Shown here in pieces: positions 1-49,683 of a stretch of 49,683 bases of DNA; within the stretch, counting starts at the first letter, position 1, and each line of letters starts with the position of its first letter. The DNA comes from Pseudobutyrivibrio sp. (GTDB taxonomy: Bacteria; Bacillota; Clostridia; Lachnospirales; Lachnospiraceae): assembly GCF_015057185.1 (NCBI RefSeq), contig NZ_SVEV01000023.1, positions 10,170 to 59,852 of the forward strand, read 5' to 3'. The notes beneath the pieces are model-generated. The model was not told the origin of the DNA, did no database searches, and saw only the letters and a program-made list of their open reading frames with translations. The translations under genes were made by a program, and so were the position numbers.

Positions 1-2387
1 GCGCTTTCACTAAGTGATGTCTGTATTGACTCGCTCTCTGATTTTGCTATTGATGCTGAATCTGAAGCTGCTGCGCTCTCGCTAAGTGATGTCTGTATTG
101 ACTCACTCTCAGACTTTGCTTCTGATAATGATTCAGAAATTGAATCTCTTGTACTTGCTGACTCAGATGCTACTGCACTGAGGGAATCTCTCACTGAAAG
201 GCTCTCACTTACATATTCTGAGAGGCTCTGGCTGAGTGACTGGCTCATCCATGTGCTGAGTGACTCGCTAGCTTTTGCAGAAGCGCTGAGTGACTCTGAG
301 CGAGATAATGATGCTGCTTCTGAAGCGGATGCACTTTCAGAAATTGACTCTGAGCGTACCTGGGATGCACTTGCTGATGCAGATGCGCTTTCCTTTACTG
401 ACTCTGACCAAGCCTCTGACTGTGAAACAGCCTGGCTGTATGCTTCTGATAAAGAAGATACTTCGCTTCTCTGCTGAGAATAATCATCGCGTCCGTTCTC
501 ATAATCCTTGATTGAATAATATGTGTAGCCCTTTACTCCGAAATTGCCGTCCTTTGCTTCACCAGAGTTGTTGTAATAAACATCTGTAGACTCTTTAGCC
601 TTTGAAACAAAGCCAGGTGTGAATGTAAGGCTGCTTGTTGAAGCTGATGCGGATGTATAAAGTGTAATTGACTGAGCTCTATATACACCGAGTTTCTTGT
701 CTGCAAATGCAGTTAATGTGTATGTACCGTCTCCATTATTAGTAATGTTTGAATTAGCATAGTAATAAGTTGTGCCATTGATGGAAAATGTAGAATATGA
801 TCCTTTCCAATTCCATAAATTGTCATTACCTTTTCTACTATACTGAGAAACAATTTTAAGAGAATTACCATTCTCATCTACAAGAGTTTCCATTACTTGA
901 GCACCAGACTCACCTGTTGTAAGTACACTTACCGCACTGTCAGCACTACTTCTATAAATACCTGAAAGGTTGCCATTATACTCATTATAACCATTTGAAT
1001 AGCATCCTAAATCATGATAAATTGCCTGCTCATTTGTTGAATAATAAATATGAGACTCTGGATTATTATTCTGAGCTACTACTGTATTCTCATTTTTCCA
1101 AGAAAGTGTAAATGTCTTGTCTGCATTGATTGTAACATCCACACCATCAGCAATCTGGCTACCGTTCACATAGTAGCGGCAAACTGTAGTCTCGGTACCA
1201 TCCTCAGCTGTCTCGGTAGCATAATCCCATGTAAGAACATTTCCAGAAGCGTCCTTATATTCAACAGCCTTCTTAACAACCATGATACCGTCGACTACAT
1301 TTGGATTGTCATGCTGAGCACCCCATGATGGGCTATCATAGAAACCAGAAACTAAAGCATTTCCGTCTGAATCAACTGTTACATAATCAAAGTATGCGTA
1401 CTTTGTCTCGCCAGCTGCATCCACATATGTAACGCATACACTGTTTGTATTGTAATTGCTGCTATCCCAATCGCTGTAAAGAATCTCGCCAACATATCCT
1501 TCCTGATAGAAAGAATACTGGATAAGAAGATTTGCAAGCTTGTCGCCATATCCGTAATAGTTATTTGATTCTGAGCTATGATTTAAATACTGACCATCAG
1601 CTTTTGCCTGCTCTTTAGCTGCATCAAGGGCAGCCTTCGCTTCCTCGATTTGTTTGATAAGATCCTCAAGATACTCATCTTCCATGCCTGCTTCTGAGAA
1701 TGAAGTAGATGCTGATTCGTATTCTGATTGAATCTCAGATATAGATGTAGAAAGGCTAGCTGTTTCTGAAGCCAACTCCTCTGACTCTGAAGCTGATGTA
1801 CTAGCTAAGCTTTCGTTTTCTGATGTCAATGACTCTGCTGCTGAAGTAGATGTAGAAGAAATAGTAGAATCCTCTGTTGATAATGAAGTGCTTGCAGATT
1901 CTGATGTTTCAGCAATTTCTGAAGCTACACTCTTAGCATTTTCATCTAATGAATCAACTGTCTCAGTACTTGCTGTAGACTCTGAGCCCTCAACTGTCTC
2001 AGTATTTTCGCTTGTTGCCTCTGAACCTTCTGTAGCAAGACCATCGAAAAGATTTGTATCGTTTTCTGAAGTAGTCTGAACCTTTGATTCATCTAGTATA
2101 GTGTCCTGAGCAACTTCCTCTGTAGTTATCTCCTCTGTAGTAACCTCTTGTGTAATAGTTTCCTGAGCTTCTTCCTGTACAGTTTCTACAGTAGTTTCAA
2201 CTACTTCCTTTGCCTGCTCCTGAGCAACTTCTATAGTAACTACGCCCTGAGCACTAGCGATTGCTTCTTCTTCGCCGAGCTCACAAGCGTATGCTAAATT
2301 TGCATCACCTAAAACTGAGGCTCCACCAACTGTAGCCCCTGTAATTGCAACACCCTTTAATATTTTTTCTACTTTCTTCTTTGACAT
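1..2387 (-). CDS. Serine-rich-repeat surface adhesin, 5' part only (C-terminus outside window)
   Basis: An open frame starts at ATG 2387 (AGAGG about 7 nt upstream) and runs without a stop to base 1, about 795 codons. The N-terminus MSKKKVEKILKG plus a short hydrophobic stretch ending near AYAC looks like a signal peptide, though not the long KxYKxGKxW type usual for SRR adhesins. Then come an acidic Thr/Glu/Val-rich stretch, a first Ser-rich region (about residues 99-232, Ser at every second or third position), a non-repetitive region with many Asn, Tyr and Gly (about 240-630) that is the likely ligand-binding part, and a long second Ser region (about 636 to the window edge) of SESLS/SASAS type. 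SRR adhesins are normally glycosylated and wall-anchored through a C-terminal LPxTG; that end and any SecA2/Y2 genes are not visible. The upstream operator is shared with the two fibre clusters. Confidence 0.85.
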   Translation of the reverse strand, partial: MSKKKVEKILKGVAITGATVGGASVLGDANLAYACELGEEEAIASAQGVVTIEVAQEQAKEVVETTVETVQEEAQETITQEVTTEEITTEEVAQDTILDESKVQTTSENDTNLFDGLATEGSEATSENTETVEGSESTASTETVDSLDENAKSVASEIAETSESASTSLSTEDSTISSTSTSAAESLTSENESLASTSASESEELASETASLSTSISEIQSEYESASTSFSEAGMEDEYLEDLIKQIEEAKAALDAAKEQAKADGQYLNHSSESNNYYGYGDKLANLLIQYSFYQEGYVGEILYSDWDSSNYNTNSVCVTYVDAAGETKYAYFDYVTVDSDGNALVSGFYDSPSWGAQHDNPNVVDGIMVVKKAVEYKDASGNVLTWDYATETAEDGTETTVCRYYVNGSQIADGVDVTINADKTFTLSWKNENTVVAQNNNPESHIYYSTNEQAIYHDLGCYSNGYNEYNGNLSGIYRSSADSAVSVLTTGESGAQVMETLVDENGNSLKIVSQYSRKGNDNLWNWKGSYSTFSINGTTYYYANSNITNNGDGTYTLTAFADKKLGVYRAQSITLYTSASASTSSLTFTPGFVSKAKESTDVYYNNSGEAKDGNFGVKGYTYYSIKDYENGRDDYSQQRSEVSSLSEAYSQAVSQSEAWSESVKESASASASASQVRSESISESASASEAASLSRSESLSASAKASESLSTWMSQSLSQSLSEYVSESLSVRDSLSAVASESASTRDSISESLSEAKSESESIQTSLSESAAASDSASIAKSESESIQTSLSES

Positions 2388-2447
2388 AATAAAAACCTCT
2401 ATCTATGAACATGTTATAATTCATTGCCAATTATTAATTTCAGAGTT

Positions 2448-2524
2448 ATTGTATCACCTTGACATTATTTTTAAAGGGTATTTAGTAACACGTTTTTGCC
2501 AAATCAGATACGTTTTTGCCAAAT
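2448..2524 (-). promoter_or_regulatory. Promoter and paired direct-repeat operator of the serine-rich adhesin
   Basis: On the minus strand a -10 TACAAT (2448-2453) sits 17 bp from a weak -35 CTTTAA (2471-2476). Thirteen bases further upstream lie two identical 15-bp direct repeats, 2490-2504 and 2510-2524 (plus strand ACGTTTTTGCCAAAT), with a 20-bp period. Two-turn spacing next to a weak -35 is the usual layout of an activator site. The same motif pair occurs upstream of 16936 and 35124. Confidence 0.6.
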
Positions 2525-2567
2525 AATTATTTTAAGGGTTCAAATATCATTTTCGTTACATAAAATA

Positions 2568-2593
2568 ACGGCCAGATTATAACATCTGACCGT
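2568..2593 (-). terminator. Intrinsic terminator after the SipW-sortase fusion gene
   Basis: A 10-bp stem (2568-2577 with 2584-2593, one G-T wobble) and a 6-nt loop are followed on the minus strand by TATTTTAT. It ends the transcript of the gene stopping at 2614 and isolates the serine-rich adhesin gene. Confidence 0.75.
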
Positions 2594-2613
2594 GAAAAAA
2601 CTTATTAAATTAG

Positions 2614-3867
2614 TTAATGTGTGTCCACCACATATCCATGAACTGTAAATCTCATTCCTGATGATGAGCATGTAGAAAGTGTAGTAATCAAATCAGCTGA
2701 GTCCACCTCATTTGTAGTCTCGATCTTTTTGTAGGAATGGCTCTTAAGCTCATCAATGTATGCACCAAACTCTTCGGAATCTGAATATGGAACTGCATAT
2801 ACCCAGGATGCTGCCTCGGTGTCAAAAAACGAGAATATTTCATATCTATATTTTTTGTCAGCAGTAATTATCTGGAAATATTTGTGCTCATCCAAATATG
2901 TGTCTTCTGATTTATAGTATTTTAGCTGGCCAAACATAGAAAGATTTCTCATGTTGTGACCGTAGATAATGTTATGGCTATCGCTAAAATCTGGTAGATT
3001 GTAGCCCTCCAAGAAAATACTGCCGGCTGTGGCACTCTCACCGTCCATTGTTCGACGCAAATATTTCTCGTCATCACCAGAATAGAGAATCGGATAACTA
3101 ATGTCTGTTCCTTCTATATAAATCCATCCTATAACATCAGGATTGATTTCCTGTAAGGCAGCAACATCCACATCAATCATTTCATACCAAGGGCACTGGT
3201 CTATCTGAGCCTGGTCAGCCACCGATACAAACTCCTGGTTCAAATTAGCATAAAGTGTATTTGATTTTTGATACCCCAGGTAAATATAAAGGAATCCACT
3301 CATGGAACCAAATACAATTATAATTCCAAGAATCAGAATAATCTTTGGATTAAATCCTGCATTTTTTTCTGTTGAAGCCGCAGAATCCTCGGCAGACTTT
3401 TTCTCCTTTTTTTCTCCAAAGGCTGATAAGGCTGCTCCCGCCAATAAAATAATGACTGCTACAATTTTACCAACGGATTCTGAAAGCCATGTGGCCACAT
3501 TTCCAATGATAGGAAAATGAGCTCGCACCTTTCCTATTACATTCACGTAAGCAACAGGTGTAAAATCCTCTGTGTTGTTGGCGTCACCCTTTGTGGTAAA
3601 TAGTCTGCTTTCCTGATTAACAGACTGTACTCTATGGGTTACAACACTTGCCCCCGATTCAAATGCAATAATATCCCCTTCTGCGATTTCCTCAAAGGCT
3701 GCTTCTTTGACATAAACAATTGAGCCTACGCTTATTTCTGGCTCCATTGAACCGGAGATAACATTAAAGCTCTGGTAGCCTAAAACCTTTGGAACAGCCA
3801 GCGGCAAACATGCCAAAATTACTACTGCAATTAAAATGTTTCCTATAATTTTTAATATTTTTCCCAT
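2614..3867 (-). CDS. Fusion of SipW-type signal peptidase I and class B sortase
   Basis: 417 aa. Residues 1-150 are a SipW/ER-type signal peptidase I: membrane segment about 10-30, catalytic Ser in SGSMEP (Ser40), His78 in VVTHRV (His replaces the bacterial Lys in this subtype), Asp95 in KGDAN, and a second membrane segment about 130-150. After a charged linker a third membrane segment (about 176-198) leads into a class B sortase with the SrtB-like IIYGHNM and SMFGQLKYY motifs, catalytic Cys400 in TLSTC and Arg406. The first half should cleave SipW-dependent signal sequences (candidates: the TasA-like proteins of both clusters). The second should transpeptidate NPxTG proteins such as those ending at 5022 and 26767. 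It is separated from cluster 1 by a terminator and has its own promoter. No Shine-Dalgarno is seen before ATG 3867, consistent with a leaderless mRNA. Confidence 0.9.
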   Translation of the reverse strand: MGKILKIIGNILIAVVILACLPLAVPKVLGYQSFNVISGSMEPEISVGSIVYVKEAAFEEIAEGDIIAFESGASVVTHRVQSVNQESRLFTTKGDANNTEDFTPVAYVNVIGKVRAHFPIIGNVATWLSESVGKIVAVIILLAGAALSAFGEKKEKKSAEDSAASTEKNAGFNPKIILILGIIIVFGSMSGFLYIYLGYQKSNTLYANLNQEFVSVADQAQIDQCPWYEMIDVDVAALQEINPDVIGWIYIEGTDISYPILYSGDDEKYLRRTMDGESATAGSIFLEGYNLPDFSDSHNIIYGHNMRNLSMFGQLKYYKSEDTYLDEHKYFQIITADKKYRYEIFSFFDTEAASWVYAVPYSDSEEFGAYIDELKSHSYKKIETTNEVDSADLITTLSTCSSSGMRFTVHGYVVDTH

Positions 3868-3873
3868 GGGCTA

Positions 3874-3879
3874 ATTATA
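3874..3879 (-). promoter_or_regulatory. Extended -10 promoter giving a probably leaderless mRNA
   Basis: The minus strand reads TGATATAAT, a full extended -10, with its last base only 6 nt before ATG 3867. Transcription would start at or within a base or two of the ATG, and no ribosome-binding site exists there. The -35 is poor, as is common for extended -10 promoters. Confidence 0.55.
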
Positions 3880-3886
3880 TCATAAA

Positions 3887-3917
3887 AATAGCGCCAAGCT
3901 TAATGCCTAGCGCTATT
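3887..3917 (-). terminator. Terminator at the end of the cluster 1 operon
   Basis: Arms AATAGCGC (3887-3894) and GCGCTATT (3910-3917), with partial inner pairing, are followed on the minus strand by TTTTTATG. It lies between the MucBP gene stop (3924) and the SipW-sortase fusion, so the fusion is probably not simply co-transcribed with the fibre genes. Confidence 0.75.
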
Positions 3918-3923
3918 AATTAT

Positions 3924-5021
3924 TTAATCCTCATCGTCATTATTGTCATTTGTTCTTACTACATGAGCTCTACGTTTTTTCTCTGCAACATAAAGTGTAA
4001 TGAGAACGAATAGAACTGCGATAATTGCGATTATTATTCCAATAATCATATTTCTAATGAAGTTGTCCTTTGGTGATCCACCAGCCTTAGCAACTTCTTC
4101 ATCACTGATATCGATAACATCCATTGGTGTTTCTTCATCAGAGATTGTTGTGTCATCAGCTGCTCCAGCATTTTCACCATCGTCACCGGCATTATCAGCA
4201 TCGCCTGCATTGCCGCCTGCGTTACCACCATTGCCACGGTTGTTTGTTGTGCCCTCTTCTGTTGTAGAACTACTACTATTTCTGTACTGGTACTCATAAG
4301 TTGGCTCACCATAAACAGTAGATGATGAATATGTTGTTTCGTCTATTACCTTTATGCTGCCTGAGTATTTCTTGTAAATGAAAGTAAATACTGTGTCAGC
4401 CTTTAATCCAGTAGAATCTGTTAAATAGTAAGCGTTTGGATAATACTTATCAATGTGCTTTGCAGGTACATAAACTACCTCGCCCTTAGCAGCGTAAAGT
4501 GTATCATCCTCTAAAAGAGCATTACCACTCTCATCTACATATTTAACTGTGTAAGGAATAACTGTTCCTACACCGTAAGCTACTACATAAGTCTCATCAC
4601 CAGTAACTGTGATGTTTGCAGAAGCCTCTACATTGTTGTTGTCATTAGAGCCCTTTGTTGGAGATGTCACAAGTGAATCACCACCAGATACTCTAAGACC
4701 TGAAACGTAGTATTTTCTCTCTCCTGTAGTCTCGTTTGCTTTAACTTTTACAAGAGCATCTACATCAAAATTATAAGTGTCGTCATAATTCCAACCAGTG
4801 ATTGTAAGCACATCACCATCAACTGAAACTCTATCAGAGCCTAAGTCAGCCTTTAGCGCATCAACAGCTGATGAATCAAAGATTGCATCTGCATTGTTGC
4901 CAAGTGCAATTTTGATACGATATGTATAAGAAGCCTCAGCAATGATTGGAGCTAAATTTGCAAGTGTAATGACAAATACTAATGTAAGAAAAAGTCCAAG
5001 TGTCTTTTTAAATGCACGCAT
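3924..5021 (-). CDS. MucBP-domain membrane surface protein (cluster 1)
   Basis: 365 aa. A signal peptide (about 1-30) ends near AEASYTYRI. An N-terminal domain is shared with the cluster 2 paralogue at 25740 (YTYRI.I.LG). A MucBP-like domain follows (from IPYTVKYVDESGN to FTFIYKK, about 155-225), the module of mucin-binding proteins. Then come a Ser/Asn/Gly/Ala/Asp low-complexity spacer, the juxtamembrane motif VIDISDEEVAKA, one membrane helix (about 325-347) and a charged cytoplasmic tail ending in acidic residues. There is no LPxTG or NPxTG, so it should stay in the membrane. The start directly abuts the upstream stop (TAAATG) with AGGAGG in place, so it is translationally coupled to the NPLTG gene. 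Role inferred: membrane-side subunit or mucin contact of the fibre system. Confidence 0.8.
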   Translation of the reverse strand: MRAFKKTLGLFLTLVFVITLANLAPIIAEASYTYRIKIALGNNADAIFDSSAVDALKADLGSDRVSVDGDVLTITGWNYDDTYNFDVDALVKVKANETTGERKYYVSGLRVSGGDSLVTSPTKGSNDNNNVEASANITVTGDETYVVAYGVGTVIPYTVKYVDESGNALLEDDTLYAAKGEVVYVPAKHIDKYYPNAYYLTDSTGLKADTVFTFIYKKYSGSIKVIDETTYSSSTVYGEPTYEYQYRNSSSSTTEEGTTNNRGNGGNAGGNAGDADNAGDDGENAGAADDTTISDEETPMDVIDISDEEVAKAGGSPKDNFIRNMIIGIIIAIIAVLFVLITLYVAEKKRRAHVVRTNDNNDDED

Positions 5022-5837
5022 TTAAGCCACCTCCTCTTTCTTATTTCTTGTCATAACAAAGTACCAAACGATTAGAATCACTCCAAAGAATAGGAATGCT
5101 CCGCAAAGCAAAAGTGGCATAATAGAATCGCCTGTTAAAGGATTGTCACCACCTGCAAGTGGAATTGTGTCATCATCGATAATAACAACTTCTGTTCCAC
5201 CATCGAGAGTGTTAACTACTCGCTTAACTACTGTATTATGCTTTTCAACAGTTTCGCCTTCTCTCGCTGAAGAAGTAGGCTCTGCACCAAACTTAATCTC
5301 TAACTCTGCAAGTGTTGCCATGTAAGCATTAGTCTGTGAATTACCATCAAGTGTAATAGCAACAGTCACACTTCCATTGGCACCATTTGCAAGAGAACCA
5401 AGTGAGAAATATGAACCTTCGTTACCATTTACCTGATCAAGACCAACTTTTGCAATAGCTGCATCAGCATCACCACCGACAGTCTCACTATCGAAAAGTG
5501 GTGTCTCGCTGCCAGAATAAGTAATCTTGTAGGAATATGCACCACCAGCTGCCTCTGAGCCTTCCTCAAGAGACTTGACAACATCAGCATTCATGTAGAA
5601 ATTTGCCTCTTCACCGCTGGCATTGTTGTACTGTACTGTATATTTGATTGTATCACCAGGCATTACATTGGAAATCTTGCAGTTGGCTGCGTCATAAGAA
5701 GATGTAATCTTTGAACCATCATATGTCACTTCCCAACCAATTCCTGCTGTCTCAGCCTGTGCATTGATTTTGTTTGCTGTAAAGCTCGTTGCCACTAACG
5801 TAAGGGCAAGAACCATATTCAAATATAATCTTTTCAT
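5022..5837 (-). CDS. NPLTG-motif cell-surface protein (cluster 1)
   Basis: 271 aa. Signal peptide 1-28 (ends INAQA). The extracellular part opens with GWEVTYDGSKITSSYD, which recurs almost unchanged in the cluster 2 paralogue (26767-27594). The C-terminus carries NPLTGDS, a hydrophobic helix and a short positive tail (RNKKEEVA). NPxT[GN] is the substrate pattern of class B sortases (S. aureus SrtB uses NPQTN), unlike the LPxTG of the pilins here, so the natural processing partner is the SrtB half of the fusion at 2614. Before the sorting motif lies a conserved GGTEVVIIDDD segment, also in the paralogue. It has its own ribosome site (GAGGGAG). Function beyond anchoring is unknown; a wall anchor for the TasA-like subunits encoded just upstream is a reasonable guess. 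Confidence 0.8.
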   Translation of the reverse strand: MKRLYLNMVLALTLVATSFTANKINAQAETAGIGWEVTYDGSKITSSYDAANCKISNVMPGDTIKYTVQYNNASGEEANFYMNADVVKSLEEGSEAAGGAYSYKITYSGSETPLFDSETVGGDADAAIAKVGLDQVNGNEGSYFSLGSLANGANGSVTVAITLDGNSQTNAYMATLAELEIKFGAEPTSSAREGETVEKHNTVVKRVVNTLDGGTEVVIIDDDTIPLAGGDNPLTGDSIMPLLLCGAFLFFGVILIVWYFVMTRNKKEEVA

Positions 5838-5855
5838 TTCGCTTGCTCCCTCTTG

Positions 5856-6578
5856 TTAGTTAATGTTTGTAATGTTACCGTTGCTATCTACTGTTGCATG
5901 TACGCCCCAAGCACCAAGGATTGATTCCTCTGCGTTATGTGCCTGAACTGCATCTACACGAATTTCAATTTCAAATTTCTTTCCGTCATAGCCGTAGATG
6001 TTTTTAACTACGGTGTAATCTCCAGAAGAAACCGTCTCAGTTGTAACCTCATTTAAAATGTCACGGCTGAATTCAATTGAATCCAAGAACTGAACTGCCT
6101 CGTCCTTTGCAAGAGGCTTTGTACAATAGAACACTTCGCCCTCTGTAGTGCTCTCTGAATCGAGCTTCATCCAGCTATCTGTTGTGTTTAACTCAATAAG
6201 TGAAGGATCAAGTCTTGTGTCCTTTTCACCCTTTGAATCAACCCAACTTTTTCTAACAAGTACTCGAACATATTCGTCATAATCACCTGTTGAAGTGTTC
6301 TGAATCTGAACATCCTCATCATACTCATGCTCTACCTGTAAAGGATTGTCCTTATTAATTTGATTTTTTACATCATTTAAACCAAGAGCTGTAACACTGA
6401 CGAACTTGCCATCCTGCTTTTCCTGAATATCAACATATAGATGGTCAGTTTCAAATGAAACGCTCTCTGCGCTATTTGAATAAGCGATCGCTGCTCTTGT
6501 AGCACCAACGCCACTGCCTGCTACGAATATAAGTCCAGCAGCTAGAACAATTACAGGGTTCTTAAATACTTTTTTCAT
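5856..6578 (-). CDS. TasA/camelysin-like secreted protein, second type (cluster 1)
   Basis: 240 aa. The N-terminus MKKVFKNPVIVLAAGL is a signal region followed by ATRAAIAYSNSAE and then SVSFETDHLYVDIQ. This resembles SipW-dependent proteins of the TasA/CalY family, in which the signal is cut just before an aromatic strand. No sorting motif or C-terminal helix. A paralogue with the same layout lies at 27610-28353; both contain (Y)DE..VRV/QI(Q), YVRVLVRKSW and VQAHN/VQTHN segments. The start codon overlaps the upstream stop (TAATG), giving tight coupling to the YFTD-type protein; the two are probably made in fixed ratio and may co-assemble. Assignment to the TasA superfamily rests on the signal region and context; the fold is not proven. 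Confidence 0.7.
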   Translation of the reverse strand: MKKVFKNPVIVLAAGLIFVAGSGVGATRAAIAYSNSAESVSFETDHLYVDIQEKQDGKFVSVTALGLNDVKNQINKDNPLQVEHEYDEDVQIQNTSTGDYDEYVRVLVRKSWVDSKGEKDTRLDPSLIELNTTDSWMKLDSESTTEGEVFYCTKPLAKDEAVQFLDSIEFSRDILNEVTTETVSSGDYTVVKNIYGYDGKKFEIEIRVDAVQAHNAEESILGAWGVHATVDSNGNITNIN

Positions 6579-7207
6579 TATTCATTCCCCCCTTCATTAT
6601 TCTCTGTTGTATCTGTAGTCTGCTGTGTCTCAGTCTCTGTAGATGCTTCTGGCTGAGTCTCTGTTTGATTCTCAGTCTGGCTCTCAGAAGTCTTCTCACC
6701 AAATTTTGCTTGGTACTCCTGACGCTCCATGATCTTCTCATCCCACTTAGCTACGAGATTGCCATCAGCATCTCTCTGAGCCTTAGCAGCTTCTTCTACG
6801 ATAACTACGTTGAAGGTTTGTGAATCAAAATCGAAATCATCAGGTTTTGTAATATTGATTGTCAATGTACCTGATGTCTCACCTGGCTTAACTATCTGAT
6901 TGTACTCATAGTAGCCATTCTTTAATGTCCAGCCCTCTCCACTGTAAGTCAAATTGTCTTTATATGCCTCACCACAGATAGCCTGAACTCTTACGAACAC
7001 ATCATAGTTACCTGTGTTTTTAACTGCTACTTCCTTAATCCAATCATGTGCATTCTCTTCAGGCTCGATTTCAAAATCTCCTATATAAACTGTTGCTGTT
7101 CCAACAGCTTCATGAGAATCTGTGAAATAAGCCATTGCCGGTCTAACTGCAATTGCACCAATCATTACGAGGCCGGCAGCAACTAATGCTAAATTCTTAC
7201 GTTTCAT
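6578..7207 (-). CDS. SipW-dependent TasA/camelysin-like protein, YFTD type (cluster 1)
   Basis: 209 aa from ATG 7207 (GGAGG 8 nt upstream; the GTG one codon earlier is less likely). The N-terminus is a classic SipW-cognate signal: MKRKNLALVAAGLVMIG followed by AMAYFTDSHEAVG, where cleavage would expose YFTD. The mature part has the IxxF/VKNTGNYDVFVRVQA pattern of camelysin/TasA proteins, where the N-terminal strand can complete a neighbour's sheet to form fibres. The C-terminal 45 residues are Gln/Thr/Glu-rich low complexity (SQTENQTETQPE type) without an anchor; the cluster 2 paralogue at 28358 lacks this tail. Known family role: matrix or fibre subunit. Processing by the signal-peptidase half at 2614 is inferred. 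Confidence 0.8.
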   Translation of the reverse strand: MKRKNLALVAAGLVMIGAIAVRPAMAYFTDSHEAVGTATVYIGDFEIEPEENAHDWIKEVAVKNTGNYDVFVRVQAICGEAYKDNLTYSGEGWTLKNGYYEYNQIVKPGETSGTLTINITKPDDFDFDSQTFNVVIVEEAAKAQRDADGNLVAKWDEKIMERQEYQAKFGEKTSESQTENQTETQPEASTETETQQTTDTTENNEGGNE

Positions 7208-7220
7208 CACTGTCTCCTCC

Positions 7221-8312
7221 CTATCTCATTTCCTGTTCTGGTATTACTTCTACAGGTGTTTCTTCTTCAGGAATAAATCCTTCTTCACCGAAATGGTTCT
7301 CAATACTAATAGTTCCAACATCTATCTCGTCGTTGTACTCATTTGTAAAACTAGCAATCAATGTATCCTGAGCTTTGATCACAGTCTTAGCATTCTCGCC
7401 CAATGCACCAGCTACTTCATATGAGTAAGAGCTGCTAGTTAATTTATAACTTGCACCAACATAATACTCAGTGACTGTTACTGTAGAGCCTGCTGGAATC
7501 ATTTCAGAAATGAATATTTCCTGCGTACCTGGCGCCTCAAAATTCATGCTGTAAGCATTACTTAAGAACTTTGTAGTGCCATCTTTCTTAGTGATTTCAA
7601 CATCATATGCAAATGCTGCCTCACCAAGTGACTCATTGTAAGATTTCAAAGTCTTTTGAATCTTAAGAGCACCGTAACGCTCTGTTGCCTCTGCCTTAAG
7701 CGCAAATGATATTGTGTCGTAGTTCCATGCATCACTTGTTCCTGTTCCCATGATGTAATCGCTTGTAGGTGCATAGATAATATATGAAGTAAAATTGTAA
7801 TCGTAGTAATCGTCCTGAGTTGGTCTTGGAACATATAGGTAAATACCTGCTGCTGGATTAGCTTCTGTTGACTTAATTATAGTAGAAGCATTTGTAAGAC
7901 CATTTTCACCCTTAGTAGCTGTAATTGTAGCTGTAGGTGTAGGCTTATTATCTTCAACAACCTTAGTAACCTTTTCTACAATTTCTTTCTTAACATCATC
8001 TACTACTACCTTGTCACCATTCAGAACACTAAGCTTTGCTCCAGAATTTGCGAACTCAGAAGTAAGTGTTGGAGTTCCTGCAGCATCAAGTGAGGCAATC
8101 TTATAAAGGTCGATTATCACATTGCCCTTATACTCACTTGCGAATATTGAGTACGCACTCTCACTGGAAACCGTGGCTGTGATTGTAATATCCTTTGTTA
8201 AATCAACTCTCTCAGCCGCCTGTGAATTGTGAACTCCTAGTCCAGAAACAGCAAGAACTGTTACCAGCGCCATCGCTATCAAATTTTTCTTTTTAAACCC
8301 TATTCTTTTCAC
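7221..8312 (-). CDS. Unanchored minor pilin-like protein with DUF7601/Cna-B-like domain (cluster 1)
   Basis: 363 aa, GTG start at 8312 with GGGAG 6 nt upstream, overlapping the sortase stop by 4 nt. Signal peptide 1-32 (ends NSQAAERVDL). The N-terminal part (IFASEYKGNVIIDLYKIA) resembles pilin N-domains. The C-terminal domain starts YGALKIQKTLKSYNESLGEAAFAYDV, typical of DUF7601 Cna-B-like modules, and ends FTNEYND. Unusually there is no LPxTG, membrane helix or positive tail: after the last domain comes GTISIENHF and an acidic end. The cluster 2 paralogue (28884-29942) has the same arrangement, with SAENHF, so the missing anchor is ancestral, not a frameshift. It is probably held by non-covalent or pilin-to-pilin contact. 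Confidence 0.75.
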   Translation of the reverse strand: MKRIGFKKKNLIAMALVTVLAVSGLGVHNSQAAERVDLTKDITITATVSSESAYSIFASEYKGNVIIDLYKIASLDAAGTPTLTSEFANSGAKLSVLNGDKVVVDDVKKEIVEKVTKVVEDNKPTPTATITATKGENGLTNASTIIKSTEANPAAGIYLYVPRPTQDDYYDYNFTSYIIYAPTSDYIMGTGTSDAWNYDTISFALKAEATERYGALKIQKTLKSYNESLGEAAFAYDVEITKKDGTTKFLSNAYSMNFEAPGTQEIFISEMIPAGSTVTVTEYYVGASYKLTSSSYSYEVAGALGENAKTVIKAQDTLIASFTNEYNDEIDVGTISIENHFGEEGFIPEEETPVEVIPEQEMR

Positions 8313-9211
8313 TGAGATCTCCCTTCAGCTTCTACATCTTTTTTCTTAAAAATATGTCTGATAATAAGAATGATAATCAATGCTAAGATGAATCCAGCAA
8401 TACCAATAATTAAATAATAATTTTTAACTGTTTCCACCACAGCTTCTGTGCCAGTTGGCGGTTCATCCTCTCCAAGGTATTCAACCCTGATACCCCTGAC
8501 TAAAAGTCTGTGGGTGTTTACACCGTATGGTGTACATGTGAATAATGTTACATAATCCTTGCCCTGCTCTACCTGCATCGCATCTGAAAGTGTATCAATG
8601 TCCTCTGCAGGAATTGCCTGTTCAATGTTGTCCACCTCGTAGGCAAGTGTTTCATCCAAAACATGGATGTAAAATTTGTCCCCAATCTCCAGCTGATCAA
8701 TGTTGGTAAATAGCTCTGCACTAGGTAAACCTCTGTGACCAACTATGACTGAGTGTGTGCTTGCGCCACCGATTGGAAGTGCTGTTCCATTCATATGACC
8801 AACGGCCGTCTGAATGTACTCATCAAATGTGCCATGCATAATCGATAGCTTTAAATTTATTTTTGGAATGGACAAATAGCCCATAATTCCATCGCCATTA
8901 ATATTTAGTACTGAGAAATACTCCGAGTTCAAAAACTCCTCTGTTGGCGTAACTGCATTGCCATCAGCTCCAGTAGAAAATGCATCAGTACCAATCTGGT
9001 TTTCTGTGATACCCTCATTGAATGCCCTAGCTGCTGCCCACTCAGCAGAATAATCATCGGTGCTCATATTTTGCAGCGAGTCCTCATAATTATTAATGAG
9101 TGTGCTCTGGACATATATGTTCCATTCGTTTGAAATGGTTGGGTATGCCAAAATCAAAAATCCAACTATGAATAATAAAATTACTAAAAATTTAGTTATC
9201 TTCTGCTTCAC
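8309..9211 (-). CDS. Class C (pilin-polymerising) sortase, second copy
   Basis: 300 aa, GTG start overlapping the preceding sortase gene by 20 bp (AAGGA 8 nt upstream of GTG). N-terminal membrane helix (about 8-27), extracellular domain, C-terminal helix (about 262-286) and a positive tail: the two-helix layout of class C sortases. The catalytic His is in GHRGLPSA, Cys in TLFTCTPYGVNTHR, Arg in HRLLVRG. The lid that normally carries DP[FWY] may be represented by DAF near residue 77. It should link LPxTG pilins into polymers at the outer membrane face. Its neighbours, the LPFTG backbone pilin (10173) and LPETG adhesin (11561), are the obvious substrates; cluster 2 pilins are likely too because that cluster has no sortase. 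Confidence 0.9.
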   Translation of the reverse strand: MKQKITKFLVILLFIVGFLILAYPTISNEWNIYVQSTLINNYEDSLQNMSTDDYSAEWAAARAFNEGITENQIGTDAFSTGADGNAVTPTEEFLNSEYFSVLNINGDGIMGYLSIPKINLKLSIMHGTFDEYIQTAVGHMNGTALPIGGASTHSVIVGHRGLPSAELFTNIDQLEIGDKFYIHVLDETLAYEVDNIEQAIPAEDIDTLSDAMQVEQGKDYVTLFTCTPYGVNTHRLLVRGIRVEYLGEDEPPTGTEAVVETVKNYYLIIGIAGFILALIIILIIRHIFKKKDVEAEGRSQ

Positions 9212-10085
9212 TGGTCTTTTCCTTCTTTGTTCTCAATTTATCGTATATGTATAATATTACGATAAATAGGGCAACAATTGCTAGTCCTACTATTACCCAC
9301 AAAAGATAATTTGAATGTAAGCTTACCATTCCAAAGGCTGGTGTCTTTGCATCCTCTAGTAATTCTGGTGTGTACTCAACTCTGTGTCCTGTAACCATGA
9401 GGCGCTGTGTGTTAACACCGTATGGTGTGCAAGTAATCAGTGTACACAAATCCTCGCCATCCTTTACTGCAAGAAGTGAGGTATCATCTGGTTCAACTAC
9501 TTCTATTGACTCGATTTCATATGCGTAGTACTCACCCATGATTATGAGGAAGAAATCCTCACCAATTTCCACCTTGTCAAGATCAGTGAAAAGTGTCGCA
9601 CTAGGCAAACCTCTGTGAGCCGATAGTACTGAATGTGTGCTAGGTCCACCGATTGGAAGTGAACTTCCCTCTAGGTGACCAACGCCAATCTGAAGAACAT
9701 CTTCGTTAGTCGTGTGAAAAATAGGAAGCTTTACATTGATACTTGGTATCTGAATGTATCCCATGATTCCATCACCGTTGGCATTCAGTATGCTCATGTA
9801 GTTTTCATCAGTGCCATTTGCCTCTGCCTCTGCAAAGGAATCTGGCAAAATGCTTGGAAGTAAATCCTCGTTGTACTGCTCTGCTCTCTCAAGCTCTGCT
9901 GTCACATCAAGTGAACCTTCCTCTATTGCTGTCTCAACTGATTCTGAATAGTTGTTAACTAACTGTGCCTGAACATGATTGTTCCAGGTATTAGCAACCA
10001 GTGGATACAACAACAAGGACAATCCAGCAAGCATCAAAATGCCGATAGCAATAAATCTGTAGTATTTTTTCAAGAATGTTTTCAT
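9192..10085 (-). CDS. Class C sortase, first copy
   Basis: 297 aa from ATG 10085 (MKTFLKKYYRF). A longer frame to 10145 exists but its first 20 residues run through an intergenic hairpin and lack a signal-like composition; AAGGAGAGG lies 13 nt before the chosen ATG. N-terminal helix about 10-28, C-terminal helix about 258-282. The catalytic set is His in AHRGLPSA, Cys in TLITCTPYGVNTQR, and Arg in QRLMVTGHR. The lid region has DSF in place of DP[FWY]. About half identical by eye to its downstream neighbour, so the two arose by tandem duplication and may divide the work (backbone polymerisation versus incorporation of adhesin or minor pilin), as in other pilus islands. Confidence 0.9.
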   Translation of the reverse strand: MKTFLKKYYRFIAIGILMLAGLSLLLYPLVANTWNNHVQAQLVNNYSESVETAIEEGSLDVTAELERAEQYNEDLLPSILPDSFAEAEANGTDENYMSILNANGDGIMGYIQIPSINVKLPIFHTTNEDVLQIGVGHLEGSSLPIGGPSTHSVLSAHRGLPSATLFTDLDKVEIGEDFFLIIMGEYYAYEIESIEVVEPDDTSLLAVKDGEDLCTLITCTPYGVNTQRLMVTGHRVEYTPELLEDAKTPAFGMVSLHSNYLLWVIVGLAIVALFIVILYIYDKLRTKKEKTSEAEDN

Positions 10086-10114
10086 CGATGCTTTCTGTCC
10101 TCTCCTTGGTGTTG

Positions 10115-10136
10115 TGCCCTGACAACTGCCAGGGCA
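10115..10136 (-). other. Intergenic stem-loop between backbone pilin and sortase genes
   Basis: TGCCCTG (10115-10121) pairs with CAGGGCA (10130-10136), a perfect 7-bp GC-rich stem with an 8-nt loop in the 87-bp gap. No T-run follows, so it is not a full terminator. It may act as an RNA-stabilising or attenuating hairpin that keeps pilin mRNA more abundant than sortase mRNA. Confidence 0.5.
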
Positions 10137-10172
10137 TGCCACCAATTTATTTTGTAAATATTGTTTTTCTAA

Positions 10173-11543
10173 TTACTTAGAAGCCTTTCTCTTTGATGCA
10201 AAGAAAAGTGCTGCTGCGATAGCCATGATAGCTACACCGAGTACTGTGAAGATTGTTGTACCCATACCACCAGTGAATGGAAGTGATGCAAGCTTTGTAT
10301 CGTAAATTGATACAGCATCTGTTGTAACGTGCTTATCTAATGACTCGCCCTGTTTAAGCTCTGCATCTACACCATTTGGATTGATAGAGTATGTTGCTGG
10401 AGCAACTGTCTCATCAAAGTGATACTTTCCTTCTGAAAGTCCTGTTACTTTTAATACACCCTTTGTTGCTTCGATTTCATCAACAACCTTTGTTTGATCG
10501 TCAGATGTCTCTGCAAGCTTATAAATGCTTACGCCATCTTTGTTCTCAACAAATACAAACTTAAGAGCTGTAGTAGCACCATCCTTGTAAACCTTGAACT
10601 TAGCACCATCAAGCTTTGTAGTTTCATCATCAGCATACTTTGTAAGTGTGATATCACCCTCAACACCCTTTACTGTGATTTCGCCTGTCTCTTCATCATC
10701 CTTTACAGAATATGTAGCTGTATTCTCATATCCTTCTGTACCAGTAACTGTTGCCTTGTATTCAATAGTAAGAGGCTTATGAGCATCATCAAGAATGTAC
10801 TCATCATCAGCGTATACAAGATCTGTTAAAACAAGAGCAAACTTATCATCCTCTACCTTTGTAAATGCATAATCACCTGTTAAAACTGTACCATCAATCT
10901 TGATTACAGGCTTAACACCATCTAAACTTGAAAGACCAGTTGTGTAATCATAAACAACAAACTTGTTTACATAACTTGGAACTGTCTTTGTAATTGTGAA
11001 TGTTACTTCCTGACCAGCGTTTACGAATGTATCGTTTGGCTCCTTGTCAAGGTCACTATCTGTACCCTTTGCAGTTACCTTGTCGTTTGTAGCTACATAA
11101 TTTCCATTAGCATCGTTTGTTATAGCCACTGATACCATTGGGCTGTATACTGCTTCATCGCTTGAAGCAACGATATAGTAAACACCTGCTGGCAACTGAG
11201 AGAATGTAACAGTGCCATTATCACCTGCAGTCTGCTGAGGAGCTGCAGTAGCTATGTTTGCATTCCATGCACCCTCAAGTTTTTCAACATCACTTACAGA
11301 CATCTGAACTTTCTCAAGTGCATTTGTTGTAGACTCGCCAACTGTATATACTTGGCTTGCCCAATCCTTTACTTTAATTTTGTTGTTTTCAATGGTAGCT
11401 ACTGTATAAATATCTACCTTTGCGCCTTTTTTAAGGTCTTCAACTGTTACAGTTGCTGTGTCTGCGGCAAATGCTGTAATGCTCATTGCCATCATCATTA
11501 TCACTGCGAGTGCGAGTGATAAGATTTTTCTCATCTTTTTCAT
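10173..11543 (-). CDS. LPFTG-anchored backbone pilin (cluster 1)
   Basis: 456 aa. Signal peptide 1-27 (ends ITAFAA). The N-domain KGAKVDIYTVATIENNKIKV is typical of fimbrial shaft proteins. The middle domain (EVTFTITKTVPSYVNKFVVYDY) resembles the isopeptide-forming fimbrial D2 domain. A C-terminal Cna-B-type domain starts ITLTKYADD..KLDGAKFKVYK and has the E-box-like DETVAPATYSI, whose Glu catalyses a Lys-Asn isopeptide bond in this family. Sorting signal LPFTGG, helix, and tail KRKASK. About 450 residues with one major pilin next to class C sortases is the normal backbone pilin design. AAGGAGAGAG precedes the ATG. It follows the tip adhesin by 17 bp, so one operon. The cluster 2 counterpart is at 29970. 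Confidence 0.85.
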   Translation of the reverse strand: MKKMRKILSLALAVIMMMAMSITAFAADTATVTVEDLKKGAKVDIYTVATIENNKIKVKDWASQVYTVGESTTNALEKVQMSVSDVEKLEGAWNANIATAAPQQTAGDNGTVTFSQLPAGVYYIVASSDEAVYSPMVSVAITNDANGNYVATNDKVTAKGTDSDLDKEPNDTFVNAGQEVTFTITKTVPSYVNKFVVYDYTTGLSSLDGVKPVIKIDGTVLTGDYAFTKVEDDKFALVLTDLVYADDEYILDDAHKPLTIEYKATVTGTEGYENTATYSVKDDEETGEITVKGVEGDITLTKYADDETTKLDGAKFKVYKDGATTALKFVFVENKDGVSIYKLAETSDDQTKVVDEIEATKGVLKVTGLSEGKYHFDETVAPATYSINPNGVDAELKQGESLDKHVTTDAVSIYDTKLASLPFTGGMGTTIFTVLGVAIMAIAAALFFASKRKASK

Positions 11544-11560
11544 TGTATCTCTCTCCTTTA

Positions 11561-14500
11561 TTACTTAATGTTTTTTTGGTTCTTTTTGTTTTTATATAAC
11601 ATCAGCGATGCGCCTAACATAAGAAGTACGCCGCCGATTGTATATACATAAATTCCTCTTCCACCTGTTTCTGGAAGTGTGTAGGCAACTTTGTCAATCG
11701 CGTTAAACCATACCTTTGTTTCAGTTGTTCCAACGATGACTGTGTAAACCTTCTCAGCAGATGAATTTGTGAGATAATCGCTGTTAAGCAAGTAGCTTGT
11801 TGTATTTGAAGCGATTGCCTTTCCAGCTGCGTCGAAGAAGTATCCCTTATCAACGCTATCTCCTAATACACTAAAGTTCTTTATAATTTCTGATGTTACA
11901 CTATCGCCTGATGATGTAACTGTTAATTTGTAATTACTTGGTGTATTAGCTTCAGCCCTTGTGATTGTGACTGTAAAGATTTCATCACTCAATGTGAATC
12001 CCTCTGGTGCCTGTACTTCCTTGATGTAGTAAGTACCAACTCCAAGCCCATCGATTAACAATGACTGATAATTCTTATTTGCATCTGATGATGATATCTC
12101 TTTAATCTTTGTAGTGCACTTATCATCTGTGAAGATTCCATATGTTGCTCCAACTAATTTAGATGAATCTAAAGCACTAATCTTATCGAAATAAATACCT
12201 GCATCAACAACATTGATATAGTATTTTCCACTTCCTGTAGATGTTGTAACTTCCTGATTTGTGCTATCTGGAGCTACCCAAGCTGATGATAATCTTGTAG
12301 CCTGTGGAGTGGCTGTGAATGTAACACTAGTCTCATAATAGTAACTATTATCTCCTACAGTCTTGTTATCACCGTCCCCAGCCTTGGTACCACTAGTCAC
12401 TGCAATTGTACCCTCAGCTGCATCAGCTGTTCCTGGGTATGAATATGAAATAACTCCATTGTTAATGCTAATGCTGTTACTATTAAATACTCCCGAAATC
12501 TCATGCTTAACATTGTTGCTATCTGTGTAGTAGCACTGAATGCCTGATAGCAAATTCATTATCTCATCATTTGATGAAAGCTGAGATACATCAAAAGTAT
12601 CATTTAACAATATTGTTGTCTCATTATCTGTAAGGCTAAAACTTAAAAGTTTAACGTTTACTGTAGGCATATCAAAATTAGTTGTATTTCCTTCTACAGT
12701 AACTCCTGAAGCAGGACCATTTGTTGTGATTGCATTACCACCCATGAAGTCATCCTTTGCCTTCACAAGGAACTTAGAGTCAAATCCGTTTGTTCCACTT
12801 GCCTTTGGTCCAATGTAAATATTGCTCCATGTAATTTTCTGAACACCATTTTCAGTACTAATTGTTCCTTCAACTTCTTCATACTGACCTGAAGCATTCT
12901 TTATAGTAGCTTTTACCTTGTCGCCATCGACATACTTTTTGTATGTTCCGTCTGTATTCTTATAGACTAATTCAAATCTAGGATCAACAACGTCTACTAC
13001 TGTTCCTGTTGCGCCAACTACGATATCAGCCATAACTTCCTGGAATGCTTCTGATACTTTGCTCATATTTGATACAGAGTGTACATTATCTGAAGAACCT
13101 GCAACATTGTTGGCAAAGTTCGTCATTTGAGTTGTAGCTGAACCATCATCATACTTGATGAAGAAAATGTTGGCTGCACAGCCATACATACTCTTGCTAG
13201 TTCCATCATATGTTTGCCAATCTGTTTTTACATTTGTTGCAGCACGTAATGCGCCTGCGCACTTTTCTGCTGCAGATGCAACTCCGGTATGGAAAGTTTT
13301 ATTAGTAGTTGGCACTCCATCAGTAAATAAGATGACATTATTTCTATATTCATCAGTTCTGTAATCATCAACAAGCACCTCATTGATAACTACTTCCAAA
13401 CCAGTATCAATTCGTGTTGCCCCTTCGGCACTTAAACCATTGATTTTTTCCTTGATAGTGCTCACATTATCCGAGGTACATTTTGTTAGTCCTAAAACTT
13501 TTCTCGAATCGCTTTTATCGCTAAATTCAACTACAGCTACTCTACAATCTGTACCCTCAAGACCTGAAACGAAATCATCAGCTGCAATTTTCATAAGATC
13601 CAAACGAGAAACTTCAAAATCTAATGGAGTCAAACTATCTGGTATATCTCCATCATAATCATTCCAGCCATTGAATAGTCTTTGCCATTTTGTTCCATCA
13701 TATCTATAAAAGTAATAATTTCTATCCTGCTGAGCATAGAATGTTTTTCCATGTAGGAAAGAGGCATTTTCAATAGTTGTTTTTCCAACTGTCGAAACAG
13801 AGTCGCCCATCGAACCGGAAACATCCAAAACAAGCACAATATCCTGTTTTGATCCCTCAGTAGTCTTTGTAGCAGATGCACCTAAATCAATTTCATAAAC
13901 TCTGCTTTCCCAATCGCTAACTGTAGCGGTCTTGTCTGTTGTAACAACAGTATCTCCAGCTTCATTCTTTTCGTTCTTGATAATCCATCCATTATCAGTT
14001 TTCTCTGAAAGTTTTCCTTCTATAGAGAATGTAGAACCACCTTTGCCGTCTGACTGAACATTGATGTACCATGCCTCTGTTGGTGATAAATATCCTGAAG
14101 GTGTTCCAGTCTCAGTAAGAATATATAATCCCTGAGGAATTCCTTCTGTTATATTTCCATTTGCATCCTTTAAATACTTGAATGAAACTACTCCATCTGA
14201 ACCAGAAGTGGCTACATCTTTCTGATCTGCATCAAGCGCCGTATATGCTCCATCAGATGAAACTAAAGTAAACTTTGCACCTGCAACTGGTATAGATGTA
14301 TCGTTAGCATCTACCTTTGTAAATTCAAGTGGATCAACAGGTGGTGCTGTCTCATCTACAACAGGCATATTGAACTTAATATAGCAATTACTCTTTCCTA
14401 GTCCTCTTTCGAGATAATATACTTGTAATGTATGCTTGCCATTGTCTAAGATATTTGTCTTATCAAATATCCCTTTATCATACATATTGAAGCTAGTACC

Positions 14501-16936
14501 ATATAAGGAAGCTTGTGAATTGTAAATATTACTTACAGTACAATCACCAGTTGAAAAATCAATTGATCCTTTTACAACTCCATGGATACCTCCCATATCG
14601 AGTACTAGTTTTCCATCAACATATACCCAAACATCATCATCACCAGAGAATTCAAATACACAAGGCTCTCCATTATTGGTTCCTGTCTTTGTCATATTAA
14701 ATTCCTGAGTGAAGTGCATACCAAAATGGCCATACCCTTTTTCTTCGTTTTTACTATTTAGGTATGTCCCAAATGGCCAAAATCCTGCCAAGCCATAATC
14801 ACCGTCAGTAGTAATCAACCCTGACTCTGAATCGAATGTAGCCTTTGAATTAGCACTGTTAAATACATAGTATCCATCGCTGTCTAATTCAAATGGAAAA
14901 CCTACATTGTAATATGCTTTTGTATGCCAAGTATTAGTATTACCATACTTATATGTATATGTTTCATACTCTGTATTGCTAGATTTATTCTCTGTTGTAA
15001 AATAACCCGGTGTGCCGTACCCATTGAATGTAATCATTCCATCTTGAGAACCCAAATTTTGACTAACCATACCTTGGTATGCCTTGCCATCATTTGCATT
15101 ATTCTCATGGCACTTATTCCAATCCTCGCTGTCACTGCCTGAACACATTGTAAGATACTTTGCAGAGTTTGCAGAGTATGCAACAGCATTAATAGCTGTA
15201 AGTGTCTTATTTCCAACTTTTATAGTATCAGTATCATTGTACTTGAATAAATCCACTGTAAACTGAGGTCTATCTGCACCGGATCCAGATAAATACAATT
15301 CTATATAGTTTATTGATGGATTCTGATTATTATAGTTTCCTTTGCAGCAATAGTTCTCTAAGGTATATTCGTAATCGCCATCTTTATCAGCAGTTATTTC
15401 TTCCAAATCATCGCCAAACCCAGCTTTAAATCGATCAATAGAGTATCCTTCGGCTATTTCTTCTACTCTGAACCATTGATCTGCATGTCTAGTATTAGAA
15501 GTACACACATATCCACTTTCTTCTACTAGTGTTTCATTTACGTATATCTTTACAACTAATGGATAGTATGTATCATCATCATTATTAATATAGTACCAAT
15601 CATAATATTTATTAACGCTAGGTAAACTATCTACCTCATCCCAATCTTGTTCTTTATACTTCCTAGAACTGTTAGACCAATACCATGAAAAGATTGAAGC
15701 ATATTTACTGGTATAAATAGCATCCAAATCCCCACTTACCGCAACTATATATGTAGAGAAATGATCTGTAATCATTTCCATATCTGCGTCTTCATTTTCA
15801 GTTGTATCAGTAGCAGTTTCAACCTTATTTACAGACTCATCAACATAATGGTAAACCTCTGTAGTCATTGAATCATCATCGATACCTTCAACATTTCCAA
15901 GACTTAGGAATTCTACCTTAACTTCACCATTTGGTTCAACGACATCACCAGACTCTGTCAGCAGATTAATATCATATGCTACGAAGTCTACAACAGCTGT
16001 TTCCTCTCCAGTCTCAACATCAAGTGCCTCTGACATTTGGTTGTATACATCTTCGTCAGACTCTTTTGTAATCTCTTCTACAGAAACACTAACTGCATCT
16101 CCAAATACTGATTTCTTACCAGTAATTCTAACGATACCATTCGAATCAGTTAATGAAATACTCTGTTCCTGACCACAGTGAATACAAATTCCATTCTCAT
16201 CGAATTCGCACTCTTCGATTTCCTCGTGATTTACTTCATTACCTTCTTCGTCGATTGTTACCCATGTTTTTGTATGAGTGCCATCTCCGTTTGAAGTATA
16301 TGTATATTCGATTTCTGGATCTTCTTCTGCCTTCTTGTATCCACAGATTTTGCAAACGCCATCTTCGTCGTAATCGCAAGTCTCTGTTTCTACCTCGCTG
16401 CACTCACTGCAAGTTCTTGAATGAGTTCCGTCCTCATTAGATGTCCACTCGCCAAAAACGTGCTCGCACTTTTCAGCATCCTCTTCCTCTGATGTAGGCT
16501 CTGCATCCTCTGGCTTAGTCTCCTCATCGGTAACTTTCTCGCCATCCTCTGCAGGAGTCTCACCAGCTTCATCGTCAGAAGCTTTCTCATCTGCATCAAC
16601 AACAGGAGTATCAGCAGCTGGTGTGCCCTCATTAGCGATATCATTTTTTATTTCATCAGCGATGGTATTAACTACGCCATTGCCATCTGTCTGAGTGTCA
16701 GCAGTCTGACTAGCATCAATCAATGCATCCCCAGATTCTGGCTGGCCAGATTCAGAGCTATTTGAACCATCTGATGATGTAACATCACTAGATGCAGCTC
16801 CTTCAGATATTTGAACAGAAGCCTCAACAGGAGCATCTGTTTCCTCTCCAGCGTATACTGACATTGGAGATGAAGCAGCAAGTGCTACTGCAAGACCTAA
16901 AGAAAGAATTCTATTAGCTAAAGCGATCCTCTTCAT
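11561..16936 (-). CDS. Giant vWA/fibro-slime/Cna-B pilus-tip adhesin, LPETG-anchored (cluster 1)
   Basis: 1791 aa. Signal peptide 1-30 (ends VYAGEE). An acidic Ser/Asp/Glu-rich spacer (30-155) leads to three paired-Cys elements (about 157-262; CSEC, CKICGYK, CIHCGQ) like small metal-binding or disulphide modules of gut surface proteins. A fibro-slime/PA14-like module follows (about 725-845; FSGDDDVWVYVDGKLVLDMGG). A Cna-B-like domain lies at about 870-1000 (GLYILTETGTPSGY) and a von Willebrand A domain at about 1035-1325 with the MIDAS DVSGS. Another Cna-B domain (about 1585-1660; YYIKEVQAPEGF) precedes LPETGG, a helix and a basic tail. vWA plus Cna-B plus a sorting signal is the standard plan of tip adhesins such as RrgA. 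First gene of the cluster 1 operon; the ligand is not predictable. Confidence 0.9.
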   Translation of the reverse strand: MKRIALANRILSLGLAVALAASSPMSVYAGEETDAPVEASVQISEGAASSDVTSSDGSNSSESGQPESGDALIDASQTADTQTDGNGVVNTIADEIKNDIANEGTPAADTPVVDADEKASDDEAGETPAEDGEKVTDEETKPEDAEPTSEEEDAEKCEHVFGEWTSNEDGTHSRTCSECSEVETETCDYDEDGVCKICGYKKAEEDPEIEYTYTSNGDGTHTKTWVTIDEEGNEVNHEEIEECEFDENGICIHCGQEQSISLTDSNGIVRITGKKSVFGDAVSVSVEEITKESDEDVYNQMSEALDVETGEETAVVDFVAYDINLLTESGDVVEPNGEVKVEFLSLGNVEGIDDDSMTTEVYHYVDESVNKVETATDTTENEDADMEMITDHFSTYIVAVSGDLDAIYTSKYASIFSWYWSNSSRKYKEQDWDEVDSLPSVNKYYDWYYINNDDDTYYPLVVKIYVNETLVEESGYVCTSNTRHADQWFRVEEIAEGYSIDRFKAGFGDDLEEITADKDGDYEYTLENYCCKGNYNNQNPSINYIELYLSGSGADRPQFTVDLFKYNDTDTIKVGNKTLTAINAVAYSANSAKYLTMCSGSDSEDWNKCHENNANDGKAYQGMVSQNLGSQDGMITFNGYGTPGYFTTENKSSNTEYETYTYKYGNTNTWHTKAYYNVGFPFELDSDGYYVFNSANSKATFDSESGLITTDGDYGLAGFWPFGTYLNSKNEEKGYGHFGMHFTQEFNMTKTGTNNGEPCVFEFSGDDDVWVYVDGKLVLDMGGIHGVVKGSIDFSTGDCTVSNIYNSQASLYGTSFNMYDKGIFDKTNILDNGKHTLQVYYLERGLGKSNCYIKFNMPVVDETAPPVDPLEFTKVDANDTSIPVAGAKFTLVSSDGAYTALDADQKDVATSGSDGVVSFKYLKDANGNITEGIPQGLYILTETGTPSGYLSPTEAWYINVQSDGKGGSTFSIEGKLSEKTDNGWIIKNEKNEAGDTVVTTDKTATVSDWESRVYEIDLGASATKTTEGSKQDIVLVLDVSGSMGDSVSTVGKTTIENASFLHGKTFYAQQDRNYYFYRYDGTKWQRLFNGWNDYDGDIPDSLTPLDFEVSRLDLMKIAADDFVSGLEGTDCRVAVVEFSDKSDSRKVLGLTKCTSDNVSTIKEKINGLSAEGATRIDTGLEVVINEVLVDDYRTDEYRNNVILFTDGVPTTNKTFHTGVASAAEKCAGALRAATNVKTDWQTYDGTSKSMYGCAANIFFIKYDDGSATTQMTNFANNVAGSSDNVHSVSNMSKVSEAFQEVMADIVVGATGTVVDVVDPRFELVYKNTDGTYKKYVDGDKVKATIKNASGQYEEVEGTISTENGVQKITWSNIYIGPKASGTNGFDSKFLVKAKDDFMGGNAITTNGPASGVTVEGNTTNFDMPTVNVKLLSFSLTDNETTILLNDTFDVSQLSSNDEIMNLLSGIQCYYTDSNNVKHEISGVFNSNSISINNGVISYSYPGTADAAEGTIAVTSGTKAGDGDNKTVGDNSYYYETSVTFTATPQATRLSSAWVAPDSTNQEVTTSTGSGKYYINVVDAGIYFDKISALDSSKLVGATYGIFTDDKCTTKIKEISSSDANKNYQSLLIDGLGVGTYYIKEVQAPEGFTLSDEIFTVTITRAEANTPSNYKLTVTSSGDSVTSEIIKNFSVLGDSVDKGYFFDAAGKAIASNTTSYLLNSDYLTNSSAEKVYTVIVGTTETKVWFNAIDKVAYTLPETGGRGIYVYTIGGVLLMLGASLMLYKNKKNQKNIK

Positions 16937-17034
16937 TTAACCAAATCTCCCACTAAAATGAATCATTTCACACCCAGTCAAACAATAACCCCTGACCAAA
17001 TGTGAATAAACTATGTTTTCAATAGTACCCGAGA

Positions 17035-17105
17035 AGTATATTAGTTTATGTAACAAAATAAAAAAAGGGCGTTGGCAACAAGTGCAAAATTTTGGCAAAA
17101 AATGT
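17035..17105 (-). promoter_or_regulatory. Promoter and paired direct-repeat operator of surface cluster 1
   Basis: The minus strand has -10 TATACT (17035-17040) and a poor -35 TTTTAT (17058-17063, 17-bp spacer). Eight bp upstream are two imperfect direct repeats, TTGGCAACAAGT (17072-17083) and TTGGCAAAAAATGT (17092-17105) on the plus strand, 20-bp period. This is the same motif and layout as at 2490-2524 and 35237-35270. The leader to ATG 16936 is about 90 nt. The 16937-17239 stretch holds nothing else I can support. Confidence 0.6.
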
Positions 17106-17239
17106 ATCCCATTCATTACAAGTTGGGGCATATCCCGACAACTTAAACGTTTTTGTATCCATTTTTTCATAGTTTGAACACATTTTTTCACATAAGTTGC
17201 CACAAAATGCACACATATGGTACAGAAAACAATAAAAAA

Positions 17240-17265
17240 GCCCCTGGCTCTAAAGAGCCAGAGGC
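17240..17265 (-). terminator. Terminator of the 17348 nuclease-like gene
   Basis: An 11-bp stem (17240-17250 with 17255-17265, one mismatch on plus that is a G-U pair on minus), a 4-nt loop, then TTTTTTATTG on the minus strand. Confidence 0.85.
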
Positions 17266-17347
17266 AAAGTATAAATCCCCATTTATTTTAAAATTATGTA
17301 ACGTTACTTTATTGTATAAACTCATTGTGCAAGATAAGTCTAGCTTC

Positions 17348-18151
17348 TCACTCTAGGAACCCCTCCACCACTCTCCTAACTTGAATAGGATCTAGAGGTT
17401 TATCCTTAGTTTCATATGTGATAATCAAATCTCTACCAAGGAGTAACCCACTGTTTTCGTAATCAGCAATCTTCTTGGCATTTTTCAAAAAATACTCGAC
17501 ATCATCCACCATTCCCAAATGTTCCCAATATTTTGTTTTTCTTTTTCTAACATTTAATACTGTGAAATCAGGTAGCACTTTATTGTATTCATTAAACCAT
17601 AATGGTTTTTCATACAGGTATGGCACACCATATTCATCTAATATATTAGATATAATCACTTCAGACTTAGAGCGCATTTTAATCCCATGACCATTATCAA
17701 ATATCTTGCCGTCATTATAGTAGTCTGGTTGCTCATACTCCTGAGAAAGCCACTCAGCTATATAATCTTCATCAGATTGCATTATAGGCTTAATCAATTC
17801 TTCCTTTCCATAAGATAGACTACCTGCTATTTCTTCTACAGTGCGGTTACCATAAACATTTAATAATCTTCCTAGACTGTTGTATTCCTTCTTTGCAGCC
17901 TCTAGTACTTTTGAATCATATTCTTTTTGAGCTAATCGCACCGCCATTCTTTTATTACTAGCTTTAATATACTGACCATTTTTTTCATTTTTATTTGTTC
18001 TTAAGAAATATTGGTTCGTATTCCTACATTTTGCAACTCGTAATATTCCATCTGGAGCATTATGCAAAGTTCGCTCCTTCTCTTTAATTATATTTTGAAG
18101 TTCGTTGTATCTTTCCAATGCCAACTTCTCAATTTCATTGTATCTTATCAT
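17348..18151 (-). CDS. PD-(D/E)XK nuclease-like protein with an upstream palindrome array
   Basis: 267 aa from ATG 18151, chosen because AGGAG lies 7-8 nt upstream; a longer frame to 18169 would place that site inside the gene. The N-terminal half is helical and charged (LALERYNELQNIIKEKER). The C-terminal part has a PD-(D/E)XK-type core: Glu in RSKSEVI, YLYEKPL, Asp in VLPDFTVL, then KTKYWEHLG. This is the arrangement seen in nuclease domains of the E...PDF...EHxG kind; the classic ExK lysine is not obvious. A paralogue with the same architecture is at 48577-49416. Both genes are stand-alone, with no methylase, helicase or transposase nearby, and both are immediately preceded by arrays of inverted repeats. 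Nuclease activity and target are inference; it could instead be a DNA-binding autoregulator. Confidence 0.7.
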   Translation of the reverse strand: MIRYNEIEKLALERYNELQNIIKEKERTLHNAPDGILRVAKCRNTNQYFLRTNKNEKNGQYIKASNKRMAVRLAQKEYDSKVLEAAKKEYNSLGRLLNVYGNRTVEEIAGSLSYGKEELIKPIMQSDEDYIAEWLSQEYEQPDYYNDGKIFDNGHGIKMRSKSEVIISNILDEYGVPYLYEKPLWFNEYNKVLPDFTVLNVRKRKTKYWEHLGMVDDVEYFLKNAKKIADYENSGLLLGRDLIITYETKDKPLDPIQVRRVVEGFLE

Positions 18152-18254
18152 TTCATAACTCCTTTTCATTAAATTGGGGTTCTAGCTGACAATCCAATTG
18201 TTTGTTCAGCAAAAACTCATTTTTTCTTAGTAGTTTCTAGTTATTAGAGAGATA

Positions 18255-18468
18255 TACTAAGCCAGGTGCATACCTCTACATTACTTAGTACACTTTTCGA
18301 TGCGCGTACTAAGCAATTGCCATTCGCGACATTATTTTAGTACGCTTAATTTCTTGCGCACTAAAATATTTTCATTCTTGTCATAGGTTTAGTGCGCTTA
18401 TTGGACAGCGTACTAAACCTATGATTATTTGCCCTTTTTCTTCGTCGGACAAAAAAGCTGTGTACTAA
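18255..18468. repeat. Palindrome array A, 52-bp period sub-array
   Basis: Half-sites of type GYGYACTAA begin at 18304, 18356, 18408 and 18460, exactly 52 bp apart. Opposing half-sites TTAGTRCRC lie at 18284 (CTTAGTACAC), 18337 and 18388. Facing pairs span 42 bp, for example GCGTACTAA (18304-18312) with TTAGTACGC (18337-18345), and GCGCACTAAA (18356-18365) with TTTAGTGCGC (18388-18397). Overlapping pairings in the other phase are also good: 18382-18397 with 18408-18423 gives a 16-bp stem with one mismatch. Begins about 104 bp upstream of the nuclease-like gene. Not a CRISPR: intervening DNA is short and not spacer-like. Confidence 0.8.
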
Positions 18469-18532
18469 TAATTGGGAATAAATGGTGATAGTATAGTGCG
18501 ATTTACAAAAATCTATGCCTATTCTTTTTTCA

Positions 18533-18720
18533 GTGCACTAAGAAATTCGCATTATCCATGCTTGTTTAGTACGCATGGTGAATTAAGACATCTTCTCTTC
18601 ATAAAGTGCACTAAGAAATCAGCATTCCCCATGCTTGTTTAGTACACATCACAAATTAAGACAGCTTTTCTCCATAAAGCGCACTAAGAACTTCATCACA
18701 GTCTCTATATCTTAGTCACG
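18533..18720. repeat. Palindrome array A, 73-bp period sub-array
   Basis: Three tandem units start at GTGCACTAA 18533, 18606 and GCGCACTAA 18679, exactly 73 bp apart. Facing half-sites are TTTAGTACGC (18565), TTTAGTACAC (18638) and a decayed CTTAGTCACG (18711), also 73 bp apart. Within each unit the facing pair still spans 42 bp. The period differs from the 52-bp sub-array by 21 bp, two DNA turns, so helical phase is kept. Units 1 and 2 are about 80% identical. Confidence 0.8.
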
Positions 18721-18743
18721 CCAAAACAAAGCCATGCAAAAAA

Positions 18744-18900
18744 CAGGCACATTTTGTGCTCTATCGCTAAATCAAAAGAAAAAAATATAATAGTTTTAGA
18801 AATAATTAAATTTATGAGAACGAATCCTGATGAAAATCAGAATCTAGTGTCGCGGAATGCGACGAAAATGATTATAGCACGCATAAAAGCCTGTTGTCTA
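18744..18900. other. Gene-free stretch between array A and a terminator
   Basis: AT-rich DNA with no open frame of note. It holds a small hairpin GTCGC-GGAAT-GCGAC (18849-18863), a TATAAT-like hexamer near 18786 without a convincing -35, and nothing else I can assign. Confidence 0.4.
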
Positions 18901-18912
18901 GTAAAAAAAGAA

Positions 18913-18944
18913 AACAGGACCGCGGCCTAGGCTGCGGTCCTGTT
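18913..18944 (-). terminator. Strong terminator ending the GT2 transcript
   Basis: AACAGGACCGC (18913-18923) pairs perfectly with GCGGTCCTGTT (18934-18944). On the minus strand the stem is followed by TTCTTTTTTTAC; on the plus strand no T-run follows. The GT2 mRNA would thus carry a roughly 420-nt 3' part made of the hairpin array. Confidence 0.85.
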
Positions 18945-18997
18945 GGTCACCGTATAGAATGCGCTGGATGATATCCTTGCTTAGTTGAATCCTGAGG

Positions 18998-19344
18998 TTA
19001 AAATGTGGCAAAGGAAAGCCACATTTTAATCTTGCTAGTGCAAGACAGCGATTCATAAAGTGAATCGCTGCCGGATACGGAGGAAGCTAATCTGATGATT
19101 AGCTTCCTCCTGGGTCAAAATGCGTACAAGGAAGGCCACATTTTAATCTTGCTAGCGCAAGACAGCGATTCATAAAGTGAATCGCTGCCGGATACAGAGG
19201 AAGCTAATCTGATGATTAGCTTCCTCCTGGGTTAAAATGCGGTCAGGGAAAACCGCATTTTAATCTGCCTTCGGCAGACAATGATTTACTTCGTAAATCA
19301 TCGCCGGGTACGGATTTAACTAAGCTTTATGCTTAGTTAAATCC
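18998..19344 (-). repeat. Three-unit, twelve-hairpin structured repeat downstream of GT2
   Basis: A 117-bp unit occurs three times. Read on the minus strand each unit holds four perfect or near-perfect hairpins: H1 (19312-19344; 19197-19226; 19079-19110), H2 (19281-19301; 19163-19187; 19046-19070), H3 (19265-19277; 19148-19161; 19031-19044) and H4 (19232-19263; 19115-19146; 18998-19029). Stem sequences differ between unit 1 and units 2/3 (H1 GGATTTAACTAAGC versus GGAAGCTAATC; H3 CTGCC versus CTTGC; H4 ATGCGGT versus ATGTGGC) yet every stem stays paired, while linkers (CCGG, CCAGG-like) are conserved. The two imperfect H4 positions in the middle unit are G-U pairs only on the minus strand. H1 includes the GT2 stop codon. 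I do not recognise a known RNA family. Confidence 0.8.
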
Positions 19345-20349
19345 TACTACCTTCTGTGCAATTTTGTAGGCTGATACAGAAATCAAACGTCCTGTATGAC
19401 CTGGAAGATTTGTGGTGCCGCACATTACACCGTAGCGGAGCTTGCGATATAAGTAGTAATCGTGCTCTTTGATGTATGCCCAAAGGTCACGGCGCTTCTG
19501 CTGGTTCTCTTTGGTGCCACTCTTCATGAGAAGTACTGTAGATATTACAGTGATCATCTCTAAATAGTTGAACATGTATTTCTTAACATGAGTGTTAACA
19601 ATATTCTTATAGTCATAGGCTTCAAGCATAAGCTTGTTGACCTTGATTTGTTGGTCGATACGACTAATCATGACCTTTTCGTTTACTGACTGGTCGTCAC
19701 GACCAATAAAGTAACGATAGAAGTCTACATCAAGATAGTACATAGTCTTGACGTATGGGAGTGGATAGAATACATAAAGGTTGTCCACATAGAATGTGTG
19801 CTTTGGAAGCTCTAATCCACAATCTCTAAGGAGCTTTGTACGATAGATGACTGAGTGCATCAAAATGTACTGGCCCTTGCGGAAGTGTCCTGTCTCATCC
19901 CAAGTGAAGTATCTATTAGTAGGAAGGTTTGAGTATGACATAACCTTTTTGTGAGCTGCCCCTTCCTTTTCGTATACATAATTAGAAATAAGCATGTCTA
20001 GCTGCTTGCCGCTCTCTACTGACTGGTGGAGAACCTTTAAAATCTTGTCATATGCTTCTGGGTCTACCCAGTCGTCTGAATCAACTACTTTAAAGAAAAG
20101 TCCTGTTGCATTTTTAAGGCCTGTGTTAACAGCTTGACCGTGGCCACCGTTTTCTTGGTGAACTGCTTTTATAATAGTAGGATGTTCTGCAGCAAGTCTG
20201 TCTGCGATCTCTGCTGTGTTATCCTTTTGACTACCGTCGTCTACAATAATAATCTCTACATCCTCACCACCGTGAAGAAGTGTCTCTACACAATGTTCCA
20301 TATATGCTGCTGAGTTGTAACATGGAACAGCAAATGATAATAATTTCAT
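19333..20349 (-). CDS. Family 2 glycosyltransferase
   Basis: 338 aa. GT-A fold, GT2 family: N-terminal LLSFAVPCYNSAAYM, EIIIVDDGS (nucleotide-binding Asp), NGGHGQAVNTGL, and the DxD metal site in KVVDSDDWVDPEAY (about residue 90-100). No membrane segment, so a cytoplasmic enzyme that transfers a sugar from a nucleotide donor, probably to a surface glycan or lipid-linked acceptor; donor and acceptor cannot be read. Good AGGAG site before ATG 20349. It follows the membrane protein at 20368-20952 by 18 bp, so the two are an operon. Its last codons and stop form one arm of the first hairpin of the structured repeat downstream, which is unusual. Confidence 0.9.
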   Translation of the reverse strand: MKLLSFAVPCYNSAAYMEHCVETLLHGGEDVEIIIVDDGSQKDNTAEIADRLAAEHPTIIKAVHQENGGHGQAVNTGLKNATGLFFKVVDSDDWVDPEAYDKILKVLHQSVESGKQLDMLISNYVYEKEGAAHKKVMSYSNLPTNRYFTWDETGHFRKGQYILMHSVIYRTKLLRDCGLELPKHTFYVDNLYVFYPLPYVKTMYYLDVDFYRYFIGRDDQSVNEKVMISRIDQQIKVNKLMLEAYDYKNIVNTHVKKYMFNYLEMITVISTVLLMKSGTKENQQKRRDLWAYIKEHDYYLYRKLRYGVMCGTTNLPGHTGRLISVSAYKIAQKVVGFN

Positions 20350-20367
20350 AATATTAAACTCCTAACT

Positions 20368-20952
20368 CTAAATAACATCAAATATACGATGTAAAAACAT
20401 CTCGACGCTGACTCCCCATAATAGCAATGCACCAGCTACATAAGCAATGGTCTTGTTTTCAAAACCGTAGTGCAATCCTGTGTATAGTCCGCATACAACC
20501 ATAACAATAGAAATAAGTAAAATCATAATTACTACTTGCCAGATTGTAACACCAACAAGACCGCAAACGCAACCTGCCGCTGCTGTGTATATGCTAGACA
20601 TAACAACTAAACGTATGTAATCAAAAACTCTGATGGCATCTCTGCGATGCTCTTGAATAAATTTGCGTTCTACCGCTTTAAATAAAAGCCTGCATCCTAA
20701 TAATGCCAAAACTATGGCTGCAACAGCCTCGCCATAATACTCAGGATTTGGTATGTAGCCTTCTGATGATAAAAACCAACAAGACACATATCCAAATAAA
20801 TAAAAAATCAACTCAACTGTAGCAACAACTCCGCAGGCTATAATCAATGTTCTCTTTTTAAGATGTGCTATCATGGCTCCCTGTATCTCCATTGCTGCGA
20901 ATACATCTAACAATATACCTGCCATGATTAGCAAACTCTCTAACCAGTTCAT
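20368..20952 (-). CDS. Integral membrane protein, function unknown
   Basis: 194 aa with five or six hydrophobic segments (about 5-23, 34-56, 70-90, 105-125, 132-155, 165-185) and short loops. The N-terminus MNWLESLLIMAGILLDVFAAMEIQGAMIAHLKK loosely resembles MntP/YebN-type manganese efflux proteins, but the acidic pattern needed for that assignment is not clear, so no function is given. It precedes the GT2 gene by 18 bp with a good ribosome site (TTGGAG), so the pair may be co-transcribed, for example a membrane partner for glycan export or modification. Upstream 20953-21095 is AT-rich and holds its promoter; no operator recognised. Confidence 0.6.
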   Translation of the reverse strand: MNWLESLLIMAGILLDVFAAMEIQGAMIAHLKKRTLIIACGVVATVELIFYLFGYVSCWFLSSEGYIPNPEYYGEAVAAIVLALLGCRLLFKAVERKFIQEHRRDAIRVFDYIRLVVMSSIYTAAAGCVCGLVGVTIWQVVIMILLISIVMVVCGLYTGLHYGFENKTIAYVAGALLLWGVSVEMFLHRIFDVI

Positions 20953-21095
20953 TTATAAAACTCCAATCAATTAGTTTTAATATATCTCAGCAAAAGCCCC
21001 GATATAAACCTTTCAATAAGATTATCTCCCTTTAAATATTCTCATTAAATTTCTAATTTATACAAGCTACAATAATATCTTTTTGTATTTATACT

Positions 21096-21662
21096 CTAGA
21101 CATTCGCTATAACTTCTATGATTGGGCTATGGAAAATTTTAACATAGACATCTGCCAATTCCTCAACTGGAACATTGAGTCCTCGCTTAATCCACTGGAT
21201 GGTAACCCAGGAAATAGAGTGAGCTAAAAACTCAGCGACTATGTCCTCTCCTAGCCAATTGTAATTGGCGATTCGAGTAAGGCTCTCTACGTCTATGTAT
21301 TTTTTAACTGCGCTAGCAACACATCGATTGAAAATCTCGTTAAAAGAATTTTGGCCCTCTAGCTGGGCAGCTCTCTTATAGAAATCCTTTTCCTTTTCAA
21401 TGGTTGTCAAAATAAGTGTGACCCCTTCTTTTAACATTCCGTTGTTAAGAAGTGGGTCAATAGGAGCAAATAACTCGTTTATTGTAATCCATTCAAGCAA
21501 TTCGTATTTATCCTGAAAGTGATTGTAAAATGTAGGTCGGATAACGCCTGCTTTATTAGTGATTTCTTTTATTGTAATTTTGTCTATCGGTTTAGTAGTA
21601 GCTAGTTCTTTCAAGCTCTCTGCAAGAACTATATCTATTGCATTTTGTGACTGATTATTCAT
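21096..21662 (-). CDS. TetR/AcrR-family transcriptional regulator
   Basis: 188 aa from ATG 21662 (AAGGAG 6 nt upstream; the TTG two codons earlier would abut the ribosome site). The N-terminal helix-turn-helix domain (about 5-50: ESLKELATTKPIDKITIKEITNKAGVIRPTFYNHFQDKYELLEWI) is the TetR DNA-binding signature; FYNHFxxKYEL is diagnostic. The C-terminal all-helical domain is of the DhaS-like group, which lacks a generic ligand motif. It is the last gene of a run with the 77-aa protein and the DUF308 membrane protein (10 bp and 0 bp gaps), which are its likely regulated neighbours. Confidence 0.85.
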   Translation of the reverse strand: MNNQSQNAIDIVLAESLKELATTKPIDKITIKEITNKAGVIRPTFYNHFQDKYELLEWITINELFAPIDPLLNNGMLKEGVTLILTTIEKEKDFYKRAAQLEGQNSFNEIFNRCVASAVKKYIDVESLTRIANYNWLGEDIVAEFLAHSISWVTIQWIKRGLNVPVEELADVYVKIFHSPIIEVIANV

Positions 21663-21672
21663 TAACAACTCC

Positions 21673-21906
21673 TTAAGAATCCTGGTATTCTACTGCCACA
21701 TAGAATCCCTTAGGGGTCTCCTTTACGTCTACGACTTTGCCTTCCTTGGCCTTTATTCGTTCCAATGTTGTGTAGTTTGCTGACATGGCATAGGACCTGC
21801 CAAGGACGTAGTAATATGAATTGGAAAGAGCATACTCTGTGATAGGAAGTACATCTCCTACCTCCAGCAAGCCTGTTCGTTCCATTTTAAATTCCATCTG
21901 TCCCAT
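21673..21906 (-). CDS. Small conserved-looking protein, unknown function
   Basis: 77 aa, soluble, no signal or membrane segment. The start (ATG 21906) directly abuts the stop of the DUF308 gene, so it is translationally coupled. Hydrophobic alternation suggests a small beta-rich domain (GLLEVGDVLPITEYALSNSYYYVLGRSYAMSANY, then VVDVKETPKGFYVAVEY). Context is between a DUF308 membrane protein and a TetR regulator. I do not recognise a family; the coupled position and codon use like its neighbours argue that it is real. Confidence 0.65.
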   Translation of the reverse strand: MGQMEFKMERTGLLEVGDVLPITEYALSNSYYYVLGRSYAMSANYTTLERIKAKEGKVVDVKETPKGFYVAVEYQDS

Positions 21907-22479
21907 TTAGATGTCTTCCTCTCTAGTAATAATAGAATCAACCACAACCTTTGATACTTTAACTTTGTGTACAAAAAAGAGGTCTGTAATTCCATCGTAA
22001 ATTAGCATTACACCGATTAACCAGAAAATCATTTTAACTACCTGGAATGCCATTGCAATGCATAATGCACCAAGAACAATATTAATGATTGCTCCTAAAA
22101 ATACAACCCACGAATTTTTTCCTTTGTTTCTAACAATCTCTACTGCCATTGTCAAATCCTGCACACCGTGAACCACAAGGATGACACCAATAGCTATTGG
22201 GATAATGTTAATAATGATATTGTCCTCTGGCGCAAGAAGCATCCAAACACCAAGTAATGAAAGGATACCGCCAACTGCAATGCCAAGAGCATTTTTATCG
22301 TTTTCAAAAATCTGGCTTAAAACAATTGCTACACCGGCAACAATAATAATGCAGGCAATCACTCTACTGAGAGCAATTGTAATCTCATCAGGATATGTTA
22401 CAAGTAAAAGTCCAATGATAATGCTAATAATTGCAGATGCTGTAATATTAATTTTAAGACCTTTGATTTTTTCTTTCAT
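21907..22479 (-). CDS. DUF308 (HdeD-like) membrane protein
   Basis: 190 aa from ATG 22479 (GGAGG 7 nt upstream; a TTG at 22485 would overlap the ribosome site). Six hydrophobic segments, arranged as repeats of the DUF308 pattern IIIGLLLVTYPDEIT...LSRVIACIIIVAGV, typical of the HdeD family (acid-resistance membrane protein in E. coli, general function unknown). The C-terminal cytoplasmic tail VHKVKVSKVVVDSIITREEDI is short and charged. First gene of the run HdeD-like, 77-aa protein, TetR regulator; a stress or envelope role is a guess from the family. Confidence 0.8.
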   Translation of the reverse strand: MKEKIKGLKINITASAIISIIIGLLLVTYPDEITIALSRVIACIIIVAGVAIVLSQIFENDKNALGIAVGGILSLLGVWMLLAPEDNIIINIIPIAIGVILVVHGVQDLTMAVEIVRNKGKNSWVVFLGAIINIVLGALCIAMAFQVVKMIFWLIGVMLIYDGITDLFFVHKVKVSKVVVDSIITREEDI

Positions 22480-22506
22480 AACCAAACCTCCAATAAATTA
22501 ATGCAG

Positions 22507-22540
22507 AAAAGTGCTGAGCCTTGCTAGACCCAACACTTTT
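22507..22540 (-). terminator. Terminator after the DegV-family gene
   Basis: A 12-bp stem (22507-22518 with 22529-22540, two G-U pairs) begins 4 nt past the stop at 22544; on the minus strand the 3' arm ends in TTTT followed by CTGC. Confidence 0.7.
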
Positions 22541-22543
22541 AAA

Positions 22544-23431
22544 TTACTTTTCCTTTTTCTTGCCCCAGAATCCGATGGCAACTGTGCCTGGACCTGTATG
22601 TGCACCGATTGTAGGTCCAATATCAAATATTCTAATTTTCTCTTTCATGCAAGGGAAAGCTTCCTCAAGCATGTCAGCCATCTCTCTTGCATCCTCATAA
22701 CAAACTGAGTGAGTAATGAAAATATTTTCATCATAGTCAGCTCCGCTTGCGATGCGCTCGCTAACTGCTGCAAGAGCTGCCTTCTTAACCATCTTTTTTC
22801 CACGACATTTCTGTCTAGGGATAAGCTTGCCCTCATCATTAACATTAAGAAGTGGACAAATATTAAGAGCTGTTCCGAACCATCCAGATACCTTTGAAAT
22901 ACGTCCGCCTCTAATGAAGAATGTAAGGTCTGTTGTGAAGAACCAAGTATTCTGATTTTGGATATTGTCCTCTGCCCATTTAACTAATTCATCAAAGCTG
23001 TAGCCCTGATCTCTAAGATCAGCTAATTTGTCCATAAACAATCCGTAACCAGCTGATGCTGTAAGGCTATCGATAACAACAACTTTGTTGTCAGGATATT
23101 GCTCGTTGACCTCATCTGCTGCAATTCTAGCTGAATTTAAAACACCTGAGATACCGCTAGATAAAGTAAGGTGAATAACATCCTTGCCCTGCTCTAAAAA
23201 GCCTTTGAAATATTCAGTGAATGCTTCTGCATTTACCTGTGAAGTCTTTGTCATAGCACCGTCTACCATAGCCTGATAGAAATCCTGTGGTGACATAGAC
23301 TGGAATAAATCATCTTTGTATTCTTTGCCATCAAGATAGTAGTGAAAGCAAATATATTCAATATTTTTTTCTTGAAGATATTCCTTTGTCACGTCCGCTG
23401 TGGAACAACAACTAATAATATAATCTCCCAT
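22544..23431 (-). CDS. DegV family fatty-acid-binding protein (FakB-like)
   Basis: 295 aa from ATG 23431. A frame to 23458 exists, but the promoter at 23474-23502 would start transcription about 9 nt before that codon, and the family N-terminus is MGDYIISCCSTADV. DegV features: N-terminal strand plus STADVTKEYL, TKTSQVNAEAF, LSSGISGVLNSARIAA, VVIDSLTASAGYGLFM, RGGRISKVSGW and a C-terminal IGPTIGAHTGPGTVAIGFWG. Members bind a fatty acid and present it to the FakA kinase for phosphorylation and phospholipid synthesis; no fakA is in this window. A single-gene unit with a palindrome over its -10. Confidence 0.9.
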   Translation of the reverse strand: MGDYIISCCSTADVTKEYLQEKNIEYICFHYYLDGKEYKDDLFQSMSPQDFYQAMVDGAMTKTSQVNAEAFTEYFKGFLEQGKDVIHLTLSSGISGVLNSARIAADEVNEQYPDNKVVVIDSLTASAGYGLFMDKLADLRDQGYSFDELVKWAEDNIQNQNTWFFTTDLTFFIRGGRISKVSGWFGTALNICPLLNVNDEGKLIPRQKCRGKKMVKKAALAAVSERIASGADYDENIFITHSVCYEDAREMADMLEEAFPCMKEKIRIFDIGPTIGAHTGPGTVAIGFWGKKKEK

Positions 23432-23468
23432 AATAATTACCTGATTCCTTTTATACATATTTTAACCC

Positions 23469-23502
23469 GTTTGAGTATAACTCAAACAATCACAAAACTC
23501 AA
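23469..23502 (-). promoter_or_regulatory. degV promoter with palindromic operator over the -10
   Basis: The minus strand has TTGAGT (-35, 23497-23502), a 17-bp spacer and TATACT (-10, 23474-23479). A perfect palindrome GTTTGAGT-ATA-ACTCAAAC (23469-23487) covers the -10, a position where a bound repressor blocks RNA polymerase. The regulator is unknown. Confidence 0.65.
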
Positions 23503-23546
23503 CCTCACCCAAAATATGAATCATTAAATTTATTAATTCAAAAGAG

Positions 23547-23575
23547 TTTAAAAACATTCCTTATTTGGCTATAAT
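23547..23575 (+). promoter_or_regulatory. Promoter of the debranching-enzyme gene
   Basis: TTTAAA (23547-23552), 17-bp spacer, TATAAT (23570-23575). The leader is about 30 nt before ATG 23613. It diverges from the degV promoter with about 70 bp between them. Confidence 0.6.
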
Positions 23576-23612
23576 AATAATTTAGTTTAGTAGTATATAG
23601 ATGGAGAATAAT

Positions 23613-25655
23613 ATGAAATTTGAATTTGTTTTTGATAAGTTAACTAACTACAAAAATAATCTCTATAAAGAATGGTTATTAACTAATGGGATTGGAGGTT
23701 ACAGTAGCAGTAGCATCATTGGTGCCCATGTACGTACTAATCAGGGCTACATGGTTGCCAGTCTCCACCCACCAGTTGATAGATTTCTTGTTTTTTCAAA
23801 AACTAACGAAAGACTTGTTTGTGGTAGCCGAATCTACGATTTGACCACTGCCCAGCACAAGGGTCCTTATACCAGTGAGTTCAATCAGGGCAATATGCAT
23901 CTAAAGGTCTTCAAATACGATGGCACCACTACTTTTATTTACGAAGCCGGTGGCATGCGTCTTTCCAAAACAATTTCTCTAGTTCAAGGGAAAAATCAAT
24001 GTGTTATCGCATATACATTAGAAAATAACGGTCCAGCTGCCGGTGTTGTAATTACACCTCTTATGAATTTCAGAGCCCATGATCAGCACATGACAGTTGA
24101 GACTCTCAGATACGAGTTACCTGATGAGGTATTCAAGGAGATTCCAGACAACGACAATGGCAACAAGGGCTTCTACTACTCTCCTGTCAGCAACCCTAAC
24201 GTGAGAGTTTCTCTTATTAGTGCTGGCTGTGAAATGGTAAAGCGCAACAATATTTACGATGAAAATATGGAGCTTCAGTTAGAGGCTGACGAGAATAAAG
24301 ATGCCCTTGACTGTCATTTAAAGCCTTATGACTTTGTTATGGAAGTTGATGCTGGCGGAGTTTCTAGAGCATCCTTTGTTTGTACGGTAGATGTGCAGGA
24401 AACAACAGGCAGAAAAAAGCGCGCTTGGGGCGATCTTCCTACCATCGATGTTGATACTGCCTTTGTAGAAGTAGAAAAGGCGAAAAAACGCGTGGCTGAA
24501 TTAATAGAAAACAGCGATTTTACTGATGATGAGGATGAGTTAGCTCAGATTCTTACAGTTGCAGCTGACCAATTCATTGTAAATAGATTATCTACTGGCA
24601 AGAAAACTATTCTCGCCGGATATCCATTCCTTACAGACCATAGCCGCAGCACTCTTATCAGCTTCACAGGTCTTTGCTTGGAGACAGGACGTTTTGATGA
24701 TGCCAAATCTATTTTACTTGCCTACGGCAACGCTATAGAAAATGGTCTTCTTCCAAATATATATCCTGAGGATTGTAGTATGCCTACCTGTGATACTGTT
24801 GATGCTTCACTTTGGTATTTCTATGCAGTGTACAACTATTTGAAATATGTAGACACTGATGATGCTTGGAAATTTGTTGAGGATTACATTTATCCTTGCT
24901 TACAGGAAATAATGGGCGCCTACAGAAAGGGAACCAAATTCGGTATCGGCATGGATGATGATGCCCTCATGTCAGCTGGCACAAACAGTGCTTTGGTTAC
25001 ATGGATGGATGAAATTCCACGTGTTGAGGATGCCCTTCCTAGAAAAGGAAAGGCAGTTGAAATTAATGCTCTTTGGTACAATGCTTTGATGACAATGGAA
25101 GAAATTTCCAGAGGAATCGCTAGACGTACCCACAACAAGCCAGAAAACTATTTAGCTTATGCAGGCGGATGTAGCCAGCTTGCCATGTGGGTAAAGGAAG
25201 CATTTAACGAAGAATTCTGGTACGAAGAGGGCGGATATTTATACGACCTTATTTCAGAAGATACAAAGGATGATACTCTTCGACCAAATCAGATTTTTGC
25301 TGTTAGTCTTCCATTTACAATGCTGGACATCGAGAAGGAAAAATCAATCGTTAGAGCTGTAAAGGACAAGCTTTTCACTGGCATCGGTCTTGCCATCAGC
25401 GAAGGGCAAAGAGCTTATGGATTTTTCCTAGGTGCCTTTATCGAAAGCTACCTTAAGGTTGGCGGCGGCAGCGCCCAGTCAATAGAAGAAGCAAAGGCAA
25501 TGTTTGATTCTGTTGAAAAGCAATTGGTTACAGGCTGCATCGGCAACATTTCCGATTATTTTGATAATGACAAAAAGGCTACAGGCCATGGATGCTTCGC
25601 TACTGCTTGGTCAGTGGGCGAAATGCTCAGAGCTTATTGCCTATTAAACAGATAA
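23613..25655 (+). CDS. Glycogen debranching-type amylo-alpha-1,6-glucosidase (GH133-like)
   Basis: 680 aa from ATG 23613, because GGAG lies 6 nt upstream (23603-23606) while the in-frame ATG 23601 has no ribosome site. The N-terminal beta domain (EWLLTNGIGGYSSSSIIGAHVRTNQGYMVAS) is the archaeal/bacterial GDE N-domain. The C-terminal (alpha/alpha)6 glucosidase domain has TILAGYPFLTDHSRSTLISF, GLLPNIYPEDC, TVDASLWYFYAV (catalytic-site acid region), EINALWYNAL and TGHGCFATAWSVGEMLRAY. It hydrolyses alpha-1,6 branch glucose in glycogen; cytoplasmic, no signal. Monocistronic between its own promoter and a strong terminator. With the phosphoglucomutase at 35426 it fits glycogen metabolism, though the genes are not linked. 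Confidence 0.9.
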   Translation: MKFEFVFDKLTNYKNNLYKEWLLTNGIGGYSSSSIIGAHVRTNQGYMVASLHPPVDRFLVFSKTNERLVCGSRIYDLTTAQHKGPYTSEFNQGNMHLKVFKYDGTTTFIYEAGGMRLSKTISLVQGKNQCVIAYTLENNGPAAGVVITPLMNFRAHDQHMTVETLRYELPDEVFKEIPDNDNGNKGFYYSPVSNPNVRVSLISAGCEMVKRNNIYDENMELQLEADENKDALDCHLKPYDFVMEVDAGGVSRASFVCTVDVQETTGRKKRAWGDLPTIDVDTAFVEVEKAKKRVAELIENSDFTDDEDELAQILTVAADQFIVNRLSTGKKTILAGYPFLTDHSRSTLISFTGLCLETGRFDDAKSILLAYGNAIENGLLPNIYPEDCSMPTCDTVDASLWYFYAVYNYLKYVDTDDAWKFVEDYIYPCLQEIMGAYRKGTKFGIGMDDDALMSAGTNSALVTWMDEIPRVEDALPRKGKAVEINALWYNALMTMEEISRGIARRTHNKPENYLAYAGGCSQLAMWVKEAFNEEFWYEEGGYLYDLISEDTKDDTLRPNQIFAVSLPFTMLDIEKEKSIVRAVKDKLFTGIGLAISEGQRAYGFFLGAFIESYLKVGGGSAQSIEEAKAMFDSVEKQLVTGCIGNISDYFDNDKKATGHGCFATAWSVGEMLRAYCLLNR

Positions 25656-25661
25656 TAAATC

Positions 25662-25700
25662 GACCCCCAAGGGCTACAAAACATATAGTCCAAGGGGGTC
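25662..25700 (+). terminator. Terminator between the debranching gene and cluster 2
   Basis: GACCCCC (25662-25668) pairs with GGGGGTC (25694-25700), with inner GGGCTA/TAGTCC pairing, followed by TTTGTAAT on plus. Cluster 2 converges on it from the other side, and I see no other hairpin after 25740, so it may serve both strands. Confidence 0.75.
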
Positions 25701-25739
25701 TTTGTAATATGAAGTAAATATTCTAAATTATTCTAATGA

Positions 25740-26765
25740 TTAGCTATTCTTTTTGTTATCATACTTTTCTTTTGCAGAAGCAAGTACTGTTATAAATATT
25801 ACTGCTATTCCGATGATAAGAATCACAAATGCATATTTCTTATATGAATCTAAAAGTGCATTTGTTGCTACAGCCTTTGCAACTTCTTCATCTTTGATAT
25901 CGATTACATCTTCAACTCCGAGAGGTGTTTCAGTATCATCGATTGTTGTTGCATCGCCACCTGCCTGTTCGCCTTCACCTGCAGCTGCTGCCTCGCCACC
26001 TTGGTTTCCGCCTCCTGCCTGATTTCCACCGGCCTGCTGATCACGGTTATTAATTGTTCCAAGGTCTCTTGCAACTGACTGGTATGTATAAGAAGGAGCG
26101 CCCTGTACTGTTGAGTATGATGTAGATGTGCTTGTGTTATATACTGTATTTCCACCAGCAGCTTTGGTATACGTAAATATGAATTCCTGATTCTCTGCTA
26201 ATTTATCTACATGAAGGTTATAAGCGTTAGGTGTATATCCACTTATGAATCTATAAGGAACATATACCTCTTCTCCTAATGCTCCATAATATGTAGCTGT
26301 TTCAAGAAGGCTATTTCCTGCATTATCCAAATACTTTACTGTATAAGGAACTGAAGAACCAACACCGTATGCTATAACATATGAGTCATCCTGTGTTACC
26401 GTAAATGCGGATTTTGAAACCACATCGTTTGCTCCACTGACTCTCATGCCCTTTACATAATACTTGGCATTTTCTCCAGTAATGGCAACTGCTGATTTAG
26501 GATCAAATGCTACTGAATCCTCATACATCAAATCTGAGATTGTAATGCAATCTGCTCCGTTGAAGCTTACGCTTGCTGTGTTTGAAACTACTGTCAAACT
26601 AGAGCTTAGATCGTTTAAGAATTCTGCTTTTGTTTCAGCTGTTCCGCCAAGTACAATGTTGATTCTGTAGGTATAGCTTTCAGCTTTTGCAGTAAGCGGC
26701 ATCATAACCGTTACCGCCATAACCATCATTAAGATTAATCCGAATAATTTTTTTACACTCATCAT
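25740..26765 (-). CDS. MucBP-domain membrane surface protein (cluster 2)
   Basis: 341 aa, paralogue of 3924-5021 in the same position of the cluster. Signal peptide 1-28 (ends TAKAESYTYRI). The N-domain shares YTYRINIVLGG. The MucBP-like domain SVPYTVKYLDNAGNSLLETATYY runs to FTYTKAAGG. A Gly/Gln/Ala-rich linker follows, then VIDIKDEEVAKA just before a single helix (about 312-332) and a short positive tail. No sorting motif, so it is membrane-bound. It starts with ATGATG 2 nt after the upstream stop (AGAAGG ribosome site). Last gene of cluster 2. Role inferred as for the cluster 1 copy. Confidence 0.8.
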   Translation of the reverse strand: MMSVKKLFGLILMMVMAVTVMMPLTAKAESYTYRINIVLGGTAETKAEFLNDLSSSLTVVSNTASVSFNGADCITISDLMYEDSVAFDPKSAVAITGENAKYYVKGMRVSGANDVVSKSAFTVTQDDSYVIAYGVGSSVPYTVKYLDNAGNSLLETATYYGALGEEVYVPYRFISGYTPNAYNLHVDKLAENQEFIFTYTKAAGGNTVYNTSTSTSYSTVQGAPSYTYQSVARDLGTINNRDQQAGGNQAGGGNQGGEAAAAGEGEQAGGDATTIDDTETPLGVEDVIDIKDEEVAKAVATNALLDSYKKYAFVILIIGIAVIFITVLASAKEKYDNKKNS

Positions 26766-26766
26766 A

Positions 26767-27594
26767 TTACGCTACCTTCTCTCTTTTGTTTTTTGTTAGC
26801 AAAAAATACCAAAGAATTAAGCCAATTCCTAAAAGCATCATTGCTGAGCAAATAATTATTGGTAGTGGTGAATCGCCAGTCTGTGGATTTGCTGATGTTG
26901 GAACTACTCCCTCATCAATGAGGATGACTTCTGTTCCACCAGGAACCTCGTATACTACTGTTCTCGACTTGTTTTCTGTCACTGTATTAGTAGTTGCTGG
27001 TTCCACATTTTCTACACCGAATCTAACATCAAGTGATGCTAGCTTTTCCATGTAGGAATTGTCCTGTGAATTTCCATCAAGTGCGATTTCGATTTTTACT
27101 GTTCCCATACCCCCTGCAGGAACGATTCCTACGTCGAAGTATGTACCTTCACCATTTTTCAGTGTTCCCTGAATCTGGTTTAGGCCAAGAACTGTAGTAT
27201 TGTCGCCACCTAATGTCTCGCTATTGTAGATAATGGTAGTGGTTCCGTTTAAGGTGTAGCTAAGCTCGTATGAATAAGCTCCACCGCTAATATTTGCTGC
27301 ACTACCATCGATGTTTTTCTCTTCAAGAGAATTTATGATGTCTGTGCTGAGATAAAAGTCTGCTGACTTGTCTGATGTGTTTTTGTAATCTACGTTGAAT
27401 ATTACTGTATCTCCAGGCATTACGCTTGTAATAGTGGATTTGCTAACATCGTAGCTAGAAGTAATACCTTTTCCGTCGTAGGTTACGTCCCAACCGGTAG
27501 TCTGAGTACTTGCACTTGAACTAAATCCAGTTCCCATTAATCCTGCCATAGTAAGTGCTAGAGCAAGGACCATATTTAAAATTTTTTTCTTCAT
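26767..27594 (-). CDS. NPQTG-motif cell-surface protein (cluster 2)
   Basis: 275 aa, paralogue of 5022-5837. Signal peptide 1-30; mature start TTGWDVTYDGKGITSSYDVSKS matches the cluster 1 copy nearly residue for residue. The ectodomain has several DGNSQDNSYMEKLASLDVRFG-type segments, also shared. GGTEVILIDEG precedes NPQTGDS, a helix and the tail KNKREKVA. NPQT is the class B sortase recognition core, yet no sortase lies in this cluster; the SrtB half of the fusion at 2614 is the nearest candidate. Ribosome site AAAGGAG. Confidence 0.8.
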   Translation of the reverse strand: MKKKILNMVLALALTMAGLMGTGFSSSASTQTTGWDVTYDGKGITSSYDVSKSTITSVMPGDTVIFNVDYKNTSDKSADFYLSTDIINSLEEKNIDGSAANISGGAYSYELSYTLNGTTTIIYNSETLGGDNTTVLGLNQIQGTLKNGEGTYFDVGIVPAGGMGTVKIEIALDGNSQDNSYMEKLASLDVRFGVENVEPATTNTVTENKSRTVVYEVPGGTEVILIDEGVVPTSANPQTGDSPLPIIICSAMMLLGIGLILWYFLLTKNKREKVA

Positions 27595-27609
27595 ATCCCG
27601 CTCCTTTCA

Positions 27610-28353
27610 CTACTGAACAGATTTACCACCAATTGTTAATATATTTCCATCATCAGGTGCAGAACATGTTGCTTTGATTCCCCAAGCTGCGTATATTGCA
27701 TCTTCGCTGTTGTGGGTCTGAACTGCATCTGCTTGAATCTGAATGTAAACTTCCTCTCCGTTGTAGAGATATTCGTTTACGATTGTTCCTTTAAGCTCGG
27801 TTCCATTTTCTATAGCTGGCTTTGTTTCAACAAATGTTGTAACTTCGTTATTGATTTTCAGTCCTGTTATAAACTCTGCTGCATTTCCACAAGCTAAAGG
27901 TGAGGTCATGTAATAAACTTCCTGTTCTGTTGTGGTCTCGTCTGGATTTAAATACCATCCTTCTGCTGTCTCAAGCTCGATAAGCTCTGGATTTAAATTG
28001 GTGCTCTTGCCATCCTTGAACCAGCTCTTTCTAACAACCACTCTTACATATTCACTGTAGCCTGTTTCATTGTTAGAGTTATTAACAACTCGAACTCTCT
28101 CATCGTATTTCTTTCCGATTTTGATTGTTTCGTCTTGTTTTACACTATCGAAAACCAACCCATCGTCTGCTGAAACGTATTCATCACCAACCATTTCCTG
28201 AACATCTACCGAAATAGTTGCTGTTGAGAAATTAACTCTTTCAGCTGCTGTTTGATAAACGATTGCTGCTCTAGCTGCGCCAACTGAGCCTGCTGCTATG
28301 ACGATTAGTCCAAAGGCTAGGATGATAAGCGGATTTTTAATTAATTTTTTCAT
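27610..28353 (-). CDS. TasA/camelysin-like secreted protein, second type (cluster 2)
   Basis: 247 aa, paralogue of 5856-6578. The N-terminus MKKLIKNPLIILAFGL is a signal region, then AARAAIVYQTAAERVNFSTATISVDVQEM, parallel to the cluster 1 protein. Shared internal blocks include EYVRVVVRKSW, ELIELETAEGWYLN (cf. LIELNTTDSWMKL) and ADAVQTHNSEDAIYAAWGI. No anchor. In the canonical YFTD position it has VYQT, so cleavage by a SipW-type enzyme is likely but not certain. Preceded by AGGAGG and 4 bp after the YFTD-type gene, a tight pair as in cluster 1. Confidence 0.7.
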   Translation of the reverse strand: MKKLIKNPLIILAFGLIVIAAGSVGAARAAIVYQTAAERVNFSTATISVDVQEMVGDEYVSADDGLVFDSVKQDETIKIGKKYDERVRVVNNSNNETGYSEYVRVVVRKSWFKDGKSTNLNPELIELETAEGWYLNPDETTTEQEVYYMTSPLACGNAAEFITGLKINNEVTTFVETKPAIENGTELKGTIVNEYLYNGEEVYIQIQADAVQTHNSEDAIYAAWGIKATCSAPDDGNILTIGGKSVQ

Positions 28354-28357
28354 ATGC

Positions 28358-28858
28358 TTACCTCCTATCTACTTTCTCATCAATCTGAGATGAAATCTTT
28401 GCATCCCAGTCACCTGTGTAGCTTCCATCTTCATCGTAGATAACCTTGGCTCCTTCCTGAACGATTATTACGTTGAAGCTTTCCTCTGCCTCTGAATTAA
28501 TCTGTAATAATAGCTGGTTTGTTTTTTCTCCTGGAGAAACGATGTCGCTGTAGTAGTAATAGCCATCGCCTCCATCGCTCCAGCCTTCTGAATCAACTAG
28601 TGTTACTGTGCAGTTATCTGGGTAGAGAGCCTTTGCCCTGACTAGAAGCTCATAATCACCAGTATTGGAGATAGAGATTTTCTTGATCATATTTTCTACT
28701 TTATCTTCCATCGGAGGTATTTCGCTGTCCCCTAGCTTTAGTTCTATTTTGCCCTCCGTTGAAATGGTGTCAGTAAAATATGCAATGGCTGGTTTAACTG
28801 CCGTACCACTAACAAGTACTAGCGCTGCAGCAACTAATATTAACCACTTTGTCTTCAT
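28358..28858 (-). CDS. SipW-dependent TasA/camelysin-like protein, YFTD type (cluster 2)
   Basis: 166 aa. The SipW-type signal MKTKWLILVAAALVLVSG is followed by AIAYFTDTIS, identical in layout to the protein at 6578-7207. The mature domain has IKKISISNTGDYELLVRAKAL and ESFNVIIVQEGAKVIYDEDG, aligned with VKNTGNYDVFVRVQA and FNVVIVEEAAKAQRDADG of the cluster 1 copy. It lacks the Gln/Thr/Glu tail of that copy. No sorting signal. Probably a fibre or matrix subunit whose signal is removed by the SipW half of the fusion at 2614 (no signal peptidase in this cluster). GGAGG before ATG. Confidence 0.8.
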   Translation of the reverse strand: MKTKWLILVAAALVLVSGTAVKPAIAYFTDTISTEGKIELKLGDSEIPPMEDKVENMIKKISISNTGDYELLVRAKALYPDNCTVTLVDSEGWSDGGDGYYYYSDIVSPGEKTNQLLLQINSEAEESFNVIIVQEGAKVIYDEDGSYTGDWDAKISSQIDEKVDRR

Positions 28859-28883
28859 AATTGGTTACCTCCATCTCACATTT

Positions 28884-29942
28884 TTATCTAACCAATTGCT
28901 CCTGTGCAGGTGCCGCTTCATTTGGTGTCTGGCCCTGGGCTACTGGATTGCCATCCTGATCTGTCCAGTAGTAAACTCCGTCGATTATATCGAAGTGATT
29001 TTCTGCACTTATGCCACCCTGATTGAGTCGTTCGTCAAAATCATTTTCGAATGCTGCATCTACTGTGGTGTCTGCAACTATTCTGACATCTACTGCCCTG
29101 TCTCCAACTGGTGTGTAGCTAGCTCCTGTGTAAATCTCAGTTACTGTTACATCTGCATCAGCTGGAATATCTGTAATCTCTCTATTCAACTGACCTGGGC
29201 TGCTAAAATCAATTGAGAATACGTTGTTAAATACAACTTCCTGGTCTCTTACTGCCTTAACCTCATATACGAAGGCTGCCTTTCCAAGAGAGAGATTATA
29301 TGTATCTAGGTTTTTGATGATGCGAATACTTCCGTATAATGGAGTCTCTTCACATTTTAGATTGAAAGTTACGTTTGGATTCCATTCATCTGAGCCTGCA
29401 CCTGTCATAATAAACTCGCTTGTAGGTGCCATTATTACGTATGAAGTGAATGAGTATGCATATCTCAAATCCCTTACATCCTTTGGAATATAGAGATATA
29501 ATCCTGCGCCACCTTCAATTTCTACTGATGCTTCTGTAGCCTCTGCCTTATTCAGTCGGATGACTTCATCGGCTACCACATCATCTCTTGCTGCTATGGT
29601 AAGTGCCGGGTTAACGATTCCAGTTTTGATATCATCAATTGATGGATTGCCATCTAGTATGTCTATCTTTACTGTTTCATCTGCGAATGCACCGACCTTT
29701 GTGAGTCTTCCAGTGTAATCCATGGCTGCTAGCTTATAAAGTTCGATTTCTACTGTGCCATTAAATGCATTAGCAAATATAGAATCGTCACCATCAGCAA
29801 CTGCGGCAGTAATTTTTATGGTTCCTGCAACATCTACCCGATCGGCTGCTCTGGAAATATATGTTCCCAGCCCCCATGCGGCGATAATTGTCGCTATCAC
29901 TATGACAACTATTATTCCTTTTCTAAAAATTGCTTTATTCAC
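28884..29942 (-). CDS. Unanchored minor pilin-like protein with DUF7601/Cna-B-like domain (cluster 2)
   Basis: 352 aa, GTG start (GGGAG 6 nt upstream). Signal or membrane segment about 8-28, then ADRVDVAGTIKITAAV (cf. AERVDLTKDITITATV in the cluster 1 copy). The N-domain IFANAFNGTVEIELYKLAAM and a C-terminal Cna-B-like DUF7601 domain (YGSIRIIKNLDTYNLSLGKAAFVYEV to FENDFDE) follow. It ends with GGISAENHF and a Gln/Pro/Ala-rich tail, without LPxTG or helix. Lies between the backbone pilin and the TasA-like genes, where cluster 1 also carries its copy. Confidence 0.75.
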   Translation of the reverse strand: MNKAIFRKGIIVVIVIATIIAAWGLGTYISRAADRVDVAGTIKITAAVADGDDSIFANAFNGTVEIELYKLAAMDYTGRLTKVGAFADETVKIDILDGNPSIDDIKTGIVNPALTIAARDDVVADEVIRLNKAEATEASVEIEGGAGLYLYIPKDVRDLRYAYSFTSYVIMAPTSEFIMTGAGSDEWNPNVTFNLKCEETPLYGSIRIIKNLDTYNLSLGKAAFVYEVKAVRDQEVVFNNVFSIDFSSPGQLNREITDIPADADVTVTEIYTGASYTPVGDRAVDVRIVADTTVDAAFENDFDERLNQGGISAENHFDIIDGVYYWTDQDGNPVAQGQTPNEAAPAQEQLVR

Positions 29943-29969
29943 TGGCGACTCCCTTCTAAGCCAAAAGGC

Positions 29970-31307
29970 TTACTTTGTAGAGTTGTTCTTCTTATTTGCG
30001 AAATATAATCCTGCTGCTGCACTCATTAAGAGTACTCCAAATCCTGTAAAGGCTGCTGTACCAGAACCACCTGTAAATGGAAGCTGAGAAAGCTTTGTAT
30101 CATGTACAATTGCTGAACCTTCAGGTCCTGTTGTAGCTGTTGCATATTCCCATGCTGCCCATGAAACTGTTACAGGGATATCATTTAGTCTGTATCCGTC
30201 AGGTGCTTTAACTTCAACTACCTTGTATGTCTTGTTTCCGTCAAATCCCTTTGCTGTTGCTTTTCCTTCTCCGTTAGTTGTAAGCTTTGTAATATTTGCA
30301 TCGTTCTCGTCTAACCAAGCTACTAAAACACCATTCTCATCAAGCTGTGCGTATTTGTCATTTGCGTTCTTGATTACGAACTCTGCGCCTGATAAGTACT
30401 CAGGATTATTAGAACCTGCTTCGTTCATCTTTGTGATTGTAATTGTTCCTGCAAAGATCTTAACTGGTGTTGCATTTTCCTTGTAGCCTAATGGATAAGC
30501 TGTATTCTCAACTGTTACTTCAAGAACCTGAATTGTATAAGTAATTGTGATTGGCTGGTTAGCCATTGTGTTACCATTTGTTAAATATGTAAGGTCCATT
30601 GTAAGCTTCTGTCCGTCTGTTGTTGTCTCTGGTGTAAAGTACTTTGTCTCTGTTCCAACTGTTACTGCTACCTGATTGTTTTCAACCTTGTAAAGACCAC
30701 CCTTGAGCTCATCAACGATAATGAATTTCTCATCAGAATCGATTGGCTTGTAAGGAATCTGTGCTGTTAATGTATAGGAAACCTCGTCTCCAACTTCTAT
30801 TGTCTCTCCACCTTCCTCTACTGTCTTGACAACGATCTTCTTAATCTTTTTTGCTGTAACAGATGTGTTCTTAAGTGCATAATTCTCATCGAAACCGATG
30901 TATGCAAGCATTGGATTGTAATCATATCCTGTTTCCGATGCATTGATGAGATATAAGCCTGCTTCTGTAACATTTATTGTTGTTCCACATTCTGTTGTAG
31001 CTGTGATTTTCTTCATCGCCTCGGCAATCTGTGTCTCTGAGGTGCAATCTATAAAGCTTTGAAGCTTCTCTTGGTCGTTAGAGCCTGCAAAGTCTTCGAA
31101 TGCTGCCTCAAATCCATCTACTATTGCCCAACCAGTTGGTGTGGTTCTGTCAGGTTTGATAATCTGTGAATACCAGATATGCTCTGCATTATCCGCACCG
31201 TTAATGGTAATTGTTGCGCCTGCTTCAGCAGCAGCTGCTGTAATGGTCATTCCTAGTATCATTACAAATGCCACTGCCAGGGCAAAAATCTTTCTAATTC
31301 TCTTCAT
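29970..31307 (-). CDS. LPFTG-anchored backbone pilin (cluster 2)
   Basis: 445 aa. Signal peptide 1-28 (ends TAAAAEAG). The N-domain includes ADNAEHIWYSQIIKPD. The D2-type domain is EVSYTLTAQIPYKPIDSDEKFIIVDEL, and the Cna-B-type domain is ITITKMNEAGSNNPEYLSGAEFVI to YKVVEVKAPDGYRLND, whose VEVKAPDGY is the isopeptide E-box. Sorting signal LPFTGG, then helix and tail NKKNNSTK. Same size and motif as the cluster 1 backbone (10173), but the sequences have diverged considerably, so the two pili would be antigenically different. It needs a class C sortase; none is in this cluster. AGGAGG upstream; 22 bp behind the adhesin gene. Confidence 0.85.
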   Translation of the reverse strand: MKRIRKIFALAVAFVMILGMTITAAAAEAGATITINGADNAEHIWYSQIIKPDRTTPTGWAIVDGFEAAFEDFAGSNDQEKLQSFIDCTSETQIAEAMKKITATTECGTTINVTEAGLYLINASETGYDYNPMLAYIGFDENYALKNTSVTAKKIKKIVVKTVEEGGETIEVGDEVSYTLTAQIPYKPIDSDEKFIIVDELKGGLYKVENNQVAVTVGTETKYFTPETTTDGQKLTMDLTYLTNGNTMANQPITITYTIQVLEVTVENTAYPLGYKENATPVKIFAGTITITKMNEAGSNNPEYLSGAEFVIKNANDKYAQLDENGVLVAWLDENDANITKLTTNGEGKATAKGFDGNKTYKVVEVKAPDGYRLNDIPVTVSWAAWEYATATTGPEGSAIVHDTKLSQLPFTGGSGTAAFTGFGVLLMSAAAGLYFANKKNNSTK

Positions 31308-31329
31308 ACGCCTTACCTCCTATTACAAC

Positions 31330-34300
31330 CTATCTAACTACTCTCTGCTTTCTTCTGTTTCTGTAGCACATGTATACTGATGCCAGCATCATTACTATTC
31401 CTGCGAATGTTGTCTTGTAAATACCATCACCGCCTGTACTTGGTAATGAGTAAACTGTTGAATTTACGAAGTAGAACTTGTATGTGTATACGTTCTTGTT
31501 TCTTACTGGCTCTACTGTATATGCTTCTTCAGTAACACCATCAGATAAAATCTTTATAACTGTAGGAACGTTCTCATCAGAGATAGTTATGAGCCAATGT
31601 TCCTCACTCTTAACGTATCCTGTAGGAGCCTTTGTCTCTGTAAGGTTGTAGGTCTTGCCCCTTGCGATAGTTTCGTTTTCGCCAAGAGTCCATTTTACAT
31701 ATCCGTCTGTATCGCCAACTAACTGGCTAGTACCTGTGTAGGTAAGCGCTGATGCAAGTTCTACATCTGTTTCCTGTAATTTGAACTCTGCTGTATTTAA
31801 TAATGTTCCGTCTCCATTTACCTTGTAGATTTCCCACTCATTCTTGAAGTGAACCTGAACTACTGGATGTTTGAAATGTGAAGCATCTGGTACACCTTTG
31901 TATGTGAAGTTAACCTTTGCATCTTCATTTGAGTTAAATCCAGGCTTGTCTACTGATGTCCACTGAGCCTCTGGGATATTCTTGTTGTCCGTGTCCTCCT
32001 CACCCTTTGCGTTATATCCACTTTCGAGATACTCGTCATAAGCTTTGGCTGTAGGTCTTACCATGAAGCCAACCTTGTAAGTGTAATCTGGATACATCTT
32101 GTAGCCATCTGGGAATGTTACTACCATTGCTCCATCCACGAAGTTTGCTTCCATCTGATAGGTTGCTCCATCCTGAACTACCTGGAATGTTGCTGGCCTT
32201 GTCTGTACTCCATTTTCATCTATGTATCCATTTTCATAAGTAGATGTCTGCCATATATCTTGACCGCCAACCTCAATACTTACGTAGAATTCTGAATCAG
32301 GTACCATCTCAACATAGCTTGTAAGTGGATCAGTAATGACTACGTCTGTAGTATCATACTTTGTCTCGATTGTTGTCTGGCCACCAACTGAATCTGTGGT
32401 AATTGTTCCTGCTAATCCTTTGAAGAGTTCTACAATCTTGTTTGAGTTAACTGTAAGAGTCTTCTTATTAGCCTCTGGGCAAGGAACCTTTGCTGTAATA
32501 TGCTGTAAGATACCTTCGCGAGTAAGTGATAATATCCTGCCATCCTCATCAACTGTATATGCTGTGCTTCCGAAATCAACACCGATTGCATAGAAGCTAT
32601 CACATGTAAGATTTGCGGCTGCTGCTCTTGCATGATTGTATGCAGTATTATCAAATGAACCACCATTTCCTGAATAGCCTCTAGGTACTGTATTATCTAC
32701 GTAGTATGTTGGCTCGCCATCTGTAAGGAATATTACAATTGACTTTGATCCTTCTCTTGTTGTAGCTAACTGCTCCTGAGCCTTAATTAAACCTGCTTCG
32801 TAGTTTGTTCCACCACCTGTTGCTGTGCTAATGCTTAGGTGTTCACTTGTAACCCAGTTCTGTGTATTATCTGCAAGTTTTGCTGTAGCATCGAAGTAAA
32901 CTACCTTCCAAGCTGCATCTACATTTCTCTTTGTCTGGAAGATTTCTGAAAGTAAATCAACTGCACTCTTTAGGTTTGTCATACGACTGTTGTTTGCCAT
33001 AGAACCTGACTTATCAACTACTAATACGATGTCAACCTTTGTAGGCTCTAATGAAGAAATTTCTTCCTGCTCAAATATTGTCTGAGTAATGTACTCGCAT
33101 GGAGCTTTGTATTTAAGTACTAATTCGTAGTTATCATCACCCCTATATGTGATGTACTTGTTTAACTCTTCTTCCTGATGCTTATCAATTGAAGTGATTG
33201 TTAAATAATTTCTGAAAACAACATCTGTAAGTTGTCCTGCTGTTACGTTTACATCAACCTTACGTGAGCTTTCTGTGTTGTAATCGTATGTATTAACTAC
33301 TGTTCCATTTAATTCAACCTTTGTAATAAAGTCGTTAAATGTATAATTAGATTCTTTTATTCCACTTTCAGTAATTGTGTAGCTGCCATCTGGTAATGAG
33401 CCTTCGTTGAAGTATGCTGATTCGCCAGTCTTTAATGTGAATTTACCATCGGCGCTTGTTGTCTTCTTTGTATTTCCTATGTAGTAGTCAACTGCTCCAA
33501 CTGATGCACCAGCTGAATTTGTAATTGTAAATTCATACTCTGTAGTTGTATCTGTTGCTGCATCACCTGTTGCTTTCTTAGTAATTGCAAGATCTGCATC
33601 TCTCTCATAGATGAATGCGATGTAGATTAATGGTGCTTTAGATGAATCAGATGTAAGAGTCTTAGTTGCAACCGTTGTATCTCCATTACAAATATTAATC
33701 TTGTATGAATTGCCCTTTGAATAAGTAAATCTGTCAACCTCGTGATACTCACCGTTATCATCTTTGTATTCAGCTCTTACATATCTATAACCATCAACTT
33801 CTGGTGCATATGTATCCTTTAGCATTTCTGCTGCAGGAATATTATTACCTGATGTGTTGATGTTATGTGTTGTAGTTTCTGTAGAGAATTCTGTAAGCTC
33901 TTCGTTATTTCTTGAGTAGCATGTTGCCATTACATCAACGTATCTTGTGTTAGAGCCGTTTTTCCACTTAATTACGAAAATTGAAAATGAATCGCTTGTA
34001 AATTCTGCCTGAGTAATATCCATTTCTGATTCAATCTCAAGAGAAGCCTTGCCAAGTTCTGTCAAGTTTTCAATTTCATTTGACGCCTCGTTAAAGTGGA
34101 GCATTTCAATTTCTGTTGTAACGTCTTCTGTTGTTTCAATTGAATCTGGACGTGTTGCCTGCTTGTATTCCATTGTGACTGTAACGTCACCATCAGGTTC
34201 AACTTCTTCCTTTGATTCTATAGAGATAAATGAAATATCGTATGCTAAGAATCCATATTCGTCAGCATCATTCATTTGTGTTTCGTTAATTAAGTCGTTT

Positions 34301-35124
34301 TCGATTTGGTTATATGTCTCTGCTGTCTCTTCTACGTTTGCTCTAATTGGAGTAACCTTTAAATCAGCGTTTTCTGGGATAGCTCCTTCTACTCTAATGA
34401 TTACTTCATCATCTTCGTATACAAGGATTGGATCTGGGAGTCTCTTGTAACCACACTTGGTACAAATTCCATTGTCGTCGTAATCACAAGACTCTGTGTA
34501 CTCTTCCAAATCACATAAGTTGCAGTGAACTTTATGTGTGCCATCGTTGTTAGAAACGTAAATGAGTTCGTGCTCACATTCCTCTTCAAGTTCTTCTTCT
34601 AACTCTTCTTCAAGTTCCTCATCTAATAATTCTTCATCAGTGATGAGCTCCTCATCTGTAAGAGTTTCTATCAGATCTGTGATAACTCCGTCAGCACCTT
34701 CAACTGTATCTGCAACTGCCGTCTGAACATCTGAAGGAATAACTTCTGGCTCAACCGCTGGATCTAATTCGGTATGAGGTTCAGTTCCATCTGAAGGTGT
34801 ATCTGCAGGTGTCTCAGCAGGTGTTTCTGTAGGAACGTCTGTTGGAGTTTCTGTTGTAACTTCTGTAGAAGTTCCTTCTCCGTTGCTTTCACCTGTCTGA
34901 ACAGCCTGAGGTTCTACTGGATTTTCTGATGAAATCACTTCCTCAGCTGGTGCAGTTTCTGTTATACTGTCTGCTGTAGGCTGTGGCTCGGTAGCAGTTA
35001 CTTGAGTATCTGCTGCAACCTTATCTTCTTCAACATCAGCGTATGCACTGATTGACATTGAAAGATATAAAGCTACGATAAGACTTAATGAGATTATCCT
35101 TTTGAATAATAAATTTCTTTTCAT
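31330..35124 (-). CDS. Large vWA/Cna-B pilus-tip adhesin, LPSTG-anchored (cluster 2)
   Basis: 1264 aa from ATG 35124 (MKRNLLFKR; GAGG 9 nt upstream); a GTG five codons earlier has no ribosome site. Signal peptide 1-30 (ends ISAYADVEE). Then a Thr/Glu/Pro low-complexity spacer, a paired-Cys segment (about 185-225; CEHELIY, CNLC, CTKCGYK) like that of the cluster 1 adhesin, and a long linker. A von Willebrand A domain lies at about 700-950 with MIDAS DKSGS. The C-terminal Cna-B domain (about 1095-1185) has NLTETKAPTGY, then LPSTGG, helix and tail RNRRKQRVVR. It lacks the fibro-slime module of the cluster 1 protein. First gene of the cluster 2 operon. Confidence 0.9.
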   Translation of the reverse strand: MKRNLLFKRIISLSLIVALYLSMSISAYADVEEDKVAADTQVTATEPQPTADSITETAPAEEVISSENPVEPQAVQTGESNGEGTSTEVTTETPTDVPTETPAETPADTPSDGTEPHTELDPAVEPEVIPSDVQTAVADTVEGADGVITDLIETLTDEELITDEELLDEELEEELEEELEEECEHELIYVSNNDGTHKVHCNLCDLEEYTESCDYDDNGICTKCGYKRLPDPILVYEDDEVIIRVEGAIPENADLKVTPIRANVEETAETYNQIENDLINETQMNDADEYGFLAYDISFISIESKEEVEPDGDVTVTMEYKQATRPDSIETTEDVTTEIEMLHFNEASNEIENLTELGKASLEIESEMDITQAEFTSDSFSIFVIKWKNGSNTRYVDVMATCYSRNNEELTEFSTETTTHNINTSGNNIPAAEMLKDTYAPEVDGYRYVRAEYKDDNGEYHEVDRFTYSKGNSYKINICNGDTTVATKTLTSDSSKAPLIYIAFIYERDADLAITKKATGDAATDTTTEYEFTITNSAGASVGAVDYYIGNTKKTTSADGKFTLKTGESAYFNEGSLPDGSYTITESGIKESNYTFNDFITKVELNGTVVNTYDYNTESSRKVDVNVTAGQLTDVVFRNYLTITSIDKHQEEELNKYITYRGDDNYELVLKYKAPCEYITQTIFEQEEISSLEPTKVDIVLVVDKSGSMANNSRMTNLKSAVDLLSEIFQTKRNVDAAWKVVYFDATAKLADNTQNWVTSEHLSISTATGGGTNYEAGLIKAQEQLATTREGSKSIVIFLTDGEPTYYVDNTVPRGYSGNGGSFDNTAYNHARAAAANLTCDSFYAIGVDFGSTAYTVDEDGRILSLTREGILQHITAKVPCPEANKKTLTVNSNKIVELFKGLAGTITTDSVGGQTTIETKYDTTDVVITDPLTSYVEMVPDSEFYVSIEVGGQDIWQTSTYENGYIDENGVQTRPATFQVVQDGATYQMEANFVDGAMVVTFPDGYKMYPDYTYKVGFMVRPTAKAYDEYLESGYNAKGEEDTDNKNIPEAQWTSVDKPGFNSNEDAKVNFTYKGVPDASHFKHPVVQVHFKNEWEIYKVNGDGTLLNTAEFKLQETDVELASALTYTGTSQLVGDTDGYVKWTLGENETIARGKTYNLTETKAPTGYVKSEEHWLITISDENVPTVIKILSDGVTEEAYTVEPVRNKNVYTYKFYFVNSTVYSLPSTGGDGIYKTTFAGIVMMLASVYMCYRNRRKQRVVR

Positions 35125-35198
35125 ATGATTCTTCCTCACTAAATTTAACCTACTGACAATTAGTTACCCCAAATCGTTATACAAAATAATTTTTTGTA

Positions 35199-35270
35199 AC
35201 TATATGGTAACATGAATTTTGTGACAAATCTGTGTATAGGCAAGAAATATCTGAATATTGGCAAGAACGT
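35199..35270 (-). promoter_or_regulatory. Promoter and paired direct-repeat operator of surface cluster 2
   Basis: The minus strand has -35 TTGTCA (35222-35227), a 17-bp spacer and -10 TATAGT (35199-35204). Nine to ten bp upstream lie TAGGCAAGAAAT (35237-35248) and TTGGCAAGAACGT (35258-35270) on plus, 21-bp period. The core including the central ATCTGA is shared with the serine-rich adhesin operator on the opposite strand. The leader is about 70 nt. Confidence 0.7.
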
Positions 35271-35374
35271 TATTTATTAACTATACAATATGTGAGGAAA
35301 AAGTGAACTAAAGAAAATATAACATTTTTGACAATTTTAGAAATGAGTGTCTATAAATGGTGAAAACCATAGAA

Positions 35375-35401
35375 AAAGCCCAACATATTGTGTTGGGCTT
35401 T
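35375..35401 (-). terminator. Terminator of the phosphoglucomutase gene
   Basis: AAAGCCCAACA (35375-35385) pairs perfectly with TGTTGGGCTTT (35391-35401); a T-run (TTTTTC) ends the hairpin on the minus strand. Confidence 0.85.
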
Positions 35402-35425
35402 AGTAATTTAAAGTATTTTAAGATA

Positions 35426-37120
35426 TTACTCAACTGAATTGATAAGGTCAAATATCTCTTTTTGAATTTCTTCGTTAATCTGTAACGCTTTTTCTCGAGA
35501 ATCCTGATTTGAGTAAAAATAGAACTTAATCTTTGGCTCTGTGCCTGATGGTCTAATAGCAAACCAAGAACCATTCTCAAGAAAAATACGGATAGCGTTT
35601 TGTGCTGGAATATCCTCGTAGCCATTGATGTAATCAATAACCTTTTCTACCTTTGAACCAGCAACCTCTGTAGGAATATTCTCTCTGAACCACTTCATCA
35701 TACGCTGGATTCTCTGTGCACCTGGAATACCCTCTAATACGATATTAGGCTCGTTCTCTGCGAAGTAGCCATACTTAGCGTAGATTTCCTGAAGTACATC
35801 CCAAAGAGTCTTGCCCTGCTTTCTATAATATGCAGCTGCCTCAGCAACCATCATACCAGCAGAGATACCGTCCTTGTCACGGATATCCTCGCAAATAGCG
35901 TAGCCTACTGACTCCTCATATCCAAATAAGTATGTGTATCCATTATCGTGAAGATAAGGGATTTTTCCACAAATATTCTTGAAACCAGTAAGAGTTTCAA
36001 ACATTTCCACACCATATGCCTTGGCCATGATAGTAGAAAGTGTAGATGTAACGATTGATTTAACCATTGCGCCCTTAGCAGGAAGTGTGCCGGCATCCTT
36101 GTGTCCCTCTAACACATAATTAACAAGGAGGTATCCTGTCTGGTTACCATTAAGTGGAACATAGTTGCCATTGTCATCACGAATCTCTATAGCAAATCTA
36201 TCTGCATCAGGATCTGTAGCCATAAGAAGCTCTGCACCAAATTTGCGTCCGTACTCCTCAGAAAGCTTGAATGCCTTAGGGTCCTCTGGATTAGGGTATC
36301 CTACTGTAGTGAAATCTGGGTCAGGATTCTCCTGCTCTGGAACGATAGTCCAATTAGAGAAGCCTCTATCATTAAGCATCTGTCTAAATGGAATAGAACC
36401 GCAACCATTAAGTGGTGTGTACACAAGAGGAATCGTAAGGTCCAGCTCATCTCCCTCATGGATAGCAAGAGACTCGATTTTGTCCAGGTACTCTCTGTCG
36501 AACTCCTCACCGAGAACGATGATTTTGCCTGATTTAACACCCTCATCAAAATCCGATTTCTTGATGCCTGTCCACATATCAACTGCGTTGATGCACTCTG
36601 TCATGCCATCTGCAATCTCAGATGAAACCTGGCATCCGTCATCCCAGTATGCCTTGTAGCCATTGTATTCCTTTGGGTTGTGGCTAGCTGTGATGTTGAT
36701 ACCTGAAACTGTACCAAGACGGCGAATCATAAACGCAAGCTCTGGAGTAGGTCTAAGGTCAGGGAACACATAAACCTTGATTCCATTGGCAGCAAAGATA
36801 CCTGCTGCAAGCTTAGAGAACTCCTTTGAGAAATGTCTAGGGTCATGAGCGATAACAACACCCTTTTCGCATGCTTCCTTACCCTTTGAAACGATAAAAT
36901 CAGCAACACCCTGTGTAGCCTTGCCAACTGTAAAGAAATTCATGCGGTTAGTTCCTGCACCAACCTTGCCACGAAGACCAGCTGTACCAAATGCTAAGTC
37001 CTGATAAAATCTGTCTTCCTTTTCTGCCTCATTATCCTTAATAGCAAGCAGCTGCTCCTTTAATGGATCTGAATCAGAAAGCTGCTGAAGCCATTCATTA
37101 TATCTAGAATTGTAATCCAT
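35426..37120 (-). CDS. Phosphoglucomutase / phospho-sugar mutase
   Basis: 564 aa, full length for the alpha-D-phosphohexomutase superfamily (PgcA-like). FGTAGLRGKVGAGTNRMN is the N-terminal signature; the phosphoserine loop is TASHNPKEYNGYK (about 145-157); the metal loop is DPDADRFAIE (about 300); the sugar loop GYEESVGYAI is near 400; and the C-terminal phosphate-binding loop is RPSGTEPKIKFY. It interconverts glucose-1-P and glucose-6-P, linking glycogen and nucleotide-sugar synthesis to glycolysis; cytoplasmic. Monocistronic: terminators on both sides (37155-37192 upstream, 35375-35401 downstream). AGGAG 9 nt before ATG. A phosphomannomutase or phosphopentomutase side activity cannot be excluded. 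Confidence 0.93.
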   Translation of the reverse strand: MDYNSRYNEWLQQLSDSDPLKEQLLAIKDNEAEKEDRFYQDLAFGTAGLRGKVGAGTNRMNFFTVGKATQGVADFIVSKGKEACEKGVVIAHDPRHFSKEFSKLAAGIFAANGIKVYVFPDLRPTPELAFMIRRLGTVSGINITASHNPKEYNGYKAYWDDGCQVSSEIADGMTECINAVDMWTGIKKSDFDEGVKSGKIIVLGEEFDREYLDKIESLAIHEGDELDLTIPLVYTPLNGCGSIPFRQMLNDRGFSNWTIVPEQENPDPDFTTVGYPNPEDPKAFKLSEEYGRKFGAELLMATDPDADRFAIEIRDDNGNYVPLNGNQTGYLLVNYVLEGHKDAGTLPAKGAMVKSIVTSTLSTIMAKAYGVEMFETLTGFKNICGKIPYLHDNGYTYLFGYEESVGYAICEDIRDKDGISAGMMVAEAAAYYRKQGKTLWDVLQEIYAKYGYFAENEPNIVLEGIPGAQRIQRMMKWFRENIPTEVAGSKVEKVIDYINGYEDIPAQNAIRIFLENGSWFAIRPSGTEPKIKFYFYSNQDSREKALQINEEIQKEIFDLINSVE

Positions 37121-37154
37121 AGAATAATTCTCCTTTCGAATCTAAGAAATAGAA

Positions 37155-37192
37155 AAATTCAGGGTTCAAGCTATGCTTAAAACCCTGAATTT
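37155..37192 (-). terminator. Terminator of the clostripain-family gene
   Basis: AAATTCAGGGTT (37155-37166) pairs perfectly with AACCCTGAATTT (37181-37192); followed by TTCTATTTC on minus. Confidence 0.85.
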
Positions 37193-37224
37193 ATTTTAAC
37201 ATATATTAATTGTTTAAACTAGAT

Positions 37225-39396
37225 TTACAATAAGTTGTCATTGCTGCCTAAATACTCGATTGGAGTCATATAGAGGCTGCCGTAAACATCATAGATTGAG
37301 TAGTATCCCTTAGTCACATAATCATTCAAATCGATATCATAGAAGCCAAGCTCCAAATCGCTATAGAGGATTGACTCACCAAGCTGAGTATAGTAGTCCC
37401 CACTTGAATCCTCGCTATCTGACCATACTTTGTATGCCAAATCGATTTCGTCATCATCCTCAAAGGTATAGAGGATATCTCCCTCTTCCTCGGTATCAAA
37501 ATCAAATGTGTAGTAGCCTTGGATTGTTCCCTCTGGATAGTCGTCGTCATAGTAGACATACATGTGGGCGCCATTACCATTTACTGTAATAGGAATATAT
37601 CCCATTTCTGCCCATTCTCCAGTATCTGGATCCTCATAGTAATCTACGCAATAGAAGGCTGCAATATTATCATTTATGAAAGTCCATGACTCCGGATCTA
37701 CCATTGCAAGTCTGCCATATGAGTCAACCTGAGCTGACAAATCCTGACCTAGTACGATATTTTCTCCATCATCTGTCTCGATTGAAAGGGTCTGGCAAAT
37801 ATATGAAATGCTCTCCCAATCTGCATCTGTCAATTCTACAGCATAGTAATAATCAGTCTCGATAACATCAAGGTCGTAAACACCTGCATTACCGCCTGCA
37901 CTGATTACAGCTGAAGTGTAATCACCTGTGTACCAGTCTCCTCCGTAGTCTTCTACATAATCATCTCCCAGATAAGCTAGTTCCTGAGAAATGAATCTAT
38001 CGTAGAAACCTGTAACTGTTTCATCATAGCCCAGCTCCACAAAGGCCTGGCGTCCATCATCGTAATATTCATACCAATCATATGGACAGTAAACCACGAT
38101 ACCATGACCATATGGGAAATCACTATCAGTATATGAAACAGCATTTACCGCTTTGTTAATCAAATCTGCTGCACTATCAGTATCATATGCTGTAGCAAGA
38201 GCAATCAAATCAACAGAATCAATATCTTCAAATGCTCCGCAGTTGCTTCTAGCCTTTGCAAAATCTGCGTAGTAGCCTGAGTCTACATCATCACTAACAT
38301 CCTGAATATAATCAACATATGCATCGTAAACATCCTGAATATAATCCAGTCGAACTACTGACATAGAGCCTACCTGACCGTAGCCATCGATTGCATCCAT
38401 GTAATCCTTGACTATTGTCTCGCAGAAGCTTGATGGGTCCCCGTCTAATTCTCCTAGCCAATTGGTATAGTAGATACCAGCATTGTTAACATAGCTCTCG
38501 GCTCCAACCATGTATTTTGCATGATCCTTTAACGCCATACCCATTTCAAGGGTACACATATTACAAGCATCAAAAATGACTGCATCGAAATCAATATCAG
38601 CTTTTTCAATCTCATCCTTGATTTCGTAGCTGGTCATCATGTCCATCTCGTCGCCAAGCTCATCGCTACCGAAACCAACTGGGATTCCGCCGCCGTGGTC
38701 CCAAAGAATCAATGTATAGTTATCTGCTGGGAAGTTTTCCTTTGAAAATGTAATAAAATCGGTAAGAGAACCAGTACGAGTCATCGGAACCTTTCCCAGG
38801 GTCTCAAGCTCAGTCAACTTTCCATTTTCTATAGAGAATCGGGAAACAGTATTATCTGGAATCTTTTCATTTTGCCATTCCGTGGTACCGCCACACTGAA
38901 GAACGATGTTGGTGTTTTTTGGCACATCAGCCATTAGCATCTCGTCAATATCACGGGATGCTGCTCCGCCATAAGCAGAATATCCGCCTCCAGATTCCAG
39001 ATTACTTCCTACTATATAAACCATCAGAGTACGAGTCGCCTGTTCCTTTGGCTCGATTTCCTCTGTTACCTCATCACCATCTTTGGCAGTTTTCTTTTTG
39101 CCAGAAGCATTGGTTGTATAATAAGCAACACCAACAATAATAGCTCCTACAAGGATAAGCACTCCCACTATCATGGCTATCGCTTTGCCGCTGATGCCTG
39201 AGGATTTCTTAGGGGGTGCCGCTGCAGGCTGTGGTCTTGGCTCTGGATTTGTGTTTATCTGATTCCCAGATTGTTGTAGCCCCGGTTCTAGATTTGTATT
39301 AGCAGAAGGTGCACCATGTTCCGGAAGTTTCCATCCACACTCCTTACAGAATTTTGCACCATCGTGTAGTTTTGCTCCACATTTTTTACAATACAT
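37225..39396 (-). CDS. Zinc-ribbon, membrane-tethered clostripain-family (C11) cysteine peptidase
   Basis: 723 aa from ATG 39396 (MYCKKCG; GGGAG 7 nt upstream). An ATG two codons earlier sits almost on the ribosome site. N-terminal zinc ribbon CKKCG..CKECGWKL (1-25), Gln/Pro-rich linker, one membrane helix (about 75-95), then a clostripain domain: TLMVYIVGSNLES, catalytic His in LILWDHGGGIPVGFG and Cys in VIFDACNMCTLEM. The last 250 residues are Asp/Tyr-rich beta modules (acidic, possibly calcium-binding). Topology puts the zinc ribbon inside and the peptidase outside. C11 enzymes cut after Arg or Lys in surface and secreted proteins; the target here is unknown. It has a consensus promoter and is monocistronic. 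Confidence 0.85.
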   Translation of the reverse strand: MYCKKCGAKLHDGAKFCKECGWKLPEHGAPSANTNLEPGLQQSGNQINTNPEPRPQPAAAPPKKSSGISGKAIAMIVGVLILVGAIIVGVAYYTTNASGKKKTAKDGDEVTEEIEPKEQATRTLMVYIVGSNLESGGGYSAYGGAASRDIDEMLMADVPKNTNIVLQCGGTTEWQNEKIPDNTVSRFSIENGKLTELETLGKVPMTRTGSLTDFITFSKENFPADNYTLILWDHGGGIPVGFGSDELGDEMDMMTSYEIKDEIEKADIDFDAVIFDACNMCTLEMGMALKDHAKYMVGAESYVNNAGIYYTNWLGELDGDPSSFCETIVKDYMDAIDGYGQVGSMSVVRLDYIQDVYDAYVDYIQDVSDDVDSGYYADFAKARSNCGAFEDIDSVDLIALATAYDTDSAADLINKAVNAVSYTDSDFPYGHGIVVYCPYDWYEYYDDGRQAFVELGYDETVTGFYDRFISQELAYLGDDYVEDYGGDWYTGDYTSAVISAGGNAGVYDLDVIETDYYYAVELTDADWESISYICQTLSIETDDGENIVLGQDLSAQVDSYGRLAMVDPESWTFINDNIAAFYCVDYYEDPDTGEWAEMGYIPITVNGNGAHMYVYYDDDYPEGTIQGYYTFDFDTEEEGDILYTFEDDDEIDLAYKVWSDSEDSSGDYYTQLGESILYSDLELGFYDIDLNDYVTKGYYSIYDVYGSLYMTPIEYLGSNDNLL

Positions 39397-39468
39397 ACTC
39401 ATTCTCCCATCTATGTCGACCTCTGATTTAAAGCAAACTCAAAATCGACGCTCATAATTTATGGTAGT

Positions 39469-39497
39469 ATTGTACTACTTATCATCATCACTGTCAA
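39469..39497 (-). promoter_or_regulatory. Consensus promoter of the clostripain-family gene
   Basis: On minus: TTGACA (39492-39497), 17-bp spacer, TACAAT (39469-39474). A perfect -35 and five of six -10 bases; the leader is about 65 nt. Confidence 0.75.
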
Positions 39498-39562
39498 TCA
39501 GCTGCTTATGTTTTATAGATGTGCAAAACTTAATTCTTATAAAGATATTTCAATATAGAAAA

Positions 39563-39586
39563 GGGCCAACACTTAGGTGTTGGCCC
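39563..39586 (-). terminator. Terminator of the CDF/XRE operon
   Basis: The palindromic stem GGGCCAACAC with GTGTTGGCCC and a 4-nt loop is followed on minus by TTTTCTATATTG. Confidence 0.85.
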
Positions 39587-39618
39587 GGTCCGCGTTCCAC
39601 AATGCAATTCCTATATTA

Positions 39619-40725
39619 TTAATCGCTCAAATCCACATCTAGGTTAACATTAAATGTGTATTCTGGATATCTTTCATTTAGGCCGTCAACAATTTTTGCC
39701 AAGGTCTGCTTCATATCTGGTGAATCAAAACTGATAACCACATCAAAGCTCATGAGCTTTCGTTCCTCATCAAGGAAGAATCCATGAATCTGCTTTACGT
39801 ACTCATACTTCTTTACAAATGAGAATACCTCGCGGCGCTTCAAATCAGCTGGAGAATCCTTTTTGTTTTTGCAGTAGATGCCGATGCCTTCAAGGGCAAC
39901 GCCCGTCTGCTCATATACTGTATGAGCAATTCTTCGTTGGAGCTGATCTAAGTCTGTGATTGTCATATCCTCAGGTACTTCGATGTGAATAGAACCCACG
40001 AACTTGTCAGGTCCATAATTATGAAGACTCAAATCGTATGCTCCGAGAACATTGTCAAATGAAGCAACAAGACGTTTAACTTTATGAGATAACTCTACTT
40101 CTATTCTCTCGCCAAGAATATGTGAAATAGTCTCTGCTATCATATCGTAGGCAGCCTTGATGATTACAAGTGAAATAATTGCAGCAAGCCAAGCCTCTAA
40201 ACTAATATGAAAAGCTATGAAAATAATGGCTGCCACAAGAGTAGCTGTAGAGATAACTGCATCAAGCTTAGCATCCTCACCTGAAGCTACCAGTGAATCT
40301 GAATTTACTTTTTCGCCAACCTTTTTAACATAGGTGCCAAGAAGGATTTTCACAAGTACTGCAACAGCAACAATGATTAAAGTGGTTGGTGTGTACTCTG
40401 GAGTCTGAGGCTCAATTATTTTCTTGATGGACTCTATCAGCGAGGTGATACCTGCATAGGCAACGATCATAGCAATCACTGCTGTACTTAAGTACTCCAC
40501 GCGTCCATGTCCAAGTGGATGTTTTCTGTCTGGTGCCTTGTTGGCAAGCTTGGTTCCAACAATCGTAATTACGGATGACAGTGCATCACTTAAATTGTTT
40601 ACTGCATCCAGTACGATTGCAATGGAGCCTGATAAAACTCCTACAAAGGCCTTGAAAGCTGCCAATAAACAATTGGCAGCTATTCCTATCAAACTTGTAT
40701 TAACTATTATTTTATTGCGATCCAT
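39619..40725 (-). CDS. Cation diffusion facilitator metal exporter
   Basis: 368 aa. Six hydrophobic segments in the first 210 residues; metal site region IVLDAVNNLSDALSS (helix 2) and HPLGHGRVEYLS before helix 3, with SGEDAKLDAVIS in helix 5: the CDF signatures. The cytoplasmic C-terminal domain (about 215-368) is longer than in classic YiiP and ends with an extra segment (KKYEYVKQIHGFFLDEERKLMSFDVVISF). The Asn in DAVNN replaces an acidic or His ligand of the Zn transporters, so the metal could be Mn, Fe or Zn. It starts 4 bp after the XRE regulator gene stops (40730), so one transcript. Confidence 0.9.
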   Translation of the reverse strand: MDRNKIIVNTSLIGIAANCLLAAFKAFVGVLSGSIAIVLDAVNNLSDALSSVITIVGTKLANKAPDRKHPLGHGRVEYLSTAVIAMIVAYAGITSLIESIKKIIEPQTPEYTPTTLIIVAVAVLVKILLGTYVKKVGEKVNSDSLVASGEDAKLDAVISTATLVAAIIFIAFHISLEAWLAAIISLVIIKAAYDMIAETISHILGERIEVELSHKVKRLVASFDNVLGAYDLSLHNYGPDKFVGSIHIEVPEDMTITDLDQLQRRIAHTVYEQTGVALEGIGIYCKNKKDSPADLKRREVFSFVKKYEYVKQIHGFFLDEERKLMSFDVVISFDSPDMKQTLAKIVDGLNERYPEYTFNVNLDVDLSD

Positions 40726-40729
40726 AATA

Positions 40730-41062
40730 CTATAATCCCTTAACGTAGTTCTTTACTTTGTCCTTAGATTTTTTGTCTAGCTTTTCCATTTTCTTGAGAA
40801 CTGTGTATTCGTCTGTCCCCTTGCTGACGATTAGAAACTCTACATCGCCTGCTCCTTTACCAGGAATAGTGTCCTGTAGCAACTCAAATGGAGAAACATC
40901 AAGAGCATCACAAATAACCATAATCTTCTCAGCAGCAGGATTGGTTTTCTTGCGCTTCCAATCACTGATGGTACTCTGCGCGATGCCAGTCTCAGCAGAA
41001 AACTTCAGCTGTGTCATACCTTTCTCTTCCATTAACTTAAAAATACGCTCACTAATTAGCAT
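40730..41062 (-). CDS. XRE-family helix-turn-helix regulator
   Basis: 110 aa from ATG 41062 (MLISERIFKLMEEK; G-rich GGGGGG ribosome site 6 nt upstream). The N-terminal Cro/CI-type HTH is MTQLKFSAETGIAQSTISDWKRKKTNPAAEKIMVICDALDVSPFELLQ (about 15-65). The C-terminal tail VLKKMEKLDKKSKDKVKNYVKGL is a basic helix typical of Lachnospiraceae regulators of this type. It is upstream of and probably co-transcribed with the CDF exporter, which it may control. Confidence 0.85.
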   Translation of the reverse strand: MLISERIFKLMEEKGMTQLKFSAETGIAQSTISDWKRKKTNPAAEKIMVICDALDVSPFELLQDTIPGKGAGDVEFLIVSKGTDEYTVLKKMEKLDKKSKDKVKNYVKGL

Positions 41063-41137
41063 AATGCACCCCCCATACACAATTATTTACATCAAATATC
41101 TGTATATACGATAATTATAATCCATTGCGTCCAATTA

Positions 41138-41866
41138 TTAAATATCTACTTTGTGAACTTTTACAGATTCTCTGATGGCAATAACCGATGCCACCAATGT
41201 CATCATCAATCTGTCGAAGGAAATTTTGCCCTTATTAAATATCATTATTAGGACAACAGCGATAATTAAGCAAAATGCTGTTCTAGAAATTGTTACGTAA
41301 AGCTGTTTTTCCTTTTCCATTTCTAGGATTACTTCTCTTTTTTCTGTTTGTGCATCACCGTACTCTGAGATTTCTTCTAGAATTTCTTCCCCCTGATTGT
41401 ACTGGAGAATTTCATCTATGGACCTGGCTGTTTCTCGCATGAAATCAGTTAGCTTATTGTAAAATGCTAAATAATCAAATCTGGCTTCTGTTATATTCAT
41501 GGCGGCCGAAAGCGGCAGTATTCCATTTATTGTGACAAAGCCAATGGCTGCAATGATTCCAACCACAGGGTATAGATAAAAAATCAGGGCCGATGCCAAC
41601 ACAGAATATGCAATTGTAACTGGCTTTACCGTATTTTCGGATACATAGTTTTGCAATATTGCCTCTAGGATTCCGCTAAGCATTCTCACCCCTGCTGCCA
41701 CCATAATAATGAGAAAAATATGAGTTAGCTCCACTGTAAGGCTTGGGGCTCCCAGACTGTTTACGGCAATAGAAATCCCCTTGGCAGCGTATGCAGCAAA
41801 AACTACTGATGCTATATGTTTAGTTGTACCAAGAATGACGCTAATTATGTACTTTAGTTTTTCCAT
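41138..41866 (-). CDS. ABC-exporter transmembrane subunit without ATPase domain
   Basis: 242 aa, five or six hydrophobic segments, no Walker motifs. The middle part EARFDYLAFYNKLTDFMRETARSIDEILQYNQGEEILEEISEYG matches the long coupling-helix region of CydDC/MsbA-type half-transporters, and the C-terminus ends after the last membrane helix where a nucleotide-binding domain would normally begin (RESVKVHKVDI, then stop). It overlaps the preceding ABC gene by 26 bp. No frame downstream resembles a lost ATPase domain, so this looks like a stable TMD-only partner and not a fresh frameshift. Ribosome site AGGAG only 3 nt from ATG. Confidence 0.7.
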   Translation of the reverse strand: MEKLKYIISVILGTTKHIASVVFAAYAAKGISIAVNSLGAPSLTVELTHIFLIIMVAAGVRMLSGILEAILQNYVSENTVKPVTIAYSVLASALIFYLYPVVGIIAAIGFVTINGILPLSAAMNITEARFDYLAFYNKLTDFMRETARSIDEILQYNQGEEILEEISEYGDAQTEKREVILEMEKEKQLYVTISRTAFCLIIAVVLIMIFNKGKISFDRLMMTLVASVIAIRESVKVHKVDI

Positions 41867-43340
41867 ATTCTCCTACAACCCCATCTGCTATCTCATAAAT
41901 TCCGTCCATGCCCTTGAGGCAGCCTATATCATCTGAGAAAAGAAGGATTGTCCTTCCCATGTCCTTTGATAATTGATGGATCAGCTTTAATATATCCTGC
42001 TTTGATTGGTCATCAATGCCCTTTGTAATGTCATCAAACACGTACAGCTTTGAGTTTTTCAATAAGGCTCTAGCAAATACCAAACGTCGCATTTGCCCTT
42101 CAGTGAAGTCACACTGCTCTGGTGTCATTTTTATTCCACCTTTTTCTTTTACCTGAGGCCACAGTCCCACTACCATTAACGCATTTACGATTCTCTTTTC
42201 CGGTGCCTGTGGATTTCCTATTTGCAAATTCTCTTCTATTGTCTTTTTCAAAACATATGAATCCGCATTTACGTAAGTCAATGTTTTAAATAAAGTATTT
42301 TGACTAATTCTGCTTAGCTCTGTACCATTAATTTTTATTGAGCCACTGTAGTTTCGATTTCTTTTTTGTAAAATGCCAGCAATGGTGGATTTACCAGCCC
42401 CTTCAGGCCCATATATTCCTACCGCTGTACTTCCCTTGATAATCATCGTGGCATTTTCAATCACGTTTTCTGATTCATATTTAAAAGCCACCTTATCAAA
42501 TACTATTCTTACAGGCTCGTTAGGAATTCCATCCTTTCCTTCCTTTGGTTCTCTTATATCAAAAAAACTAAAGAACTCGTCCACTGCCTTGCCACTGATT
42601 ATGCCATCCTGAAGCATATCTGATATTGCAATCAATGGCTTGAACACCTCTATACACAGGTAAAACAGAATCATGGACCACTCTAAGCCTATATGGCTTT
42701 GGCCCAAATCCTTTATGTCGCCAATCAAAGCAAATGAAGCCACCCCATATGAAAACGCCTCTAAAATAGCTTTAATGTATCTGATGTAACTAAAAATTTC
42801 GTATTTACGAACCAGTGCAAACAGTATTATCGCAATTACGATTGCCACAAGAAATACTGTGGCAACAGCAAAATCTATAGCAAAAAGAAGCATAGTCATA
42901 GTGCCTGTGCCTAAAATGGCATAACCCACAATTGGCAAAAACTCGCTATAATACGCTTCTATTAATTCGCAATCTTCAGTTAACAGCTCCCCAACATGAG
43001 TAGTTGTTAAATGGTAAATATATGGATTTCCGATTCTAAGAATTTTCTCGATTACTTCATTTCTGACACAATTAGAAACATCCTCTGCCACAGTTTCCTT
43101 TGAATCAAAAAACAGCTTAACAAAAATAAGACGTGAGCTGACGCTTAGCACAGCAATCAGCGCATAAATAAGACCATGTTGTACACTTAGATGCTGGTAA
43201 TAACAATCAGTTATTAACATAGCAATAGAGCCCGCTAGCACTAAATGTGCTAGCAGGCTTAAAAATTTCCATACTATTTCTTGAATTACTTCAAGAGTTT
43301 GTTGTCTTCCCATAACTCCAAGAAGTCTTGTCTTAATCAT
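41841..43340 (-). CDS. ABC exporter (TMD plus degenerate ATPase domain)
   Basis: 499 aa. Six-helix transmembrane domain (1-270) followed by an ATPase domain (about 275-499). Walker A GPEGAGKST is intact. The Q-loop Gln is replaced (YVNADS), the signature reads FTEGQ in place of LSGGQ, and the Walker B carboxylate pair is DD in YVFDDITKGID (catalytic Glu to Asp). The H-loop His is Ser in LLFSDD. The family is CydD/CydC-like heterodimeric exporters. ATP binding is plausible but normal hydrolysis is doubtful. Forms an operon with the TMD-only gene at 41138. Substrate not predictable. Confidence 0.8.
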   Translation of the reverse strand: MIKTRLLGVMGRQQTLEVIQEIVWKFLSLLAHLVLAGSIAMLITDCYYQHLSVQHGLIYALIAVLSVSSRLIFVKLFFDSKETVAEDVSNCVRNEVIEKILRIGNPYIYHLTTTHVGELLTEDCELIEAYYSEFLPIVGYAILGTGTMTMLLFAIDFAVATVFLVAIVIAIILFALVRKYEIFSYIRYIKAILEAFSYGVASFALIGDIKDLGQSHIGLEWSMILFYLCIEVFKPLIAISDMLQDGIISGKAVDEFFSFFDIREPKEGKDGIPNEPVRIVFDKVAFKYESENVIENATMIIKGSTAVGIYGPEGAGKSTIAGILQKRNRNYSGSIKINGTELSRISQNTLFKTLTYVNADSYVLKKTIEENLQIGNPQAPEKRIVNALMVVGLWPQVKEKGGIKMTPEQCDFTEGQMRRLVFARALLKNSKLYVFDDITKGIDDQSKQDILKLIHQLSKDMGRTILLFSDDIGCLKGMDGIYEIADGVVGEYGKTKVHN

Positions 43341-43368
43341 AAGTCATCCTTCTTTGTGTTGTCCCCAA

Positions 43369-44658
43369 TTACTCGTAACGTAATGCGTCAATAGGATTGA
43401 GCTTGGCTGCCTTGTTTGCTGGGTAGTATCCGAAGAAAATACCGATTGCCATAGAGAAACCTACTGCAATTACAATACTTTCGATTGAAACTACTGCTGA
43501 GTAGCCCATCAGCTTAACAGCAAATCCGCCAAGAGATATTCCAAGCAGAATTCCTATAATACCACCTATAGTACATATTACCACAGATTCGGTAATAAAT
43601 TGTAAACGAATGGAGTTATTTGTTGCTCCAAGAGCCTTTCTGGTACCAATTTCCTTTGTACGCTCTGTGATAGAAACAAGCATAATGTTCATTACGCCGA
43701 TACCACCAACCACAAGGGAGATACCTGCAATTACTGAAAGTGCCAGCTTGATTGTTCCAATCATTGAATTCATGGAATCCATCATTGAAGCCATACTAAT
43801 TACGGCAACCTCATAGGCATCATTTCTAGCATAATAGCTTACATTGAAAAAGTCGCGTAGGGTTGTAGCAAAGGAATCATTATCTGTATTAATTGATGTT
43901 ACCACTGCAAAATATTCATAGCCCTTGTTCTGAGTATGATTAGCTTCTTTTGCTGTAGAAAGAGGTAACATAACATCAGTGATTGGGTTGTCAGATACAC
44001 CAAAGCTAAACTGGCTAGGCACATACTCGTAAACACCCACGATGTAATAGTAATAGTATTTGCCCCCAGCCTGAACTTCGATTTGCTGGCCTATAGCCTT
44101 TTTATTGTTGCCGTCATAAATACGCTCAACAAATTTGTCTGATACCATACAAACCTTATTAGCATTTTCATAATCTCTGTTCAGGAAGAATCTGCCTTCT
44201 ACAAGATCAATGTCATTGAAATCCATGTAGTCCTTGTTGTAGCCGGTGATACTTACATTGGCATTTTTCTTGCCATCTATAACCTTGCCGCTTTGAGCAA
44301 CCTGCTCAGTAATCATGATGTACTGAACATCGTCTTTGTATTTTTCCTTTAATGCATCAAGCATGTCATTAGTAATAAGGTCATCGTCTGTCATGTCTCT
44401 GACATAGCCTCGGCCAAAGCTCATTCCTGACTGTGTGGTCTCTTCATCATGAGACTTTTGTGTAACACCTACCTGAAGGTTGTTAGCACCTAAATTCTGC
44501 ATCTCCGTATTTACCATAAGAGTAATTGAATTACCAACTGTCATAATGGCAATTACGGATGCAATACCAATAATAATTCCAAGCATTGTAAGCAGGGAAC
44601 GCATGATGTTTGCTTTTAATCCTGCTAATGCAACGAGGACGTTTTCTGTAAATAACAT
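43369..44658 (-). CDS. MacB-like FtsX-family ABC permease
   Basis: 429 aa. N-terminal helix (about 15-40: LLTMLGIIIGIASVIAIMTVGNS, the FtsX/MacB signature), a large extracellular MacB-type periplasmic-core domain (40-300) and three C-terminal helices (about 305-415) with TERTKEIGTRKALGATNNSIRLQF, the coupling motif. The start is coupled to the ATPase stop (TAAATG, GGAGG). With the ATPase and the MacA-like adaptor it forms a mechanotransmission exporter of the MacAB/YknWXYZ kind, which in Firmicutes exports or protects against peptides. Confidence 0.9.
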   Translation of the reverse strand: MLFTENVLVALAGLKANIMRSLLTMLGIIIGIASVIAIMTVGNSITLMVNTEMQNLGANNLQVGVTQKSHDEETTQSGMSFGRGYVRDMTDDDLITNDMLDALKEKYKDDVQYIMITEQVAQSGKVIDGKKNANVSITGYNKDYMDFNDIDLVEGRFFLNRDYENANKVCMVSDKFVERIYDGNNKKAIGQQIEVQAGGKYYYYYIVGVYEYVPSQFSFGVSDNPITDVMLPLSTAKEANHTQNKGYEYFAVVTSINTDNDSFATTLRDFFNVSYYARNDAYEVAVISMASMMDSMNSMIGTIKLALSVIAGISLVVGGIGVMNIMLVSITERTKEIGTRKALGATNNSIRLQFITESVVICTIGGIIGILLGISLGGFAVKLMGYSAVVSIESIVIAVGFSMAIGIFFGYYPANKAAKLNPIDALRYE

Positions 44659-45372
44659 TTACTGCACCTCCTTTGCATTTAGCCCCTGCCAATTGCCTTT
44701 GGATTCGCCAATTATATCTCCATCCTTTAATGTGATAATTCGCTCTGTTTCCATAGAAAGCTCTGGAGAATGAGTGATTAAAACAATTGTCTTGCCCTGC
44801 TCCTCATGTAGCTTATGGAAAATGTCCATAATCAATCTACCTGTAGCAGAATCCAAGGCACCTGTTGGCTCATCGGCCAATATAATTGATGGATTGTTTG
44901 CCATTGCTCGAGCTATAGCCACACGCTGTTTTTGTCCACCAGAAAGCTCATCTGGCTTGTGATGCATTCTGTCTGTCATTCCCACCTGCTCCAAAAGCAT
45001 TTTAGCTCTTTGGGTACGTTCAGAACGGGAAACGCCAGCATACATCATTGGCAGCTCAACGTTTTTGAGGGCTGTAGTTCTAGCTATTAGATTATAGGTC
45101 TGAAAAACAAACCCGATTTTTTTATTTCTGAGCGCTGAAAGCTCATGGTCCTTTGCCTTCTCAATATCTACACCATCAAGGTTGTATTCTCCCATTGTAG
45201 GACGGTCAAGGGCACCGATAATATTCATCAGAGTCGATTTACCTGAACCTGACTGACCTACTATCGATACGAATTCGCCTTCTTTAACTGTGAAATTCAG
45301 TCCATGAAGTACCTCGAATTCATTAGGCGTACCGATAAAGAAACTCTTGTGTATATTTCGAAGGTCTAGCAT
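44659..45372 (-). CDS. MacB/LolD-type ABC ATPase
   Basis: 237 aa from ATG 45372 (MLDLRNIHKSF; AAGG 7 nt upstream). A TTG at 45387 with its own GGAGGG also has good spacing, so the start is not settled. All motifs intact: Walker A GQSGSGKST, Q-loop FVFQTYNL, signature LSGGQKQR, Walker B IILADEPTGALD, H-loop VLITHSP. The LolD/MacB group is recognised by TTALKNVELPMMYAGVSRSER. Energises the permease at 43369. Confidence 0.93.
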   Translation of the reverse strand: MLDLRNIHKSFFIGTPNEFEVLHGLNFTVKEGEFVSIVGQSGSGKSTLMNIIGALDRPTMGEYNLDGVDIEKAKDHELSALRNKKIGFVFQTYNLIARTTALKNVELPMMYAGVSRSERTQRAKMLLEQVGMTDRMHHKPDELSGGQKQRVAIARAMANNPSIILADEPTGALDSATGRLIMDIFHKLHEEQGKTIVLITHSPELSMETERIITLKDGDIIGESKGNWQGLNAKEVQ

Positions 45373-45401
45373 TGTATGTCCTTCCAATTTCTATCCCTCC
45401 G

Positions 45402-46910
45402 TTATTCTTCGTACCCTTCATCATAAGTGATGTAGTCTTGAATGTCTGTACTAGGTGCATCAGTAACGATTGCCTCGACTGTCATGCCCTTTTCTAGTCC
45501 ATCGCCCTTAACCTCAACGTAGTAATCACTCTCAAGACCAGTTGTAACTGTAACCTTCTTCTCTGTTCCATCATCATTGATAATGTTTACAAATTTGCTA
45601 CCGTCCTCTGCATCCTGAACGCAGTCATATGGTACAGCAATAACATTTGAAACAGAATCAAGGATTACACTTGCCTTAGCAGTCATACCAACGCGGAATC
45701 TATCATCTGTGCCATCCATAGTGATTTTGATTTTGTAGGTTGCTGTCTGACCTGATGAAGATGCTCCTGTTGCTGCTGCGCTATAAGCACTTGTTGCAGT
45801 CTGTGTTGACACTGAGCTTTCAGATGCTACTGCTACGAAAGAAACAGTACCATTGAATTCCTCGTCACCTGTTGACTCAAAACGAACTGCTGCTGGAAGT
45901 CCTTCTTGAATATTGGCAATGTCATACTCATTAACAGTAGCCTCTACGATAAATCCGCTTGTATCAGCAATGGTAAATACGGTATTACCCTGAGTATAGT
46001 TGTTACCTTCCTCAACATTCATGCTAAGAATGTAACCAGAAATAGGAGCCTCAACTGTTGTTTTCTCCTTGCTCTCATATACGTCGTCGTATGCATCTAC
46101 CTGAGTGTAATTTGTGGCGTAGTCCTGCTTTAACTGTAAAAGCTCAATTTGCTTTTGATATAAAGAAATCTGGTACTGAGCATCCTCTACAGCATCCTCT
46201 CTCTTTTCATAGAGTTCAATAGATACTGGCTCTGCAAGTGCCATAGCGATTGAAGACTGTGAAAGCCATCTTGCCTCTTCGCCTGAACCTGGGAGCTTTC
46301 CAATATCCTCATATTTCTCATAAGCATCTTTTAAGTTGTTATAGATGTCGCGGTTGTCATCAAGATATTTCTGATCCTTTTCCAGCTGAGTAACTAAATC
46401 ATCAATCTTTTTGTTGTAGTCATCGATTGACATAGCACTCTCCATATCGTTGATGTTGTACTGTGCGCTAAGCTCAGCAATCTTTCTGTCATAATCGTCA
46501 CCATCGAATTCAACAACGATTGTGCCGGCCTCAACATAGTCACCAACCTCATAATTAACCTTTGCTACCTTTACGCCTGTGACGCCTGTGCCACCAAGTG
46601 TAGAAGTAACTGTTGTAGTCTCATTTGCTACTAGAGTTCCAGTAACACTAACTGATTTCTGCAAATCCATCTGCTCTACTGTGGCGGTAGTAGGCTGGTT
46701 CATTTGAGCCTCATATGCCTCCATAGCCTGTTTAGCCTTGTACTTCATGTAAAAGACCACAGCTATGATAATAACTACAACTATCACAAGAACCTTATGC
46801 CTCTTGATAAATCCACCGATTTTCTTAAAGACTTTCTTTATTACAGATTCTTTCTTTTCAGAATTATTCTCAATAACAGTAGTCTTTTCCTTTTTGCTGA
46901 ATAGTTTCAT
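45402..46910 (-). CDS. MacA/HlyD-like membrane-fusion (adaptor) protein
   Basis: 502 aa. A cytoplasmic basic head is followed by one membrane helix (about 38-55). The biotinyl-lipoyl-like half LVANETTTVTSTLGGTGVTGVKVAKVNYEVGDYVEAG leads into a coiled-coil hairpin (about 125-260, Lys/Asp/Glu/Tyr-rich). The second lipoyl half is TTVEAPISGYILSMNVEEGNNY; beta-barrel domains EATVNEYDIANIQEG and FRVGMTAKASVIL follow. First gene of the operon with the ATPase and permease; GGGAGG site. In Gram-positives such adaptors connect the exporter to the wall side. Confidence 0.88.
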   Translation of the reverse strand: MKLFSKKEKTTVIENNSEKKESVIKKVFKKIGGFIKRHKVLVIVVVIIIAVVFYMKYKAKQAMEAYEAQMNQPTTATVEQMDLQKSVSVTGTLVANETTTVTSTLGGTGVTGVKVAKVNYEVGDYVEAGTIVVEFDGDDYDRKIAELSAQYNINDMESAMSIDDYNKKIDDLVTQLEKDQKYLDDNRDIYNNLKDAYEKYEDIGKLPGSGEEARWLSQSSIAMALAEPVSIELYEKREDAVEDAQYQISLYQKQIELLQLKQDYATNYTQVDAYDDVYESKEKTTVEAPISGYILSMNVEEGNNYTQGNTVFTIADTSGFIVEATVNEYDIANIQEGLPAAVRFESTGDEEFNGTVSFVAVASESSVSTQTATSAYSAAATGASSSGQTATYKIKITMDGTDDRFRVGMTAKASVILDSVSNVIAVPYDCVQDAEDGSKFVNIINDDGTEKKVTVTTGLESDYYVEVKGDGLEKGMTVEAIVTDAPSTDIQDYITYDEGYEE

Positions 46911-46967
46911 AATCTGAAGCTACCTCCCATAAAAACTTTTTCTAAACACCATTTTCTCTGTTACTTT

Positions 46968-47010
46968 GTCAGCTGTGATTCCCGACTCTGGCGGAAACGG
47001 TCATCTGTGA
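46968..47010 (-). promoter_or_regulatory. Direct-repeat regulatory site upstream of the MacA-like operon
   Basis: Two 11-bp direct repeats on plus, GTCAGCTGTGA (46968-46978) and GTCATCTGTGA (47000-47010), one mismatch, period 32 bp (three turns). They lie between the XRE gene stop and the adaptor start. A tandem response-regulator or activator site is likely; regulator unknown. Confidence 0.5.
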
Positions 47011-47016
47011 CTCCTA

Positions 47017-47226
47017 TTAGTTTTGATCATACTTTAAAATGTCACCCGGTTCGCAATCAAGCGCTTTACATATACCGGCTAAAGTGGAAAACCTAATAGC
47101 ATTTACTTTGTTGTTTTTGATTTTTGACATATTCACATTGGTTATACCTACCTGCTCTGCCAGGTCATTTAATCCAACATGGCGCTTTGTCATCATCAAA
47201 TCTAGTTCGAGCCTAATTTTGCCCAT
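47017..47226 (-). CDS. Small Cro/CI (YozG-like) XRE repressor
   Basis: 69 aa, essentially one HTH domain: MTKRHVGLNDLAEQVGITNVNMSKIKNNKVNAIRFSTLAGICKALDCEPGDIL, the pattern of YozG/HipB-like small repressors. No sensor domain. Upstream lie two TTATCG-N5-CGATAA palindromes (47270-47286 and 47327-47343), good candidates for its own operators. Downstream 106 bp begins the MacAB-like operon, whose control it may share. Confidence 0.85.
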   Translation of the reverse strand: MGKIRLELDLMMTKRHVGLNDLAEQVGITNVNMSKIKNNKVNAIRFSTLAGICKALDCEPGDILKYDQN

Positions 47227-47269
47227 AAATCTACACCATCCCTATATTGTTTCTTATACCATATCCCTC

Positions 47270-47352
47270 TTATCGATAAACGATAATCTTTTTATAGCAT
47301 TACAATTTACGAATGTCAATAATAATTTATCGTAAAACGATAAATTATTATT
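47270..47352. promoter_or_regulatory. Two operator-like palindromes TTATCG-N5-CGATAA
   Basis: Site 1 at 47270-47286 (spacer ATAAA). Site 2 at 47327-47343 (spacer TAAAA) lies in a longer perfect inverted repeat with 15-bp arms (47318-47332, 47338-47352). Centres are 57 bp apart. Site 1 sits in the -35 region of the XRE gene (a TATAAG -10 lies closer to its start), fitting autorepression. Confidence 0.6.
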
Positions 47353-47506
47353 CTTTATGATTATTATCTTGTGTTAATTTAGCATAAGCAGCGCCTTCAA
47401 TGTGCCATTACACTGTTTTTTCACATTTTTGCACCGAATTTTCAACATTTGTTAACTTTTTGTTACTATTTGAACGTAATCTGGGATTATGTCCACCAAA
47501 ATCTGC

Positions 47507-47512
47507 TATAAT
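47507..47512 (+). promoter_or_regulatory. Extended -10 promoter of the P1 peptidase gene
   Basis: TGCTATAAT on plus is a complete extended -10. The leader to ATG 47568 is about 50 nt. The 47353-47500 stretch before it is AT-rich with no other element I can name. Confidence 0.55.
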
Positions 47513-47567
47513 CACTTTGTGTAATTATTGGCTAAACAATGATTTTAGATAAGTTTTGGAGGTTTTT

Positions 47568-48512
47568 ATGAATCTTAAAGAAATTAATATTACTGATTTT
47601 GATAATGTAAGAATTGGACAGGTTGAGGACAAGGACGCCGGCACAGGCATCACTGCTATCATTGCAGAAAAAGGAGCTCCTACAGGGCTTGATATCCGCG
47701 GTGGCGGCCCTGCAAGCCGCGAATCTGGACTAATGGATCCTCTTGCAGCCGCTGAGGTTATTCATGCTGTTATTCTAGGTGGAGGTTCGGCCTTTGGTTT
47801 GGACGCTGCAGGTGGCGTTATGAAGTTCTTATCAGAGCATAAAATTGGATTTCCTGTTGGTGATGTGGTTGTACCTTTGGTGTGCCAGTCTGACATATTT
47901 GATTTAGGCTACAAGCGAAGCGACATTTATCCTGACAGAGAAATGGGGTATATGGCTGCATCAACAGCTTTTGAAACAGAAAAAGGAAATTACAAGGATG
48001 GTAACCACGGCTGCGGATGTGGCGCTACGGTCGGAAAACTTCTTGGCATGGAACGCTGCACCAAATCCGGTGTTGGCAGCTATGCCGTGCAGCTAGGTGA
48101 TTTAAAAGTTGGTGCCATCGTATGCACTAATGCTGTTGGCGATATCTATGACTATAAGAATGGCAAGCGCATCGCAGGTGTCCGCTCAGAAGACGGCAAG
48201 AAACAAAACGACCTATCCTGCGAGGAATTAATGTACGCCATGGCTGAAAACATGCCTGCCACCGATGCACCTACAAACACAACGATTGGCATCGTGCTCA
48301 CAAACGCCAAGTTCAACAAAACCCAACTCTGCAAGCTAGCCGGCATGACCCATGACGCCTACGCTCGTTGCATCCGCCCAGTCCACACTTCCATGGACGG
48401 CGACAGCATCTATGCCATGTCATTAGGCGATGTTTCAGCTCCACTTGATTTAGTAGGAACACTTGCAAACCACGTTATGTGCGAAGCCATTAAGAAATCT
48501 GTGGGGAAATAA
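47568..48512 (+). CDS. P1 family (S58, DmpA-like) aminopeptidase
   Basis: 314 aa from ATG 47568 (GGAGG 5 nt upstream; the in-frame TTG 47556 overlaps that site). Signatures: GTGITAIIAEKGAPTGLDIRGGGPASRES, AVILGGGSAFGLDAAGGVMKFL, GNHGCGCGATVGK, and the autoprocessing region DAPTNTTIGIVLTNA, where the N-terminal nucleophile of the cleaved beta chain arises. The C-terminal part has DGDSIYAMSLGD. The family has Ntn-hydrolase-like aminopeptidases for D- or beta-amino acid peptides; the substrate is unknown. Monocistronic, cytoplasmic. Confidence 0.9.
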   Translation: MNLKEINITDFDNVRIGQVEDKDAGTGITAIIAEKGAPTGLDIRGGGPASRESGLMDPLAAAEVIHAVILGGGSAFGLDAAGGVMKFLSEHKIGFPVGDVVVPLVCQSDIFDLGYKRSDIYPDREMGYMAASTAFETEKGNYKDGNHGCGCGATVGKLLGMERCTKSGVGSYAVQLGDLKVGAIVCTNAVGDIYDYKNGKRIAGVRSEDGKKQNDLSCEELMYAMAENMPATDAPTNTTIGIVLTNAKFNKTQLCKLAGMTHDAYARCIRPVHTSMDGDSIYAMSLGDVSAPLDLVGTLANHVMCEAIKKSVGK

Positions 48513-48538
48513 ATTTTTGAGATGAAACATAATAATTT

Positions 48539-48559
48539 AGGGACCTCACGGTCCCTTTT
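48539..48559 (+). terminator. Terminator of the P1 peptidase gene
   Basis: AGGGACC-TCAC-GGTCCCT stem followed by TTTTATATTG. Confidence 0.85.
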
Positions 48560-48576
48560 ATATTGCAATTTATAGT

Positions 48577-49416
48577 TTAATCAATCAAAAATCTCTTTAG
48601 CATTCTCTCTATCATTTTTATATCTAGTCCATCGTTTTGTGTTTCAAAACTGTATAAAAGATTATTTCCATATACAAATCCATTTTTGTCATATACAGCT
48701 ATCTTATTTACACATAGAGCTGCATACTCAGGATTATCCATCATTCCAAAATGTTCATATATATACGTTTTTCTCTGAACAATATTCAAAGTTGCAAAAT
48801 CTGGATGTAGCACCTTTTCTCCCACCACAACTGTTGGCTCATAAACATATGGAATCCCTTCTTTAAACAGTTTATCAGCAATTATCTTTTCAGATTTAGA
48901 TCTAACCTTTTCGCCTCTTTCTGTATAATATGGCTTTGTTATAGGATGTTTCTCATAGAAAGAATCATTTGCTGGATTTCTTTGGGAGTATCTATCATAC
49001 CATTTGTTGATAAACACTTCATCATCCTCATATTCACTCTCAACTAATGATTTTCTCACTTCGCCTAGGCTATTGTACACACTAAATTTAGGATTATCCC
49101 GATAATAATCTATAACAGGCTGTATAATATCACATCTTTTTTTCATATCCTCAATCAACTGCCTGTCATATTCCCCTTGAGCAAGCATCCTAGCCAACTC
49201 CTGATCCTTCTGTTTTATATATTCTCGTACTTTTCTTGTTTCTCCATCATCTGTCTGGATATGACTACATTTATAGAATTGTGGATATCTCCCCTTATTA
49301 TTTTTGATTTCAAGATGAATACCCGGTGTATAGATTAATGTATTCTCTAATTCTTGTATTTTATGTGCAAGTTCGCTTTTCTCCTGCTCTAAACTCTCTA
49401 AAAATCTATCTTTCAA
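48577..49416 (-). CDS. PD-(D/E)XK nuclease-like protein, paralogue of 17348, with its own palindrome array
   Basis: 279 aa if started at TTG 49416, which has AAGGAG 6 nt upstream. The open frame extends to a GTG at 49461, but that start lies inside the first palindrome of the array and lacks a ribosome site. The N-terminal half is helical (LESLEQEKSELAHKIQELENTL), then the conserved middle (YPQFYKCSHIQ, LARMLAQGEYDRQLIEDMKKRC; cf. AVRLAQKEYDSKVLEAAKKEY in the other copy). The nuclease-like core has RSKSEKIIADKL, IPYVYEPTVV, VLHPDFATLN and KTYIYEHFGMMD. Same architecture as 17348-18151 at roughly one-third identity by eye. Function unknown. The array directly 5' of both genes is the shared feature. 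Confidence 0.7.
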   Translation of the reverse strand: MKDRFLESLEQEKSELAHKIQELENTLIYTPGIHLEIKNNKGRYPQFYKCSHIQTDDGETRKVREYIKQKDQELARMLAQGEYDRQLIEDMKKRCDIIQPVIDYYRDNPKFSVYNSLGEVRKSLVESEYEDDEVFINKWYDRYSQRNPANDSFYEKHPITKPYYTERGEKVRSKSEKIIADKLFKEGIPYVYEPTVVVGEKVLHPDFATLNIVQRKTYIYEHFGMMDNPEYAALCVNKIAVYDKNGFVYGNNLLYSFETQNDGLDIKMIERMLKRFLID

Positions 49417-49453
49417 TGCATACTCCTTGTAATTTTTGTGTCTATAGTGACGA

Positions 49454-49683
49454 ATTACCACTGTAGTTGTCTGTTTTCCTGTTTCGCAGTGGTAATTTAT
49501 TTTTCATTTACCACTGCAGTTGCTCGTTTTCTAGTTCCGCAGTGGTAATATATTTTTTCTTTACCACTGCAGTTGCTCGTTTTCTAGTTCCGCAGTGGTA
49601 ATATATTTTTTTCTTTACCACTGCGGTTGCCTGTTTTCCTACTTTGCAGTGGTAATTCATTTTTTCTTTACCACTGCGGTTGC
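49454..49683. repeat. Palindrome array B, 53-54-bp tandem units
   Basis: Units start (ACCACTG) at 49457, 49510, 49563, 49617 and 49670, a period of 53, 53, 54 and 53 bp, and continue past the window end. Each unit is an inverted repeat TTACCACTGC with GCAGTGGTAA spanning 41 bp (for example 49508-49548), loop about 21 nt with a conserved middle (CGTTTTCTA type), then a 12-13-bp T-rich spacer. Period and pair span match array A (52 and 42 bp), but the arm sequence is different. No variable spacers, so not a CRISPR. Confidence 0.9.

Follow-up and report, generated by a model that had tools for sequence, protein, structure and literature searches.

Protein-binding sites repeated at whole helical turns are familiar from iteron-Rep systems and other phased binding arrays, and the specificity subunits of type I restriction enzymes exchange their DNA-reading modules at a conserved locus; both properties recur in the DNA analyzed here. 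Homing endonucleases, for their part, recognize sites that are interrupted by insertion of the homing gene. In the REP/REPIN and RAYT systems (REPtrons), as described in passages of one paper (PMC3733652), an enzyme gene is accompanied by palindromic repeats both at the gene and in distant intergenic places, the RAYTs are HUH tyrosine enzymes, and, where a species has several repeat families, its enzyme genes are repeat-specific. A passage of a review states that the homing enzyme I-Bth0305I dimerizes on a target of nearly 60 bp (PMC3943268).

We analyzed a 49,683-nucleotide stretch of Pseudobutyrivibrio DNA (hereafter, the window) in which a nuclease-like gene, A, and its paralog, B, each follow an array of inverted half-sites, an arrangement that resembles the REPtrons in having repeats at the gene as well as far from it. 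Our best reading is that of a site-specific nuclease with genome-resident arrays, namely a REP/RAYT-like organization that employs an unrelated enzyme and phased arrays, and in which binding, cleavage, and array mobility are putative.

Nuclease genes A and B and their upstream arrays

Gene A (17348..18169, minus strand) is an ORF of 273 aa by its longest frame, or of 267 aa from the ATG at 18151; its residues are numbered here as in the AlphaFold model, in which residue 1 is the codon 18152-18154, directly 5' of that ATG. Gene B (48577..49461, minus strand, longest frame) has a likelier start at 49416, picked by ribosome-site score, which gives 279 aa, and the two proteins are 33% identical. 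No Pfam or NCBIfam family fitted A or B in profile scans of both window proteins; the HUH tyrosine transposase domain was absent from their Pfam scan to E 10, and an HTH_Tnp_1_2 row in the same scan was weak (E 0.094) and below its cut-off. The PADLOC profile PDC-S68 matches both proteins C-terminally (A, 3.7e-25; B, 5.5e-26), albeit over only 100-131 residues at the C-terminal end rather than over its full length of about 1200 residues, and PDC-S69 (a 289-position profile) also matches B, weakly (E 7.7e-6 over 103 residues).

Array A (18227..18716, minus strand) lies 5' of gene A and comprises 15 half-sites around TTAGTRCRC/GYGYACTAA, mostly alternating in orientation, with ACTAA/TTAGT cores (n=15) and a period of 52 bp close to the gene and 73 bp farther out. 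Array B (49455..49683, minus strand), located 5' of gene B, has nine half-sites, GCAGTGGTAA/TTACCACTGC, inside the window at a period of 53 bp, with nine TTACC/GGTAA cores between 49455 and 49672, and it is incomplete because the window ends where contig C56 ends. The original prediction of a stand-alone nuclease-like gene directly preceded by an inverted-repeat array is confirmed for A and for its paralog B. The array 5' of A, with its 15 ACTAA/TTAGT cores, is larger than was stated there, and the near-equal geometry that it saw despite the different arms (period of 52 versus 53 bp, facing-pair span of 42 versus 41 bp) holds when counted by eye on the printed sequence. A strict detector, built on chains of alternating 8-mer arms with at most one mismatch, retains six sites in array A and nine in array B.

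Elsewhere in the window, a 117-bp tandem repeat (2.4 copies, 90% matches; 18990-19266), which by eye shows no relation to the arms, sits in the interval from array A to a glycosyltransferase-like gene, and two parallel, apparently duplicated clusters of sortase-like, large surface-protein, and signal-peptidase-like ORFs (named by eye) occupy 2614-16936 and 25740-35139.

The AlphaFold model of A (pLDDT 95) combines a coiled coil bearing a β hairpin with a Vsr/I-Bth0305I-like nuclease domain. Its N-terminal half, residues 2-122 (17789..18151, minus strand), consists of a helix (5-31), the β hairpin (37-43/46-52), and a further helix (65-102), and is the putative array-reading part; the swap breakpoint, residue 120/121 of homologs, was transferred to A through an alignment. 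When structures were compared, the list for this half was filled by coiled-coil rows, two of them ranking above I-Bth0305I, and no DNA-binding relative of the N-terminal half stood out among them. The C-terminal nuclease domain, residues 150-268 (17351..17707, minus strand), has a restriction-like fold and carries E165, D196, E211, H212, and E248, and its active-site-like residues (E, D, and H) are invariant over 83 diverse sequences. The label originally given, PD-(D/E)XK nuclease-like, was right in kind, the best-matching solved nuclease domain being that of the EDxHD enzyme I-Bth0305I, while a profile search of solved sequences returned weak rows only, headed by T7 endonuclease I (E 0.32). 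The PD-(D/E)XK lysine is missing, though H212 is close by, so that nuclease activity is not certain; the C-terminal domain would be an active nuclease that the arrays keep in check or aim.

A nuclease domain of the A type also occurs within proteins whose annotation is AAA ATPase or helicase, both among plasmid matches and in PADLOC PDC-S68. Carriage of the gene by plasmids or phages was considered and rejected: tblastn with A returned eight plasmid records (five annotated as AAA family ATPase, two as helicase, and one unannotated), all of them matching C-terminally and none covering 80% of the query. The corresponding phage search returned two unannotated records, one of which covers 96% of the query.

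The window's genome contains six such nuclease genes, each with its own cis array and its own arm (TTAGTRCRC for A, GCAGTGGTAA for B, and CTACGTGGAT, TGCACTTA, TTCGTGTC, and TTATCGCAA for the others), and several of these paralogs have further arrays, alike in arm and geometry, between unrelated genes. Matches were found in 41 of 99 related genomes, with 28 of 29 Pseudobutyrivibrio genomes carrying 1 to 11 copies each, and in 38 of 391 sampled genomes of the class, at most six candidates having been scored per genome. Nuclease families with paired arrays occur in rumen bacteria.

The original prediction called for upstream arrays in homologs, and these are found within 1100 bp in 88 of 162 homologous loci, a set weighted to the best search matches and composed of loci that are not independent, whereas dinucleotide shuffling of the 162 upstream regions produced six sites in 1 of 1620 cases. 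Here, an array was counted when it had six or more alternating arms, and 162 of the 163 kept loci had enough upstream DNA; downstream arrays are present in 7 of the 162. Because 85 of 149 proteins of at least 235 aa pass the strict detector (3 of 13 shorter ones do so), the adverse outcome named in advance, homologs mostly lacking upstream arrays, does not apply to full-length homologs. Below the detector threshold are 74 loci, including 64 of the 149 full-length homologs; since the detector demands near-exact arms, any degenerate array is scored as a miss. Among full-length homologs scoring <150 bits, 4 of 23 pass; for loci whose own protein had served as one of the 71 queries, the hit score is a self-match. 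Some arrays reach 20 or more sites, and L064 and L070 have 14-site arrays on both sides, upstream and downstream of the nuclease gene. Two listed homologs, L050 and L057, have one in-frame stop each, and a related-locus search of genome contigs found no relative.

Helical phasing of the arrays

Geometry was assessed in 69 non-redundant arrays, whose proteins are <70% identical. Their commonest same-strand period is 42 bp in 1 array, 50-54 bp in 40, 60-65 bp in 16, 73-75 bp in 7, and 83-86 bp in 5, with none between, and these classes equal four, five, six, seven, and eight turns of B-DNA. The sole 42-bp (four-turn) array, at L142 (G340:C1), has 39 sites in its refined chain. The 29 arrays outside the 50-54-bp group show a mean cosine of 0.79 to exact multiples of 10.5 bp, which was the best of the repeats tested (7 to 16) and was equalled in 0 of 200,000 uniform draws. 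Moreover, 16 of 24 gap jumps within arrays are of 10-11 or 20-21 bp. Where a rigid gap is one with a range of 1 bp or less, both gaps are rigid in 47 of the 69 arrays, one is rigid in 20, and neither in 2, giving at least one rigid gap in 67.

Alignment of the arms in one frame yielded a common half-site, N6GTA. The gap in TACN6-gap-N6GTA is 17-21 bp (about 19 bp, for a unit of 37 bp) in 36 of the 69 arrays, the other 33 lying outside this frame, and in those 36 the next unit comes 14-19, 24-27, 36-39, or 48 bp on. Within arrays, the arms are 91% alike, a value inflated because the detector picked arms for being alike, and the spacers 53%, so that the spacing and the drift of the spacers carry most weight; arms exceed spacers in 66 of the 69 arrays, and spacers are <50% alike in 38. 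Spacers so far diverged indicate that the sites are not fresh tandem copies. At paired arm positions, G.T and A.C mismatches are balanced (163 versus 175). On the coding strand, purines slightly predominate in the spacers (mean of 0.551), the fraction being above one half in 47 of the 69 arrays and below it in 21.

Since the periods equal four to eight helical turns, the arms outlast the spacers, and the G.T and A.C counts are balanced, the arrays appear to act as double-stranded DNA, and this indirect evidence supports their being read as a duplex. Paired half-sites form a rigid unit that would accommodate one protein dimer, and, as the units repeat at whole helical turns, the bound dimers would share one face of the DNA.

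Correspondence between the N-terminal half and the arm

Over 76 arrays (2850 pairs), arm similarity correlates with how identical the N-terminal halves are (Mantel 0.108, p 0.0005), as compared with 0.041 (p 0.10) for the nuclease half, and partial tests gave p<0.001 for N given C and p 0.51 for C given N. This arm/N-terminal correlation is small over all pairs (0.11) and is carried by close pairs. Downstream of guaA in two species, L045 and L067 have (i) upstream flanks that are mostly 88-98% alike, (ii) array regions that are <50% alike, (iii) proteins that are 44% alike over residues 1-120 and 97% alike over residues 121-265, and (iv) first 500 nt downstream that are 92-98% alike. L008 and L009 likewise change at residue 120/121, with nuclease halves that are 83% alike. 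Both flanks are at least 80% alike in 22 pairs, and in 16 of these each member has an array of five or more sites. Ten of the 16 combine N-terminal halves that are 60% or more alike with an arm similarity of 0.49-0.66. In the remaining 6, some of which are interdependent (two of them are shared among L019, L037, and L048), the N-terminal half is <60% alike and trails the nuclease half by 15 points or more, with an arm similarity of 0.10-0.45.

Further, a gene-blind search for the B palindrome pair in one genome per species (84,980; a scan that may leave out records near the window's own genome) returned four stretches, all in Pseudobutyrivibrio and all just 5' of a B-like nuclease that is 44-47% identical to B, with the last arm starting 38-86 bp before the gene. 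Mutual information between protein and arm columns (36 arrays, 1854 pairs, z from 100 shuffles) placed its top two pairs, with z of 8.5 and 5.8, at model residues 48 and 52, in the hairpin strand 46-52; this signal is only suggestive, as 3 of the 14 pairs over z 4 sit in the nuclease half.

The functional tie between each protein and its own array, which the original prediction had put forward as an inference, is supported by the N-terminal Mantel test, by joint change at syntenic sites, and by the blind search for the B pair (four of four). Taken from sequence comparison, this is good support for the view that the N-terminal coiled-coil/β-hairpin half would read the arm, and that the array and the N-terminal half would be exchanged jointly, as a specificity cassette, against a common nuclease half.

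Trans arrays, competing explanations, and known systems

In the window's genome, B arms are also present on C17 (24 sites), on C25 (11 sites), and, as 6 sites, where contig C12 begins, the C12 array being probably the far side of array B. TATCGCAA arms recur on C48 (6 sites) and C15 (5 sites), and CTACGTGG arms recur on C42 as one pair and one lone half-site. Beside these, a 700-bp stretch has 20 copies of the core CGTGTC/GACACG of a fourth paralog, although this paralog's full profile has no match there. This trans search took in arms other than TGCACTTA, and the exact pair pattern of array A was found nowhere else in the genome. In other Pseudobutyrivibrio genomes, exact units in cis and in trans were pooled by type, giving 11, 19, 30, 18, 7, 1, and 0 in seven genomes for one type and 10, 5, 8, 8, 5, 3, and 0 in seven for a second, with 0 in all of them for the reversed control pattern. 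The maximum for the types checked is found in G007, where 30 units lie at the gene and nine other places, and 0-30 exact units per type per genome fall short of a REP-like high copy number.

Cognate palindromes are dispersed in intergenic DNA at 24 trans loci (21 with shared pairs counted once). Of these, 23 lie outside mechanical ORFs of at least 80 aa, two of them overlapping an edge by 15 and 29 bases, and one lies inside a mechanical 109-aa ORF. In most of the 24 loci, the trans spacings equal the cis spacings, and the neighboring genes are ordinary by eye. Three trans arrays are common to two species (L234/L236, L235/L237, and L249/L250). One array is duplicated in one genome (274 bp, 96% identity, some flank included), which is the only duplication seen, and this segment may be a mobile unit without a gene. 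An array-free ortholog of the large G019 trans array was sought, and the neighborhood was not syntenic. By eye, the duplicated segment L238/L239 (1470-1745) has possible imperfect inverted ends. In the printed sequence, another repeat, about 150 bp long and present twice, is interspersed with the trans array at L233 (1580-2330; G019:C2).

The nuclease at the guaA site of G011 has an arm that differs from that of its G019 counterpart; a G019-type trans array is nevertheless present in G011, where it may be read by another paralog. G025 has seven TACTATCT-type units at six places, and none of its nuclease loci found bears those arms, which implies that arrays can outlive or lack their cognate enzyme, or that the enzyme was missed. 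At L269 (G025:C89), in a species other than the window's, a nuclease is accompanied by an array in which the B arm, TTACCACTGC, occurs at 26 sites. Phage decoys were considered and rejected, as five arm patterns in viral contigs gave 1, 0, 13, 7, and 4 stretches, each a single palindrome with no array; by rough estimate, such counts of 16-base patterns are at about chance level. A single B-type palindrome pair at L204 (8996-9027), in a viral contig, stands beside phage-like structural ORFs (by eye), probably by chance.

The original prediction had taken the same repeats away from such genes as evidence against it. Trans arrays do exist, but their arms, where checked, are those of a resident paralog, save in G025. 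They thereby extend the link between enzyme and array and, among the options first suggested (a REP/RAYT-like or homing-like element, a self-limiting nuclease, or an operator), favor the REP/RAYT-like one over a purely local operator. On balance, we think it probable that A and B are members of a family of sequence-specific DNA nucleases that is chromosomal and present in multiple copies, and in which each nuclease owns private binding arrays. As to their role, analogy with REP/RAYT tentatively suggests that the resident nuclease helps to maintain or spread its cognate arrays, its specificity often being replaced so that paralogs do not cross-react; this is the part of the explanation of which we are least sure.

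The main rival, which we rate as somewhat unlikely, takes the protein for a self-limiting nuclease that its own sites keep bound. The arrays would serve as operators and sponge, the protein would repress its own transcription and be harmless while on its many sites, and the freed protein would cut DNA, for example when an invader disturbs the chromosome; diversification would stop paralogs from silencing or freeing each other. The position of the array 5' of the gene and the keeping of sites while spacers drift agree with such a scheme, and trans arrays would enlarge the sponge. Moreover, 9 of 69 upstream regions (shuffle expectation, 2.7) have a promoter-like TTGACA-17-TATATT whose start is 120-149 nt ahead of the first arm, so that bound protein would lie across the transcript in those loci; the motif occurs within arrays in 1 of 69 cases (3.1 expected) and between array and gene in 4 of 69 (2.1 expected). 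However, several arrays abut the upstream gene with no promoter seen, 20 or more sites far exceed the needs of autoregulation, no defense genes were recognized by eye among the ORFs of 15 loci, and viral contigs contain no arrays of the five tested arm types.

It is improbable that the proteins serve chiefly in chromosome architecture or regulation, where a nuclease fold would bind in phase and either bridge cis and trans arrays or control neighboring genes, with cutting being secondary. Helical phasing across many units is in keeping with such a function, as are trans arrays between ordinary genes, three of them common to two species, yet the active-site-like residues are invariant over the 83 sequences, the distribution is patchy (41 of 99 relatives and 38 of 391 class genomes), and specificity is replaced between close species.

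A homing-type selfish gene, whose nuclease would cut array-free alleles and which would then be copied in by repair, is very unlikely. The likeness to the homing enzyme I-Bth0305I speaks for it, as does the site between guaA and a radical-SAM-like gene, which is occupied in two species and unoccupied in the window's genome. The genus has 20 guaA loci that are followed by 1300 nt or more of sequence; at 13 of them a nuclease lies in that stretch and 7 have none, two of the latter (G004 and G008) having a nuclease about 1.9 kb away. However, an alignment of the filled and empty guaA sites revealed no clean insertion boundary and no target duplication, and classical homing does not fit because the recognized sites remain intact beside the gene, the half-sites of the 69 non-redundant arrays standing there as intact pairs and not as a gene-interrupted target. 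Lastly, that the arrays are transcribed hairpins (guide RNA or a 5' leader structure) is scarcely credible: the arms are complementary, a promoter-like site precedes the array in some loci, and the spacers are slightly purine-rich, but this is out as the main reading by the mismatch counts, in which G.U-compatible pairs are not in excess over A.C, and by the helical quantization of the periods, and the window and 19 loci gave no Rfam match.

It is quite possible, if short of probable, that the family is a new class of genome-resident element in which the specificity half and the array form one exchangeable cassette, with several mutually blind specificities per strain and apparently without a methylase; no partner methyltransferase was recognized by eye among the neighboring ORFs of 15 loci. 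In such an element, cis and trans arrays would mark the enzyme's place on its own chromosome, and the enzyme would maintain, multiply, or defend with them. The family would comprise nucleases that carry their own DNA specificity written out alongside them. It would offer a natural protein-to-site data set for an apparent β-hairpin DNA reader, a case of binding site and binding domain exchanged as one unit, and a way in to why bacteria would keep dozens of phased nuclease sites on their own chromosome. We know of no described system that is built this way, and our literature search of a limited open-access collection found no account of one.

Compared with REP/RAYT, the enzyme here is a restriction-like nuclease and not an HUH tyrosine enzyme, and the arrays are duplex-phased, have long spacers, lie mostly 5' of the gene, and occur at few trans loci, with specificity exchanged as a cassette; these differences in enzyme and in array phasing place the family outside REP/RAYT. 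It differs from the EDxHD homing endonucleases (I-Bth0305I) and Vsr in its N-terminal coiled coil with a β hairpin, in its sites being in arrays, and in having no gene-interrupted site, and from TnsA of Tn7 in that no transposase, ATPase, or transposon ends were recognized by eye nearby at 15 loci. Unlike in iteron-Rep systems, the sites are inverted pairs, the protein has a nuclease domain, and there are many chromosomal paralogs, and, unlike in type I restriction subunits, the reading module travels with its own site array. If it is such a new class of element, the family would represent a duplex-DNA counterpart of REP/RAYT with a switching of specificity like that of the type I restriction subunits.
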